Shown here: in pieces, positions 1-43,542 of the stretch
Position numbering within the stretch: the first letter of the stretch is position 1
Layout: each line of letters begins with the position of its first letter
DNA from: a virus
IMG/VR virus record: IMGVR_UViG_3300020439_001732
Span: 1 to 43,542 of that record
DNA: 43,542 bases
Reading direction: 5' to 3' (one strand)
Notes under the pieces: model-generated
What the model was told of the DNA's origin: nothing
Databases searched by the model: none
Seen by the model: only the letters and a program-made list of their open reading frames with translations
Program-made: the position numbers and the translations under genes

Positions 1-145
1 TATTGATTACTACTTCATCTAATGATTTTTGTTTTTCATACTCACCAACATATTGTTCGGTTGATACTGATGCGGCACATCCCATAAATTGTACACCCAC
101 ACTAAACAAAACCACTCCTATGAATAGTTTCCAAAATTTACTCAT
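1..145 (-). CDS. Putative phage lipoprotein, truncated at the window edge (o-spanin-like candidate)
   Basis: The reading frame starts at 145 and stays open to the left edge, giving 48 visible residues. The start has an AGGAG site 7 nt upstream. The N-terminus is a lipoprotein signal: basic MSKFWK, a hydrophobic stretch, then a lipobox ending FMGC, with the likely lipidated cysteine followed by AASVSTEQ. The rest looks soluble and charged (YVGEYEKQK). It follows the membrane coiled-coil gene by only 9 nt. An anchored coiled-coil protein followed by a small lipoprotein is the layout of phage i-spanin/o-spanin pairs, so a lysis role is a reasonable inference. The missing C-terminus prevents a firmer call. 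Confidence 0.72.
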   Translation of the reverse strand, partial: MSKFWKLFIGVVLFSVGVQFMGCAASVSTEQYVGEYEKQKSLDEVVIN

Positions 146-154
146 TGTTATCTC

Positions 155-535
155 CTATTTGAAATCTGCCAATGGGTCTTTTAGTAGTTTTTCTAAACGA
201 GTGATTTCACCTTTGAGTTTATCAATCTCATTTTCTAACTTAACTATATCTCCATCATAAGATTTTACTTTTGGTGTTTTTAAACCATCTACTTTTTCTC
301 GTAGATATTTAAAATCTTCATCATATTTCTCGAATTTTTCTGCTACCATTTCTACATCAGAAGCATCAGCGAATCCTTGAACTACTTCTTCCAACCCATC
401 AATACGACCAGTAAAACTATACCAACCAGCGATGACGGTAGAAAGAAAAGTAACAATAGCAATAATATTGTTAATTGATACTTTGAATCCTTTTGATTTA
501 ACTTCTTCAATAGCTTGCTCTATATCCTTTGCCAT
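155..535 (-). CDS. Single-span membrane protein with coiled coil (i-spanin-like candidate)
   Basis: 126 residues. A short basic/acidic N-terminus is followed by one transmembrane segment at about residues 21-43 (INNIIAIVTFLSTVIAGWYSF). The remaining 80 residues are strongly charged and heptad-like (coiled coil), as in KLENEIDKLKGEITRLEKLL near the end. The likely topology is N-in, C-out, with a periplasmic coiled coil. A GGAG site lies 7 nt before the ATG. It sits between the PorV-like gene and a lipoprotein gene. Size, topology and the downstream lipoprotein fit a two-gene spanin system that fuses inner and outer membranes at lysis. No family was recognised directly, so function is inferred from architecture only. 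Confidence 0.8.
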   Translation of the reverse strand: MAKDIEQAIEEVKSKGFKVSINNIIAIVTFLSTVIAGWYSFTGRIDGLEEVVQGFADASDVEMVAEKFEKYDEDFKYLREKVDGLKTPKVKSYDGDIVKLENEIDKLKGEITRLEKLLKDPLADFK

Positions 536-536
536 T

Positions 537-1439
537 TTACAACTCCATATTTATTGTTATTAACATTGTGTTTTTCAATGGATGAGTATCATTACCTTGT
601 AACACTCCAATCCCAATTTGATATTTATCATACGATACTTCCATTCCTAATGATGGATAATTCAATCTGAAATCTACATCATTATAATATCCAGCTTTAA
701 ATTTTATCCAATCATTCCCTCTATTATATTGATATGATATTCCTTGTCCGTGTGTGTAATATCCTTTGAGAAAGTTCCATTGATTATAAATATCAAAATC
801 TTTTATAGGTATGTGTAATCCAATATTTAAACTTGATGGATTGTTAGTATCAACATTACCTATTCTAGCAGCATATCCCCAATTTTGTAACATCAAATTG
901 AGATTAACTAAATTATAAAGTTTTTTAAAATGTAAACCAGTATCAACTAAATATCCAGTTCCTTTTTCTGTATACAAATTGTGGTTAACTATTTTTACGT
1001 TAAACCCAATAGTAACATTTTCTAATTTTTCTTTTTTATAATAAAGTTCAGTTCCCCATCCAAGTGAATAAACTGTAGAACGTGGTGAGAATACACTTTG
1101 TACTTGTCCCATCACATCTGCTTCTAATTGTTCTCCGTAATTAAATTGTAGTAAACTTATGTGATACTCACCATACTTGGCTTGAAAATAATTCCACCCC
1201 ATATCATCTACAATATTAGTCATCCAATTTACTTTTGTGAACGCTACGTGGATAGTACTATCTGTATTTAGAATATTGTAAGCAGGATTTCTGTAATATG
1301 TAGACATACCACCAATCATCATCTCGTTAGCCGTAGGTGATATTGTTAGTAAACTATTTACTTGTCCTAATAATTGACTACTAATAGAAAGTATGAAAAC
1401 TATTAAAAACATTATCCAAAATTTGATATTCTTTTTCAT
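537..1439 (-). CDS. PorV/PorQ-like outer-membrane beta-barrel protein
   Basis: About 300 residues from the ATG at 1439, which is preferred because it begins a clean signal peptide (MKKNIKFW, hydrophobic core, cleavage near LLGQ) and overlaps the stop of the upstream mini-gene as ATGA. The mature start has the PorV/PorQ/FadL-like pattern: an ANEMMIGGMSTYYRNPA segment, as in the family's '..G.A..a.YwNPA', then NWMTNIVDDMGWNY. The remainder is alternating hydrophobic/aromatic beta strands ending NTMLITINMEL. In type IX secretion, PorV shuttles cargo from the translocon to the attachment complex, and PorQ/PorZ do related work. The gene lies directly downstream of a T9SS-sorted cargo gene. A generic OMP of the same superfamily is the alternative. 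Confidence 0.72.
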   Translation of the reverse strand: MKKNIKFWIMFLIVFILSISSQLLGQVNSLLTISPTANEMMIGGMSTYYRNPAYNILNTDSTIHVAFTKVNWMTNIVDDMGWNYFQAKYGEYHISLLQFNYGEQLEADVMGQVQSVFSPRSTVYSLGWGTELYYKKEKLENVTIGFNVKIVNHNLYTEKGTGYLVDTGLHFKKLYNLVNLNLMLQNWGYAARIGNVDTNNPSSLNIGLHIPIKDFDIYNQWNFLKGYYTHGQGISYQYNRGNDWIKFKAGYYNDVDFRLNYPSLGMEVSYDKYQIGIGVLQGNDTHPLKNTMLITINMEL

Positions 1440-1537
1440 TTTTCTTTTCTCTCTCCTAACCATATTACAAATTTCATTAAACAATACATTCCGATTGTCG
1501 AAAGAAATATTAGTAATAAAAAGTCAAACGGATTCAT
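1436..1537 (-). CDS. 33-residue hydrophobic membrane peptide
   Basis: Starts at ATG 1537, sharing the A of the upstream stop (TAATG), and ends in an ATGA overlap with the PorV-like gene. The product begins MNPFDFLLLIFLST, continues as one hydrophobic span to about residue 27 and ends basic (GERKEK). Single-span topology with a positive C-terminus is visible. The couplings at both ends argue that it is translated with its neighbours. Its role is unknown. Given the neighbouring spanin-like genes a small holin/antiholin is possible, but nothing in the sequence proves it. Confidence 0.62.
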   Translation of the reverse strand: MNPFDFLLLIFLSTIGMYCLMKFVIWLGERKEK

Positions 1538-4170
1538 TATCCAGTCACCGTAAACTTGTTAGCTTTTATTTTGTTACCAGTTTGTAATATAAAAATATAA
1601 ACACCTGGTTCTAATTTTTTATGTTTTTGATAAACACTTTGTTCAGGTAACCAAACACTTGGTACGTTACTAAAATCAAATGTATGTATACCTGGTGCCA
1701 CCATCTCATCCAATAGTTTACCAACATACTGACCATTAGAATTTAAGATGTATAATTTTACTTCTTTTAATTCATCAACATAAAATTGAAATCTTGTAGT
1801 TTCAGAAAATGGATTAGGATAGTTATAAGTTATTTCATCTTCTTCTGGTTCTCCACCACCAAATGCCCAATACTTATTCCATACTAATACTTGACCACTC
1901 TCACGATAAACTGTTAAATCTCTTCCACTTGGATCACCAGCTGAATATTTTCCAACAAATTCAATTGGTGCTTGTGTCCATTCTGTTGCTGGGAAATCAG
2001 CTCTGAATAAAAGTTTTAACGCGACTTGTTCTTCATCAATCCAATAGTTTTGTGGTGCGTTACCTGGTGAATAATCCATACCACCAAATGATACTTTTCT
2101 CCACCCATCATCATTTTCTGTATGAACATTCACATAAGTAAACCACGGACCTGGTAACTTACCCGTGTTCATATCAATAAATTCCAACTCATCACTTTTA
2201 AATCTTATTTCAAATTCTAATCCAGCTACATTTAAACCTTTTGGATTTATTCTCAATGGTACTTCTATAATATCACCACTACGAACACGAACTGTAGAAT
2301 CTTGTGGTAATGTAAAATCAACATCGGATTCCTCAACCATTATTCTATTCAACCAAGTACCTGGTGCATTTCCATCACCCCAACGATAAAATGTAGAACC
2401 ATTAACATCAATATATCCATCTGCGTTATCACCAGGCTCTTTTACTTTTGTACCAGTAGTGTTTACATCACCTGTAAAATAATATTTTATACTATCGATT
2501 GTGTAATCAGGATTTACATCATTACCATATACAGATGAACCACCACCTATACTAATTTGTAAAGTATCTAATCCAGTCTGTACATCATTCATCAATGGAT
2601 TAATAACTTCAATCGCACCAAATTCAAGTGTGGTATCCTCTACTAAACTATCATCCCAAAAAACAGTAAACTCATATTTTTGTTTACCCCATTCTTCATA
2701 CCATTGATAATTTAACCATTGACCATTTTCTTTTAAAGTATCTATTGTAGACCAGTTTTGTAAACTATCTCCATTTAAGTGTAAATACTTTGGTAAAATT
2801 TGTGAAGTATATGCCCATATAAAATATGAATCATTTAATTGAAATAAATCATCACCATCTACATCAGCCACCAAATATTCAGCTGCAGTTAAAGTATCAA
2901 CACCAACTACTGATTTCCATTTATTACTTTGAAAATTAAAAGATGCAATTGCATCATTTAAGTTTGTTATTTGATATCTATCCATTTCATATTGAGTATG
3001 GTCTTCTATATCATCAAGAGAATCTGGTGGATAGAATGACATTCTGTACACATTATTTCTTGGTAACATAATATTATAATATCCTCTATCATCTGTATAC
3101 GTTGTATCATAATAACTTACACCTAAGAATCCTTCACTTGGTAATGCCTGGTCTGCGGTAGTACCTTGATTATCATAATAGTAAGTACCATTATCATCAC
3201 CAATAATATCATCAGTTGTTGTTTCATCTGTTAAACTTGTAACATCACCAACTGTTTCTATGTTATACCAACTATTATTATCTTGTGGATTACTTTGGTC
3301 TAACTCAAATCGTATCTTCCAATAAGGATAAGTGTTTTCTGCACCTCTATCATTACCTTGTATATATCTAAAGTATCCCTCGATATTAACCAACTCTGGA
3401 TGTAAAGTTATATCTCCACGAGCACCACCATCATAAGTTCTATCATTGACTGTAGAGTTTCCCCAATTACCATCAATATAAACTTTGTAATCTAATGCGT
3501 AATCATCCGACACATATGTGTAGTATCCTTGATTACCTTCATAAAATGTGGCAACTCTAAAAGACCTTGGTGCATAATCATCAACCTTATCTTCTATTTT
3601 AAAATTTAGTTTTACAATTTGTTTCTGTACTCCATTACCACCACCAAATTCAAATTCATTTACATTATGTGATACTGCAGTAATTCTTAACCAATCATAA
3701 TTTGAATTATCACCTTGTGATTTTTCATTATCAGCACTTTGTAAAGAATCAATATACCCAACATCTGAATAGTGAACAACTTCATATGAGTAATCAGCAC
3801 CTAATGTACTATCACCCTCTGTACCAGTTAGTAAATGTGCACCTTTAATTACTTCAGTATCTTCGTGACTCCAATCAATTAAATCATTATCAAAAACAAT
3901 ATCCAATCTAAATGTAGATATGTTAGCACCATTATCATCAAGTGTTACTTCGATTTGCATTACCGAATCTCTCCACGCATCAAAGTTATTATTTGCATAT
4001 GCCGCGTTATTTATATCATCAGCCAAATAAGTTTGTAATTGGTGCGTAACACTCTGTCTCCACCACGTACTTGGTGTTTTATAAGTACCAATTTGTTTCA
4101 ATCGAATAATCGGTTCTTGTGCCGAGACGATACTACCCAACAATAGTATCATACTTAAAAACTTTTTCAT
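1537..4170 (-). CDS. Large secreted protein with cohesin-like/dockerin-like modules and C-terminal T9SS sorting domain
   Basis: 877 residues from ATG 4170 (AGGA 8 nt upstream; the TTG just before it is rejected). It starts with a signal peptide, MKKFLSMILLLGSIVSA/Q. Residues about 55-215 and 620-770 look like cohesin-type beta sandwiches (RLDIVFDNDLIDW; VPLRINPKGLNVAGLEFEIRF). Residues about 395-460 resemble dockerin halves (NLNDAIASFNF; DVDGDDLFQLNDSYF). The last 100 residues match the T9SS type A sorting domain: YNYPNPFSETTRFQF, KLYILNSNGQYV, GIHTFDFS, LEPGVYIF and K.NKF.V at the end. In FCB bacteria this domain sends cargo across the outer membrane for surface attachment or release. Finding it in a phage late operon is very unusual. 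A virion or adhesion role cannot be excluded, but the signal peptide favours export. Confidence 0.85.
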   Translation of the reverse strand: MKKFLSMILLLGSIVSAQEPIIRLKQIGTYKTPSTWWRQSVTHQLQTYLADDINNAAYANNNFDAWRDSVMQIEVTLDDNGANISTFRLDIVFDNDLIDWSHEDTEVIKGAHLLTGTEGDSTLGADYSYEVVHYSDVGYIDSLQSADNEKSQGDNSNYDWLRITAVSHNVNEFEFGGGNGVQKQIVKLNFKIEDKVDDYAPRSFRVATFYEGNQGYYTYVSDDYALDYKVYIDGNWGNSTVNDRTYDGGARGDITLHPELVNIEGYFRYIQGNDRGAENTYPYWKIRFELDQSNPQDNNSWYNIETVGDVTSLTDETTTDDIIGDDNGTYYYDNQGTTADQALPSEGFLGVSYYDTTYTDDRGYYNIMLPRNNVYRMSFYPPDSLDDIEDHTQYEMDRYQITNLNDAIASFNFQSNKWKSVVGVDTLTAAEYLVADVDGDDLFQLNDSYFIWAYTSQILPKYLHLNGDSLQNWSTIDTLKENGQWLNYQWYEEWGKQKYEFTVFWDDSLVEDTTLEFGAIEVINPLMNDVQTGLDTLQISIGGGSSVYGNDVNPDYTIDSIKYYFTGDVNTTGTKVKEPGDNADGYIDVNGSTFYRWGDGNAPGTWLNRIMVEESDVDFTLPQDSTVRVRSGDIIEVPLRINPKGLNVAGLEFEIRFKSDELEFIDMNTGKLPGPWFTYVNVHTENDDGWRKVSFGGMDYSPGNAPQNYWIDEEQVALKLLFRADFPATEWTQAPIEFVGKYSAGDPSGRDLTVYRESGQVLVWNKYWAFGGGEPEEDEITYNYPNPFSETTRFQFYVDELKEVKLYILNSNGQYVGKLLDEMVAPGIHTFDFSNVPSVWLPEQSVYQKHKKLEPGVYIFILQTGNKIKANKFTVTG

Positions 4171-4202
4171 CAAAGTCTTCCTAAAGGTTTATGTGTTTGT
4201 GT

Positions 4203-4229
4203 AAACTCCCTATCAGGACGATAGAGTTT
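4203..4229 (-). promoter_or_regulatory. Leader stem-loop upstream of the T9SS-cargo gene
   Basis: Imperfect inverted repeat: AAACT (4203-4207) pairs with AGTTT (4225-4229) and CTATC (4210-4214) with GATAG (4220-4224), around a 5-nt loop and with a 2-nt bulge. No U-run follows on the minus strand, so a leader structure fits better than a terminator. It lies between the AT-rich motif at 4249 and the start codon at 4170. Confidence 0.5.
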
Positions 4230-4248
4230 GGCGTTCTTTTATATCGCT

Positions 4249-4262
4249 ATAATAAATATAAT
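4249..4262 (-). promoter_or_regulatory. AT-rich candidate late promoter motif
   Basis: Read on the minus strand the segment is ATTATATTTATTAT. It is a close variant of the 14-mer found at 7131-7144 and 39865-39878. It lies about 80 nt upstream of the T9SS-cargo start codon in the only sizeable intergenic gap between the tail genes and the export module. Promoter function is inferred from recurrence and position. Confidence 0.4.
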
Positions 4263-4283
4263 ATATATTAATATGATTATGTG

Positions 4284-5288
4284 TTATACGTCAAATCTAA
4301 CAACTACTGAAGTAACTACATCTTTACTCAATTTAACTGGTTTAGCCAACTTACCTACGGCCAATAATTCAGAGTTATCATTGTAGAGTCCGACTGTTGT
4401 TAGATATGGTAGAAATTGTGAATGAGTTACAAACCCCTGTGCGGTATCTGATGCATTATAGAAACTAAGAAAACTACCAGTACCATTTGTTGGTTGGTCA
4501 CCTGGTGGTAAAAACTTAAACATATCAGTAGTACCTTCTGGTATTGTTATACTACCACTTCTACCTGGCATTACATTTGGATTAAATGAAGTATTAAATT
4601 CGTTTGGTTGGATTCTAACAACATACTCGTGTTCATAAATTGTACGAGTACTTCTATATGTTAAATCGTGCGTTTCAGTTCCAGCATTATCTAATGAACC
4701 TGTATCTGTTATAACTAAAATTCCGTGTTGATATATTATATTACCAACTTGTGAACCACTTCCATTAGATAATATTCCTTGATTTCTATCAAACGAACTT
4801 GATTTATATGCGGCGAAACTAGCTGAATGAGCGAAATCATATAAGTTACCATTCCCATCATCTCGTATATCATAGGTTACACCACCAGTAGTTATATTAA
4901 ATCTTACAGATTCTTTTTTAACTTCTTCACCCATCATATTTCTTGGGATAGAAAATATTTTAGCCCTATCGTGTAATTCTCTTTTCTCTTTTTGTGTATT
5001 ATTATTTCCGAAAGTTCTGTATGGTTCATCATTTTCATAATACATATTTCTTACCCAATACCAATTTGGTATTTCATAATATGTACCAAGACCATAATGT
5101 TGTCTTGAAGATGTATACTGACCAAAACTTTGTGAGGCCGCAGAACCCGTTAAGAAATTGTGAAAAGAACCACTTGTAGCTTTAAGTGCATAATGTCCAC
5201 TCCCACTATCATTTTGTGTGAGATTGAATTTCTTGTAAGCTTTAAATGGCTTTATTGACTTATCTGATGGGTCAATGTTTTTTAACAT
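4284..5288 (-). CDS. Tail/baseplate-associated structural protein (paralogue of the next gene)
   Basis: 334 residues starting MLKNIDPSDKS. The C-terminus carries the block TVGLYNDNSELLAVGKLAKP, matching QVGLYNDSNELLAIAKLSKP in the upstream neighbour. The two also share an internal stretch (GNIIYQHGILVIT versus GNFYPDLGILVFN). This block is familiar from structural proteins of marine T4-like phages, which supports a virion role, but the exact part is not known. The protein is rich in Ser, Thr, Gly and Asn, as tail proteins often are, and has no signal peptide or membrane span. It is the last gene of the tail cluster, 10 nt after its paralogue. Confidence 0.78.
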   Translation of the reverse strand: MLKNIDPSDKSIKPFKAYKKFNLTQNDSGSGHYALKATSGSFHNFLTGSAASQSFGQYTSSRQHYGLGTYYEIPNWYWVRNMYYENDEPYRTFGNNNTQKEKRELHDRAKIFSIPRNMMGEEVKKESVRFNITTGGVTYDIRDDGNGNLYDFAHSASFAAYKSSSFDRNQGILSNGSGSQVGNIIYQHGILVITDTGSLDNAGTETHDLTYRSTRTIYEHEYVVRIQPNEFNTSFNPNVMPGRSGSITIPEGTTDMFKFLPPGDQPTNGTGSFLSFYNASDTAQGFVTHSQFLPYLTTVGLYNDNSELLAVGKLAKPVKLSKDVVTSVVVRFDV

Positions 5289-5298
5289 TTTTTACCCT

Positions 5299-6318
5299 TT
5301 AGAAATCAAGTTTTACTTTTATTATAGCTTCTCTTGAATATGATTTAAGAACTGGTTTACTTAGTTTAGCAATTGCCAATAGTTCATTTGAATCGTTATA
5401 AAGTCCAACTTGTGTTATAAACACTTTAGGGTCTTTAAAGAAACTAGCTTGTGTGAACGAACCATCTGAACCAGTAAAGAACGTTGGGTTCGCACTAAAG
5501 TTATATCTTTTATTATTCACCCTACAGAAAAAGTTAGTAGAACTAATTTCTTCTTCTCTACGAACTTGGAATTTAGCACCATCTACAATCTTATTGAAAA
5601 GTTTTCGTGGATTGTTAGCAAATGCATCGGTGTTTCTACCAGTACTTAACGCAACTGTAGAATCCAATTGTGATGCGTTAAATACAAGAATACCTAAATC
5701 AGGATAGAAGTTACCAATCGCTCCACCAGTTTGTGAAGCCGCGGCTGTTTTGATTACAGCTCTACCAGTTTCAATTGAACCACTAACGATATTAAATACT
5801 CTACCACCCTCATTAACGGTCGCAACATTAGTTGCTCCACTATCATCAATAAATTTTCTTTTAGCGGCACCACTACCAAGACATAGTTCCCAATTACCAG
5901 GATCAACTTTTTCTCTCATTCTACTTCTGTTAAATGATACAAAATAAATATCATCAGAAGAACTTGGAGCACCTGTAAATGAAAACTTCTCAGTTTGTGG
6001 TGGTAACAATACACTAGCGAATTGTCTATACATAGCCGCACTTTCTCTACCACCTTTAGCCAACTTTGTAGTATTACCAGCCGAACCACTTCCTTGAAAG
6101 TGTCCATACCCAATATCAAACTGAACTTCAGCGGTTGATGGTGATGTTGCGGGGTCTTGATGGTAAATGTGTAAAAACGAACCAGTAGCCTGTTGTGTAG
6201 AACTTGTAAAGAATGATGTTAAAGAACTTGCACCGCCACTAAAAATACCACTCGATACTTTTACTTTTTGATTTTCTACTACATCATTATTATAATCAAA
6301 TCGTGTAAATACTGACAT
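5299..6318 (-). CDS. Tail/baseplate-associated structural protein (tandem paralogue)
   Basis: 339 residues from the second of two tandem ATGs (6318), which has the better spacing (6 nt) from AGGAG; 6321 is the alternative. It begins MSVFTRFDYNNDVV and ends with the QVGLYNDSNELLAIAKLSKP block, then KVKLDF. The middle is Gly/Ser/Thr rich. It is homologous to the downstream gene over the C-terminal 150 residues, while the N-terminal halves differ, suggesting duplication followed by divergence of the exposed part. The context is tail/baseplate genes on both sides. The specific structural role is unknown. Confidence 0.8.
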   Translation of the reverse strand: MSVFTRFDYNNDVVENQKVKVSSGIFSGGASSLTSFFTSSTQQATGSFLHIYHQDPATSPSTAEVQFDIGYGHFQGSGSAGNTTKLAKGGRESAAMYRQFASVLLPPQTEKFSFTGAPSSSDDIYFVSFNRSRMREKVDPGNWELCLGSGAAKRKFIDDSGATNVATVNEGGRVFNIVSGSIETGRAVIKTAAASQTGGAIGNFYPDLGILVFNASQLDSTVALSTGRNTDAFANNPRKLFNKIVDGAKFQVRREEEISSTNFFCRVNNKRYNFSANPTFFTGSDGSFTQASFFKDPKVFITQVGLYNDSNELLAIAKLSKPVLKSYSREAIIKVKLDF

Positions 6319-6328
6319 CATCTACTCC

Positions 6329-7087
6329 TTATAAAGTACTTGGGTCTGCTTTTACTGTGATAACTACATTGAAAGTAGCTCCAGTAGCGAGACCTGTTAC
6401 GGTTAGGTTAGTAGCAGTATCTGTGGTTACACTACGTGATACAACATTAACTTTAGAACCCGTCAATGTTATAGAACGTTTTCTTTCTTCTTCATTCAAG
6501 AATACAGGAGTAGTTGCACCAGTGTTCACGGCCAAATCAGCCAACGTTGAAGTGTTCATACCTGGTACGTTGAATATGGGAGCAACTCCAGCACTTCCGT
6601 TTTGCATTAGTGGGTTGAAACCAGGACCACCACCTACTACTGTAGAAGTTCCTGTGTTTACAACTGGTGTAAGATTTGCTATTGTAGCATCGTGTAATGT
6701 GAATGAATATCCTGCTTCCGCATCACTACCATTTCTCGTGTTAGGTGAAACAGTTTGTGTAACACCTGGTCCATTGAAAGAAAGGTTTGGTGATGGTATT
6801 TCCAATATTGGAAGTTTTGCAGTGTTCTTTGGTAAGGTAACAAGTTTGTACCTCATAATTTGATTCTCATCCACGAAGGCTTCTAATAAAGGCATATTCT
6901 CAATAACTGCCCCATAAAAATTTGAACCATTCGGGTGAGCCGTATCCCATAATCTGTAATCGACTTCATCATCAGCAAGTGCGAATTTTGTAATTTTGAA
7001 TTCGTCTTGTCCTCTTGCTAATAACTCTCGACCTTTTTTGGTTAATACAGCATCTACCGTTACGCTTGTATTATTTAAAAATCCCAT
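6329..7087 (-). CDS. Phage tail-associated structural protein, unnamed family
   Basis: 252 residues with AGGAG 7 nt before the ATG. The conserved-looking N-terminus (MGFLNNTSVTVDAVLTKKGR, then ELLARGQDEFKITKFALADDEVDY) is of a kind seen in structural proteins of large marine myoviruses, where proteins starting in this way lie beside baseplate genes. The C-terminal half is Thr/Val-rich beta sequence with a short Ig-like stretch (KVNVVSRSVTTDTATNLTV). It is the first gene after the leader and motif at 7109-7144, so it probably starts its own transcript. The exact virion part is not recognisable. Confidence 0.78.
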   Translation of the reverse strand: MGFLNNTSVTVDAVLTKKGRELLARGQDEFKITKFALADDEVDYRLWDTAHPNGSNFYGAVIENMPLLEAFVDENQIMRYKLVTLPKNTAKLPILEIPSPNLSFNGPGVTQTVSPNTRNGSDAEAGYSFTLHDATIANLTPVVNTGTSTVVGGGPGFNPLMQNGSAGVAPIFNVPGMNTSTLADLAVNTGATTPVFLNEEERKRSITLTGSKVNVVSRSVTTDTATNLTVTGLATGATFNVVITVKADPSTL

Positions 7088-7108
7088 ATTTTAACTCCTA
7101 TTGATAAT

Positions 7109-7144
7109 GAACAAAGACGGTTGTTGTTCTTATATAAATATAAT
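7109..7144 (-). promoter_or_regulatory. AT-rich promoter-like motif plus leader stem-loop
   Basis: 7131-7144 reads ATTATATTTATATA on the minus strand, identical to the 14-mer upstream of Hsp20 at 39865. Immediately downstream, GAACAA and TTGTTC (7109-7114 and 7124-7129) form a 6-bp stem with a 9-nt loop, followed by AGGAG and the start codon at 7087. The motif ends 44 nt before the ATG. Function is inferred. Confidence 0.45.
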
Positions 7145-7156
7145 CATTCAACATTT

Positions 7157-10100
7157 TTAATCAATTTTTAATTGAGAATCACCTGGCTCTTGTGTTACAA
7201 GTTTAGTAGGTGATGTTATTGTAATCTCAACTGGATCTTTACCATCTATTGTATTTTTCTTTGTTGTTTTTGTTCCTATGTAAAACGTTCTGAAAAGTTT
7301 AGTACTATAAGCTTGACTTTCAAATTCAGCTCGTTCAAACGAAGAACTATATTGATACATTCCATTGTATCTAAATTTTTCTCCAAAACCATTCGCGGTT
7401 GATACTGAAAGTGAACCTGTATAGTAAGGTACTTTTATTTCATTATGTTCACTCAACCTCGAAGAACTAATAAAAGGTTGTAACGTTTCTTCAAATTCTT
7501 TTTCAATCGCACCAAACGTAATACTAGCAGTTGCGTATAAACTACCATATTCACTCGTTGGATTTATTTCATTTATTTTATTTAATGTTGGTAAACCTAA
7601 AATACCTAATGAACCACTTTCAAAATTTCTTACATTTATACCACCAGCATAATTTGGATACTCACCACTCAATTGTACTGAACCACTATCGGTAGCGTTT
7701 ATATCAACTCCGATATCAAATATATTAGCATTCTCAAAATATGGATTTTCAACTTCTGGTTTTTTACCAATAACTTCTTTAGAACGTTCAAGTATATTAG
7801 GTTCTATTAATAATCCAAAATTATAATTAGCTCTAGCAGGAATTAATTTACCAGCAGTGTTCCAAATACTTTGGTCAAAATATTCTATGATTCTCATATA
7901 ATCCCAAAAGTTATTTGCGGATTTATATTTTTTCCAATAATCTCTTTGTACTTTATCTAAACCAGTATACGTGTATCTATATTCATCTTTTGGATTTCCT
8001 ATTTGGTCATCTATATTAAAATCAGCCAAACTATACATTATATCTTCATTAACCACATCAACTGGTGAAAATTGTAGTGATAATTTATTACTATCTATTG
8101 GTGCAAAATCTTGTGATGATTGTTCCTGTCTTACTTCTGGTGATAAATTACCACGTAGTGTTGTACTTTCTAAACGTATCTTTGTAGCGTTTCTTCTATT
8201 AGGTCCAATGTTTGGTACTTTTAATTGTTCTAAATCAACTAAACTTCTAAATGAGTTACCAGTAAATCCAACTGCACTACCTGATAAAATACCATAACTA
8301 TTTTTAAATGATTTATCATCAATCGCTTCAGTATAGGTTTGTAAGTTTACGTTATCACCCAAATCTAATCTAAAAATTAAATTATCATACGCGGATGATG
8401 TAGTGTTACCATTATAAGCTTTTGGTGCTCTAACGTGGTTATCAAAAACACTCTGTGATAAAGGTTCACTCCACAATCTAAACTCTTGTAGAGAACCACT
8501 AAATTGTACACCATAAAATTTAGAACTTGGTTTACCACCAAGATAAAAATTTGTACTCGTAGAAAATTTCGTGTTAACACCAGCAGTACTTGAATTAAAA
8601 CTTGAAGAATCTTGATATTGAATTACCTGTCGTGTTGAATCATATTGTTTTGTTGTTAATTCGTATTTAATATTTTGAGTAGTAGTATCAGCAGTTAAAT
8701 CAGCTCCACTAGCTGATTTTCTTGTTAACATTACACTCCACATCTCATCATTGTATACAGGAAATAAAGATGAAGTTAAATATTGAAAACTCGAACCACT
8801 CAAAGCAAATTCAACATATCCATAATCATCAGGTTGACCATTATCTCGTAATGCGATTGCCCAATTATCTTCGGCCTCAAGTATAACTTGGTCTTTGGAT
8901 TTTGGTGAACGGAATCTAAACTCTACTGTTTGTGGTTTAATACTACTTTCAGTATCATTACGCCAAGGAAATCTAACAGTCTCACTTGATTTAAAATCTA
9001 AGGCGTATGAAAACTTTCTTTTCATTTCATACGATACTCGTGTACCAACATCAGGTCCACCAAACTCACGTATCCTTAAAATACTACTTGGTATACCATA
9101 ACAATTTACTAATCCTTTTAACGCCCTTTGAGTACCTTTGTACTTCATAAAGAAAGGCATATTAGTTAAAATTCTTTTCCATATCTCTTCAGTTAATTCT
9201 TCTTGTGGTGTTTCGTATTTATCAGAACCATCAGCACCTTTACCTAATAAGTACTCAGGTATTATTACCAAATCATTACCACTACCAAGTTCCATTCCCA
9301 TACTCTTCGCAACTTGTTGTACTAAATCTTTAGATATACCCTCACTTAGTTTATTTGTTCTTTCATTAGTATCTGTAAAATGTCTAACATAAGTCCACAC
9401 CTCATCAAATTGTTGACCAACCATATCCATAAAATCTAAGAACGCGTTATTTTGTGTATCGGTGTTTATGTGTTGTGGTAAATGTCCTACAAGTCTATCA
9501 GTATTATTTAAATCAAATATAGATGCACTATTAATCATATTATCATACCAATTAGTAAATATAGAATGACTCGTATGATAATTTATATAAGGTTTAGAAT
9601 TATTATGTTTTGGTACTGCAACATCGTGAAATTGTCCAATCGATGAACTAGCATAAGATGAACTTTCAAAATACATATAATGTTCAAATGGGTCAAACGA
9701 ATTAATAACTTGGTTTTTACCAACATCATATCTATCTTTAGTAACCGATGAACCAGTTACATCAGTAACACCCGCACTTTGTGAAGTGTAGTTTTGTATT
9801 AATTCTAATTTCTTTTTAAAATTTTCAATTCTTCTTTCTGCACTACCAAAATGAACAAAGTTACCAAAACCTGTATCATCTTTATCTATACCAAGTTGTT
9901 CGGTTCTTTTCTGATAATCAATGTTTAATTGTACATCAAGTAAACTACCACTAAATAATTTATTTTTTATATCTTGTTTTGTTTCATCATCAGTACCCAA
10001 CAAATCGTTAAATGTATTATATTGAGTACTTCTAAATTCAATTGGATTATCAACTGAATTTAAATTAGGAACTCTTAAATATAACACATCTGGATCTTCT

Positions 10101-11842
10101 TCAACAAAATCAACTAACTTAACCATATCAGTATAAGGTTCTAATTTCTCTTGAACAAAATAACAAGTATCTAATTCTTCAATATCATTTGGTAGTTTAT
10201 CATAAAGTTTAAATATTTGAGAAGTTCTATCCGCATCATTATCTTGACCACTCTTACTATTAATAACAATAAAGTATTGGTCACCAATAACCATATACGT
10301 GTTTAATCTTTGTATTTGTTGTTTTTGGTATTGTACATAAAATCTATCAAATATATCTGAACTTCTATCTTCACCAGTATTGTTAAATTGATTTGCCAAT
10401 TCTTCATATGACATATTTATTTTAACTCTACTTGCATCCAACACTTCTACGATAGTAGCGATTAAAGTTCTTGGTACTTGTGTAGTTTGTATTTGTGCTG
10501 GTGGTGTATTTTCTGGTATTGGTTCTACCTCTGGTACTGGTTGTGGATCAGGATGTGGTTCATCAAGAAAAAATTCATCATTAGTTGGTATAGTTGTTGT
10601 TGGTGGAACATCTACATCACTATCAGATGGTGAAAATAGTTCTTCATTCAGAGCCATTCTAAATTTATTTCTACTATGTAAAAACTCTTCGTTACTTTTC
10701 CACTTACCCATTGTAGCACAAATAACATTATTCGCAACGATTGTATGACCTCTATCTAAAACTAAATTGTAAACATCAGAAACTGTATTATTAAATTTAT
10801 ATGATTTTAATTCATCAGCTCTATACCATCTACCATTATGTTTTATTGGATGACCAGGTGTAACGTGTAATCCTTTATAGTTAATCATATTGGCACCACC
10901 ATATGGTTTTGGTGATTTAATAACTTTTTTTATTTTAGCAAAACCAATTTCAGTTTTAACTTTCATACCTGGTTTTAAAAATTTTATTGGTACACTTCTA
11001 TTATTACTTAATTTTATTTTAGTGTTTGGGTGAAAACAAGTTTGTGAAAATAAATCCATCAAACTTTCAGCACCTAAAACAAAGTTAGCTGGTACGTTAT
11101 CTGGTATTGGTAAATTAGGTGGTGCAATATTAGGTGGTGCACCAAGAAATGTTTCAACTGTATTTTCAAAAACATTTGGTATATTGATTTGTCCACCAAC
11201 CATATTATCGTTGAATCCCATATCAGTATTATGAAATGTTGCGATTAAAATTGTTGGGTCTGTTAAATCAAATCTTATCTTACCAGCATTTTGAGTAGTT
11301 TTTGGAAAGAATACTGTTGTTTTACCTATACCTAAAAAATCACTTTTATAAACTCCATTGTTTATATCTTGTAAATCAACTTTTACTTCTTTTCTATTTG
11401 GTGAAATCTCTTTTATATAATATTGTAATTTTTTAGGATATAATTCACTTAGTGTTTCTGATGCACCTTGATTTTGAAAATAACGAGTTTGTCCATTTAT
11501 AACTTTTACGTTAACTTTGTGTGTCCAAACTTGACCAGTAGCATCAACAAATACATCTTGTTCACTACCAGCAATTCTTCTTAAAAATAAGTATTGTACT
11601 TTATAATCACCAGAACCTAACCCCATTTCTCTAAGGTGTGTTCCGATATCAACTAAAACACCATCATCATTAAATTGTAACGCACCGATAGGAAATACAG
11701 CATCTTGGATTGGATTATCTTCAACATCAAACACGTAGATATGTACATAATCTCTAGCCGAAGATTGACCATAGTTCGTAAAATATTTTACATTACCCTC
11801 TAGCTGTTGTTTATCTTTTTCTTTTAAAGAATTAAATTTCAT
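7157..11842 (-). CDS. Giant baseplate/tail protein with embedded Hint domain and LamG-like region
   Basis: 1561 residues; the ATG overlaps the upstream stop as TAATG. Residues 1-268 precede a Hint (intein-type) domain at about 269-378, and a Pro-rich acidic linker follows (about 405-455). The central part contains NSASIFDLNNTDRLVGHLPQ and DMVGQQFDEVW. Around residues 1000-1180 a LamG/concanavalin-like region is visible (WSVMLTRKSA, FYLGGKP, FSGSLQEFRLWSEPLS). Position among gp6, gp25 and tail genes and its great length suggest the large wedge or fibre-connecting component, in the place of T4 gp7 or gp10 or the 'VrlC-like' protein of cyanophages. No direct gp7 similarity was recognised. The C-terminus ends KLVTQEPGDSQLKID. 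Confidence 0.85.
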   Translation of the reverse strand: MKFNSLKEKDKQQLEGNVKYFTNYGQSSARDYVHIYVFDVEDNPIQDAVFPIGALQFNDDGVLVDIGTHLREMGLGSGDYKVQYLFLRRIAGSEQDVFVDATGQVWTHKVNVKVINGQTRYFQNQGASETLSELYPKKLQYYIKEISPNRKEVKVDLQDINNGVYKSDFLGIGKTTVFFPKTTQNAGKIRFDLTDPTILIATFHNTDMGFNDNMVGGQINIPNVFENTVETFLGAPPNIAPPNLPIPDNVPANFVLGAESLMDLFSQTCFHPNTKIKLSNNRSVPIKFLKPGMKVKTEIGFAKIKKVIKSPKPYGGANMINYKGLHVTPGHPIKHNGRWYRADELKSYKFNNTVSDVYNLVLDRGHTIVANNVICATMGKWKSNEEFLHSRNKFRMALNEELFSPSDSDVDVPPTTTIPTNDEFFLDEPHPDPQPVPEVEPIPENTPPAQIQTTQVPRTLIATIVEVLDASRVKINMSYEELANQFNNTGEDRSSDIFDRFYVQYQKQQIQRLNTYMVIGDQYFIVINSKSGQDNDADRTSQIFKLYDKLPNDIEELDTCYFVQEKLEPYTDMVKLVDFVEEDPDVLYLRVPNLNSVDNPIEFRSTQYNTFNDLLGTDDETKQDIKNKLFSGSLLDVQLNIDYQKRTEQLGIDKDDTGFGNFVHFGSAERRIENFKKKLELIQNYTSQSAGVTDVTGSSVTKDRYDVGKNQVINSFDPFEHYMYFESSSYASSSIGQFHDVAVPKHNNSKPYINYHTSHSIFTNWYDNMINSASIFDLNNTDRLVGHLPQHINTDTQNNAFLDFMDMVGQQFDEVWTYVRHFTDTNERTNKLSEGISKDLVQQVAKSMGMELGSGNDLVIIPEYLLGKGADGSDKYETPQEELTEEIWKRILTNMPFFMKYKGTQRALKGLVNCYGIPSSILRIREFGGPDVGTRVSYEMKRKFSYALDFKSSETVRFPWRNDTESSIKPQTVEFRFRSPKSKDQVILEAEDNWAIALRDNGQPDDYGYVEFALSGSSFQYLTSSLFPVYNDEMWSVMLTRKSASGADLTADTTTQNIKYELTTKQYDSTRQVIQYQDSSSFNSSTAGVNTKFSTSTNFYLGGKPSSKFYGVQFSGSLQEFRLWSEPLSQSVFDNHVRAPKAYNGNTTSSAYDNLIFRLDLGDNVNLQTYTEAIDDKSFKNSYGILSGSAVGFTGNSFRSLVDLEQLKVPNIGPNRRNATKIRLESTTLRGNLSPEVRQEQSSQDFAPIDSNKLSLQFSPVDVVNEDIMYSLADFNIDDQIGNPKDEYRYTYTGLDKVQRDYWKKYKSANNFWDYMRIIEYFDQSIWNTAGKLIPARANYNFGLLIEPNILERSKEVIGKKPEVENPYFENANIFDIGVDINATDSGSVQLSGEYPNYAGGINVRNFESGSLGILGLPTLNKINEINPTSEYGSLYATASITFGAIEKEFEETLQPFISSSRLSEHNEIKVPYYTGSLSVSTANGFGEKFRYNGMYQYSSSFERAEFESQAYSTKLFRTFYIGTKTTKKNTIDGKDPVEITITSPTKLVTQEPGDSQLKID
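10709..11038 (-). other. Hint (intein-like) autoprocessing domain inside the 1561-residue protein
   Basis: Protein residues about 269-378. Block A is CFHPNTKIKLSNNRSVPIKF with Cys269 as nucleophile, then LKPGMKVKT. Block B is GLHVTPGHPIKHNGRW, with the T..H motif. Block F is VYNLVLDRGHTIVANNVICA. The normal intein end (His-Asn followed by Cys/Ser/Thr) is absent; the sequence runs ICATMGKW, resembling Hint domains that end '..ATLGHG' (Vint/BIL types), which cleave rather than splice. There is no homing endonuclease insert. The domain is about 110 residues, the size of a minimal Hint fold. Confidence 0.85.
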
Positions 11843-12153
11843 TATGAGATTTCCGTAAAATCTAATTCACTACCGAAAAACCTATTAACGTTTTGTCGTG
11901 TAGCTGATTTTTGTTTTAGTTCAAGTTTAACGTACATATAAGGTTTATCAATTGATACACCAGGATTATCAGGATCTTCATATGATAGTAAAAAACCTCT
12001 TTCATCTCGTAATGGATTATTAGAATCTACTGAACCCGATATCGCGGCTCTCTTATATTGTTTTTCCATTTCTGCGAGAAGTTTTTGTTTATCAGCATCT
12101 TCAACGTTTTGATAAAAATCGTTGTTTGTAATTTGGTCTTTTGTTAATGGCAT
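11842..12153 (-). CDS. Small protein of the baseplate operon, unknown family
   Basis: 103 residues. The N-terminus is helical and charged (KDQITNNDFYQNVEDADKQK), the second half more beta-like (YMYVKLELKQKS) and ending FFGSELDFTEIS. There is no signal or membrane span. It lies between the giant Hint protein, with a TAATG overlap, and the DNRLRE-like structural gene, only 1 nt away, so it is transcribed with baseplate genes and is likely a virion or assembly protein. No specific homologue recognised. Confidence 0.72.
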   Translation of the reverse strand: MPLTKDQITNNDFYQNVEDADKQKLLAEMEKQYKRAAISGSVDSNNPLRDERGFLLSYEDPDNPGVSIDKPYMYVKLELKQKSATRQNVNRFFGSELDFTEIS

Positions 12154-12154
12154 T

Positions 12155-13336
12155 TTACCTCACCACTCTAAATTCAAAATTATCATCATATATCATTGAT
12201 GTTTCATCTGCACCACTACCACTTACTACTTTGATTAAAAATCTATAACCTCTCTCTGGCATAAATCCATCCATCCAAAGATTAAAATAATTTCCTGTAC
12301 TATCACAACTAACAATTGAACCTGTACCAAATGGTATTATTGTATCTTCAGTTTCAGCATCTTTTACTGAATAGTAAGTTCCCTGTCCAATTGACTGACT
12401 ACCACTTGGTAGATACTTTACAGTCAATGCTGCTGGTGTGGTATCAAATCCACGAGTAGGATACAATTCTCTACCAGTAATTCTAAATTTAACTTTTGAT
12501 TTTTCTTTGTACTCTGGTTTTAAATTATTAAAATAAACTTTTAATCTATCTAAGTCTGTAGAACCCAACGCACTCAAACTACCTGTATTCCAAGAACTAT
12601 CATCCCATTCCACTTCTAATTTTGGTGGATATATTGTATGAGTTTCACGTGAAAAATAAATCAAATGACCAAGTGGGTCTGAACTACCCTCTGCTGAACC
12701 TGTAGCTGTTGTTGGGTCAAAGGTACTAAATTTACTTGATGATGTTGGTGTGTTTAATCTTTTTATTATAAATCCATTTTGACCATATGTAGAACCAGAA
12801 TAGATTTGGTTTTTAACTAAACCAGTTACATCCATTCTAACATCCGTAGTTTCGTGGTCTAATACAAAAGAAGCTTCGTGAGAATACTGACCACTTAAAC
12901 TTGAAGTCCACCACGTACCACCTTGTGTATCACTACCACTTAACCATTGTGTTTGTGTTGTATCATTATCACGATACTTCCAACTTGCACCATCACTAAG
13001 TGCTGGGTCTCTATCAACTCTACCAGTTCCACCTACCCAACTTCCACTAATGTTGTACGCGAATAAAGTGTTCGTGGTTGATAATTCTCTTGAACGGGCA
13101 TCATATAAATTTAAATAATACTTGGCACTACTTGGTATAATTCCACTCTGTACCGAAGATGATATATAACCACCTATATCAAACTTAATTAAAATTCTTG
13201 ATGCATCTACAATCGTACCAGAAGAATTTACGTTTTTACGTACTTCTAATATTTCATCTAATCCTGTATTGATTGATGAAGTTACACTACCCTCGTATAT
13301 GGTAGTATCTACAGTTGGATACTCGAAATAGTACAT
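12155..13336 (-). CDS. DNRLRE-like beta-rich structural protein of the baseplate operon
   Basis: 393 residues. The N-terminal 250 resemble the DNRLRE/TGF-propeptide-like beta fold found in surface and phage tail proteins: YEGSVTSSINTGLDEILEVR, SRILIKFDIGGYISSS, YYLNLYDARSRELS, VRMDVTGLVKNQI and GFIIKR. The C-terminal part is another beta domain (KVKFRITGRELYPTRGFD; WMDGFMPERGYRFLIKV). It starts with AGGAG and overlaps the gp6 stop as TAATG. T4 has gp7/gp8 near this place, but sequence similarity to them is not apparent. A structural (baseplate or adhesin-like) role is inferred. Confidence 0.78.
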   Translation of the reverse strand: MYYFEYPTVDTTIYEGSVTSSINTGLDEILEVRKNVNSSGTIVDASRILIKFDIGGYISSSVQSGIIPSSAKYYLNLYDARSRELSTTNTLFAYNISGSWVGGTGRVDRDPALSDGASWKYRDNDTTQTQWLSGSDTQGGTWWTSSLSGQYSHEASFVLDHETTDVRMDVTGLVKNQIYSGSTYGQNGFIIKRLNTPTSSSKFSTFDPTTATGSAEGSSDPLGHLIYFSRETHTIYPPKLEVEWDDSSWNTGSLSALGSTDLDRLKVYFNNLKPEYKEKSKVKFRITGRELYPTRGFDTTPAALTVKYLPSGSQSIGQGTYYSVKDAETEDTIIPFGTGSIVSCDSTGNYFNLWMDGFMPERGYRFLIKVVSGSGADETSMIYDDNFEFRVVR

Positions 13337-15303
13337 TAAATATCTCCTACTACTTTACCTTGTATATCTATATCAGGATATTTTAATTCAAAAATACTTG
13401 GGTCGAGTGATGGGTAAACAATACCCTCTTTTGTAGCTGATTGCATATCGTAAACATTTCCACTATACCCACTCTCTACTTTAAATTTATTTTCAACTAA
13501 TACTAATTGTTTGTTAGGATTATCTTCTTCTGGTGGAACAACACTTGCTACACCATCAACTAATGATATTATATATGCGGCATCACTTAAAATCAATGGT
13601 TGATTTATTTGCCAACGTTTTATATCATAATGTTTCTTTAAACTTTCAATACACTTAGCCAACACAACATTTTTATTATATCCTCTTTGTGTTATGATGG
13701 CAAACTTAATACCAAAATTAATTATGTATGCATCTTTAATATTAATTGCATCTGTTAATATTCTGTATTGTGATAAATAAAGTTTTAAGTTTTGTTTTGA
13801 AGTATCATTCAATGTAGTTAATCTACGTGTATCATCAAAACCCAAAACATAAAAATTTAACGCCATTGGATTAGGTATTACGTTTGGTGTTTTTTTCTTC
13901 TTTTTCTTTTTATTAACAATTGTTAATTGAGATTTAGTTTCTAATTGTTCATCTTGTACAATAAAACACTTAGCAATCTTACCATACTTTTGTGGTAATG
14001 AATAAACTCTTGTAATATAATCTTCTTTAGTTACTGCTCTATTTTGTGTATTAAAATATGCCAGTGCGTTTTGTCTAACCTCTTCGTTACTCTCACCACT
14101 CGAACCACCAGTAGCGGCATCTTTATTAGTAACTTGTAAACTAGCTCTAGCATCTGCCGCCTTAGAACTATCTAATCCATCTTCACTTAAAGATAAATTT
14201 ATAGAATCTAAATTAGTAATCGAATTCGACATAACGTTATCTTCAACCGAACCACCATAGTGATAAGTTATAGTTAAAGTGATATTACTTGGTGCTAAAC
14301 CAAACGCCTTTGTTTTCATAAAATTACTTGGGTCAAATGATGTATCAAGTTTAGATAAACCTGTACCAAGTGAACTACCAACATTATCAGGATTAGGAAT
14401 AATCTCTTCATCTGCATTTGAACTAATACCAGCACCAAACCTAACTTCTGTTTTTCCATCACTACGAACATATGTAGTAAATCTACGAGCGGATTTAATT
14501 AACTTTAATAAAAATGGTGTTTCAGATTTTTCATCTGAAGAATCAGGTGTATTAGTTTCATTGTTCTCTACAGATTCAAACACTGTATCTTGTGCTAAGA
14601 AAGGAACTTCATACCAAGTGTTTCCATCATCATCAATTACTGATTCTATATGTACTACATTTTCGTTAGTTAAAAATACTTTATCAAACTTCTTTGCCGC
14701 ACCAAAGGTAAATGTTTCAGATACTTTAGTACCACTTTCTACTAAGGCATTTTTTTCTAATCTAAAATGTGTTGGTGTTGTACCATCGTATTGTGATATG
14801 GTATCTTTACGTGAATCTAACGCGGTTGATACTTTAAAGTTTACATCATCAAGAACTCTAAATTCAATACCAGTTTCGGATGCAACTTTTGAATTTGCAG
14901 TTAGTATTGGTGCGTAATTAGTATCAGGTACAAATGTAGTACCAGAAGCCAACGCGGGTACTTCTACAGAAAACTGACATACTGCAACCGCAGGTGAACT
15001 AAGTTTTGGTTTATACCCAAAAGATTGTGCAATCTTAAATATGTTTTTCTTTTCTTGAGCAGAATGTAAAAGTGTTTCTTGAAATTGTTTATCAATATAA
15101 AATGATAACACATCACCTACATATGCCGCCATTTCAATAAACAACATACCTGGTGATGATTCATTAAAATCATTGTAAGCTGCTGGAAAATATGTTTTAG
15201 AAAATTCAATTAGATTATTTCTAAGTGAACCAAAATCTCTACCTATATATGAGACTTCTTTTTTCTCTATTTTTTTATTTGTTCCATACTCTACGTTAGG
15301 CAT
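13336..15303 (-). CDS. 6: Baseplate wedge protein gp6-like (baseplate J family)
   Basis: 655 residues, close to T4 gp6 (660). The N-terminus has the typical wedge-J opening: YIGRDFGSLRNNLIEFSKTY, then FNESSPGMLFIEMAAYVGDV and LSFYIDKQFQETLLHSAQ. Later come TLTITYHYGG, NEEVRQNALAYFNTQNRAVT (the conserved 'A..yF.tQnRaVT..DY' block) and a C-terminal helical/beta part. In T4, gp6 forms the ring of wedges around the hub. It directly follows gp25 by 10 nt, the classical gene neighbour. A Lys-rich insertion of seven consecutive lysines around residue 470 is unusual. Confidence 0.93.
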   Translation of the reverse strand: MPNVEYGTNKKIEKKEVSYIGRDFGSLRNNLIEFSKTYFPAAYNDFNESSPGMLFIEMAAYVGDVLSFYIDKQFQETLLHSAQEKKNIFKIAQSFGYKPKLSSPAVAVCQFSVEVPALASGTTFVPDTNYAPILTANSKVASETGIEFRVLDDVNFKVSTALDSRKDTISQYDGTTPTHFRLEKNALVESGTKVSETFTFGAAKKFDKVFLTNENVVHIESVIDDDGNTWYEVPFLAQDTVFESVENNETNTPDSSDEKSETPFLLKLIKSARRFTTYVRSDGKTEVRFGAGISSNADEEIIPNPDNVGSSLGTGLSKLDTSFDPSNFMKTKAFGLAPSNITLTITYHYGGSVEDNVMSNSITNLDSINLSLSEDGLDSSKAADARASLQVTNKDAATGGSSGESNEEVRQNALAYFNTQNRAVTKEDYITRVYSLPQKYGKIAKCFIVQDEQLETKSQLTIVNKKKKKKKTPNVIPNPMALNFYVLGFDDTRRLTTLNDTSKQNLKLYLSQYRILTDAINIKDAYIINFGIKFAIITQRGYNKNVVLAKCIESLKKHYDIKRWQINQPLILSDAAYIISLVDGVASVVPPEEDNPNKQLVLVENKFKVESGYSGNVYDMQSATKEGIVYPSLDPSIFELKYPDIDIQGKVVGDI

Positions 15304-15313
15304 TTATTCTCTC

Positions 15314-15748
15314 CTATACACCACTAAATGTAAAAGTTAATTGGTCAATCGAATCTGGATCATCTAACGTAACACTAAACTCAAGTGTTATAAATACAGA
15401 ATTGTTTTCACGTGTAACAAAAACATTCTGTATTATTATATAATCCAACCACTCCTCAACCGCTTCACGAATTGAAGCTTCTATTTTATCACCTATATCA
15501 GCATCCGATTGTTCAAAAATAATTTCGTGTAATCTTGAACCAAACGTTGGTTGTGCCAAACGTTCACCTTTTCTAGTCAATAAAAGATTTTTTAAATTAC
15601 TAAAAGCCTGTTCACGTAATGTGGCAGCTCTTGGAAAAAATCCACGATTAGTATGACCTAACGGAAAAGTTAAACCAAAAAAAGAATCTGGATCTTCATT
15701 GATTACTCTTACTGCTGGATGGTCTTCTTCTATGGATTTTATTGCCAT
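15314..15748 (-). CDS. 25: Baseplate wedge subunit gp25-like
   Basis: 144 residues (T4 gp25 is 132). The hallmark of the gp25/GPW family is clear: FGLTFPLGHTNRGFFPRA, then NLKNLLLTRKGERLAQPTFG and SRLHEIIFEQ. gp25 (TssE relative) bridges wedge proteins to the sheath initiation ring. The ATG overlaps the preceding stop as TAATG and gp6 follows directly, as in T4-like phages. All expected regions are present. Confidence 0.95.
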   Translation of the reverse strand: MAIKSIEEDHPAVRVINEDPDSFFGLTFPLGHTNRGFFPRAATLREQAFSNLKNLLLTRKGERLAQPTFGSRLHEIIFEQSDADIGDKIEASIREAVEEWLDYIIIQNVFVTRENNSVFITLEFSVTLDDPDSIDQLTFTFSGV

Positions 15749-16221
15749 TATCTTTTACTCTTCATCTTATCGTGTTTCATTAAAGCACTATAATCTTTTG
15801 TAAGTGCGTTCAATACATCTTGAGGTACTTGGTCTGATGTCAAACCTTTTTCTCTAAAAGTTTGTGCCGCGGCAATGTTTCTTTGTGCTTGTTTATCACC
15901 ACCTGCCGCAATACTATCTCCATAACCTAATAGTTCAGTAGCCCTTGTGCTATCAAAAGTTCCACCACCCATTGTTGGCCACTCTTCTTGTTCATCCGCT
16001 TTACCTAATCCAACCGTTTCATTTAATACAGCATTTAATGATTCATTTGATGTGTATTGAACAGGTTCACGTTTAACAATCTTTTTCTTGACAACTTTTT
16101 TCTTGGGTGAAAGTGATTTAAGAGACGATTTATTCTCTTTAATAAATATCTCTGTCACTTGTTTTTTTACTTCTCGTTTAACTAATTCATTTATAATTTT
16201 CACGAGGTCTTTTTTAGTCAT
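15748..16221 (-). CDS. Small basic protein of the baseplate operon, unknown
   Basis: 157 residues with AGGAG before the ATG. The first 60 residues are highly basic (KRE, KKVVKKKIVKREPVQY) and helical, followed by an acidic/Gly stretch (EEWPTMGGGTFDSTRA) and a C-terminal helix ending DKMKSKR. No domain recognised. Immediate coupling to gp25 suggests a baseplate assembly or minor virion component. The Lys-rich head could bind nucleic acid or an acidic partner, but this is a guess. Confidence 0.72.
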   Translation of the reverse strand: MTKKDLVKIINELVKREVKKQVTEIFIKENKSSLKSLSPKKKVVKKKIVKREPVQYTSNESLNAVLNETVGLGKADEQEEWPTMGGGTFDSTRATELLGYGDSIAAGGDKQAQRNIAAAQTFREKGLTSDQVPQDVLNALTKDYSALMKHDKMKSKR

Positions 16222-16264
16222 AATAACTCCTATGCTATTTTAAATAATTATCAATAAAGTTTTT

Positions 16265-16723
16265 TTATGGTACAGAAAATCCACTAAGTGGTGAACTTGA
16301 TGGATGTACATATACTAACCCACCTAAGTGAGTTTCAAACACACCAACTAACTGGTCTAAAAACTGGTCAATAGAATCTGCCTGAGATAAAATACCAGCT
16401 ACAGGTACACCTGGTACTGAAACAACATAACCAGGTGTGGTCATTATCGCACCAGCCCAATATATAGCCAGAGCACCTGATAAGGCCAATTCAAATCCTA
16501 CTAATGGTAACTGAGCGGATAAAGGTCCTTTTAATGCAGTACTCAATGTTCCCGCGTTAGCAGTAACTCCACTAACTATAGGACCTGCCGCACCACCAGG
16601 TGAACTAAATATTGAATTGTGATATTCATCAGCGATAAAGTCCGCACATTCATCAGTTGATTCAAAGAAAGGACCATTTTCCATTCTACTTTTATAAGCG
16701 TTTTTAAAAGCTGTGAATCCCAT
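16265..16723 (-). CDS. Putative baseplate-operon protein with Gly/Ala-rich hydrophobic core
   Basis: 152 residues, starting MGFTAFKNAYKSRMENGPFF. The centre is hydrophobic and small-residue rich (VGFELALSGALAIYWAGAIM), followed by YVVSVPGVPVAGIL and a helix DQFLDQLVGVFETHL. The core might be a membrane-active or buried segment; there is no signal peptide. The ATG overlaps the spike gene stop as TAATG and 43 nt separate it from the next gene. Similar unnamed proteins occur next to the gp5-type spike in marine T4-like phages. A virion role is likely; no function assigned. Confidence 0.72.
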   Translation of the reverse strand: MGFTAFKNAYKSRMENGPFFESTDECADFIADEYHNSIFSSPGGAAGPIVSGVTANAGTLSTALKGPLSAQLPLVGFELALSGALAIYWAGAIMTTPGYVVSVPGVPVAGILSQADSIDQFLDQLVGVFETHLGGLVYVHPSSSPLSGFSVP

Positions 16724-17901
16724 TATTTATCAATCCTATGTAGTTCACTCAACGCATCAATTAGAGCACCTTTGGCATCTTCTACTCCACCTGGTGTAGC
16801 CCAACCTACAGTAGCGGCATTTATAGGACCTGGTGTAGGACCTGTTGGTGTTGCGATACCAGTTACATTACCAATGGCATCAACCAAAGCTATTAACCTA
16901 TCAACTAATGTTGTTCCTAAAATCATTTGTTCTTCAGCATCTTTATCACCTACCTTTACAATTGGTGATTCAATAACAACTTCAGTTACTGCTCCAATGG
17001 CCACACTACCTTGAGCTAACAATCCAATGTTACCACTATTCTTGGCATTAAAAACTATTCTATCTGAACTCACCAATACACTATTACCCTCATAAGGTTG
17101 TACTAATACTTTACTATCTATTGGTGGTGTAAATTTTAATTCTTGATTTGTTGTAAGATAAATACTTGAACCATCCGTATCAGCATTTTCAACTACTGGT
17201 TCTTTTTCGTTTCCCTCTTTTGTTTGACCAACATTTAAAATAATATTAGGTGAAATATCTCGATTAGGATTTTCTTCATTTTTTATATCACTACCTAAAC
17301 GAATACTATTTCCAAATCTTCCCTCTATAACTAAATCACCCTCACTTGGTAAAACTCTACGAGGGTCATTTAAGTTTGTATCTCTATCAATATAGTAACC
17401 AAGATTTGTACTATTCTCATCACCATCGGCGGCGGTTTTAGTTTCACCAACAAGAGTACCTTTTGATTTTAATTTACTAATTCCGTGTTGTGTATTAAAT
17501 GATGGATTACCAAATAAATTTACAGGTGACATATAAAAATCATTTCCAACCACTTTCATACCTACGAGTATTTCACCAACTATTGGTGTAATGTTCATAG
17601 ATGGGTTTATTGGTTTGAATATACCACACTCATCAATCGGAAGTCCTTGTTCCGAAACACAATATCTACCAATCACTGCACCTATATATTGATAATCAGG
17701 ATTACCATCTTCATCTAATGGAAAAGACGGTTTATCTGTATCAACAAGAACTTCTAAAACTTCTAATGGTTCTAATTCGAAAAATTGAGAAATTTCTTGA
17801 GTTTCTTTTATGAGTTTTAAAACTGAATCGGTAGTGTGGATTCTTTCGTTAACAATAGGACCTGATTTATTACCAAGTTTCTTTGTTTTTGTGTATGCCA
17901 T
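16723..17901 (-). CDS. Central baseplate spike, gp5-like without lysozyme domain
   Basis: 392 residues. Around residues 50-130 the sequence fits the OB-fold of gp5/VgrG spikes (DYQYIGAVIGRYCVSEQG; PIVGEILVGMKVVG). A linker and a long beta region follow with spike-like repeats: EGDLVIEGRFGNSIRLGSDI, GSSIYLTTNQELKFTPPID, NSVLVSSDRIVFNAKNSG and EVVIESPIVKVGD. This last series is typical of intertwined beta-prisms. No lysozyme (muramidase) segment is present, unlike T4 gp5 (575 residues). It is 4 nt downstream of another operon gene and upstream of gp25. Assigned as the membrane-piercing spike. Confidence 0.83.
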   Translation of the reverse strand: MAYTKTKKLGNKSGPIVNERIHTTDSVLKLIKETQEISQFFELEPLEVLEVLVDTDKPSFPLDEDGNPDYQYIGAVIGRYCVSEQGLPIDECGIFKPINPSMNITPIVGEILVGMKVVGNDFYMSPVNLFGNPSFNTQHGISKLKSKGTLVGETKTAADGDENSTNLGYYIDRDTNLNDPRRVLPSEGDLVIEGRFGNSIRLGSDIKNEENPNRDISPNIILNVGQTKEGNEKEPVVENADTDGSSIYLTTNQELKFTPPIDSKVLVQPYEGNSVLVSSDRIVFNAKNSGNIGLLAQGSVAIGAVTEVVIESPIVKVGDKDAEEQMILGTTLVDRLIALVDAIGNVTGIATPTGPTPGPINAATVGWATPGGVEDAKGALIDALSELHRIDK

Positions 17902-18282
17902 TTAATTACCTAAAGAAGATGTTATCTTATCACTTTCATCCTGTAATTCATTAACTGTATTTTGAATGTTACTCATTAATTGTTCTTTTTCAGCTTCGGT
18001 GAGACCAAATTCACCCTCACTATCAGAAGATTTAGAACCTTGTGCCAACCTCTGAACAATAGTTGCTAATTTAACTAATTGTTCATCGTTCTTCACATTA
18101 ATTTCCAAGTACTCTTTTAACATAGGAATAATTTGCACAGCGGTATCCCCATCTTTAATAAACCCAACTACCTCTTTCATCAGTACTTCTAATTGAGTTT
18201 TATTTTTCTTGGAATTATCGTAGATGTCTTTGAACACATCTGAAAGTGTTTTGCCTTCGAATATCTCGAAATCTATCGCCAT
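17902..18282 (-). CDS. First gene of the baseplate operon, helical protein of unknown function
   Basis: 126 residues, mostly helical and acidic (LSDVFKDIYDNSKKNKTQLE, LTEAEKEQLMSNIQNTVNEL). No signal or membrane segment. It begins the leftward late operon, with its start 54 nt downstream of the AT-rich motif at 18336, and only a weak ribosome site (AGGT) is visible. Its position suggests a structural or chaperone role for spike/hub assembly. No family recognised. Confidence 0.75.
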   Translation of the reverse strand: MAIDFEIFEGKTLSDVFKDIYDNSKKNKTQLEVLMKEVVGFIKDGDTAVQIIPMLKEYLEINVKNDEQLVKLATIVQRLAQGSKSSDSEGEFGLTEAEKEQLMSNIQNTVNELQDESDKITSSLGN

Positions 18283-18335
18283 AATATTACCTATGTTTAT
18301 TCAATAATAAATATTAAACTTCGAAAAAAGAGTGA

Positions 18336-18349
18336 TATATAAATATATA
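18336..18349 (-). promoter_or_regulatory. AT-rich candidate promoter motif for the baseplate operon
   Basis: Minus-strand reading is TATATATTTATATA, 13 of 14 bases equal to the motif at 7131 and 39865. It lies 54 nt before the first gene of the leftward baseplate operon, inside the divergent control region. It overlaps the plus-strand TATAAATA at 18338, so the same bases may serve both directions. Confidence 0.42.
18338..18345 (+). promoter_or_regulatory. T4-type late promoter -10 element (TATAAATA)
   Basis: An exact TATAAATA, the consensus late -10 of T4-like phages, recognised in T4 by gp55 with gp33 and the sliding clamp. It points toward the sole plus-strand gene, whose ATG is 93 nt further on. 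A gp55 gene is present at 18739. AT-richness makes chance matches possible, so confidence is moderate. Confidence 0.55.
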
Positions 18350-18377
18350 CTAAATAATGATTATTTTATATATACGA

Positions 18378-18419
18378 TAGTTATTACTAGTCAGGAAATC
18401 CTGACGTAATTGATAACTA
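18378..18419 (+). promoter_or_regulatory. Extended inverted repeat in the leader of the plus-strand gene
   Basis: The core GTCAGGA-AA-TCCTGAC (18390-18405) is a perfect 7-bp inverted repeat. It is flanked by TTAC/GTAA and by the outer arms TAGTTAT (18378-18384) and ATAACTA (18413-18419). In the transcript this makes a long interrupted hairpin ending just before GGGAG (18422-18426). As DNA it could be an operator for a dimeric regulator between the divergent promoters; as RNA it could stabilise the message. Confidence 0.65.
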
Positions 18420-18437
18420 ACGGGAGATAAAAACCAT

Positions 18438-18659
18438 ATGAAGGAAATCATAACACTCGTAAAAGGCTATGTAGATGATTTAGTTCATCTTATGATGTCT
18501 TTTGTTGCCATTGGTGCTGTTTCTGAAGTAATCTTTGGAAGTGGTATCTTTGGTGTTAATGTTATTGGTAACCTAACACTAATCATAAATAAATTCGGCG
18601 AATCCGGTTTCGCTGGATTAGTCGCTTTATTGGTGTTAGTGGGTTTATTCCGTAAGTAG
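18438..18659 (+). CDS. 73-residue two-span membrane protein, sole plus-strand gene
   Basis: Starts MKEIITLVKGYVDDLVHLMM after a GGGAG site 11 nt upstream. Two hydrophobic stretches are visible, at about residues 15-37 (LVHLMMSFVAIGAVSEVIFG) and 57-71 (GFAGLVALLVLVGLF), ending RK; a Gly/Asn-rich loop separates them. It has its own promoter-like element, hairpin leader and strong terminator, a layout expected for an abundant transcript. No holin or coat family is recognised. Size and topology would suit a small holin or a membrane modulator. The ORF is real given its signals; the function is unknown. Confidence 0.85.
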   Translation: MKEIITLVKGYVDDLVHLMMSFVAIGAVSEVIFGSGIFGVNVIGNLTLIINKFGESGFAGLVALLVLVGLFRK

Positions 18660-18680
18660 TACTATATCGGATAGATAGAG

Positions 18681-18712
18681 AAAAGGGGAGTCATCCGAGG
18701 CTCCCCTTTTTT
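18681..18712 (+). terminator. Bidirectional rho-independent terminator
   Basis: GGGGAG (18685-18690) and CTCCCC (18701-18706) form a perfect stem around a 10-nt loop, with AAAA before and six T after. The T-run serves the plus-strand gene ending at 18659. The A-run gives a U-tract on the minus strand, serving gp55, which ends at 18739. It separates the converging transcripts. Confidence 0.93.
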
Positions 18713-18738
18713 GTTTCTAAGAAGTGGTCGAAACCTCT

Positions 18739-19458
18739 TTAAAACCAGCTACCTGTATAACGTGTTTCAACAGAACCAGTAGCTAAGAAGTTCCGTTGTA
18801 GGTGTACGTGATGTTTCTTCATCACGTTGACGACTCTGGTGATGTGTTGTGTATTTGAGCCAGTCATTTCTCGGATGAGTATATATAAAGCCTTCTTGTT
18901 GAAGTTATCAATGTTATCTCTCATTTCAATCAACTCAACAACGGCATTTGCAACATCCAAATCTTTCTTCCGTTTAAATACAGAAGTAAGATTGTTTCTC
19001 CAATATTCAGCCAATTCACGAACATAATCTTGTTTAGAACTACGAGATTCTTTGTTTCTCGCCTCAATAACTGGATCACGTTTGTAATCTAAAACATCGG
19101 AAGCATCGTGTTGTTTCATTCTCTTGTAGTTATTGTTGTTGTGTAGAATCAAGTAGTTCTTCGCAACAATACTAAAGTATGAGAATGCTTTACCCTTACC
19201 CTCAGTAAACTTATGGATATTCATATATAGAAAAGATACAACCTCGTGTTTTACATCTTCACTTGGTACATCGAAGTAATAAAACTTAAAGGTGTGTATA
19301 ATATTTTCTGCAAGTTTCTCAAATGCATTTCTAATGTGTTCATTATAGATACGTTCACGCATATGAGGTCTATCTTCCTTATTGTGTCGGATGATAGCTT
19401 TTTCGGTGTTATCGGTGAAGTAATATCTTGTTGAACCTTTTTTTGCTTTTCTTGGCAT
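18739..19458 (-). CDS. 55: Late-transcription sigma factor gp55-like
   Basis: 239 residues (T4 gp55 is 185). The sigma-2-like core is visible: AFEKLAENIIHTFKFYYF, VKHEVVSFLYMNIHKF, GKAFSYFSIVAKNYLI, as in gp55 homologues of T4-like phages. gp55 replaces sigma70 on RNA polymerase and reads late promoters (TATAAATA in T4). The C-terminus ends TRYTGSWF, a short hydrophobic tail like the clamp-binding epitope at the end of T4 gp55 (inferred). The ATG overlaps the preceding stop (TAATG). The operon begins at the TTGACA-type promoter at 20515, so the late sigma factor would be made from an early/middle promoter. Confidence 0.93.
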   Translation of the reverse strand: MPRKAKKGSTRYYFTDNTEKAIIRHNKEDRPHMRERIYNEHIRNAFEKLAENIIHTFKFYYFDVPSEDVKHEVVSFLYMNIHKFTEGKGKAFSYFSIVAKNYLILHNNNNYKRMKQHDASDVLDYKRDPVIEARNKESRSSKQDYVRELAEYWRNNLTSVFKRKKDLDVANAVVELIEMRDNIDNFNKKALYILIREMTGSNTQHITRVVNVMKKHHVHLQRNFLATGSVETRYTGSWF

Positions 19459-19709
19459 TATATATCCTCTTTAGTTATTTCGTTTAATTCAGTTACTGTA
19501 TCTTTGATACCAGCGAATACAGTTCCAATCTCATCATCAGATTCAAACTTACCCTCTGAATCTAATGCGGTTAGTATATCATTTGTATCATTGACCTTTT
19601 GTGTAAAGTTTTCTATCCACGTTTCTAATCTTTCAACTTTTTGAAATTGATTATATGTGGTATAACTTAACGTTATTGTAAGTATTCCTAAGATTATTTC
19701 TACAATCAT
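19458..19709 (-). CDS. Small single-span membrane protein upstream of gp55
   Basis: 83 residues. The N-terminal 20 are hydrophobic (MIVEIILGILTITLSYTTYN) and form one span or signal anchor. The rest is acidic and helical (VERLETWIENFTQKVNDTND; GIKDTVTELNEITKEDI). The start overlaps the HD-hydrolase stop as ATGA and its own stop overlaps the gp55 ATG, so it is translationally coupled on both sides. No family recognised. Confidence 0.75.
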   Translation of the reverse strand: MIVEIILGILTITLSYTTYNQFQKVERLETWIENFTQKVNDTNDILTALDSEGKFESDDEIGTVFAGIKDTVTELNEITKEDI

Positions 19710-20482
19710 TTTTTCGCTCCAAACAACTCATCAAATAAATCCTTTGGTGAATCACCTGTGAGTTTAGTTTCTACTTCAGTCTTTACAGCCTCTTTAATAT
19801 TACTAACAGATTTATTAACCTTTTTGGTTTGTACTTGTTGTAATTGTTTCCATTCAGATTTCTCTGTAACAGTTGCCATATGGTCAGCCCAATGAATAAC
19901 ATAAGGTAGTGCTGAATGGAAAGCGTGTTCTGGTTTAAAGGTTTTGAAGTATTGAATATTGGCATCATCATACATACCATCACTACATTTGATTGCCAGA
20001 TATTCTTGTTGTGATACTTTGATTCCAAAGTGTTGTAGTAAGTAAAGTGCCCTATCGGTAACACTCATAAATTGCATTTCAGGATTTTGGGTAAACCACT
20101 CATTGAGTTTCTTACGTCTCCAATCATCCTCTTGTGGTAAATAATATTCGTGTTCTAAATCACCAACCTTACCTAAGTCGTGATGCATTGCCGAGAACAC
20201 TAATTCTTCATCGGTAAAATCAACTGTTCCACCAACGTTTTCAAATACTTGTTTTATTTGTTTGGCACATTCCACGATATGTAATACGTGTTCAATGTAA
20301 CCACCAGCAAAACAATAATGATAATTTGGTTTACCACTCGCAGGTGCAACAATCATTCTATCTTCAAAGAACTTGTACATTTCTTTTAATTTTGTACCTC
20401 GTTCTTCATCGAAAGTTTCATCAATTACATTTAGTAACTTCTGATAATTTTCAATCAATTGTTCTTGTGTTAAATCTTTCAT
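19706..20482 (-). CDS. HD-domain metal-dependent phosphohydrolase
   Basis: 258 residues. The HD motif set is clear: GGYIEHVLHI with His65, SAMHHDLGKVGDLEHE with His101-Asp102, and a final Asp in IHWADHMATV near residue 200. Such enzymes hydrolyse phosphomonoesters or phosphodiesters of nucleotides using two metal ions. The C-terminal 50 residues are a Lys-rich tail ending DLFDELFGAKK. It is the first gene after the TTGACA-type promoter at 20515. A homologous HD protein next to gp55 is familiar from T4-like marine phages. The substrate cannot be read from sequence. Confidence 0.85.
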   Translation of the reverse strand: MKDLTQEQLIENYQKLLNVIDETFDEERGTKLKEMYKFFEDRMIVAPASGKPNYHYCFAGGYIEHVLHIVECAKQIKQVFENVGGTVDFTDEELVFSAMHHDLGKVGDLEHEYYLPQEDDWRRKKLNEWFTQNPEMQFMSVTDRALYLLQHFGIKVSQQEYLAIKCSDGMYDDANIQYFKTFKPEHAFHSALPYVIHWADHMATVTEKSEWKQLQQVQTKKVNKSVSNIKEAVKTEVETKLTGDSPKDLFDELFGAKK

Positions 20483-20514
20483 AATCTTTGTAAATCTCCA
20501 ATTTAAGATATGTT

Positions 20515-20544
20515 AATATACGACATTTTCTATATACTTGTCAA
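20515..20544 (-). promoter_or_regulatory. Sigma70-like promoter for the HD/gp55 operon
   Basis: Minus strand: TTGACA (20544-20539), an 18-nt spacer ending in CG, then TATATT (20520-20515), 33 nt before the ATG at 20482. The same layout with AAGACTTGAC upstream recurs at 35605 and 36458. It overlaps the last codons of the PLP-enzyme gene. Confidence 0.82.
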
Positions 20545-21381
20545 GTCTTTTTTTGCAATTTTTTCCATATTTTCTCCACCAAGATTATAGAATAAAGTTT
20601 TACCCTCTAACTTATTATTCTGTAACCACCACCAAGCTTTCTTATCCCAATTACCATTACACGGAAATGGTGTTTCTAAATAATCCATAGTATCGAAAAA
20701 ATCTTGTTCTGCTTCTGATATGTAAACATTATTATGGTGATACACATCCCACTTCTTTAACATTCTAATAATAGATGTTTCACCAGCGGTGGTAATCAAG
20801 TAAGCTTTCTTTTGTGGTATGAAGTTATCGTAATCCATAAAACCTTTTAATACACCAGCACCTGTTACACCACTTCCAGCGTTCAATACAATATTATCAA
20901 AATCATATTCTTTTTGTATATCACTTACTCTATCAGAAAAATAATTTATATATTCAGGATGATTAAATGCATATGGCATCATTTGATAATCTTTTTCTTC
21001 TGCAACTCGTTTCACATAAGTTTCCACGATATCAAGTAGGTTAGGTTTTACTGGTACTAACTCTACATCATAACTTGAAATCTTATCTAATATTTCTTGT
21101 GGATAATTTTTACTATTTGGATATGCGATTTTTATATCCCATCCTAATTCTCTACCAATGTAAGCAAGTGCCCATCCACTATAACTTACTCTAACGGATA
21201 AATGTATTAATGGTTTGTTCTTATCTAAATCACCACTTTCTAATACTCTACGTATACCTTCCATTTTAGCCCACGGTGGTAAATCCATATCACCATTAAA
21301 TAAATCATCTCGTTTTACCCAAACCTCTTGTTCACCACAAGTGTGTTTTTCTATGGGTGTATCAAAATTAAAGTAGAGCAT
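20530..21381 (-). CDS. PLP-dependent enzyme, fold type II (ACC deaminase/D-cysteine desulfhydrase-like)
   Basis: 283 residues. VKRDDLFNGDMDLPPWAKME contains the lysine (about Lys39) expected to bind PLP. LSVRVSYSGWALAYIGRELG matches the 'S.G.sNHg.A.A' helix region with substitutions, and NAGSGVTGAGVLKG (169-180) is the phosphate-binding glycine loop. The family includes ACC deaminase and D-cysteine desulfhydrase, which act on small amino acids. The usual 'GGNK' is changed to 'PWAKMEG', so specificity may differ. It overlaps the Asp/Asn-hydroxylase-like gene by 14 nt and is the last gene of the cassette; its stop lies within the next promoter. Confidence 0.78.
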   Translation of the reverse strand: MLYFNFDTPIEKHTCGEQEVWVKRDDLFNGDMDLPPWAKMEGIRRVLESGDLDKNKPLIHLSVRVSYSGWALAYIGRELGWDIKIAYPNSKNYPQEILDKISSYDVELVPVKPNLLDIVETYVKRVAEEKDYQMMPYAFNHPEYINYFSDRVSDIQKEYDFDNIVLNAGSGVTGAGVLKGFMDYDNFIPQKKAYLITTAGETSIIRMLKKWDVYHHNNVYISEAEQDFFDTMDYLETPFPCNGNWDKKAWWWLQNNKLEGKTLFYNLGGENMEKIAKKDLTSI

Positions 21382-22546
21382 CTAAATGCCTTTGTTCACA
21401 TTCGATATCCATAATAACGTGGAATCGAAAATTCTTAGATTCATTTCTAACCCAATGTGGTTTTCTTTTATCCATATAATAATACTCACCAACTTTTAAT
21501 CTATGGTCAATCTCTTCACCATCTAAACCAATTTGTGTAAATACACAATCATCATCAACTTGTAATGGAAAGTGTACTCGTAATGATTGACCAACTTTAG
21601 GTCCGTTCTTAGTTTTGTAATCCCAACTATCATAACCAATATCAGTATGCCTTTGTATCAAACCTTTATGTGGTTCAACTCTTGTGATTACCAACCACGT
21701 ACATTGACCAACCGTAGTTATCTTATCCACGATACTTTGTAACTTAGGTAACGATTCTAATATCTTAGTATCTGTAGGACTATCTGGTCTGATTGGTACA
21801 ATCTCAATCGTGTACCAAGTTTTTTCAGGACCACCATAGTTTCCATTTATACCATCGTATGACCACGGATTTAGTGCATCTTCATAGTTTATGATTTCTT
21901 GTACTAATTCAGAACATTCTTTTTTTGTTATTGGTGAATCAATATCAATTTTCTTAATTGTAATATCTTCGTGTTGTTGTACACCTGGTTGTTCTTTTTC
22001 TCCACAATAATATAATCCACGTACCTCAGAACCAACTGCGGTTATTTTACTTGATAACCACTTAGCCCCAATCATATCCATAAACTTCTTATCTTCTTTT
22101 AATTCCATATTGATTTCAGTAAACCATATATCTCGTTTTGTTGAAAAGAAACCATTATCTTCTTCACGTTCTTTTTGTATAGATTCTAACAACTCATTTT
22201 CATAACCATCTTTGTATGCGAATCTTGTAACTTGTAAATCACCTTTACTTAATGTACCAACTATATCATCAGCAATATCTTTTATACCACGATTACTTTT
22301 ACTTTCTTTTATAAAGTATGCCCATACTAATTCATCATCTACTTTTTTAAATTTATAACAACCTTTATCATTTTCATCATAAATGTTTTTCCAATTTACT
22401 TTTTTAAACGGGTCAAGATTTTTTTCTTTTGTAGCTATAGGTTGTTCTTGATGTTGTGGTGGTACATCATACTCTTGGAAAAATTTAGCTTCCAACTTAT
22501 AACTCTCTTTTATATTATCTGGTATTTCACTTGTTTTTAAAACCAT
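21368..22546 (-). CDS. Aspartyl/asparaginyl beta-hydroxylase-like 2-oxoglutarate/Fe(II) oxygenase with extra N-terminal domain
   Basis: 392 residues. The C-terminal 150 hold the metal triad: RHTDIGYD (His300, Asp302), [18 protein letters not shown], and [19 protein letters not shown] with His364 and Arg374 as the 2-oxoglutarate ligand. This pattern matches Asp/Asn hydroxylases. The N-terminal 190 residues are a separate domain with [20 protein letters not shown], faintly acetyltransferase-like, which I cannot assign. A GGAG precedes the ATG, which overlaps the upstream stop. The substrate is unknown; a peptide, an amino acid or a modified base are possible. Confidence 0.82.
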
Positions 22547-23337
22547 TTATTTATTCTCCTTTCGAGAATAGGATTTTCAACATTATTATCTAAACAACTC
22601 TGAATGATTTCAGAAAGTTTTTTGTGGTCGTTTTTATGACCAAGATAATCCCAACTCATATGTTTTGTGTATGTAACTTTATTTGTTTGTAATAACTCAT
22701 CACGTAATTCAGTACCTAATGTATCTATAAATATGCTTTTAATTTTCTTTTCTTCAATTAATTTTAAAAGGTCTTTATTATTATGTGTTTTAGCTCTACT
22801 GATAGAAACAAAATTTATATCACTTGTATTTTTAAACAACTCATAATTAAACATCCCTTCAGTAGATTCATTTAGTGATACACAAGAAACTATATTTGTA
22901 ATCCCACCACCAATAGATATATTTTTAATTTTAGTTTTACTATCAATCACAATATAAATTCCATCTATAAGTTCTTGTAATCTTTTTGAAATACTACCAT
23001 TTCCAAATATAATAGTTTTTCCATCAACTAACTTATCTTTAATCCAATGTGCACATCCATCAGTATTAGGATTCGTGGCCACAACTCCAACACCATATTT
23101 AGAACATAATTCTAAATTGATACTATCTGTGCCGTGACCACGATATACTACCCATTCGAGAGCTGGATACCTATCCAATGTAGTTTTTCCAACTTTACTG
23201 AACTTGGTTGATATAACCTTAATCTCATTAACAGGTATGTGGTCTCCATTTTCCATAGCACCTAAAACATAGGAATCGGAAATGAATTCCTCTACACCTT
23301 GTAAATCAGATTTATCTTTTAGCAGAATATTTTTCAT
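22537..23337 (-). CDS. D-2-hydroxyacid-dehydrogenase-like protein, degenerate
   Basis: 266 residues from ATG 23337; the upstream ATG at 23433 lies deep in the preceding gene and is less likely. The N-terminal part reads like a hydroxyacid dehydrogenase: [39 protein letters not shown]. The nucleotide-binding loop is [19 protein letters not shown], a 'GxGxxxxR' form in place of the usual GxGxxG. C-terminal: [17 protein letters not shown] and [11 protein letters not shown], resembling the final catalytic His region. It is shorter than the family (about 320), and the middle is reduced, so activity is uncertain. It overlaps the genes on both sides. Confidence 0.66.
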
Positions 23338-23752
23338 AGTATAAAATCTTTTTTGGTTCTCTATTTTCTTTTGGTAAATATATTTCGGCTTCAAATCCTT
23401 CAAGTGGTTCACCTCTTTTTTTATAAACCGCATAGAAAGTATTTATTATATAATCCGATATATCTTTTTTATCTCGTATAAATTTATTTTGGTAATTAAA
23501 AATTATATCATTTAATCTAATACCCACAGGTATAATATGTTCAAGATGTAATCCTGAAGTGTTTTTACTATTATGTTCTGTAAGTATATTAACATTTGAT
23601 GATAACCTTGCTTGTTCCGATAACCATACACCTTGTTCTTTGATGAGTACATCATCATATTTACGAAGTGTTTTATTCATTATATCTTTGTCAATGTTTC
23701 CGCCTTTACAATATTCAGCGAGTAAAACAAACAAGGTATCATCAAACTTCAT
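23312..23752 (-). CDS. HNH-like protein of the enzyme cassette
   Basis: 146 residues. [16 protein letters not shown], followed by NYQNKF, resembles the core of HNH nucleases ('LEHiiP...n..N'). Upstream it is helical ([20 protein letters not shown]). No zinc-binding cysteine pairs are seen. The C-terminus is Lys/Glu/Tyr-rich ([20 protein letters not shown]). It starts just after the ParB-like gene stop and overlaps the dehydrogenase-like gene by 26 nt. It may be a nuclease acting with the ParB-like protein, but the motif is weak. Confidence 0.6.
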
Positions 23753-23753
23753 A

Positions 23754-24917
23754 CTAATAGTCCGATAAAGTATCTTTTAAATACTCACGTTGGAACTCTC
23801 TGAAACTAATCAAAGAGTGTACTTCCTCACTACTATGTTGTGGTAAGAAAGCAACGAAATGTATTAGTTCACGAACTTCTTTAGAAAACATTTTACGCAG
23901 TTCAATCATTCTTCGTGCGTATGTTTTTCTATCGTGTAATAAGTTACCAGCATCTAAAGTATCTGTTGATAAGAAAATATGAATAGGTGTTTTTTCACCT
24001 TGGTCAGCCATATGTTCTGTTGCCAAAAAGATATCATTAGCATTTCTATCGATACGATTAGAAGGCCAGTACAACGAAACACTTTTTAAGTGTGGTTGTG
24101 CAATGTCCAACTTACTGAACTTACTATTACTATTAGAAGAGATTACTAAGTTATTAATCTGAATATCCCCATAATGGAATTCATCTTCATAATACCTATC
24201 AACCCATTCTTGACCATCTGCGAAAGTAGATAACTTTGTAGCAACACCATCCAAGTCGATAAGTCTACGAACCTTCTTCATCACTTCACGAATCTGTTTG
24301 TATCTTGTCCATAAACGAGATCCGTTTCTCTTCATCTTCTTCAACTCTTTCTCAAGATACTTCAACCGCACTTCAGGTGTACCAGGATATTCGGCTATCA
24401 TATTATAAGCACCTTTAACATAATCACTCATCCCAGCATTGTTAACTGCTTTTCTATTAGCATTTTCTTCAAGTCCAATTACTGCCAAGATAAATTTAAC
24501 TTCTTGTTTTGATAAACCATCTTGTAACTGAATTACAACTGATGGTAAGTTCTTATCAAACTTTGTTTCATCAGCATCATCAGCAGCAGTTAATCTATGC
24601 ATACATAACCTACCAAAATGTCCTTTTGGTTTTGATAACTTTGAAGTATCATCATTGTATTCATTGTTCTTAAAGATAATGATGGGCTCCTCCTCTTCGA
24701 GAAACCCATCGTTTTCAAAAGACTCAACCAGTAAATTCTTTACATTCTGATTGATGCCTTTATCACGAGCAAGATTTTTTTGATTATTAAAATCTATGTC
24801 GTCAATGTGAACCAACGTTACGTCGTTCACTTTTTTAATATATGTTGGATAATTTTTTTCAAGATTCAATACCCAATTTGGTATTGTAAAACTTCCAACA
24901 CTTTTGGTAACATTCAT
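23754..24917 (-). CDS. ParB-like N-terminal domain protein
   Basis: 387 residues from ATG 24917, chosen because AGGAG sits 7 nt upstream; the longer ORF from 24959 lacks this. Residues about 35-145 follow the ParB/Srx layout: VTLVHIDDIDF, ARDKGINQNVKNLLVESFEN, EEEEPIIIFKNN, then GRLCMHRLTAADDADETKFD in the position of the ParB 'GHHRl.A' box. The middle is helical and basic (KKMKRNGSRLWTRYKQIREV). ParB-like domains in phages act as nucleases or NTP-dependent switches and occur in nucleic acid modification operons. It is followed by four overlapping enzyme genes, so all are probably co-made. A true partition role is unlikely without ParA. Confidence 0.6.
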   Translation of the reverse strand: MNVTKSVGSFTIPNWVLNLEKNYPTYIKKVNDVTLVHIDDIDFNNQKNLARDKGINQNVKNLLVESFENDGFLEEEEPIIIFKNNEYNDDTSKLSKPKGHFGRLCMHRLTAADDADETKFDKNLPSVVIQLQDGLSKQEVKFILAVIGLEENANRKAVNNAGMSDYVKGAYNMIAEYPGTPEVRLKYLEKELKKMKRNGSRLWTRYKQIREVMKKVRRLIDLDGVATKLSTFADGQEWVDRYYEDEFHYGDIQINNLVISSNSNSKFSKLDIAQPHLKSVSLYWPSNRIDRNANDIFLATEHMADQGEKTPIHIFLSTDTLDAGNLLHDRKTYARRMIELRKMFSKEVRELIHFVAFLPQHSSEEVHSLISFREFQREYLKDTLSDY

Positions 24918-24969
24918 ATTGTTACTCCTATTGTTATGTTGAAAGGTTTTATTTAACAACTCACCTAAA

Positions 24970-25107
24970 TTAAAGTTGCCTTGGTAACGGATTCTCGAAG
25001 TCTACGTTTCTCTGTTTCTCTATAAAAGAGTATCCTTGTTTCGCTTCACTCGCCGTTCCGATTATGTTCTTGATGATAATACCCGCTTCAGAGTATTTCA
25101 TCTCCAT
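24970..25107 (-). CDS. 45-residue small protein ahead of the ParB-like gene
   Basis: The frame from ATG 25107 to TAA at 24970 encodes MEMKYSEAGIIIKNIIGTAS and then a polar tail ending ENPLPRQL. An alternative start is the second ATG at 25101, with GGAG directly before it. Base use is phage-like and the ORF fills the gap between AsnB and the ParB-like gene. No motif recognised. The upstream 80 nt (25108-25188) is AT-rich and may hold a promoter (AACATATTTT, ATATATAT), but no clear pair of elements is seen. Confidence 0.5.
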   Translation of the reverse strand: MEMKYSEAGIIIKNIIGTASEAKQGYSFIEKQRNVDFENPLPRQL

Positions 25108-25188
25108 CAAAGAACATAACTTTTTAGGATTTAAAATATGTTATATATATGTATATATCATCGAGGTTTCCCAAACTGTATTTTATTT

Positions 25189-26901
25189 TTAATTATTTTC
25201 AATTTCTTCAATTTTTATTCTCGCCCTCGTATGACCAAAATTTCTCTTCGTGTATTTTTCCCAACCCTTACGTTTGATAAATAACTTAGTGAAGTATTTA
25301 TCTAATCTATCTTGTTCTTTTCTAAGGTAATCAGTATGACAACCAACTTGAAATGTTTTCTTTGGTCTCCACAATAACTCTTCTGAAATATCATTCTCAA
25401 ACGCCTTCCGTAAAATAAACTTCATCACATTACCATCTTTGTGTTTTGTATCAAACACATCAATCGTATCTCTTTGGGAATGATTTTCATCACGATACTT
25501 CGTAGGTATCTGTAATCCAAAATCAATAACTTCTTTATTTAAAAATGGTGTACGTAATTCTACTTTACCACCATACATCATAGCTTTATTAGTACGAACT
25601 AAATTACTCTTATGTAAACCATTCAATAGATTAATTCTTTTCTGATGCCAGTGAATTGGTTGATTCCAACAAAATCTTTTTACATCACCATAAGAAGCAA
25701 ATATCTCATCTGCTCCCTCACCACCAAACACAACTTTATATCCTTTATCTCTAATCTCCCACGCCAAGAATAACTGAGCAACTGCAGGTGATACTTGAGT
25801 CCACTTATACGTTTCACTAGCCCATACTGATTCCTCTAACACTTCATCTATTTCATCACGTTCAACATTCACTTCGTGTAACTTGATACCAAATTCTTTT
25901 GCGGCCATCCGAGCATAATATAAATCATCTTTAACTTTAGATTTTCTTGTAGGATTAACGTTAACTACAAACGCCTCCATATTAGGATACTTCTTTGATA
26001 ACAGATAAGTAATAATAGTACTATCAATACCACCACTTAATATAGTACAGATTGGTACATCACTTATTGTTTCATTATCAACAGCTTTCTCTAATACATT
26101 TCTGAATCCATTAACATAATAATCTAATCCTTTATCTTCTGAATCAAAATCTATAAACTCTTCTTCTGTTCTTGTATAGTATGATTGATTATCTTTATCG
26201 TATTCTGTATGTTTGAAATTATACCATCTTATTTCTTCCATAGTGTATCCACCATCATCAATAAATTTATTTGGTGAGAACTTAATTATCGTACCAGGTA
26301 AAACAGGATGTATACTTTCTTTCTCTCTCCATTTGTGAATCGGAACGTACTTAGGATTTTTAACATCTATCTTGTAGTACTCATCATCCAACCCAACCAT
26401 CAATCCTTTGGCCTCACTCGAAAAAGAAAAACGATTATTTTTATACACGTAGTACAAAGGTAAACGACCGATAAAATCCCTACCAAGATAAGTGGTATCT
26501 TCTACCTTATCGTAAAGTGAAAAACAAAACATACCATCTAACTCACGTAAAGCCGATGGTAAATCGGAAAGGTTGTGTATAAGATAGTAAAGTAAAAGTT
26601 CGGAATCACTCTTCTTAGTTTTAAAGTTATAAAGTTTACGAAGTTTTTTATCAAACTTATCAAAGGATGTTTTCCATAATTCGCCATTGAACGCCAAATA
26701 AAATCTCGAATCATCGGAAATCATCGGTTGATTAGCCGTTTCACTTAAATCTTGGATGGATAAACGATTATGCGAGAGATACATATTATCGTTAAATGAG
26801 AAAATTACATTACCATCCGTACCTCGATGCATTAATGTTTGTAATCCTTTTACAACTTGTTTTTCATTAGGGAAATTATTTCCCCCTATTATACCACACA
26901 T
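25189..26901 (-). CDS. asnB: Asparagine synthase (glutamine-hydrolysing)
   Basis: 570 residues, near the family length (about 550-600). Cys2 of MCGIIGG is the glutaminase nucleophile, with HRGTDG, LSHNRLSIQD and FNGELW in the class II amidotransferase domain. The synthetase half has the PP-loop SGGIDST (289-295) and VFGGEGADEIFASYGD. It makes Asn from Asp and Gln with ATP, or in phages and polysaccharide clusters amidates other carboxylates. It is near a ParB-like, hydroxylase and PLP-enzyme cassette and a DNA methylase, so a base- or sugar-related amidation is a possible alternative. Confidence 0.9.
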   Translation of the reverse strand: MCGIIGGNNFPNEKQVVKGLQTLMHRGTDGNVIFSFNDNMYLSHNRLSIQDLSETANQPMISDDSRFYLAFNGELWKTSFDKFDKKLRKLYNFKTKKSDSELLLYYLIHNLSDLPSALRELDGMFCFSLYDKVEDTTYLGRDFIGRLPLYYVYKNNRFSFSSEAKGLMVGLDDEYYKIDVKNPKYVPIHKWREKESIHPVLPGTIIKFSPNKFIDDGGYTMEEIRWYNFKHTEYDKDNQSYYTRTEEEFIDFDSEDKGLDYYVNGFRNVLEKAVDNETISDVPICTILSGGIDSTIITYLLSKKYPNMEAFVVNVNPTRKSKVKDDLYYARMAAKEFGIKLHEVNVERDEIDEVLEESVWASETYKWTQVSPAVAQLFLAWEIRDKGYKVVFGGEGADEIFASYGDVKRFCWNQPIHWHQKRINLLNGLHKSNLVRTNKAMMYGGKVELRTPFLNKEVIDFGLQIPTKYRDENHSQRDTIDVFDTKHKDGNVMKFILRKAFENDISEELLWRPKKTFQVGCHTDYLRKEQDRLDKYFTKLFIKRKGWEKYTKRNFGHTRARIKIEEIENN

Positions 26902-26916
26902 ATATAACTCACTTCA

Positions 26917-28527
26917 TTAACTTTTATAGAACACAAATATAGGTTCAAACTTATATGCCTTACCATTATGTTTTACTGCGTTTTTAATTCCACTTTTACT
27001 TGGGTCTAATCCTACCATTCTTGTCATTAACATTTTCAATCTACCTTTATACTCTCCACCTAACTCTGATATAATATCAATACTATCTTGTTCAAGTGGG
27101 TAGTATAGGGAGTCGCCAATCTTAATATCTGCGATATTCCAAAGGATGTATCTATCATTTTTAAGATAAGTGTACGCCGTAGTTAAAGTAGGTCTTAGAA
27201 AGTTATCTCTCCAATCCTCATACTCTGAATAGGCTTTGAAACTTTGATTCTCATCTTGTGAATATTGTTCACGATTAAAATAAGGTGGTGAAGTAAACAC
27301 GATATCCAACTTACCTTTATACTTTTGAAAGTTTGGATTATTACCAATCAACTCACTACCATCTGTAAACACATCATAAGTATTACTTTTCTTTTCTACA
27401 TCAAAAAATCTTTGAAACGTTTCACTTTCATTATCCACACAATTGTTATTATAGAAATCAGCAACTGCTTGATATCTACCACTCGTATCTGGATTAGGGT
27501 CTGTTCCAACATAGTGTGCTTTCTTTCTCATACTCATAGCACCAATAATTCTACCACCCCAACCACTACTACTATCATAAATTGTAATTGGTTCATCTAC
27601 GTGAGATGTATATGTTTCATACAAATACTTAGCAGTTAATGCTGGAAAGTTTACTGCAGGTTGTCCACAACTCAATCTAAACACTTGTAATATCTTTGGA
27701 AAGATACCATCGGTTTTATCATACCAACGAATCAAATAAAAATACTTTGTAACTTTACCACTCTTGGCCGTACTCTCACTCGGTATATCTCCAAGATTAC
27801 TAACTTGTCTATCATTTAAATAACCTTGTTCGTGTAACTCTTTTACTTCATCTGCAGTTAAATATAAATTCTTAAACCCTTGATACTCTTCATTAAATGT
27901 ACCATAATTATCTGTCGTGATATCTTTAACTCTAGCCATAACGATATCATAGTTAGAATATTTATCCACGAACACTTTACCAGCGTGTACATCTTTAATA
28001 AACTCTATACCACTTTGTCCATCCCAAAATGGATTCTCATCTCTTTTGTTTACAACACTTCTACTCCAACTATACATTGAATCACGTTTAACCGCACGTG
28101 CCATAGTTTTAACAAACTTCTCTTCCATATCAGGTTGTGAGAAATGGTCATAAATACTCAAACCATTATCCGCTGTTTTACCAATTGATATTTTTGTTTT
28201 TAACATTGTTGGGAAGAATTGATTTACGGCACTTGCATCTTTATTAAAGTTTTGGATAATACCAAGTGATTGTTTATCACCAGTCAAATCTTCTTCAAGA
28301 AAGTTACAAGGATTATCTTTTAATTTAGAAAAGGATTTTATGATACCAGCTTCATCTTTACCAATGACAGGTGGTGTACCATACTCATCCCATTGTGTAG
28401 TTACTTCTTCACGAAGTAGACGAGCCCACTCTACGAACTCATCATCATTCATCGAAAGTAATTCGTGATATGTAGTGTTGGATTTAAACTCAGAAAATTT
28501 ACTTCTTTCGTAAAACCACTTTTTCAA
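26917..28527 (-). CDS. DNA methyltransferase (N4/N6-amino type) with long N-terminal domain
   Basis: 536 residues. Motif IV is TSPPYF (412-417). Motif I-like is YDSSSGWGGRIIGAMSM (318-333), followed by GTDPNP. The order motif I then IV, with a C-terminal LWNIADIKIGD, fits amino-methyltransferases that methylate adenine N6 or cytosine N4. The N-terminal 290 residues are not assigned. The start is a TTG at 28527, with GAGG before it, since no ATG is near. A phage methylase may protect against restriction; no cognate nuclease is next to it. Confidence 0.86.
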   Translation of the reverse strand: MKKWFYERSKFSEFKSNTTYHELLSMNDDEFVEWARLLREEVTTQWDEYGTPPVIGKDEAGIIKSFSKLKDNPCNFLEEDLTGDKQSLGIIQNFNKDASAVNQFFPTMLKTKISIGKTADNGLSIYDHFSQPDMEEKFVKTMARAVKRDSMYSWSRSVVNKRDENPFWDGQSGIEFIKDVHAGKVFVDKYSNYDIVMARVKDITTDNYGTFNEEYQGFKNLYLTADEVKELHEQGYLNDRQVSNLGDIPSESTAKSGKVTKYFYLIRWYDKTDGIFPKILQVFRLSCGQPAVNFPALTAKYLYETYTSHVDEPITIYDSSSGWGGRIIGAMSMRKKAHYVGTDPNPDTSGRYQAVADFYNNNCVDNESETFQRFFDVEKKSNTYDVFTDGSELIGNNPNFQKYKGKLDIVFTSPPYFNREQYSQDENQSFKAYSEYEDWRDNFLRPTLTTAYTYLKNDRYILWNIADIKIGDSLYYPLEQDSIDIISELGGEYKGRLKMLMTRMVGLDPSKSGIKNAVKHNGKAYKFEPIFVFYKS

Positions 28528-28548
28528 TTATAACCTCAATTTGTATTT

Positions 28549-29091
28549 TTAATTATTTAATGTCAATAAATCAGTTTTCATTATCTTAGCATCTGTGAAC
28601 TTATAAGGTTCAGTACCAGGTGTTTCCAAGATGTCGATTCGGTTAACCCATCTTGGATTCATTGTATCTTTTACCTGATAAACCCCATCCTTACCATCAG
28701 TATTTTTTAGAACTATAAAGTCTCCATAATCGAGAAAGCCTCCCCATCGTTTCAAAAGATTCCTACTAACCGCTATAAATCGGTAATCGCTAGCTTTATG
28801 TACCCTAATACGCGTTCCATCCGCGAGAATGTTCGGTGTGGAATCAGTTTGAGCACGAACAGGATGATACATTGTTACAGTCACATCTAATCCCTCAAGT
28901 TTAAATTCTTCAACTAAAGAATTTAGTCTTTCGTTCTCTTTCCGAAGTTCGACAACGGATTCTCGATGAATCTCTTTATAGTTTTCAAAAATCTCAGTCC
29001 ACACAAATGTATTGAAAAACAATACTATGTAGAGCCATTTGTTTTTTAGTAAATACTTCATAATTTCGGATGAAGTTATCTTCACACTCAT
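28549..29091 (-). CDS. Membrane-anchored 3D-domain protein (lytic transglycosylase-like)
   Basis: 180 residues from ATG 29091 (GGAG 11 nt upstream). One N-terminal span is visible (WLYIVLFFNTFVWTEIF), then a short coiled coil (ELRKENERLNSLVEEF). The C-terminal 110 residues form a 3D domain (double-psi beta barrel of the MltA/RlpA kind): TVTMYHPVRAQTDSTPNILA, GTRI, RFIAVSRNLLKRWGG, YGDFIVL, YQVKDTM and NRIDIL, with the aspartates that name the family. Such domains cut peptidoglycan glycans. An anchored form suggests a signal-anchor endolysin or cell-wall remodelling enzyme. No other endolysin is seen in this window. Confidence 0.8.
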   Translation of the reverse strand: MSVKITSSEIMKYLLKNKWLYIVLFFNTFVWTEIFENYKEIHRESVVELRKENERLNSLVEEFKLEGLDVTVTMYHPVRAQTDSTPNILADGTRIRVHKASDYRFIAVSRNLLKRWGGFLDYGDFIVLKNTDGKDGVYQVKDTMNPRWVNRIDILETPGTEPYKFTDAKIMKTDLLTLNN

Positions 29092-29148
29092 TATATAAAT
29101 ATCTCCTTTCATTCTAAAAACGTTTATTTTTTTATAACAATTTATTTG

Positions 29149-29553
29149 TGGAGCTGGTGGGATTCGAACCCACGTCCTGTTTGTTTTCTAATCTTAGTCA
29201 TTCACAGCTTAGTTAGGTTTCTACCCTCCGAGAAGATACCTACAAACCACCGACTATTATTCTTGGATAGTTCCGTACATCATTTATACTCATTGTGTCT
29301 TTGAGTTGGTGTTCAACTTATTTTATGACCGAGTGTTGAACAACTCAGTACCTTATGCCGCGTAGGCGTAAGATGGTTGAGAATCACCAATTGGTAATTC
29401 AACAGAGTAATCATACTCTGCTAAATGCCAATCTATCTCTAACCCGTCAAGCGTAAACTCGCCAGTTTGTGTTATGAGTCTTTTTGTACGGGTCTTACTC
29501 AAACCCTGCTGCACTAACGAATCGAATAACACCAGTCGATACCGTTCAGCCCC
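29149..29553 (-). ncRNA. ssrA: tmRNA (ssrA), phage-encoded
   Basis: About 405 nt, one-piece. The 5' end GGGGCTG (29553-29547) pairs with 3' CAGCTCC (29156-29150), then discriminator A; CCA is not encoded. After the 5' stem comes GGTATCGACTGG, the tmRNA D-loop-like start. Near the 3' end TGACTAAG precedes the T arm GTGGG-TTCGAAT-CCCAC. The tag frame is near the middle: after TTTAGCA it reads GAG TAT GAT and ends in GDSQPSYAYAA and TAA (29355-29353). The tag of about 21 residues ends YAYAA, a ClpXP-type degron. It would rescue stalled ribosomes with a phage-specific tag. The gene begins 4 nt after a small ORF. Confidence 0.96.
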
Positions 29554-29557
29554 ATAT

Positions 29558-29707
29558 TTAATCAATTTCATCATCACCATCTTCCCACATAAATGGGTCA
29601 TCTATTTCTGATATTACAGATAGTGATTCTATTAACTCTTCAATGATACCCCAATCTTCTTCATTGTAGGCCATTTCAAGTTTTTTAATAATTTCTGCTA
29701 TACTCAT
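29558..29707 (-). CDS. 49-residue acidic protein just upstream of tmRNA
   Basis: Starts MSIAEIIKKLEMAYNEEDWG and ends MWEDGDDEID. Very acidic and helical. A CGGAG lies upstream, with an ATACTTAT motif (29728-29735) further up. The stop codon is only 4 nt before the tmRNA 5' end, so the tmRNA must be processed from a common transcript or start within this gene. Real coding is supported by the ribosome site and by codon use; no family recognised. Confidence 0.7.
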   Translation of the reverse strand: MSIAEIIKKLEMAYNEEDWGIIEELIESLSVISEIDDPFMWEDGDDEID

Positions 29708-29743
29708 TTGTAATCTTCTCCGCTTGTATAAGTATTAATTATC

Positions 29744-30319
29744 TTAAAAAGAATACTCAACGCCAACTTTAAATTTATAGTGTTTTACACCCTTAACATC
29801 ATTGTAATCAAATATATTACTAATAGTAACATTCTCATTTAATTTGTAATTTAATCTAATATCTTCTTCCCAATCAAATCTATCATATCCCGTCAACTCA
29901 TCACGAAACCAATAACCATCAAACTTAGCTTCCATAGATAATCTACCATTGATTTCTTTTTTTGATGAATGTCCTACAGATAAACCACTTTCAAATTTCT
30001 CATCAGAATATAAACCTGTATATCCTATAGAGTAATTACCTTTACGATAACGAACGTCAGCCTTACCATATTTTAAATCACGAGATGTTTTATTAACATA
30101 TTGTGGTTTAAAATAAAAGTTCTCTGGTTTCCATATAAACCATACTTCATCATCAATATAATTTTCACCTAACTCTCGTTCCCAATCACGTTTGACGTAA
30201 AGAGTTTCATTTCGCATACCAATAGATACTTCATAATCATCTTTTGGTATTGTGATATCATTGGGTGTTCTCATAGCAAAACTTGAAAACAATACTAATC
30301 CACTTAATAATCCGTTCAT
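29744..30319 (-). CDS. Putative phage-encoded outer-membrane beta-barrel protein
   Basis: 191 residues. The N-terminus is a signal-like stretch (MNGLLSGLVLFSSFA), after which alternating strands dominate: FYFKPQYVNKTS, KADVRYRKGNYSIGYTGLYS, GRLSMEAKFDGYWF, IRLNYKLNENVTISNIFDY. The last strand KFKVGVEYSF ends in Phe, the standard C-terminal signal for BAM-dependent insertion. It has about eight strands, like a small OmpA/Ail-type barrel. Phage Lom-type proteins and superinfection exclusion are known parallels. The first gene downstream of two membrane mini-genes; TAA/ATG near overlap with 48-residue ORF. Confidence 0.72.
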   Translation of the reverse strand: MNGLLSGLVLFSSFAMRTPNDITIPKDDYEVSIGMRNETLYVKRDWERELGENYIDDEVWFIWKPENFYFKPQYVNKTSRDLKYGKADVRYRKGNYSIGYTGLYSDEKFESGLSVGHSSKKEINGRLSMEAKFDGYWFRDELTGYDRFDWEEDIRLNYKLNENVTISNIFDYNDVKGVKHYKFKVGVEYSF

Positions 30320-30466
30320 TTAATAACCTCTCATTAACTTATCTAATTCTGACAAAGCTTCCATACCTTGAGAAAATGAATATAAGAAATATAATAATAT
30401 ACAACCCGCTACAAACGTAAGTCCATTTATTATTATTTCAAACATAAGTTCTACTTTTGGATTCAT
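30320..30466 (-). CDS. 48-residue single-span membrane protein
   Basis: Frame from ATG 30466 to TAA 30320, overlapping the upstream stop as ATGA and ending right before the barrel gene ATG. The product starts MNPKVELMFEIIINGLTFVA, has one hydrophobic span at about residues 9-31 (ILLYFLYSF) and a charged C-terminus. Too small for recognition; supported by coupling on both sides. Confidence 0.65.
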   Translation of the reverse strand: MNPKVELMFEIIINGLTFVAGCILLYFLYSFSQGMEALSELDKLMRGY

Positions 30467-30573
30467 TTCTTTTTCTTTCTGGTATATTTTCTTTTAGGTT
30501 TTGTTCTAACTTTAGTTCTTCTCTCACCAACTATAATTGTGGTAAGTAACTCACACGCTTCTTGAAACGTCAT
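30463..30573 (-). CDS. 36-residue basic peptide
   Basis: Frame from ATG 30573 (overlapping the upstream stop as ATGA) to TGA 30463. It reads MTFQEACELLTTIIVGERRT and ends with a run of Lys/Arg (KPKRKYTRKKKK). The basic tail could bind nucleic acid. Coding is inferred from overlap with both neighbours. Confidence 0.58.
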   Translation of the reverse strand: MTFQEACELLTTIIVGERRTKVRTKPKRKYTRKKKK

Positions 30574-30779
30574 TCTATTACCTCTACTATTTTAGATTCT
30601 TTAACTACTTTAACTTCAAATGGATAAGGTGAATCTTTTAAAACCTCATTCACTTTTGCCTCTCCTACACTTACAGAATCACAACCAATTAAAAAACTCC
30701 TACGAGTTTTCTTTTCACGAACTCCGTTCTTTGTTGGTATCTCTTCTGTAAATACTACTTGTGCTTCAAAATAAGCCAT
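30570..30779 (-). CDS. DUF4494-like small protein
   Basis: 69 residues, with AGGAG before the ATG. The pattern MAYFEAQVVFTEE, VREKKTRRSFLIGCDSVSVG, EAKVNEVL and FEVKVVKESKIVEVIE resembles DUF4494, a short domain found in Bacteroidota and their phages (a strand, then a 'sv.eAe.' helix, then 'Fev..i.k..'). The function of the family is not known. The match is by eye. Confidence 0.68.
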   Translation of the reverse strand: MAYFEAQVVFTEEIPTKNGVREKKTRRSFLIGCDSVSVGEAKVNEVLKDSPYPFEVKVVKESKIVEVIE

Positions 30780-30787
30780 CTTAACTC

Positions 30788-31258
30788 CTATAAGTAAATT
30801 CGTTGGCCAGTGCCAACGTGTTGTTCATAAAACTTTCCCTCTACATCGTGCCATACATAAGGGTCTTCTGAATTCTCTGTCCATCCAAACTTAGAATAAT
30901 ATTCATAATCTTTTCTAAGTAGATTGGCTCTATGTGATGAATGTATTCTTTCATTACCAATCCAATGTGGAATTACTATATCTTCAACATCATAATATTT
31001 CATATTATTGTTGTATCCCCTATCTTCCCACTCCTTAATAATAATATTAGTGTAAAGTTTTAATGCTGGTAAATATGGTTTCCACATAACACTACACGGA
31101 TGATTTGTCCAACCCTTGTAAGGTTTACCATCTTTACGTGGAACACCACTAATCGCATTAATAATTTGCATACCCTCAACTCGTTGTTTACCAAGTCTTC
31201 TCCAATCCAATACTTTGGCTGATTCTTTGAAACTTGGGTAAGGTAAAAATGTTTGCAT
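30788..31258 (-). CDS. MSMEG_6728-like protein (pyrimidine-dimer DNA glycosylase relative)
   Basis: 156 residues starting MQTFLPYPSFKESAKVLDWR, then RLGKQRVEGMQIINAI, NHPCSVMWKPY, IIKEWEDRGY and SHRANLLRKDYEYYSKFGW. This is the compact MSMEG_6728 type, related to T4 endonuclease V (denV), which removes pyrimidine dimers. The key N-terminal residue in DenV is Thr2; here it is Gln2, so the catalytic mechanism cannot be assumed. Its ATG overlaps the preceding stop as TAATG with AAGGAG 11 nt away. Probably DNA repair or nucleic acid binding. Confidence 0.75.
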   Translation of the reverse strand: MQTFLPYPSFKESAKVLDWRRLGKQRVEGMQIINAISGVPRKDGKPYKGWTNHPCSVMWKPYLPALKLYTNIIIKEWEDRGYNNNMKYYDVEDIVIPHWIGNERIHSSHRANLLRKDYEYYSKFGWTENSEDPYVWHDVEGKFYEQHVGTGQRIYL

Positions 31259-31398
31259 TAGTATTCAGGTCTCCTTCCGAAATTGTTCTTTTCGATTCTT
31301 TTTTTCCAATGTCTTTTATATAAGAATAACTGCCACATAAAATAAATAGCCTTTCCTATATCTTCAACAAACCATTTGACTTTTAATAAGTAGTACAT
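31258..31398 (-). CDS. 46-residue basic/aromatic peptide, possibly membrane-associated
   Basis: Frame from ATG 31398 to TAA 31258, next to the following ATG as TAATG. It reads MYYLLKVKWFVEDIGKAIYF, MWQLFLYKRHWKKRIEKN and ends FGRRPEY. Amphipathic/hydrophobic first half, strongly basic second half. It has no clear ribosome site but follows the preceding gene by 7 nt. Confidence 0.55.
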   Translation of the reverse strand: MYYLLKVKWFVEDIGKAIYFMWQLFLYKRHWKKRIEKNNFGRRPEY

Positions 31399-31405
31399 AA
31401 AAATC

Positions 31406-31501
31406 TCAAAACTTAAAAAAATCTGAATAGTCATCTTTATAAAAGGTCCACGCCAGATAGAGAACTAATAATGTAATACCCAATCCTAAATATAACTCCA
31501 T
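31406..31501 (-). CDS. 31-residue single-span membrane peptide
   Basis: Starts MELYLGLGITLLVLYLAWTF, then YKDDYSDFFKF. AAGGAG lies 7 nt before ATG 31501, a strong ribosome site. One hydrophobic span at the N-terminus, acidic/aromatic tail. It is one of several minute membrane peptides in this operon. Confidence 0.65.
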   Translation of the reverse strand: MELYLGLGITLLVLYLAWTFYKDDYSDFFKF

Positions 31502-31512
31502 AACTAAACTCC

Positions 31513-31830
31513 TTATTTGATTTGTAAATTTTGTAATTGTTCTGGAACATTTTTCTGTATGTAATGTTGAATAACAAACGCCTCAACTAAATGTGTGAAG
31601 AACCAAAAGAAACAAATCATCGGTACGAATATCTGATAATCCATTCCTAACTTCTCAATACCCAACCACACAAAAAATATCATTCCAATACTTTTGGTTA
31701 AGAATCCTACACCACTAAATGCAAAACCCATAACACTTCCCCTCATCACCGTAACATAAATCCCTATACACATATGCATTAGATTTAAAAATATCGGTGC
31801 TAAAAATCCTAATAAAAAATACTCAATCAT
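31513..31830 (-). CDS. Three- to four-span membrane protein
   Basis: 105 residues. Hydrophobic segments are visible at about 1-26 (FLLGFLAPIFLNLMHMCIGI), 30-60 (GFAFSGVGFLTKSIGMIFFV) and 68-92 (IFVPMICFFWFFTHLVEAFV); the C-terminus is polar (PEQLQNLQIK). No transporter family recognised. It overlaps the upstream mini-gene by 8 nt. Confidence 0.72.
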   Translation of the reverse strand: MIEYFLLGFLAPIFLNLMHMCIGIYVTVMRGSVMGFAFSGVGFLTKSIGMIFFVWLGIEKLGMDYQIFVPMICFFWFFTHLVEAFVIQHYIQKNVPEQLQNLQIK

Positions 31831-31909
31831 TGAAAATATCTCTCTCTAATTCTTTAGATAAATTCATAATAACTACAACTGCCAAAGTCCAAAATAATAT
31901 ATCAGTCAT
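31823..31909 (-). CDS. 28-residue single-span membrane peptide
   Basis: Reads MTDILFWTLAVVVIMNLSKE and ends LERDIFND. One hydrophobic span, short acidic tail. It overlaps its upstream and downstream genes by 8 nt each, which argues for translational coupling. Function unknown. Confidence 0.55.
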   Translation of the reverse strand: MTDILFWTLAVVVIMNLSKELERDIFND

Positions 31910-31982
31910 TACCAACTCCGAAGTATTCTAATATACCCCAAACCACGGCAATACTCAATACAAAAAATAATATGTAACTCAT
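31902..31982 (-). CDS. 26-residue single-span membrane peptide
   Basis: Reads MSYILFFVLSIAVVWGILEY then FGVGND. The start overlaps the stop of the 83-residue gene (ATGA), with GGAGAAGAA upstream. Almost the whole peptide is a membrane span. Function unknown. Confidence 0.55.
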   Translation of the reverse strand: MSYILFFVLSIAVVWGILEYFGVGND

Positions 31983-32230
31983 TTCTTCTCCTGTTTATTT
32001 TTATTAAATATTTTTTCCCAATTCTTATCGAATCGTTTCTTATCTGATACTCTACTCTTATCACCTTTTCCAGCATCAGAATATTTTGTTGTTTCTTTTT
32101 TACTCATTTTATACCTATAAGTTTCAGTTACCCCTGCTGCAATAATACCGATTACAAGACACCATAGACTAAATTTAGTTGGACCTAAGTGCCAGGCCGA
32201 TTCCATTAATGGATTATCTGATTCAATCAC
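31979..32230 (-). CDS. Single-span membrane protein with basic tail
   Basis: 83 residues. The span is at about 20-38 (FSLWCLVIGIIAAGVTETYR), then a charged, Lys-rich tail of 45 residues (KSRVSDKKRFDKNWEKIFNK). The start overlaps the deformylase stop by 8 nt. A cytoplasmic basic tail after a single span would suit an inner membrane adaptor. Family not recognised. Confidence 0.7.
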   Translation of the reverse strand: MIESDNPLMESAWHLGPTKFSLWCLVIGIIAAGVTETYRYKMSKKETTKYSDAGKGDKSRVSDKKRFDKNWEKIFNKNKQEKK

Positions 32231-32852
32231 TCAACACCCAACCATCTTTCAGAAACTTTTCTGTTTTTTTGTACTTCAACACTTTTACAGCATCACCTTT
32301 TTTAATTGTAACTATTTGGTTACGACCTGGTTTCTTTACTGCTCTATACGTAGTATCTATTTTTCTATCCATACAAACAATACCATTTAGATGATCTATT
32401 TCGTGTTGAACACATATTGATTCTAATAACCTATTTTCTTGTTCATTAACTTTGTTCTCTTCTTCCCATTGACCACGAACATCTTGTAACGAATCTGCCC
32501 CACTAAAAAACCATCCACTCTCTGATTGAGCGGTTGTTATATGTACATCACGATAACGTTTTGTATGTACACCTTTTTTTGGAAAACTTAAACAACCCTC
32601 ATAGTAATTTATTTCGTGTTCAAGTGAGACGATTTTTGGGTTAATGAGAACCAAAGGTTCAATAACATTGACAACGGCCACCTGTGCATCAATTCCCACT
32701 TGATTCGCTGCCAACCCAATACCGTCCCCTCTTTGGTTAAGTATCTGAAATAATTCTGTGGCAATAGCTCTTCCTTCTTCAACGGACACCTCTTTTAGTT
32801 TTTTATTAATTAAAGGATTTGATTCCTCAAGACAGTTTATTACTGATCTCAT
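32223..32852 (-). CDS. def: Peptide deformylase
   Basis: 209 residues. All three motifs are intact: GIGLAANQVG (44-53), EGCLSFP (85-91) and QHEIDH (149-154), giving the metal ligands Cys and two His and the catalytic Glu. It removes the formyl group from new proteins. Marine phage deformylases are usually about 130-160 residues. Here an insertion between motifs II and III (about 108-140: SGWFFSGADSLQDVRGQW) and a 45-residue C-terminal extension (NQIVTIKKGDAVKVLKYKK) are present. The ATG overlaps the upstream stop. With tmRNA and tRNA in the same region it suggests takeover of translation quality steps. Confidence 0.94.
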   Translation of the reverse strand: MRSVINCLEESNPLINKKLKEVSVEEGRAIATELFQILNQRGDGIGLAANQVGIDAQVAVVNVIEPLVLINPKIVSLEHEINYYEGCLSFPKKGVHTKRYRDVHITTAQSESGWFFSGADSLQDVRGQWEEENKVNEQENRLLESICVQHEIDHLNGIVCMDRKIDTTYRAVKKPGRNQIVTIKKGDAVKVLKYKKTEKFLKDGWVLSD

Positions 32853-33052
32853 TCCTTACCTGTAAATTGTTCATCCTCAATTCCAGCCAATACCGCTTTA
32901 CGGATTAGTGGGTGGTTGTACAAGTGTTGTGGTAATCTCTTGTGTTCAAGTCTACCACCAATTTGATAACGTCTCATCTCTTTCAAAAGATTAGAACGTT
33001 TACGCCATTTACTGGCACTCATATTCTTCTTATGATGTTTACTTCTTGCCAT
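32849..33052 (-). CDS. Small basic protein
   Basis: 67 residues from ATG 33052 (an alternative start is 33067). Very basic and helical: MARSKHHKKNMSASKWRKRS, then NLLKEMRRYQIGGRLEHKRL, ending IEDEQFTGKE. No zinc ligand. It overlaps the neighbours by a few nt. A nucleic acid-binding role is possible by charge alone; a similar MA.SKHHR-type start is seen in the gene at 41860. Confidence 0.6.
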   Translation of the reverse strand: MARSKHHKKNMSASKWRKRSNLLKEMRRYQIGGRLEHKRLPQHLYNHPLIRKAVLAGIEDEQFTGKE

Positions 33053-33254
33053 AGGTAATATATCCATTTAAATATTGGTTAACTAATTCATTCTCAACTT
33101 TCATACGAACTTTATAATCTTCATATGACTCTGATTCAAGTCTCTTAGGTCCTTTACACATCTCACTTACACGTGGTCTTGGATCCACATCAGCCTTTTC
33201 TTGTTTGTAAACAACATCTTTTTGAAACTTGTAATTGTTCCAAGGTCCTGCCAT
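33039..33254 (-). CDS. Small conserved-looking protein, unknown
   Basis: 71 residues starting MAGPWNNYKFQKDVVYKQEK, with RPRVSEMCKGPKRLESESYE in the middle. Charged, soluble. Its ATG overlaps the previous stop as TAATG, with AAAGGAGG about 10 nt before. No family recognised. Confidence 0.65.
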   Translation of the reverse strand: MAGPWNNYKFQKDVVYKQEKADVDPRPRVSEMCKGPKRLESESYEDYKVRMKVENELVNQYLNGYITYGKK

Positions 33255-33409
33255 TACTTGACCTCCTTTAGGTCTTTAGGGTTAACATCTATATGTTTAA
33301 GATACATCTCAGCATCTTCTTTGGTTTCCGCTACAAAAGAATAATTCATATCTTTTGTAGTCCACTTTTTATAATGGTCGAACTGACCAGTATTTTTTTT
33401 CTTTGACAT
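33254..33409 (-). CDS. 51-residue protein, unknown
   Basis: Frame from ATG 33409 to TAA 33254. It reads MSKKKNTGQFDHYKKWTTKD, MNYSFVAETKEDAEMYLKHI and ends KDLKEVK. The ribosome site GGAGATTAG is directly upstream and the stop overlaps the next ATG (TAATG). Charged, probably soluble. No family recognised. Confidence 0.65.
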   Translation of the reverse strand: MSKKKNTGQFDHYKKWTTKDMNYSFVAETKEDAEMYLKHIDVNPKDLKEVK

Positions 33410-33850
33410 CTAATCTCCGAAGTTATGGTTAAGAAAATCTTTTTGTTTCTTTACAGCCTTTTTAATAGCTGCCTTCTTTTCCTTTTGTCTATCCAAAAGA
33501 ATTTGTTCTTGTGTTCTACGTTTGGTTTTCTTCTTAGGTGGTGTAACCTTAGTAGGTGGAAGTGTACCTTTCAACTTAGGTTGTTCTTTACCTTTGTGAA
33601 ATACATTACCATCTTTATCTACGAACTCAGCCATCCAATGCCATCCAGCAGGACGACCTGTAGGTTTGTATGCTGGTTTGTTAGTTTCAGGAAACTTCTT
33701 GTGAAGTAATCCAGTCAAGGCTCTACTACCAATCACCTCTTTACAATCTGTACTAACATTCTTAACTGGTTCACCTGTGATTTTACAATCCATATAAGCA
33801 ACACCATTTATAAAATAACCACCATTTTTTTCAAATGTAGTTTCTTTCAT
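33410..33850 (-). CDS. Unknown protein with basic C-terminal tail
   Basis: 146 residues. The N-terminus has a CxxCGEP-like pattern with spaced cysteines (YMDCKITGEPVKNVSTDCKE), then GSRALTGLLHKKFPETNKP and GWHWMAEFVDKDGNVFHKGK. The last 60 residues are very Lys/Pro rich (KLKGTLPPTKVTPPKKKTKR). The cysteine pair may be a metal site. AAGGAG precedes the start. Family not recognised. Confidence 0.65.
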   Translation of the reverse strand: MKETTFEKNGGYFINGVAYMDCKITGEPVKNVSTDCKEVIGSRALTGLLHKKFPETNKPAYKPTGRPAGWHWMAEFVDKDGNVFHKGKEQPKLKGTLPPTKVTPPKKKTKRRTQEQILLDRQKEKKAAIKKAVKKQKDFLNHNFGD

Positions 33851-33866
33851 TATAACTCCTTTTATT

Positions 33867-34082
33867 TTAAGATTCTCCGATGGAACCTGATTTGATTCCT
33901 TCTTTTAATAACAATTCTAAAAAACCACTTTCCATTTTTTTCATTTCTTTTTGCATTTTCATATCTACTGATAAATCAAATTCAATTAAATCATCAATCA
34001 AATGACCAGTAAGTTCTCTTGTTTTACCACGAGCCGATGATTCTATTTCTTCTAATCTCTCTACTATCTGTCTGATATTCAT
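33867..34082 (-). CDS. Small helical protein, unknown
   Basis: 71 residues from ATG 34082, which shares bases with the preceding stop (TAATG); the TTG 12 nt upstream is rejected. Reads MNIRQIVERLEEIESSARGK, then two helices (GHLIDDLIEFDLSVDMKMQK). Soluble. No family recognised. Confidence 0.65.
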   Translation of the reverse strand: MNIRQIVERLEEIESSARGKTRELTGHLIDDLIEFDLSVDMKMQKEMKKMESGFLELLLKEGIKSGSIGES

Positions 34083-34888
34083 TATAGTCCCCAAGCGGTT
34101 TTTAATTTTTTAACCAAAACATTATGTACAAGTTTATTACTTTCAGCTGTTAAATGACCAGGTAACATTTCCCACTCATCTAACTTTGGATCTGGTTGAT
34201 TATCTTGTTCCATATAACACATTTGTGTAAGTTCTGGATTCTTTTTTTGTTCATCACTACCCTTTACATTCTGCTTCTCATTACGTTCATACCATTGTAT
34301 TTCTTTTGGTATATTCCATAATGGTGTACCACCATCAGCATCTTCTTTATCACTAAGTGGATTAACTTTAAACAAACTTTGTATAAAATAGCATTTAATA
34401 TTACGTTCCTTACATAATAAATACATCAAAGTAGGAAGAAAAAACACGTTCAAATGAATTACTTTATCCCAATTCATACCAAATAATTTTCTTAAATATT
34501 TGTATTTATCATTTTCACCTTGTTTAGTATGTTCATAAACTCGTTGGACATACCATCTATTTTTAATTCCATCTCTAATATCTTCAATGTTCATAACAAC
34601 TTCACTTAATCTCTCAGAATTAGTTAAACCTATTAATATATAGTTAGGATTTTGTTCAAGCGAATATAAAAATCTATTAAATATACCTAACATTGAATCA
34701 CCAGGTATTGCTAAGTTAGTATGTTCCAATCCTAATTCACGTGGAACACTTTCAACCCATCGTGTTAAAAGTAATTCTTCAGAAACTAAATCTTTTATTT
34801 TAGTCTTTTCGTGTGCGTGATTAGGTGAACAATCCCCATCCCAAGTAGAAAGGTAACTATCACCTATTATGTATAACTTATTATTCAT
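34082..34888 (-). CDS. SGNH/GDSL hydrolase-like protein
   Basis: 268 residues. Block I is IIGDSYLSTWDGDCSP with Ser11, then NLAIPGDSMLGIFNRFLYSL and YILIGLTNSERLS, in the place of the GxND block. Near the end GHLTAESNKLV supplies the catalytic-type His (about residue 247) after MLPG. SGNH enzymes are esterases or deacylases, often acting on sugars or lipids. The Asn of block III is replaced by GLTNSE, so I judge the fold likely and the activity uncertain. Starts 10 nt after tRNA-Cys. Confidence 0.68.
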   Translation of the reverse strand: MNNKLYIIGDSYLSTWDGDCSPNHAHEKTKIKDLVSEELLLTRWVESVPRELGLEHTNLAIPGDSMLGIFNRFLYSLEQNPNYILIGLTNSERLSEVVMNIEDIRDGIKNRWYVQRVYEHTKQGENDKYKYLRKLFGMNWDKVIHLNVFFLPTLMYLLCKERNIKCYFIQSLFKVNPLSDKEDADGGTPLWNIPKEIQWYERNEKQNVKGSDEQKKNPELTQMCYMEQDNQPDPKLDEWEMLPGHLTAESNKLVHNVLVKKLKTAWGL

Positions 34889-34898
34889 TTAAATTTTG

Positions 34899-34972
34899 AG
34901 TGCAGGACAGGATTCGAACCTGCGAACAATGGTTTTGCAAACCACCCCATTAGACCACTCTGGCACCTGCAC
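34899..34972 (-). tRNA. tRNA-Cys (anticodon GCA)
   Basis: 74 nt. Acceptor GTGCAGG pairs with CCTGCAC. The T arm is GCAGG-TTCGAAT-CCTGT, and the anticodon stem GTGGT/ACCAT carries loop TTGCAAA, giving GCA. The D arm is short. CCA is not encoded. It is the only tRNA gene seen in the window. Its 5' 23 nt overlap the end of the SWIM-like CDS. Confidence 0.95.
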
Positions 34973-35210
34973 GGCCACTGCGTTGTGAGAGTAATCTACT
35001 TTGCACTTCTTCTATATGTTTACAATATCTTTTTCTAAACTTATGTCTAAATTGAAATGCCTTACAATCACAAGCCCATTCCAATCTACTTCTATCAAAT
35101 CTTATATCATATGGTTTACCAGAAATCTTATGATGTTCCCAACCATAATCATCTATTACAACACCATCAAAAGTTTCTATAACTAAATCTATCATTTCTT
35201 GATTAGTCAT
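34950..35210 (-). CDS. SWIM zinc-finger-like protein, C-terminus overlapping tRNA-Cys
   Basis: 86 residues from ATG 35210, which overlaps the previous stop; a longer frame to 35303 lies inside that gene and is rejected. It reads MTNQEMIDLVIETFDGVVID, then WEHHKISGKPYDIRF, and ends with a SWIM finger: CDCKAFQFRHKFRKRYCKHIE (CxC then CxH). SWIM fingers bind nucleic acid or protein. The last codons (GRAGARVV) and stop lie inside the tRNA gene, an unusual overlap. Confidence 0.72.
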   Translation of the reverse strand: MTNQEMIDLVIETFDGVVIDDYGWEHHKISGKPYDIRFDRSRLEWACDCKAFQFRHKFRKRYCKHIEEVQSRLLSQRSGRAGARVV

Positions 35211-35445
35211 TATATAAACTCTCTGTATCTTCAAATCTAAGTTCTTCTCGGTACATATCAACATCACTATCACAATAACCAATATCACCCATAGCCCTAC
35301 CAACTTTCATTAAATCCAAAGTAGATAACTTAGGTGCCCTACCGAGAGCTGATAAACCTTGAAAGTAAAGTATCCACAAAGATTTACCATTAGAGAAATA
35401 AATATCCTCGTTTTTAATTTCTGTAATACGAAGATTATCTCTCAT
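35203..35445 (-). CDS. Small protein, unknown
   Basis: 80 residues starting MRDNLRITEIKNEDIYFSNG, then KSLWILYFQGLSALGRAPKL and an acidic end (YREELRFEDTESLYND). Soluble. It overlaps the upstream mini-gene by 11 nt and the next gene by 8 nt (ATGACTAA), so it is translationally coupled. No family recognised. Confidence 0.7.
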   Translation of the reverse strand: MRDNLRITEIKNEDIYFSNGKSLWILYFQGLSALGRAPKLSTLDLMKVGRAMGDIGYCDSDVDMYREELRFEDTESLYND

Positions 35446-35578
35446 TGTGTAACTCAGCTTTCATTTCCCAATACTCACATTCCTCATCACTCATAGTTTT
35501 TTCCCCAGCGATGATTGAGTCCATTTCTTCAAAAAACTCATCCATATCTTTTTTAATTTCTTCAAAAATTGAATTCAT
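35435..35578 (-). CDS. 47-residue acidic protein, first gene of an operon
   Basis: Frame from ATG 35578, 27 nt downstream of the promoter's -10, with AAGGGG upstream. It reads MNSIFEEIKKDMDEFFEEMD and ends WEMKAELHNER. Very acidic and helical. Opens the operon that runs through tRNA-Cys, deformylase and on toward tmRNA. No family recognised. Confidence 0.72.
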   Translation of the reverse strand: MNSIFEEIKKDMDEFFEEMDSIIAGEKTMSDEECEYWEMKAELHNER

Positions 35579-35604
35579 AATTTATTCCCCTTATTTAACA
35601 CCTA

Positions 35605-35634
35605 AATATACGAAAGAAATAATATATGTGTCAA
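35605..35634 (-). promoter_or_regulatory. Sigma70-like promoter for the mini-gene/tRNA/def operon
   Basis: Minus strand TTGACA (35634-35629), 18-nt spacer ending CG, TATATT (35610-35605). It has the same extended core (AAGACTTGACA) as 20515 and 36458. It overlaps the final codons of the gene upstream, which stops at TGA inside the -35 hexamer. Confidence 0.83.
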
Positions 35635-35921
35635 GTCTTTTTTCCTCTTTTTTTACGAATTTTTTGTACCTTAATAGATTCCTCTACAGATGCTGGTACT
35701 AACCTACCAGGTTCACCACCTTCCCAAGAGTAATTAATACCTGGTTCTGGTGTGAATGGTTCATAATTCTTTTCATAAAATACATCCCACTCACACCATT
35801 CAACCATTTTAGCAATACTACCACCATAGTAACGAATTAAATACTCACGTTTACCAGTATTCTTATTAGTCCTAATAATAGTTTGACCATCATCAGGTGA
35901 TGTATATTCCCAATCACTCAA
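35631..35921 (-). CDS. 96-residue protein, unknown; TTG start
   Basis: Starts at TTG 35921 directly after the phosphatase stop, with AGGTGA about 8 nt upstream and no nearby ATG. It reads MSDWEYTSPDDGQTIIRTNK, then GKREYLIRYYGGSIAKMVEW and EPGINYSWEGGEPGRLVP, with a basic end (RKKRGKKT). Soluble. The stop TGA lies in the -35 of the next promoter. No family recognised. Confidence 0.68.
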   Translation of the reverse strand: MSDWEYTSPDDGQTIIRTNKNTGKREYLIRYYGGSIAKMVEWCEWDVFYEKNYEPFTPEPGINYSWEGGEPGRLVPASVEESIKVQKIRKKRGKKT

Positions 35922-36431
35922 TTAGAAATCACCTGGTGCAACTTGGAAAGTGTTAAGACCTAAATCTCTCCACATCTTCACAACCTTATCCCTATCATCC
36001 ACAACAAGAAAAACATCGTTGATATCAACAAAGGTATCTAACATAATTTTCTTGAGGATTTCATCTGGCATAAATCTCATATCAGGTGTGGCTGGATTAC
36101 CATCGGCAATCGGCCAAGAGTTATCTTTGAATTTATCAGGTCTCATAACCAAAAGGTCGTGTGGTACATCGTGTAAAGTTAACCAATGTTTAGTAGCAAC
36201 AAAACCTCTATCATTTCTACCACTAAAGATAACAATCTTGAAACCATCAGCTTTGAACATCTGAGCCATCTTGATTACAGGATGATTTGGTGTATCCCAA
36301 TTAAGAATAGAATTAGGGTCGGCAAAGATATCCCAATCCAATTTACCATTTGGTTTCATCGACATATCTCTCCTAACATCAATATTAGCGAGAGTACCAT
36401 CGAGGTCAAATATAACCGTGTTCTTATTCAT
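35922..36431 (-). CDS. HAD-family 3'-phosphatase (PseT C-terminal domain-like)
   Basis: 169 residues. Motif I is IFDLDGTLA (Asp9 nucleophile, Asp11). Motif II is IVIFSGRNDRG, then a C-terminal DVFLVVDDRDKVVKMWRDLG and QVAPGDF that closely resemble the end of T4 PseT. T4 PseT couples a kinase domain to this phosphatase to repair cut tRNA; here the kinase half is absent from this gene. It would remove 3'-phosphates from RNA or DNA ends. It opens an operon with the promoter 36458 and a strong AAGGAG. Confidence 0.87.
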   Translation of the reverse strand: MNKNTVIFDLDGTLANIDVRRDMSMKPNGKLDWDIFADPNSILNWDTPNHPVIKMAQMFKADGFKIVIFSGRNDRGFVATKHWLTLHDVPHDLLVMRPDKFKDNSWPIADGNPATPDMRFMPDEILKKIMLDTFVDINDVFLVVDDRDKVVKMWRDLGLNTFQVAPGDF

Positions 36432-36457
36432 AATTTTTTCTCCTTATCTTAGGTACA

Positions 36458-36487
36458 ATAATACGAATAAAAACATATATAAGTCAA
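36458..36487 (-). promoter_or_regulatory. Sigma70-like promoter for the 3'-phosphatase gene
   Basis: Minus strand TTGACT (36487-36482), 18-nt spacer ending CG, TATTAT (36463-36458), preceded by AAAAAAAGAC. Same layout as at 20515 and 35605. It sits 26 nt before the ATG at 36431, and directly after the PhoH stop. Confidence 0.8.
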
Positions 36488-36495
36488 GTCTTTTT

Positions 36496-37326
36496 TTAAT
36501 TTTTTCTCCAATATCCGAATCGTGGAACATCATATGTTGGATGTTTCAACCATTGACTTAATGTTTCTTCTGCTTCAGTATCTTGTGGAATATCCCACTC
36601 GTTATACCTACCAAGTAGTTCAGCTACAATTGGATGTCTAACAATATCTCTCATTTCGAATTGTGTAAATCCAACTCCATATAAACCTGTAAATCGTTTT
36701 ACAGAATCTTCTAAACCATTATCTGTCTTGGTACGTAAATCACTTTGCATTAAATCACCACTAACAATGTATTTAGAACCCGTACCAATACGTGTTAGGA
36801 ATGTTTTAATTTGTGCTTGTGTAGTGTTTTGTGCCTCATCTAACATTACTATTTTATTCTGTAGTGTTAGTCCCCTTGTATATGCTAAAGGAATAACTTT
36901 AACAATACCAGCCGCTCTCAGAACATCTAATCTTTGTTTACCGATTATCTGTTCCATATTATAATATACTGATTGCATAAAAGGTTCAGTCTTCTCATCA
37001 ATATTACCTGGTAGGTATCCCATACGTTCACCATCAACTTCTACCATTGGTTTGGTAACAACAATACCATCATACTGATTTTTCTTTGATGCTAGTTGTT
37101 CGAGTGCATAATAAGCCGCCACAAATGTTTTACCACAACCTGCGGGACCAATACAAAAGGTTATAGTATTCGTATCAATCGTATCCCAAAACTTTTGTTG
37201 GTTTCGATTCTTAAATTCTATACCCCATTTTATTCGTTTCATTTGTGAGATTGCTTGTCTATGATTTTGACACTCTTGATTAGTAACTACTTTTGTAACA
37301 GTTTCAACTTTTGGTTTTCTAGCCAT
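36496..37326 (-). CDS. phoH: PhoH-family ATPase
   Basis: 276 residues. Walker A is GPAGCGKT (60-67) and Walker B VMLDEAQ (160-166), with VTKPMVEVDGERMGYLPG between and YIVSGDLMQSDL after. These are the PhoH hallmarks of marine phages. It is a P-loop helicase-like ATPase, with proposed roles in RNA metabolism or phosphate stress. The first 30 residues are a basic tail. The 73-nt gap upstream (37327-37399) is AT-rich with an ATACTTAT motif (37377-37384) that may belong to its promoter. Confidence 0.95.
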   Translation of the reverse strand: MARKPKVETVTKVVTNQECQNHRQAISQMKRIKWGIEFKNRNQQKFWDTIDTNTITFCIGPAGCGKTFVAAYYALEQLASKKNQYDGIVVTKPMVEVDGERMGYLPGNIDEKTEPFMQSVYYNMEQIIGKQRLDVLRAAGIVKVIPLAYTRGLTLQNKIVMLDEAQNTTQAQIKTFLTRIGTGSKYIVSGDLMQSDLRTKTDNGLEDSVKRFTGLYGVGFTQFEMRDIVRHPIVAELLGRYNEWDIPQDTEAEETLSQWLKHPTYDVPRFGYWRKN

Positions 37327-37399
37327 AGTAACACCCCTTTTTGGATTTGGTTAATTATTAACTTGGGTTCTTACTAATAAGTATAATATATACTGGCAG

Positions 37400-38344
37400 T
37401 TATTCTACTTTTACACCACCTCTTATATTTTTTTCTTCTAAGTTTTTCTTTTCGAACTTTGGTAAATCATTTTCATCAGGAACTATACTTGTGTTATGTA
37501 GTGCTTCCATTGTTGGTTCATCTTCTTTAACTTTTTCTCGTTTCAATATCTTATCTTTTGTTTCACCATACACTTCCCACCACGAGCGTTCCTTGCGCGA
37601 ATTTTTAGTTGAAACGCGCGGCGCTGAATTTTGATTTTCACCTTCTCTAAGTATGAGTGCTTGGTTAAACGCTATAACTAACATAACGGCCAACGGGTCA
37701 AACACAAAGATAAGAATAAAGATAAAAAACTTTACCACGGTATCTACATCGGTATCGAACACTTTTGCCAAATAAATTGCCGGCCCCACATCTACACCAG
37801 TTTCAACAAGGGCTATTTTTAAATCACCAATCTCACCTTTTAAATTCATCATATCTTCATTGATTTTATTTATCTTTGGTTGATACTCTTCTCTAAGTTT
37901 TCTTTTCGCGGTACGATAATTTTCAGGTAGTTCTTCTACTGCGGCTTCTAATTCTTCTTTTAGAAATTTCTTATCTTCTGTTAATTGTTCTAATCTATCT
38001 TCTTTATATAATAGTGCCGTAGATTCTTTCTCGAATGTTACGGTGGCACCTTGATATGCATTTGATAAGTATCCAAAGATACCTGCAGATGTAATTAACA
38101 CTAATGTTACTACCGCTACCATAAGGTATGATTTTTGAAATACATTAACCTTGTCCCAATAACGATAAAGAAATGCCGCGGCAACCAACTTACCAAATTC
38201 TAATGAACCTGCCATTATGATAACTGAGAATGCGGCACCCGCAAACAATTTAGATAAACCGAATACTGAAAAGAATCCAGCACTTCCTGCAATAAGTAAC
38301 GCGGCAATTCCCAAGTATATGTGGAAATTCTTAGAGCGTTCCAT
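37400..38344 (-). CDS. Four-span membrane protein with central coiled coil
   Basis: 314 residues. Three spans at about 8-30, 33-57 and 69-93 (IAALLIAGSAGFFSVFGLSK; VAVVTLVLITSAGIFGYLSN), a coiled coil of about 80 residues (LEQLTEDKKFLKEELEAAVE), a fourth span near 205-230 (FFIFILIFVFDPLAVMLVIA), and a charged C-tail. There is no catalytic motif. Similar proteins occur in large marine T4-like phages. AGGAG precedes the ATG. The C-tail is encoded by a short GC-rich patch (37594-37625) with codons unlike the rest. Confidence 0.8.
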   Translation of the reverse strand: MERSKNFHIYLGIAALLIAGSAGFFSVFGLSKLFAGAAFSVIIMAGSLEFGKLVAAAFLYRYWDKVNVFQKSYLMVAVVTLVLITSAGIFGYLSNAYQGATVTFEKESTALLYKEDRLEQLTEDKKFLKEELEAAVEELPENYRTAKRKLREEYQPKINKINEDMMNLKGEIGDLKIALVETGVDVGPAIYLAKVFDTDVDTVVKFFIFILIFVFDPLAVMLVIAFNQALILREGENQNSAPRVSTKNSRKERSWWEVYGETKDKILKREKVKEDEPTMEALHNTSIVPDENDLPKFEKKNLEEKNIRGGVKVE

Positions 38345-38358
38345 TTTGTTCTCCTAAG

Positions 38359-38547
38359 TTACTGAATACCGTCTTCTTCTAACTCAACGATATTCTCAAT
38401 ACGTTCAACTTTTTGTTTCAATCCTCTGATTATCTTAATTAATAAATCATTTGCTGGACTGATATCTTCTGGTATTAAACCATTCATTCTATCTAATTCA
38501 TCTTGTAAATAGGATAAATCATCTAATACTTGATTTCTTCTTCTCAT
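38359..38547 (-). CDS. 62-residue coiled-coil protein
   Basis: Reads MRRRNQVLDDLSYLQDELDR, then LIPEDISPANDLLIKIIRGL and a second helix (KVERIENIVELEEDGI). Soluble, heptad-like. It lies between the J-domain gene and the membrane protein, 14 nt before the latter. A partner for the coiled coil of the next protein is possible but not shown. Confidence 0.68.
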   Translation of the reverse strand: MRRRNQVLDDLSYLQDELDRMNGLIPEDISPANDLLIKIIRGLKQKVERIENIVELEEDGIQ

Positions 38548-38579
38548 TGTAGCCTCTATTTTTGGTTAGTAATAAATAT

Positions 38580-39101
38580 CTACTTTACATTTAATTGTTG
38601 TAAAATATATTGTTTGAAATTTTCCTTATTTTTACCACTTGAATGTACCCAATGCCACGCCCAAGTAGTTCTCATATTCTCTATGGTGTTAGTTATAGCC
38701 TTTATTTGTTTACCTATTTCCATAATCATTCTATCATTCATATCCACATCAACACCTAAATCATCAGCAAGTTCTATTAACTTACCATAATCTTTTTCTT
38801 TTTTGGCAATACTAGCCTCTTTAAATAAATCTTCATCACCACCTTTATCAGGATGTGTTTTACTCGCTATCTCACGATACACATCTTTAAAAGAATCTTC
38901 ATCTACTTCTGTTTCAATTTTTTTATACGGATCTTTAGGTGTTTCTTTTTGTGGTTGTGGTTCACCACCTAACATTTGTGAAAAATCTGTATTGAATGTT
39001 GTTAAACATTTATCATATATTAATCGAGTTTCTTCTAATTCAGTTTGTAGATAACGTAATTTTAGACGTAACTTTTTCTTCTTGATTTTATCTAAGCTCA
39101 T
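38580..39101 (-). CDS. J-domain (DnaJ-like) co-chaperone
   Basis: 173 residues. The J motif HPD is at 83-85 in YREIASKTHPDKGGDEDLF, preceded by a helix and followed by helix III-like sequence (KEASIAKKEKDYGKLIEL). The N-terminal 45 residues are a basic coiled coil. It lacks the G/F and zinc domains of DnaJ, so it would recruit host DnaK to particular clients. With Hsp20 nearby it forms a small chaperone group. Start ATG 39101 has only a weak ribosome site. Confidence 0.86.
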   Translation of the reverse strand: MSLDKIKKKKLRLKLRYLQTELEETRLIYDKCLTTFNTDFSQMLGGEPQPQKETPKDPYKKIETEVDEDSFKDVYREIASKTHPDKGGDEDLFKEASIAKKEKDYGKLIELADDLGVDVDMNDRMIMEIGKQIKAITNTIENMRTTWAWHWVHSSGKNKENFKQYILQQLNVK

Positions 39102-39109
39102 ACATATAA

Positions 39110-39304
39110 CTATGTAATATCTTCAAATTCAACTTCAATTATTTTATTACAAATATAATATGAGTCTCCGTTCTTCAGAACGGTATCGGCAAGAGTCCAC
39201 ATTGTTTTAAGTTTTTCGGGAGAATAACCAGAACTAACCAACACCGTTCCAAGAACTGCGTATCTGTCTTTTCCTACATTTATTATTTTAGGAAATTTTG
39301 ACAG
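39110..39304 (-). CDS. Small protein with uncertain non-ATG start
   Basis: The frame ending at TAG 39110 reads coherently: SKFPKIINVGKDRYAVLG, then TVLVSSGYSPEKLKTMWTL and NGDSYYICNKIIEVEFEDIT. There is no ATG near the N-terminus. CTG at 39304 gives (M)SKFPKI; the next candidates are ATA 39286 and GTG 39244. It overlaps the end of Hsp20 by a few codons. Codon use is like the neighbours. I judge it probably real, with the start unresolved. No family recognised. Confidence 0.5.
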   Translation of the reverse strand: MSKFPKIINVGKDRYAVLGTVLVSSGYSPEKLKTMWTLADTVLKNGDSYYICNKIIEVEFEDIT

Positions 39305-39758
39305 AGTGTTTTTTTGGTTTAACTGGTTCTATCTTTGGAATCTCAATGGATAGTAAACCATCTTTGAATGATGCCTTAATTTTATCACCATCTAATAATT
39401 CACCCAATTCGAATGAACGTTTGAATGATGAATGTTTTAATTCTCTACGAATTACTTTAGCACCTTTGTCATCAAACAGGCCGTGTTTATCACCAGCGAT
39501 AGTTAGAGTACCATCCTCTACATCGATTGATAAATCTTTTTTATCAAGACCAGGTATCTCCGCAACTACTCCAACTTTATCATCGTATTCATATACGTTT
39601 ACTTTTGGATATGCAGAACCTTGGAATGGTTTTACTCCTACTGATTTGGTAATATCAGGAAAATTACTTTCCACGATTTTATCAAACATTCTATCAAATG
39701 GTGTTAAGAATTCATCCCTGTCGATTATAGGGAAGCGATTTAAAACTACTTTAGTCAT
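39288..39758 (-). CDS. hsp20: Small heat-shock protein Hsp20
   Basis: 156 residues. The alpha-crystallin domain (about 45-140) has VGVVAEIPGLDKKDLSIDVE, GTLTIAGDK and FKRSFELGELLDGDKIKASF, then DGLLSIEIPKIEP with the IxI-type end. Such ATP-independent chaperones hold unfolding proteins, and T4-like cyanophages often carry one. AGGAG precedes the ATG, and a 149-nt upstream region has structured leader and promoter-like motif. Confidence 0.95.
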   Translation of the reverse strand: MTKVVLNRFPIIDRDEFLTPFDRMFDKIVESNFPDITKSVGVKPFQGSAYPKVNVYEYDDKVGVVAEIPGLDKKDLSIDVEDGTLTIAGDKHGLFDDKGAKVIRRELKHSSFKRSFELGELLDGDKIKASFKDGLLSIEIPKIEPVKPKKHSVKIS

Positions 39759-39797
39759 TTTATTTCTCCTATGTTGTTTACTTTGTAGTCAAACTCT

Positions 39798-39856
39798 GAG
39801 ATAGATTCTTACGACATCTAATCTCACTTAATATTCAACCTCATTCGAGCGTTGAA
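39798..39856 (-). promoter_or_regulatory. Two stem-loops in the Hsp20 leader
   Basis: Stem 1: GAGATAGAT (39798-39806) with ATCTAATCTC (39816-39825), 9 pairs with one bulge. Stem 2: TTCAAC with GTTGAA plus CTC/GAG inside (39834-39856). They lie between the motif at 39865 and the AGGAG at the Hsp20 start. Could be a regulatory leader, conceivably temperature responsive. The ribosome site is not visibly masked. Confidence 0.45.
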
Positions 39857-39864
39857 ATCTTCTG

Positions 39865-39878
39865 TATATAAATATAAT
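39865..39878 (-). promoter_or_regulatory. AT-rich candidate promoter motif upstream of Hsp20
   Basis: Minus strand ATTATATTTATATA, identical to 7131-7144. It is 107 nt before the Hsp20 ATG and just after the methyltransferase gene end. Candidate, by recurrence. Confidence 0.42.
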
Positions 39879-39907
39879 GTATTGTTACAAAAATACAAAA
39901 TATTTAT

Positions 39908-40585
39908 TTAAATTTTCTTTACCCAACTCCCATCACGAAACGTAGCATCGGGTTCACCAACTACCTCCCGAATTGCAGATACACAACCAGGCCAAGAATG
40001 ATTAATAAAATCGTGTCCTGATATCCACCCAACTTCAGGATTAATCTTGGGAAGTAATGATTCCAAATCTCTTTTAACTGATTCATAATCGTGTTCTCCA
40101 TCTAAATATATTAAATTAAAGTAACCATCTTCAAACTTATCCAACACACCATCAAATGAATAATTTGGATAATGTGTAATTACATCTGAAAGTTCCGTAA
40201 TATTATTAAAAGTTTTCTTTACACTATCCCAATCAACTCCACGTAACTTATTCATCTCTTCATCACCATCGTGTGGGTCTATTGAAATAACTTCATCAAA
40301 CAAACCAGTACTACTAAATAATAAAGTAGATTCACCCGCATAAGAACCAACTTCCATCATCTTCATTCTTTTATGATCTGGTTTTACCTCACCATCTATT
40401 ATTCCAAGTGCCGCGGGAGCGATATGTTCTTGTAAATAAAAAAGAAATTCTAAAAACCCATAAAACCCTATACTACCATATCGACCAGTATCCCACCAAC
40501 CACGTGGTATATTAAATCTAAGAGAACTATTTCTTGTTATCCTAGCTCTTTCTACTTCAGCTTGTATATCATCAAACTGCCCCAT
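39908..40585 (-). CDS. Class I SAM-dependent methyltransferase (Methyltransf_24-like)
   Basis: 225 residues from ATG 40585 (GGAG 5 nt upstream; TTG 40588 rejected). Motif I is MMEVGSYAGESTLLFSSTG, then VISIDPHDGDEE. Motif IV-like is LIYLDGEHDYESVKRDLESL, typical of the Methyltransf_24 family that often modifies sugars or small molecules. It overlaps the radical-SAM gene by 14 nt, so the two are probably made together. The substrate is not known. Confidence 0.84.
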   Translation of the reverse strand: MGQFDDIQAEVERARITRNSSLRFNIPRGWWDTGRYGSIGFYGFLEFLFYLQEHIAPAALGIIDGEVKPDHKRMKMMEVGSYAGESTLLFSSTGLFDEVISIDPHDGDEEMNKLRGVDWDSVKKTFNNITELSDVITHYPNYSFDGVLDKFEDGYFNLIYLDGEHDYESVKRDLESLLPKINPEVGWISGHDFINHSWPGCVSAIREVVGEPDATFRDGSWVKKI

Positions 40586-41387
40586 CAATACTCCAATTTT
40601 TTATTAACTCCATACCTTTAACATAAACCTTTTGGTCTACTGGTAAATTATCGGAATCCCAATCTTCCAATAATGGTGGTTGTGGACAAGTCTTACACCT
40701 ATCGAATGGTACATCACTTTCAAGATAATTTATAATCTCTTGTCTACTTTTCCAATCTTGTAAATTAATTCTTTCTGCATATGAAACACTACATCTATAA
40801 AACCCATCAGTACTTACAACTTTACAAATATCTTTCTTATAACATCTTTCCCAATTAAGTCTTTGATTGTATTTTTCTTCTGGTCGTTCCATACCTAACT
40901 TTTCAAACTTTTGTTGATACCACCATTGTACTTCTTTTAATTTAGATTCAAGATACTTACCCACCTCTGAAGTATTCCAAGTATGGTGTAAAGCTGATTT
41001 TGTCGCTGGGTTAGGGTCAACAGGATAAACCGAAATCGCTAACATATCTAACTTTGATGTAGCTTCAACAACTCTGTTTGTAAAATTTAAACCATTGGTA
41101 ACCATAGCTAACTCTTTAACAACACCACTTGATTTTATGTAATCAATCATCTTACCAAGGTCTCGGTGTAGTGTAGGTTCACCACCCATAAATTTCAATC
41201 GTTCTAATTGTAAATCCAATCTCTTTAGATTATCTATAACCGAAACAACATCATCATATTTCATCGATTCTGAAATATTTTTTCCAACTCCATTATTCCA
41301 CGTATAATCTAAAACACAACATTCTGTACAGTGCAAATTACAATAATCTGTAATGTATAAGTCAAAAACACCTTTTAATAAATACAT
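40572..41387 (-). CDS. Radical SAM enzyme with C-terminal cysteine-rich part
   Basis: 271 residues. The cluster motif CxxxCxxC is YCNLHCTEC (Cys16, 20, 23). GGEP is at 68-71 (KFMGGEPTLHRDLGKM), then AMVTNGLNF. The second half has further cysteines (RCYKKDICKV, FYRCSVSYAE, RCKTCPQPP), as in the SPASM/twitch type with an auxiliary Fe-S cluster. These often modify peptides or sugars. No peptide substrate is obvious, although small ORFs are near. Next to a methyltransferase gene. Confidence 0.9.
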   Translation of the reverse strand: MYLLKGVFDLYITDYCNLHCTECCVLDYTWNNGVGKNISESMKYDDVVSVIDNLKRLDLQLERLKFMGGEPTLHRDLGKMIDYIKSSGVVKELAMVTNGLNFTNRVVEATSKLDMLAISVYPVDPNPATKSALHHTWNTSEVGKYLESKLKEVQWWYQQKFEKLGMERPEEKYNQRLNWERCYKKDICKVVSTDGFYRCSVSYAERINLQDWKSRQEIINYLESDVPFDRCKTCPQPPLLEDWDSDNLPVDQKVYVKGMELIKNWSIDGAV

Positions 41388-41561
41388 TTACTTTACTAAT
41401 AGTTTTCTCGGTATCCAAACTATTTTACCCATTTCATCAACACCTTTAACTTTCTCATTATGTTTCTTGGTATTGTACTCATTTTCATCTACCCTAACGG
41501 TAGTGCCTTTGTATATCATTCCCTCTATTGTAGGGAAATCAAATTCAACTTTTACCTTCAT
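41388..41561 (-). CDS. 57-residue protein, unknown
   Basis: From ATG 41561 (the TTG at 41570 is less likely), overlapping the thioredoxin end by 17 nt, with GGTGAG before. Reads MKVKVEFDFPTIEGMIYKGT, TVRVDENEYNTKKHNEKVKG and VDEMGKIVWIPRKLLVK. Beta-rich, small; looks like a small SH3-like or KOW-like barrel but this is uncertain. Directly precedes the radical SAM gene. Confidence 0.66.
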   Translation of the reverse strand: MKVKVEFDFPTIEGMIYKGTTVRVDENEYNTKKHNEKVKGVDEMGKIVWIPRKLLVK

Positions 41562-41859
41562 ACTCACCAAACTTATCCATCAACTCTTCGGGATTCAACG
41601 GATAGTATAAGTTAAATTTCTTTACTAACGCATCTGGATCTTGTACCCCAACTAAAGTTTCTTGTACCTTATCATCTTGTATTATTTTTATGGATGGTAC
41701 AGAACGTATTTGATAACTTTCAGCTAGTACTGGATCCTCATCTACATCTTGAAAGTAAACTGGAAAACCAGCCTTCTCAAGTGATTCCATAAACGGTTTA
41801 AATTGTTTACAAGGACCACACCACTTTGCACTGAAATATATGAATTTAATATTATCCAT
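41545..41859 (-). CDS. Thioredoxin
   Basis: 104 residues. The active site WCGPC is at 13-17 (FSAKWCGPCKQF), with the cis-proline region SVPSIKI and GVQDPDALVKKF at the end. It is a dithiol reductase that could supply electrons to ribonucleotide reductase or act as a cofactor of phage enzymes. The ATG follows the previous stop directly. It is of full single-domain size. Confidence 0.94.
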   Translation of the reverse strand: MDNIKFIYFSAKWCGPCKQFKPFMESLEKAGFPVYFQDVDEDPVLAESYQIRSVPSIKIIQDDKVQETLVGVQDPDALVKKFNLYYPLNPEELMDKFGEYEGKS

Positions 41860-42060
41860 TTATTTACTCCATCTGATTACATTTATTGTTTGTGTTGTTG
41901 TTTCTGTAGCGTATGGAACTACGATTTCCAAATATTCCTTTTCAATTTTTTTCTGAACTGCTTGTGCTTGTATATGATTTTCATATTTAACACCAGTTCT
42001 TTTTTCGAAAAGTTCTGCTACTGTTTTTTTATTTCTTCTATGTTGTTTACTCTTGGCCAT
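41860..42060 (-). CDS. Small basic protein, unknown
   Basis: 66 residues from ATG 42060 (GGAAG 4 nt upstream), overlapping the nuclease end by 14 nt. The longer frame from 42081 is rejected. It reads MAKSKQHRRNKKTVAELFEK, RTGVKYENHIQAQAVQKKIE and ends INVIRWSK. The basic first half may bind nucleic acid. No family recognised. Confidence 0.65.
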   Translation of the reverse strand: MAKSKQHRRNKKTVAELFEKRTGVKYENHIQAQAVQKKIEKEYLEIVVPYATETTTQTINVIRWSK

Positions 42061-42502
42061 TTTCTTCCGCAGGTTTATCAACTAAGTCTTTTTTCTTAGC
42101 ATCTTTTTCTTCTTTGATTTCAGCTATGAATTTCTTTTTCTTACCACCATCGTATTCATAAGCGTGACCTTCATCAATGAGTATCTGATTTACACTCTTT
42201 AATCCATCTTCTGTTTCCACGAAAACTTCACCTAATACTCTACCGAACTTACCCGTTCCGTGTGAAACAATTTTAAAAGTACCAGATTCTAATAACTCTT
42301 TATTACGAGCTTTAGCAGCTAATCCTTTTTTCTTCTCTTCTAAATCACGAGTCCTACTTTCCCAAGTATCAATACCCATATATCTAATTCGTTTTTTTAT
42401 TTTCAAATCGAAACCTAAATCGATATAAGCATCGATTGTATCTCCATCCAAAACTTTTACTAATGTGCCATTGTATTCAAATGAGGCTGGTTTTTTTGCC
42501 AT
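42047..42502 (-). CDS. Staphylococcal-nuclease-like (TNase) protein
   Basis: 151 residues. All catalytic positions of the family are seen: VLDGDTIDAYID (Asp21), RIRYMGIDTWESR (Arg40, Asp45, Glu48) and GKFGRVLGEVF (Arg88), with spacing as in S. aureus nuclease. It is a Ca-dependent nuclease fold. There is no signal peptide, so it would act inside the cell, perhaps on host DNA. The C-terminus is a Lys-rich tail. CGGAG before ATG; an ATACTTAT motif is at 42529. Confidence 0.9.
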   Translation of the reverse strand: MAKKPASFEYNGTLVKVLDGDTIDAYIDLGFDLKIKKRIRYMGIDTWESRTRDLEEKKKGLAAKARNKELLESGTFKIVSHGTGKFGRVLGEVFVETEDGLKSVNQILIDEGHAYEYDGGKKKKFIAEIKEEKDAKKKDLVDKPAEENGQE

Positions 42503-42540
42503 TTTATTTCTCCGATAAATTTATATTAATAAGTATATCA

Positions 42541-43542
42541 TTAATAATTATTCACCACACTTACTATATGATTTCTATCTTCTTTTGATAACCACCAACC
42601 AACTGGTATATTTAACAATCTACTTTCAAAATAATCTAACCCATCTAAACCATCTCTTCTAAATTCTTCCATACAAGTATATTGGTCATTTCTAATATGT
42701 ACTACATCAGAAGCGATACCATTATCTTCTAAATACTTTTGAAATTTTTTCTTATCCTCAACCAATACTGAATAAATCCAACTTGAAGATTTAGATTTAT
42801 CACTTCTTTCAAGTAATTCTACTTTAGGATTATTAATATGTTTATCATAATATAACCCATTCTCTATATGCCTATCAATTAATTTATCAATGTATTTCAT
42901 CTGTTCAATACCAATACAAGCATTTACATTATTCATATGCAATTTATATCCCGCTTCTTTAATATCTTGTTCCCATCTTGAAGCAGATTTAAATTGTCTA
43001 TCTAACCCAAACCATCTAATCTTTCTAACTCTTTTGATATCTTCATCACTTTTACAAACAAGAGCTCCACCATCAGCAGTAGTTAAATGTTTTACCGCTT
43101 GAAATGAAAAACAAATATAATCTCCGTGATTTCCAATTTGCTTATCATTATATGTAGCTCTTAATGCGTGAGCGGCATCTTCAATAATTTTAACGTTATG
43201 TTTTCTTCCGATTTCACATATCGTATCCATATCACAAGGTTGTCCAGCCCAATGAACTATAACAATCGCTTTTGTTTTATCTGTAATTAAACTTTCAATT
43301 GATTTAGGATCTACATTACCTGTTTTTGGATTTATATCTGAAAATTTTAATACAGCTCCCATATTAATAAATGGAACATTAGTTGCCATACAAGTCATAG
43401 CAGTTGTGATTACTTCATCACCTGGTTGAACATCACACATATGTCCTGCCAACCAAATCGCTGATGTACAACTATTCACTAAACTTACATTTGGATTTCC
43501 AATGTACTCACCAAATTGTTTTTCAAACTCATCTGAATATTC
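42541..43542 (-). CDS. DegT/DnrJ/EryC1-type PLP aminotransferase, 5' end cut by window edge
   Basis: The frame is open from 43542 (edge) to 42541, giving 333 residues; the GTG at 43479 is within the protein, not the start. Upstream residues include DEFEKQFGEYIGNPNVSLVN. Family motifs: NSCTSAIWLA, GDEVITTAMTC, EDAAHALRATYNDKQIGN and FSFQAVKHLTTADGGALVC, the Lys of VKH being the PLP lysine. Such enzymes place amino groups on nucleotide-linked keto-sugars. Typical length is about 370, so roughly 30-40 residues are missing. It is likely part of a glycan-modifying set. Confidence 0.93.
   Translation of the reverse strand, partial: EYSDEFEKQFGEYIGNPNVSLVNSCTSAIWLAGHMCDVQPGDEVITTAMTCMATNVPFINMGAVLKFSDINPKTGNVDPKSIESLITDKTKAIVIVHWAGQPCDMDTICEIGRKHNVKIIEDAAHALRATYNDKQIGNHGDYICFSFQAVKHLTTADGGALVCKSDEDIKRVRKIRWFGLDRQFKSASRWEQDIKEAGYKLHMNNVNACIGIEQMKYIDKLIDRHIENGLYYDKHINNPKVELLERSDKSKSSSWIYSVLVEDKKKFQKYLEDNGIASDVVHIRNDQYTCMEEFRRDGLDGLDYFESRLLNIPVGWWLSKEDRNHIVSVVNNY

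Follow-up and report, generated by a model that had tools for sequence, protein, structure and literature searches.

A Phage Cassette Linking a PorV-Lineage Outer-Membrane Barrel, a Putative T9SS Carrier, to a Type A Cargo

Main Finding

The window analyzed here is the whole stretch of 43,542 nucleotides, a 43.5-kb viral record (IMGVR_UViG_3300020439_001732) that is itself a fragment. Genes for a T9SS type A cargo and, downstream of it, for an outer-membrane barrel of the PorV lineage lie at one of its ends. The locus is best explained, with a probability of roughly 0.6, as an exchangeable cassette that a tailed marine phage of Bacteroidota has in its tail-gene module and that carries a phage-encoded, dedicated pair of type A cargo and PorV-lineage carrier that uses the SprA translocon of the host. 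The observed grounds for this explanation are the protein families, the fixed gene order, the linkage in about 68 contigs, the occurrence of a single cargo with a single carrier in each phage record, purifying selection, and a history common to cargo, carrier, and coiled-coil gene that the adjacent tail genes do not share. From these grounds we infer a dedicated delivery pair, as the original prediction had proposed; the barrel protein itself is a diverged, shorter relative of PorV.

Organization of the Locus

Nearly all long open reading frames of the window lie on the minus strand, and the features under discussion are collected in Table 1. The gene of interest, also read from the minus strand, encodes a signal-peptide protein that does contain the two motifs previously noted, YYRNPA and NWMTNIVDDMG, the latter at residues 71-81. 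The 33-residue gene that had been said to join cargo and barrel through stop/start overlaps is arranged exactly in this way: it begins on the cargo stop codon, and its own stop codon overlaps the barrel start as ATGA (1436-1439).

Table 1. Coordinates of the cassette, its parts, and the neighboring genes in the window, in order of transcription.
Feature	Position	Strand	Remarks
Large tail protein	7157-11842	(-)	First in transcription order at this end
Three further tail-module proteins	6329-7087, 5299-6321, 4284-5288	(-)	Between large tail protein and cargo
T9SS type A cargo	1537..4173	(-)	878 aa from TTG 4173; 877 aa from ATG 4170
Cargo domain order			Signal peptide, cohesin-like N domain, dockerin-like stretch (by eye), cohesin, T9SS CTD
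Cargo cohesin domain	1876..2328	(-)	Residues 616-766
Cargo type A CTD	1540..1827	(-)	Residues 783-878; YPNPF .. GQ .. G.HTF .. LEPGVY .. K873-FT
33-aa single-TM microprotein gene	1436..1537	(-)	Between cargo and barrel
PorV-lineage 14-stranded outer-membrane barrel, putative T9SS carrier	537..1439	(-)	300 aa; ATG 1439, stop 537
Barrel signal peptide, ending ..LLG^Q	1365..1439	(-)	Predicted mature start Gln26 (Bacteroidetes Q-rule)
Barrel extracellular loop 1 motif WMTNIVDDMG	1197..1226	(-)	W72, D79 invariant; aligns with PorV loop holding N87
Barrel extracellular loop 2 motif FNYGEQ	1128..1145	(-)	Y101, G102, Q104 invariant; aligns with PorV F115
Barrel C-terminal PLKNT signature	567..581	(-)	Common to PorV; none in aligned PorQ sequences
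126-aa TM plus coiled-coil protein, fourth cassette gene	155..535	(-)	
Lipoprotein start, ~213 aa, cut by the window's end	2..145	(-)	Next envelope gene of the operon

Two observations concern other parts of the window. Residues 269-380 of the large tail protein form a Vint/Hint domain (PF14623, E 1.1e-19), which is unexpected in a structural protein. The regions 20530-26901 and 32223-39758, both on the minus strand, hold host-like metabolic and stress genes, including those for a PLP enzyme, an Asp/Asn beta-hydroxylase, a 2-hydroxyacid dehydrogenase, an asparagine synthase, a peptide deformylase, PhoH, and Hsp20.

Family Assignment of the Barrel

Searched against NCBIfam, the window barrel matches the PorV/PorQ family model NF033709 (E 2e-11, 44 bits; residues 46-297 on positions 30-323 of 326) and the PorQ model NF033711 (E 4.8e-11, 42 bits), with no other relevant match; for the PorV equivalog NF033710, no match is listed at E <= 1. 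The curated cut-offs of these models are 90, 220, and 250 bits, respectively. Because the two scores obtained lie under their cut-offs (44 vs 90 and 42 vs 220 bits), a single barrel sequence would not settle the family. TIGR03296, the model that had been suggested for this search, gives no match; the relevant models are the three named above. The window barrel matches no Pfam family. Single-sequence searches with the barrel found nothing, whether as a scan of viral contigs, as a phmmer search of the PDB, or as tblastn against 50,697 phage records (none at E <= 1). Consequently, alignment-based searches were needed.

These searches were based on an alignment of 30 barrel homologues (A1). The PorQ model matches all 30 of them and NF033709 matches 29, with a best value of 3.5e-36; by comparison, this corresponds to ~125 bits, and the sequence concerned should pass the family cut-off. 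The PorV equivalog model matches 27 of the 30, with a best value of only 9.9e-23. When the A1 profile is compared with the PDB, the sole significant sequence is Flavobacterium johnsoniae PorV (E 7.9e-15), followed by TodX at E 1. The PorP/SprF model TIGR03519 has no match in the 30 homologues at E <= 0.01, and the FadL/TodX family PF03349 matches three of them (best E 0.0011; L034 scores 13.2 bits vs a cut-off of 29.7).

A maximum-likelihood tree was built from the phage barrels and cellular relatives drawn from a survey of 395 genomes. In this tree, the phage barrels form one clade (support 100/97), which adjoins PorV equivalogs (split 99/94; L117, L132, L136, and L143, all over the PorV cut-off), while PorQ and other paralogues occupy separate branches. 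The PLxNT pattern is found in 25 of 30 phage barrels. The window barrel thus belongs to the PorV/PorQ family and, within it, to the PorV lineage. The family model, the PDB profile, the fold search described below, and the tree all agree with the earlier assignment to a PorV/PorQ-type barrel. Generic outer-membrane proteins, which the original prediction had named as the finding that would speak against it, are not the best matches, as PorV ranks first both in the PDB profile search and in Foldseek.

The barrel is not a PorV orthologue: it scores far below the equivalog cut-off, it is not accompanied by porU, and the long PorV loop is missing. The phage barrels comprise 278-300 aa vs 364-410 in PorV, and according to the alignment they are devoid of the ~70-80-aa extracellular loop that PorV carries between the ninth and tenth strands. 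Because they are shorter and have no such loop, they are not filed as PorV orthologues.

Structure and Conservation of the Barrel

The AF2 model of the barrel has a pLDDT of 82.7 and a pTM of 0.78. Its top Foldseek match is PorV in complex with the RemA CTD (8gl6_F, E 2.2e-11), followed by PorV 6h3i_F. In the VIA comparison, 266 residues are aligned with 8gl6_F at Z 29.7, an rmsd of 3.7, and 16% identity; further matches are PorV 6h3i_F (Z 29.2), FadL (Z 27.6), and BamG (Z about 25). No close viral fold is present in BFVD, where the best TMq is about 0.4. According to the model, the protein consists of a Sec signal peptide and a 14-strand FadL-like barrel with an N-terminal hatch that contains NPA, in which P52 and A53 are invariant in A1. 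Q26 is likewise invariant in A1, and the Q-rule motif is counted in 29 of 30 sequences. The dN/dS ratio of 0.10-0.26 over eight pairs places the barrel under purifying selection.

The strand order of the AF2 model makes loops 1 and 2 extracellular, and in A1 they are the best conserved extracellular parts of the barrel. In PorV, the main-chain carbonyls of N87 and F115 contact a conserved CTD lysine of RemZ (PMC10994853). Because the lysine-PorV contacts differ among substrates (PMC10994853), the match of the loops constitutes suggestive support and no proof. The original prediction had also looked for a lateral gate as in PorV. This was mistaken: the lateral opening of the solved translocon lies in SprA and not in PorV (PMC10994853), and consequently a barrel without a gate is no valid refutation.

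The Cargo

The upstream protein had been taken to be a T9SS cargo, and the CTD supports this: residues 785-875 of 878 match TIGR04183 (T9SS type A) at 24.8 bits, over the cut-off of 23. Relatives of the cargo score from 21.4 to 35.6 bits, and only L006, at 21.4, falls just under the cut-off. In an alignment of 30 full-length cargo relatives (A2), the CTD core residues P786, Q815, the conserved lysine K873, F874, and T875 are invariant, as is Q19 in all 30, next to the Sec signal peptide. The cargo is under purifying selection.

For the cargo as a whole, AF2 gives a poor model (pLDDT 53.8), of which the cohesin and, roughly, the CTD are usable. Residues 616-766 adopt a cohesin fold (VIA Z 14.2, rmsd 3.0, 134 aligned), for which the PF00963 match (E 2.5e-4) is below the cut-off. 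The N-terminal part also resembles a type II cohesin, at Z about 11, and the stretch around residues 395-460 appears dockerin-like by eye, with no Pfam model confirming it. The CTD model was not recovered as a T9SS CTD among the fold matches listed. Compared with 50,697 phage records, the cargo has a sole match, to the cohesin region of Flavobacterium phage immuto. The gene in question (L055, 11953-12684) encodes a cohesin domain with 30.6% identity to the cargo cohesin region and belongs to a cultured Flavobacterium phage; it shows no CTD match, and no annotated barrel lies alongside it.

Linkage of Cargo and Barrel

The coupling of the two genes is much tighter than the original prediction could have foreseen. 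A cargo-seeded scan of IMG/VR found the barrel downstream in 46 of 49 loci, and the remaining three contigs end at this point. In an independent barrel-seeded scan, each of the 62 loci has upstream of the barrel either the cargo or, where the contig ends, a remnant of it. Counted by contig name, these loci represent 66 distinct viral contigs, in addition to the window and one MAG contig (about 68). Neither gene was found alone except at contig ends. In 15 of 16 phage records, exactly one TIGR04183 protein over the cut-off and exactly one barrel stand side by side; the sixteenth, that of L001, contains neither. In these data, the pair is obligate.

This linkage bears on the possibility that the barrel is a generic FadL-type channel or porin, serving in uptake or in receptor replacement as in lysogenic conversion, that adjoins the cargo by accident. 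Phages with porins of their own exist, such as phage PA-2 with Lc; the barrel shares its fold superfamily with such proteins, and FadL and OmpG come next in the fold search. However, the PDB profile favors PorV (7.9e-15) over TodX (E 1), and none of the 62 barrel-seeded loci has the barrel without the cargo. Because the barrel gene always occurs with the cargo in these loci, this highly improbable reading was rejected.

The occurrence of one cargo and one barrel per phage would also fit a lasting 1:1 complex, in which the barrel is an outer-membrane anchor (PorQ-PorZ-like or SprF-like) and no shuttle; host PorV would export the cargo, which would then dock on the barrel. Type B carriers appear to act in this manner (PMC12618676), and the PorQ model matches every one of the 30 homologues. 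However, the tree and the PLxNT signature place the barrel with PorV and not with PorQ, and conservation extends to the loops with which PorV works inside SprA. An anchor role is therefore considered quite unlikely.

Cargo and barrel are mostly separated by -4 to about 240 nt. This gap holds, in 21 of 42 non-redundant relatives (e.g., L007, L021, L050, and L054), an open reading frame of 32-49 aa with a single TM segment and a pattern of roughly M..FF...MLPALY.T.K.IVWFSEK.E+K; the frame is missing from gaps of 11 nt or less. The 33-aa gene is thus a conserved microprotein gene in about half of the loci and not filler.

The Cassette Within the Tail Module

Nearly all loci preserve the synteny with the tail genes, and in nearly all of them the 126-aa coiled-coil protein adjoins the barrel, with 44-97% identity. 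The location of the pair within a tail-gene module in dozens of viral contigs led to the rejection of host contamination as its source. Shared history was measured as the correlation of pairwise distances between genes. The barrel correlates with the cargo CTD at 0.78, with the passenger at 0.78, and with the coiled-coil gene at 0.77, and the correlation of barrel and CTD is still 0.76 once the tail genes are removed. In contrast, its values with the adjacent tail genes are 0.47 and 0.31, while the tail genes correlate with each other at 0.91. The cargo, barrel, and coiled-coil gene consequently share a history that differs from that of the adjacent tail genes. The distance correlation could stem from co-inheritance instead of contact; the coiled-coil gene likewise correlates (0.77).

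In the close relative L001, the tail genes are kept and the cassette is absent. More distant phages carry fibre or spike genes or tail-protein paralogues in the slot, as in immuto of Flavobacterium and Mel-JY01 of Microcystis. The cassette is accessory and exchangeable. What the slot of L001 (18006-19304) encodes instead is a 432-aa protein with a signal peptide, an aromatic C-terminus, and no Pfam match, perhaps another outer-membrane barrel.

The position of the cassette also raises the question of whether the cargo is a part of the virion that substitutes for a tail fibre or spike, with the barrel aiding assembly or release. In immuto, genes annotated as tail fiber and tail spike follow homologues of the same tail genes, and Mel-JY01 has three large tail-protein paralogues at this position. 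However, the cargo bears both a Sec signal peptide that follows the Q-rule and a T9SS CTD, L001 retains the tail genes while having no cassette, and the history of the cassette differs from that of the tail genes. A virion component is thus regarded as very unlikely.

In relatives, the barrel is followed by several envelope proteins without known families (L021, 14192-17512; L056, 2896-6277). These are a short protein with a signal peptide, a highly conserved lipoprotein, a 327-aa protein that resembles a barrel, and a 172-aa secreted protein. The lipoprotein is full-length in L007, L021, L030, L054, and L056, with a mean column identity of 88%. By eye, the lipoprotein and the 172-aa protein had been taken as CsgG-like; this idea was dropped, being unsupported by Pfam, PHROGs, and PDB profile searches. 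The PHROG matches of the 126-aa protein and the lipoprotein to "Rz-like spanin" are weak coiled-coil or lipobox matches and prove nothing.

The Host

These ocean viruses probably infect Bacteroidota bacteria. The glutamine that follows the signal peptide is invariant in both proteins (barrel Q26, cargo Q19), and such a residue is the mark of the Bacteroidetes Q-rule (PMC10653852). The tail genes are related to those of Flavobacterium phage immuto, with a baseplate wedge protein at 39.8% over 98%, and also to those of a Microcystis phage (47%). The sharing of tail genes with a phage of Microcystis counts against the explanation favored here. A scan of 84,980 species genomes found a single relative, a 9.2-kb contig that belongs to this phage group and was binned with a Flavobacteriales MAG; the MAG also has SprA (2384 bits), PorV (496 bits), and about 40 type A cargos. 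This one MAG bin is the sole direct link to a T9SS-bearing host. Together, the bin, the Q-rule, and the phage kinship make a Bacteroidota host likely, and no firmer than that because the binning of viral contigs is unreliable.

Proposed Mechanism and Function

PorV of F. johnsoniae docks where SprA opens laterally and binds the CTD inside SprA, and a motor extracts the complex (PMC10994853). A similar sequence of events may be envisaged for the phage pair. Both proteins would cross the inner membrane by Sec, and the barrel would insert into the outer membrane and dock at the lateral opening of host SprA. Its extracellular loops 1 and 2 would take the cargo CTD inside SprA, and the T9SS motor of the host would pull out the carrier-cargo complex. 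The cohesin-type passenger would end up displayed on the infected cell. A carrier of its own would free the phage from the host supply of PorV, and it could keep the cargo attached to the carrier, as in the case of type B cargo with SprF.

Some considerations stand against a dedicated carrier. In score, the window protein falls far short of the PorV equivalog cut-off, and it has no ~70-80-aa PorV loop. Moreover, all type A CTDs of F. johnsoniae use one PorV (PMC12618676), and consequently a second carrier is not obviously needed.

The most likely purpose of the pair is surface display, serving either to exclude superinfecting phages or to let cells or particles adhere to one another. This purpose is favored because the slot is exchangeable and surface-directed and because phage resistance in flavobacteria maps to T9SS genes: phage-resistant isolates of Flavobacterium columnare are mutated in sprA, gldM, gldK, and gldN, which ties the T9SS to phage susceptibility in this species (PMC9233685). 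Superinfection exclusion has been suggested for Cryophage too (PMC7468147).

The main rival to surface display is a takeover of the translocon. The barrel would be a competitor that occupies SprA and displaces PorV, thereby halting the export of host type A adhesins, including phage receptors. The phage cargo would be the sole protein let through and loaded onto the surface as a cohesin-type protein, or it would act as a plug; the result would be superinfection exclusion. The resistant F. columnare isolates are in agreement with this scenario, as are the conservation of loops 1 and 2 and an exchangeable slot that in L001 holds a different signal-peptide protein with neither cargo nor barrel. 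However, the strictly conserved CTD and the purifying selection on the cargo point to cargo export as the goal, and takeover is thought unlikely.

Relation to Known Systems

The phage barrel resembles PorV (LptO; 6h3i_F and 8gl6_F) in that a 14-strand FadL-type barrel with an NPA hatch region is paired with a type A CTD, and the loop 1 and loop 2 motifs and the C-terminal PLxNT can be aligned. In contrast to PorV, it is shorter, has no long loop between the ninth and tenth strands, is not encoded downstream of porU, and occurs in phages with a single cargo. The genetic arrangement resembles that of the PorP/SprF carriers of F. johnsoniae, which serve type B cargos and are mostly encoded directly downstream of them, while all type A cargos share PorV (PMC12618676). 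As with these shuttles, the carrier gene directly follows the cargo and there is one carrier per cargo; unlike them (TIGR03519), the phage CTD is of type A, the barrel is of the PorV family, and the pair is phage-borne. The cassette joins type A chemistry to genetics in the manner of type B.

Cryophage (PMC7468147) and crAss-BACON contigs (PMC6949934) have genes whose products bear a T9SS sorting domain and are thought to use the host T9SS; the passages cited report no carrier, whereas the present cargo is a constant partner of a PorV-type barrel within one cassette. Pelagimyophages (PMC7029224) and the OM43 phage Melnitz (PMC9004378) carry genes for the curli pore proteins CsgG/CsgF. They share with the present group that marine T4-like phages hold a piece of a bacterial outer-membrane secretion system, in their case of type VIII. 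In those phages, however, the pore comes without cargo and the hosts are without the system, while here cargo and carrier occur together and the system is present in the likely host.

Cellular counterparts of the arrangement are found among PorV-family paralogues (L128/L161, L144, L174, and L118/L175), where a protein with a type A-like CTD is followed by a PorV/PorQ-family barrel at a gap of 0-4 nt. These pairs differ from the phage pair in that they lie on bacterial chromosomes, those included in the tree fall on other branches, and the upstream proteins are unrelated to the phage cargo. They suggest that bacteria, too, may have dedicated pairs of type A cargo and carrier. Because bacterial chromosomes hold a few such neighbors besides porU-porV, the cargo-carrier arrangement may be of cellular origin.

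Open-licence papers on PorV or on the T9SS with phage gave precedents for cargo only and no report of a T9SS carrier encoded by a phage. Phage T9SS cargo and phage type VIII pore genes are already known from this literature.

Significance

The locus suggests that a phage brings along part of a secretion system to place its own protein on the surface of the infected cell. It departs from the rule derived from F. johnsoniae, in which type A cargos share one PorV and cognate carriers serve only type B cargos. Carrier choice at SprA could be studied in a simple setting with a small, naturally occurring carrier that has one cognate cargo. If takeover of the translocon were true, a virus would be encoding a switch for the specificity of a bacterial secretion machine, and the barrel would be the first carrier known to be dedicated to a single type A cargo. 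The cassette gives a possible route by which a phage may reprogramme the surface of a marine Bacteroidota cell.

Follow-up and report, generated by a model that had tools for sequence, protein, structure and literature searches.

Phages that carry genes for T9SS-tagged proteins have been described before. Cryophage was reported to have three such genes, and its authors suggested that the phage hijacks the host system (PMC7468147). crAss-like BACON phages likewise encode T9SS-domain proteins (PMC6949934). In the light of these reports, the statement in an earlier note on the DNA analysed here, that no phage system of this kind was known, was too strong. The phage studied here resembles both groups in having genes with T9SS sorting domains. 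As far as the available text of the two papers goes, however, their cargo consists of variable enzyme-like or BACON proteins and no shuttle or PorV-type gene is mentioned (PMC7468147, PMC6949934), whereas the present family has one conserved cargo-barrel pair.

Dedicated partners for secreted proteins are known from the bacteria themselves. In F. johnsoniae, a type B cargo gene commonly has the gene for its own SprF-like shuttle directly behind it, and PorV serves every type A CTD (PMC12618676). The phage pair has the same layout as a type B cargo and its adjacent PorP/SprF-like shuttle, namely a cargo gene followed by a dedicated outer-membrane barrel gene (PMC12618676), but its sorting domain is of type A, its barrel is PorV-like rather than PorP/SprF-like, and both genes are viral. 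Additionally, PorU and PorZ retain CTDs that stay attached to PorV and PorQ (PMC10202324). The phage pair, as we propose it, would resemble these host pairs, in which a CTD protein is held by a PorV/PorQ-type barrel. The phage cargo differs from PorU and PorZ because it has cohesin and dockerin-like parts, and no protease or PorZ-like domain was detected in it.

Two further phage systems bear comparison. Pelagimyophage and Melnitz carry a curli (CsgG/CsgF) operon (PMC7029224, PMC9004378). Like the family described here, these are marine T4-like phages with part of an outer-membrane secretion system, but no homology to CsgG was seen in the gene cluster described below (at most 9.9 bits for PF03783 and an hhalign probability of about 1%). 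In the cultured Flavobacterium phage vB_FspM_immuto (NC_055915), the products of gp13 to gp19 carry no annotation beyond hypothetical, lectin or cohesin protein, and the published paper on Baltic Flavobacterium phages does not mention immuto. As in the present family, a cohesin-T9SS protein (gp15) lies beside homologues of cluster proteins (gp17, gp18 and gp19). The immuto genes differ in that there is no PorV-like gene and in that they encode several smaller proteins, one of which has a C-type lectin domain. Searches of open-licence PMC papers yielded no description of a PorV-type protein encoded by a phage, nor of such a shuttle beside its cargo. Phage T9SS-tagged proteins are already known, and what appears to be new is their conserved pairing with a PorV-type shuttle.

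The cargo gene and its domains

The window, by which we mean the whole stretch of 43,542 nucleotides that was analysed, encodes an 877-residue protein near one of its ends. The earlier note gave the coordinates of this ORF exactly (1537-4170) and left the strand unstated; it is the minus strand. The protein, referred to here as the cargo, has the following features.

1537-4170, minus strand: T9SS type A cargo, predicted to be secreted, 877 aa (ATG at 4170, stop at 1537)
4120-4170, minus strand: putative Sec-type signal sequence, MKKFLSMILLLGSIVSA followed by Q, residues 1-17 (by inspection)
3541-3993, minus strand: N-terminal beta-sandwich, weakly cohesin-like, residues about 60-210 (core local pLDDT about 80)
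2830-2865, minus strand: dockerin-like calcium-loop motif DVDGDDLFQLND, residues 436-447 (in 32/32 homologues)
1861-2325, minus strand: cohesin domain, residues about 616-770
1537-1830, minus strand: T9SS type A sorting domain, residues about 781-877, with a YPNPF motif and the invariant K872 (1555-1557)

The C-terminal T9SS type A domain claimed for this protein is borne out by a genuine match to TIGR04183 (Por_Secre_tail). The C-terminus scored 24.8 bits in a protein search, above the curated cut-off of 23, and a six-frame search of the window gave 28.9 bits, with only 2 of the 14 control genomes also matching. The same model matches all 32 aligned cargo homologues. In the AlphaFold model of the whole cargo, which is of low confidence (pLDDT only 53.5), the region 791-875 of the sorting domain has six strands. 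A type A CTD is expected to have an Ig-like, seven-stranded fold. K872, near the C-terminus, is invariant across the 32 aligned sequences, and in translocon structures the near-invariant C-terminal lysine of type A CTDs touches PorV (PMC10994853).

The signal peptide, which had also been proposed, is upheld as a hydrophobic N-terminus common to the homologues, as judged by inspection. In the cargo this region ends VSA/QEP. In the aligned homologues it runs up to a Q, mostly as AQ, GQ, PQ or SQ and in a few as TQ, which we read as a putative cleavage site with a small residue ahead of the Q.

The earlier note had further described two cohesin-like domains, and here only the C-terminal one (about 616-770) holds as a well-supported cohesin. 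It matches PF00963 with an E of 2.5e-4 and 21.7 bits, slightly under the Pfam gathering score of 24.1; homologous domains in other phages score 36.7 bits (immuto gp15) and 48.0 bits (contig L106). An hhalign comparison of this domain with immuto gp15 gave an E of 3e-11, and Foldseek of the low-confidence cargo model returned mainly cellulosomal (clostridial) cohesins, with TMt up to 0.80. We rejected a second cohesin, as the N-terminal beta-sandwich aligns with the C-terminal cohesin with an hhalign E of 0.005, which is suggestive at most, and it is cohesin-like at best. As for the proposed dockerin-like halves, the calcium loop (DVDGDD...LND) is kept in 32/32 homologues; a Pfam search of the cargo gave no dockerin match.

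An inverted repeat, AACTC-TATC ... GATA-GGGAGTT, is located at 4205-4240 (minus strand), some 40-50 bases ahead of the ATG of the cargo gene. It is a candidate terminator or regulatory hairpin.

The cargo gene belongs to a phage family

On the minus strand, the cargo gene is flanked by the following genes.

13336-15303, minus strand: baseplate wedge gene, farther upstream
15314-15748, minus strand: baseplate wedge gene, farther upstream
6329-7087, minus strand: conserved upstream gene, probable tail or fibre protein
5299-6321, minus strand: conserved upstream gene, probable tail or fibre protein
4284-5288, minus strand: conserved upstream gene, probable tail or fibre protein (function of all three from position; syntenic in relatives)
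537-1439, minus strand: gene for the 300-aa PorV-like outer-membrane beta-barrel protein, whose signal sequence ends in GQ; 97 bp separate it from the cargo gene
155-535, minus strand: gene for a 126-aa protein judged by inspection to have a single TM segment and a coiled coil; in relatives it also comes after the PorV-like gene, and it is the last gene that is complete at this end of the contig

The cargo gene recurs in related phage contigs. A scan of viral contigs recovered 49 loci that encode relatives of the cargo with 50-72% identity; the annotated phage collection contained no cargo homologue. Gene order in the relatives is constant, with tail-related genes, the cargo gene, the PorV-like gene and the gene for the 126-aa TM and coiled-coil protein following one another. 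A gene for the large subunit of terminase (E about 1e-52) is present on two of these contigs. The earlier note had allowed that the contig might be a chimera of phage and host sequence. Because the same gene order is found in 49 contigs at this level of identity, we exclude a chimera. The core of the earlier reading, a late-region phage gene for a T9SS-exported surface protein, is thus supported by the domain match and by the non-chimeric contig.

The cargo gene is under purifying selection, which is strongest in the sorting domain. The dN/dS value is lowest, at 0.13, in the sorting domain; it is 0.18-0.19 in the remainder of the cargo, 0.18 for the cargo as a whole and 0.20 for the PorV-like barrel. 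The T4-type late promoter TATAAATA was not enriched within the window, so late expression of the cargo is suggested by gene position only.

Several other features of the window were observed. A 1561-aa tail-region protein (7157-11842, minus strand) has a Hint domain (Vint, PF14623, E 1e-19) near residues 269-380, which is possibly an intein-like or autoprocessing element. ARAGORN identified a phage tmRNA at 29148-29553 (minus strand), whose tag is GDSQPSYAYAA, as well as a tRNA-Cys at 34898-34972. The regions 20530-29112 and 32223-43479 contain many genes of metabolic type, for asparagine-synthase/QueC-like, aminotransferase, threonine-dehydratase-like, radical SAM, peptide deformylase, PhoH, HSP20-like and nuclease proteins.

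A PorV-like barrel gene follows the cargo gene

The earlier note overlooked the PorV-like gene next to the cargo gene, and this neighbour is the more novel part of the locus. NCBIfam PorV/PorQ models match the 300-aa window barrel. Among 28 barrel homologues the PorQ model matches 28 and PorV_fam 27, with a best E of 3.5e-36. The window barrel scores 44 bits against PorV_fam (NF033709), under the cut-off of 90, though two divergent relatives, L030 (125 bits) and L035 (95 bits), pass it. The phage members fall short of the PorV equivalog NF033710 (cut-off 250 bits; best phage member L030, 80.9 bits, E 9.9e-23), and the window barrel, with 42 bits, falls short of the PorQ equivalog NF033711 (cut-off 220 bits). 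Because the window barrel is under the family cut-off and NF033710 is not reached, we use the name PorV-like and not PorV.

Structural comparisons point in the same direction. When the barrel-family profile was compared with the whole PDB, a single molecule was matched, the PorV of the T9SS translocon (6h3i, E 6.8e-15). In a Foldseek search with the AlphaFold model of the window barrel (pLDDT 79), the top two PDB matches were the PorV chains 8gl6_F and 6h3i_F, ahead of FadL. The phage barrel can be aligned with host PorV over its full length, with an identity of about 20-32%, and retains the NPA motif. It lacks an insert of 45-60 residues that is found in host PorV, so SprA binding could differ. 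In a midpoint-rooted tree the phage barrels form their own clade (100/100) beside PorV (93/87) and away from PorQ. A PorQ identity was rejected, since the tree and the C-terminal motif favour PorV. By sequence and by model, the window barrel appears to be a FadL-type outer-membrane barrel that is closest to PorV.

The two genes are tightly linked. The PorV-like gene lies directly downstream of the cargo gene in 45/49 loci, and the remaining four contigs are cut at that side. Six extra contigs were found through the PorV-like gene, and all six have the cargo gene upstream. The gap between the genes ranges from -4 to 240 bp across the loci. Since PorV is what normally picks up type A cargo, it seems that the phage brings a shuttle or anchor of its own.

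A single-sequence viral scan with the window barrel found nothing, whereas a profile scan with the barrel family retrieved 43 loci, so the miss was a matter of method. In the annotated phage collection there was no convincing PorV-like homologue, the best being a weak partial match (E 0.4).

Downstream cluster, related modules and host

In relatives, the cargo-barrel pair heads a cluster of envelope genes. Beyond the 126-aa gene, the cluster has genes for four more proteins, whose localization was judged by inspection: a lipoprotein (about 213 aa), a probable outer-membrane barrel (328 aa), a secreted protein (172 aa) and a protein anchored in the inner membrane (250 aa). Pfam and PHROG searches with these proteins gave no significant identity. 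A CsgG/curli identity of the lipoprotein and the 172-aa protein was considered and rejected (PF03783 at most 9.9 bits, hhalign probability about 1%).

The downstream lipoprotein has a homologue in immuto, gp17. Beside it, gp15 encodes a short protein that consists of a cohesin and a T9SS sorting domain (44.8 bits), and an hhalign comparison between the cargo family and gp15 spans both domains (E 3e-9). gp18 (in its N-terminal part only) and gp19 are homologues of two further cluster proteins, and gp13, near gp15-gp17, is the gene with the C-type lectin domain. Two divergent contigs, L105 and L106, have a T9SS cargo of roughly 646 aa in the same setting, and that of L106 includes a cohesin. Replication genes precede the module in immuto and L105. 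No PorV-like gene was detectable in immuto, L105 or L106, which suggests that host PorV can suffice for these modules. On the same grounds, we take the cohesin-T9SS module to be the older or the more mobile element, and the PorV-like partner to be confined to the phage family to which the window belongs.

Two observations concern these related modules. A gene for a secreted-looking EndoG-like DNA/RNA nuclease lies within, or immediately ahead of, the cohesin-T9SS module of immuto, L105 and L106 (L052 9935-10513; L105 8836-9420; L106 4987-5556), and such an enzyme would fit the breakdown of incoming DNA. In a third lineage (L109, L112 and L114; around 9.1-9.7 kb), a separate lipoprotein of about 125 aa scores 16-17 bits against TIGR04183, below the cut-off, and adjoins a larger secreted protein, which in L112 has a cohesin match. 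This looks like an arrangement in which a lipid anchors the sorting-type domain instead.

A scan of 84,980 bacterial and archaeal genomes gave a sole match, a 9-kb contig binned in a Flavobacteriales MAG and syntenic with the phage loci. The same MAG has a genuine PorV of its own, and an ORF with a CTD-like end precedes that porV. As the cassette is found in a Flavobacteriales MAG and immuto infects Flavobacterium, a T9SS-bearing Flavobacteriales host is likely.

Discussion

We propose that the type A cargo of the phage and its own PorV-type barrel act as a pair and belong to a phage-built surface structure, and we give this reading a probability of roughly two in three. Secretion and surface display of the cargo are strongly indicated. 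We also infer that the cargo binds the barrel and that the phage benefits from this.

Our model begins with the passage of the cargo across the inner membrane, which would occur by Sec. The C-terminal domain would be recognized by the host T9SS, and the cargo would pass through the host SprA translocon. The phage barrel may collect the cargo in place of, or beside, host PorV, and may keep it on the outer face, as PorV does with PorU and PorQ with PorZ. The cohesin and dockerin-like parts, together with the lipoprotein, the probable second barrel and the inner-membrane protein, could form a surface structure on the infected cell. The most likely use of such a structure is altering surface receptors or excluding competing phages; adhesion would be another conceivable benefit.

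This proposal can be carried further. The locus might encode a complete display apparatus, with a private cargo, a private shuttle that replaces host PorV at SprA, and anchors in the form of the lipoprotein and the outer- and inner-membrane proteins, so that the cell becomes coated with a phage cohesin-dockerin structure. We regard this extended form as tentative and lean somewhat against it.

Alternatively, the barrel and abundant cargo may fill the SprA translocons and displace host PorV, leaving host adhesins, which are possible receptors, undisplayed; the cargo would then be mainly a plug. It is known that PorV-type barrels bind both SprA and the CTD (PMC10994853), and the lack of the insert could make an otherwise PorV-like phage barrel non-productive. 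However, a simple plug needs neither the strong constraint on the cargo outside its sorting domain (dN/dS 0.18-0.19) nor the cohesin that is common to the T9SS cargo of other phages. We consider a takeover of this kind unlikely.

An envelope or egress function seems slightly less probable again. Here the cargo, the barrel, the downstream lipoprotein, the probable barrel and the inner-membrane protein would weaken or bridge the outer membrane at lysis. This would suit the late-region position and the trans-envelope gene set downstream; endolysin-like and spanin-like ORFs (by inspection) come after the related lipoprotein and barrel genes of L109 and L114, and a lysis role has been proposed for phage CsgG pores (PMC9004378). 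Yet the module comes after replication genes in immuto and L105, and the members scanned matched no lysis family.

It is very improbable that the cargo is a virion component, such as a fibre or decoration protein, whose sorting domain has another purpose. The cargo gene does directly follow tail-region and baseplate genes in the same direction, but the protein carries a Sec-type signal and a T9SS domain, its partner has a signal sequence and a barrel fold, and the related modules in immuto and L105 lie away from tail genes. Finally, an assembly chimera or accidental host gene, which the position of the cargo gene near the end of a 43.5-kb contig might suggest, is already refuted by the synteny of 49 contigs at 50-72% identity, and the terminase genes on two of these, the purifying selection and the separation of the phage branch from all cellular relatives searched argue against it as well.

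To return to the cargo and barrel as an acting pair, their conserved pairing indicates that a component of a secretion system has been recruited by a virus for its own cargo. In Flavobacterium, type A cargo proteins all share PorV, whereas dedicated shuttles are documented for type B; the phage pair would provide a natural type A sorting domain with a dedicated shuttle. As the reduced module of immuto is found in a cultured phage, part of the system is testable now. The pairing of cargo and barrel would reveal how the surface of Bacteroidota, a dominant group in both sea and gut, is remodelled by phages.

Follow-up and report, generated by a model that had tools for sequence, protein, structure and literature searches.

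A probable moron-like single-gene cassette with a proposed hairpin-started late mRNA between late sigma factor and baseplate genes of a T4-like phage

Gene content of the locus

The window analysed here, which is the whole stretch of 43.5 kb, is a fragment of a T4-like phage genome (IMG/VR record IMGVR_UViG_3300020439_001732), as judged by the baseplate wedge genes in the window and by the Gp23 major capsid protein encoded in a 132-kb relative that also carries the 73-codon gene studied here. This gene, P0001, is the sole nonoverlapping plus-strand gene in a window that is otherwise leftward (46 genes; Table 1). The only other plus-strand ORF call (42890-43102) falls within a leftward gene, and the lone orientation claimed in the first-pass annotation was thus borne out.

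Table 1: Positions of genes and control features at the P0001 locus, numbered from the first nucleotide of the window
Feature	Position	Strand	Remarks
P0003	17902..18282	-	Diverges from P0001; heads the leftward baseplate operon
Element 1, AATATTTATTATT	18303..18315	-	21 nt upstream of the P0003 start; probably drives the leftward operon
Element 2, near-palindrome GATATATAAATATATAC	18334..18350		Contains TATAAATA (18338-18345); probable promoter, either bidirectional or a second leftward one
GATAGTTAT	18376..18384	+	Contains ATAGTTAT (18377-18384); probable -10/-7 type promoter of P0001
42-nt interrupted hairpin of the first-pass annotation	18378..18419	+	Inner 6-bp stem and outer arms TAGTTATTA/TGATAACTA
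Stem-loop GTCAGG-AAAT-CCTGAC	18390..18405	+	6-bp stem; putative 5'-terminal mRNA hairpin
Shine-Dalgarno sequence GGGAG	18422..18426	+	11 nt before the ATG
P0001	18438..18659	+	73-codon ORF; predicted two-helix membrane protein of an undescribed family
Intrinsic terminator	18681..18712		Perfect 10-bp stem AAAAGGGGAG/CTCCCCTTTT (18681-18690/18701-18710)
P0002	18739..19458	-	gp55-like late sigma factor; ends the leftward operon that converges on P0001

P0003 lies opposite to and immediately upstream of P0001 in 148 of 158 distinct copies. On the other side, the AlphaFold model of P0002 has the fold of sigma region 2, and its top structural matches are nearly all sigma factors, including T4 gp55 in the open complex (7d7c_F; Z 10.4, rmsd 5.8 over 126 residues) and sigB (8x6g_H; Z 10.3, rmsd 2.4 over 90 residues), with the remaining sigma matches at Z values of about 10 and an rmsd of 2.2-2.5 over about 90 residues. 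Relatives of P0002 match phrog_234, annotated as late sigma transcription factor (9e-5), and Sigma70_r2. The sigma gene and P0003 are codirectional in 300 out of 300 loci holding both. Two further observations were made on the sigma side, both on the minus strand. An 83-aa ORF preceding the sigma gene (19458-19709) weakly resembles Rz-like spanins (phrog_739, E 0.0045), and the region upstream of the phosphohydrolase gene (20530-22546) encodes a PALP-family PLP-dependent enzyme (threonine dehydratase in PHROG) and an Asp/Asn beta-hydroxylase-like protein.

The product of P0001, MKEIITLVKGYVDDLVHLMMSFVAIGAVSEVIFGSGIFGVNVIGNLTLIINKFGESGFAGLVALLVLVGLFRK, has relatives on at least 483 IMG/VR contigs. 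The genes are under purifying selection with a median dN/dS of 0.12 over 148 comparisons, the changes being mostly synonymous, and in a deep clade, at 29-41% identity between clades, 12 residues are invariant and the length stays at 73-74. The ORF marked in the first-pass annotation is consequently real and conserved. No match was obtained in Pfam or PHROG or among cultured phages (INPHARED), where searches with three divergent members also gave no credible match, and a literature search for P0001 peptide motifs found no mention of them. Two MAG contigs hold the gene; the host is not indicated by them. P0001 is a newly described protein family and a real accessory gene, common in uncultured marine T4-like phages and lying outside all family libraries and cultured-phage collections searched.

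The protein had been described as spanning the membrane twice. The sequence indeed has two hydrophobic stretches, at about residues 15-40 and 50-72. In agreement with this, AlphaFold gives a two-helix model (helices 2-33, 42-55, and 57-72), at modest confidence (pLDDT 75, pTM 0.37). Foldseek/VIA searches with the model found no structural neighbour in BFVD (E<=10) or PDB, a search that is uninformative because the model is a short helical hairpin. The safe reading of these predictions is that P0001 would be a late membrane protein. Its composition (GC 0.36 compared to 0.34 in the neighbours; GC3 0.31 compared to 0.22, sd 0.06) gives at most a weak hint of foreign origin through GC3.

Promoters, leader, and terminator

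The first-pass annotation had taken TATAAATA, located 100 nt before the ATG, as the late -10 element of P0001. This assignment was not confirmed and is probably wrong. The 8-mer is not enriched in the window (8 observed versus 10.1 expected), and in sense it is uncommon upstream of other genes in the lineage. The lineage promoter motif is its reverse complement ATATTTAT, which in the form ATATTTAT[TA] was found upstream of other genes in the relatives of the window 13 times in sense and 4 times in antisense in one locus set and 15 and 1 times in another. Plus orientation of TATAAATA is kept in 43 of 60 distinct relatives, and in 17 the element is reversed or absent. In the 150 nt preceding the ATG it occurs, in either orientation, in 136 of the 150 islands adjoining P0003 but in just one of nine P0001 copies located elsewhere. 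It was thus rejected as a generic late promoter, being unenriched and on the wrong strand, and probably tracks the neighbouring leftward gene P0003 rather than P0001.

Promoters of Flavobacterium phage immuto helped in reading these elements. The early-type promoters of immuto have the form GTTG-N18-20-TATATTTAGGTAT, the late-type promoters read TATATTTAT.ATA and have no upstream box, and the sampled upstream regions contain TATATTTA in sense 22 times and in antisense not once. This clear two-class grammar was read from the immuto loci L301 and L304-L306. A PWM was built on just nine immuto late sites and was too noisy for ranking sites in the window. Element 1 matches the immuto late motif and is kept as GTAATATTTATTATTAACA at empty sites and as CGATATTTATATAATAA in immuto. 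By this grammar, both element 1 and TATAAATA read on the minus strand (GTATATATTTATATATC) point to the baseplate operon. In many loci 32 nt separate element 2 from element 1, and the orientation of element 2 flips between clades; the conserved TATAAATA-type element might in fact serve as an additional plus-strand promoter. Reading TATAAATA in T4 style is tempting but probably misleading here: the site appears to belong to the adjoining operon, and this lineage uses another late motif.

An element AT[AT]NTTA[TG] is present 50-100 nt before the ATG in 158 of 163 distinct P0001 upstream regions; its form is plain ATATTTAT in copies that are not next to P0003 and in several of the clades. Since this element stays with the gene and TATAAATA does not, we place the P0001 promoter at 18376-18384 and consider ATAGTTAT, a few nucleotides upstream of the stem, the likelier promoter of the two. 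With 0-1 sense matches elsewhere ATAGTTAT is almost confined to the island and can therefore be no more than a variant of the lineage motif. Late timing is likely because a gp55-like sigma factor is encoded next to P0001 and the promoter element resembles the immuto late motif; P0001 is thus probably made late in infection. A sigma-70 scan of the region yielded 22 promoter-like sites compared to 34.3 in shuffles, none of them usable for P0001.

The leader folds with -17.2 kcal/mol (z -5.7), and none of 200 shuffles was as good. From the 42-nt interrupted hairpin proposed previously, the inner stem stood as a feature conserved in form and the outer arm did not. The outer arms TAGTTATTA/TGATAACTA pair strongly in the clade of the window, where they overlap the promoter element; across the family the pairing is no better than in shuffles (mean 5.98 versus 6.01 bp), and the outer arm was rejected as a family-wide element. 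Counted from the promoter element, the 5' arm of the inner stem begins 3-5 nt downstream in 102 of 140 distinct leaders, and the stem score is 11.4 compared to 6.5 for shuffles. Its position is near-fixed while its sequence is unrelated between clades. In one deep clade, represented by 14 sequences and 7 pairs, 98% of the cells are paired, and the covariation score of 0.72 compares with 0.32 in shuffled and <=0.16 in slid alignments; only leaders of equal geometry were aligned, which favours structure, and the slid controls share this bias. Compensatory exchanges comprise GC/CG/UA and CG/AU/GC/UA. If transcription starts 6-12 nt past the promoter element, the stem-loop would be 5'-terminal in the mRNA. 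Such 5'-terminal stem-loops are a known bacterial protection against 5'-end-dependent decay. An Rfam search gave no match for the cassette RNA.

At the other end of the gene, the perfect bidirectional terminator proposed from the first reading was confirmed, with a strong run of 6 T on the plus side and a weaker TTTTCTC on the minus side (folding z of -4.5 and -2.2, respectively). A terminator-like stem followed by a T-run is present in 131 of 152 distinct islands. Beside this, ATCGGAT, which follows the stop codon, can pair by complementarity with ATCCGAG of the terminator loop (18666-18700). The close relatives L028, L064, and L076 share this complementarity, which might represent a pseudoknot or an alternative fold, and many other relatives have an additional hairpin between stop codon and terminator.

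The GGGAG sequence pairs with the anti-SD at -7.4 kcal/mol, the background mean being -2.8. The idea of an unusually strong SD in a host lacking such sites was rejected, as the phage genes use SDs widely and that of P0001 is ordinary. Clues to the host conflict. The window encodes a phage tmRNA (29148-29553, minus strand; Rfam RF00023, 75 bits) with the tag GDSQPSYAYAA, and the relative L266 one with the tag GTQANLTYAYA. This style of tag recalls the Bacteroidota/FCB group. Flavobacterium naturally lacks Shine-Dalgarno sites (PMC6847099). Against the FCB-like tag stand the wide SD use and a TTGACT/TATTAT-like promoter before 36431. Ribosomal protein bS21 (PF01165) is encoded in two relatives (G001:36925-37080 and G012:36511-36672; L398, L397).

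Occupied and empty sites in relatives

In immuto, the genes for the phosphohydrolase, a small ORF, sigma, P0003, and further on gp25 and gp6 all run in one direction, sigma and P0003 are 34 nt apart, and P0001 is found nowhere in the 160 kb. Eighty fetched immuto-type contigs have the same order without the cassette (gap 27-73 nt), as have six close relatives (L238, L242, L248, L258, L270, and L280; gap 77-81 nt) with a sigma factor 78-83% identical to that of the window. P0001 is likewise missing from two further relatives, 162 and 167 kb long. Overall, the gap between sigma and P0003 measures 27-90 nt without the cassette and 455-5179 bp at occupied sites, where P0001 is always present next to P0003 and variable cargo (tRNAs, other ORFs, or prepilin clusters) lies toward sigma. 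The constant presence of P0001 beside variable cargo suggests that the site is an accessory-gene hotspot with P0001 as its commonest occupant. Since sigma and the baseplate operon are adjacent in relatives without the cassette, the latter is best regarded as an inserted autonomous moron-like unit, the comparison covering presence and absence at the site. The set of promoter, hairpin, SD, ORF, and terminator is conserved in about 140-160 distinct loci. Together with presence or absence of the whole unit at the same site, this strongly supports the earlier proposal of a separately controlled gene.

P0001 copies away from P0003 mostly adjoin a convergent operon of prepilin-like genes, as found on seven contigs (G001, G002, G003, G005, G008, G012, and L091). 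These genes encode GFTLIELVMVTIILGILAAVAIPRY and similar motifs and score above the cut-off of PF07963. Some large islands at the sigma-P0003 site also contain the prepilin operon. Among 25 records searched, nine have prepilins, and all nine carry P0001. Several prepilin-like genes with the N-methylation motif lie within about 1-5 kb downstream of P0001 in L088, L086, L090, L165, L012, L198, and L091, in operons that also encode a TonB-C-terminal-like protein and small secreted-looking proteins.

Proposed function and comparison with known systems

We consider it probable that P0001 and its signals form a moron-like accessory cassette with a proposed hairpin-started late mRNA. The cassette would be a complete single-gene unit that was inserted between sigma and the baseplate operon in the orientation opposite to theirs. 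RNA polymerase carrying the gp55-like sigma factor would most likely start just past ATAGTTAT, and the mRNA would consist of the stem-loop a few nucleotides from its 5' end, a short A/U-rich linker, the SD, the 73 codons, and the intrinsic terminator. With a hairpin at each end, it should therefore be short and stable and might yield much late protein. The protein is predicted to form a two-helix hairpin in the inner membrane, where it would act, possibly in lysis timing (holin- or antiholin-like), or else as a partner or inhibitor of a surface filament, or in some other change of the envelope, in this order of preference. The model of autonomous expression is well grounded in the comparison of loci. 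Presence and absence, changed contexts, and turnover of the hairpin act as natural experiments by which promoter, leader, and terminator can be dissected from sequence.

Other explanations were weighed against this one. The location of P0001 copies beside prepilin clusters when away from P0003, and its presence in all prepilin records, would fit a small membrane partner or pilus-assembly inhibitor in a phage type IV pilin-like module that persists alone in the lineage of the window. We regard this as fairly unlikely, since the fetched flanks of about 260 of 290 loci contain no prepilin, the window itself has none, and proximity within an accessory-gene hotspot says little about a common function. 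That P0001 is a dedicated membrane component (or inhibitor) of such a system, travelling with prepilin operons between T4-like marine phages, sometimes alone, with its hairpin-capped late mRNA, appears unlikely. Nevertheless, the link to prepilins represents a new testable lead on how such phages change the host surface. Also improbable is a holin gene with a long hairpin leader strongly expressed from TATAAATA as a T4-type late promoter. The position of this element, its frequent plus orientation, the adjoining gp55-like sigma gene, and a size and two hydrophobic stretches that fit a class II holin are in its favour, but the distribution and strand of TATAAATA described above argue against it, no lysis gene was identified beside P0001, and P0001 matches no holin family in Pfam or PHROG. 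A search for holin PF05105 in large relatives found none. Apart from the promoter, a holin function of P0001 is possible, but nothing beyond size and the two predicted hydrophobic helices speaks for it.

A switch of the T4 e/soc type, in which the long hairpin of a read-through RNA blocks translation and an RNA started inside the hairpin is translated, could explain why the promoter element of the window pairs over 9 bp with TGATAACTA just before the SD. Pairing of a promoter arm with the region before the SD is the arrangement known for T4 e and soc. This switch is quite unlikely here, as the pairing equals that of shuffles across the family and, the upstream gene being divergent, there is no obvious source of read-through. 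Finally, conservation in form of both structured ends might indicate that the conserved product is an RNA and the ORF incidental, which the codon-level purifying selection, the invariant residues kept between divergent clades, and the lack of an Rfam match render extremely improbable. The moron-like cassette encoding a membrane protein thus remains the preferred reading.

Class II holins are proteins of about 70 residues with two hydrophobic helices and a basic C-terminus. P0001 is like them in its size and C-terminus and, as predicted, in its helices, and differs in having no sequence or structure match and in not being found beside an endolysin gene. The T4 genes soc and e are small late genes with their own promoter and a hairpin near the ribosome-binding site. 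The same would apply to P0001, for which late timing is presumed, but here a conserved stem lies downstream of the proposed promoter and the SD is outside the stem. T4 late transcription uses the gp55 sigma factor and TATAAATA and has no -35 element (PMC2988020). Correspondingly, a gp55-like sigma gene adjoins P0001 and the putative immuto late promoters have no -33/-35 element, whereas the motif of the lineage is (T)ATATTTAT..A instead of the T4 motif TATAAATA. A further comparison concerns phage morons, coding regions with their own promoter and terminator between genes that are adjacent in related phages (PMC4378225). Morons are dispensable for phage growth, benefit host or phage, and usually, though not always, deviate from their neighbours in nucleotide composition. 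P0001 is likewise a single coding region with its own promoter-like element (158/163) and terminator, absent from the same site in relatives. In contrast to morons, which are expressed from the prophage, it resides in T4-like phages with a putative late-type promoter, its site and orientation are conserved over a deep family, its composition is barely different, and its mRNA would have a structured 5' end.
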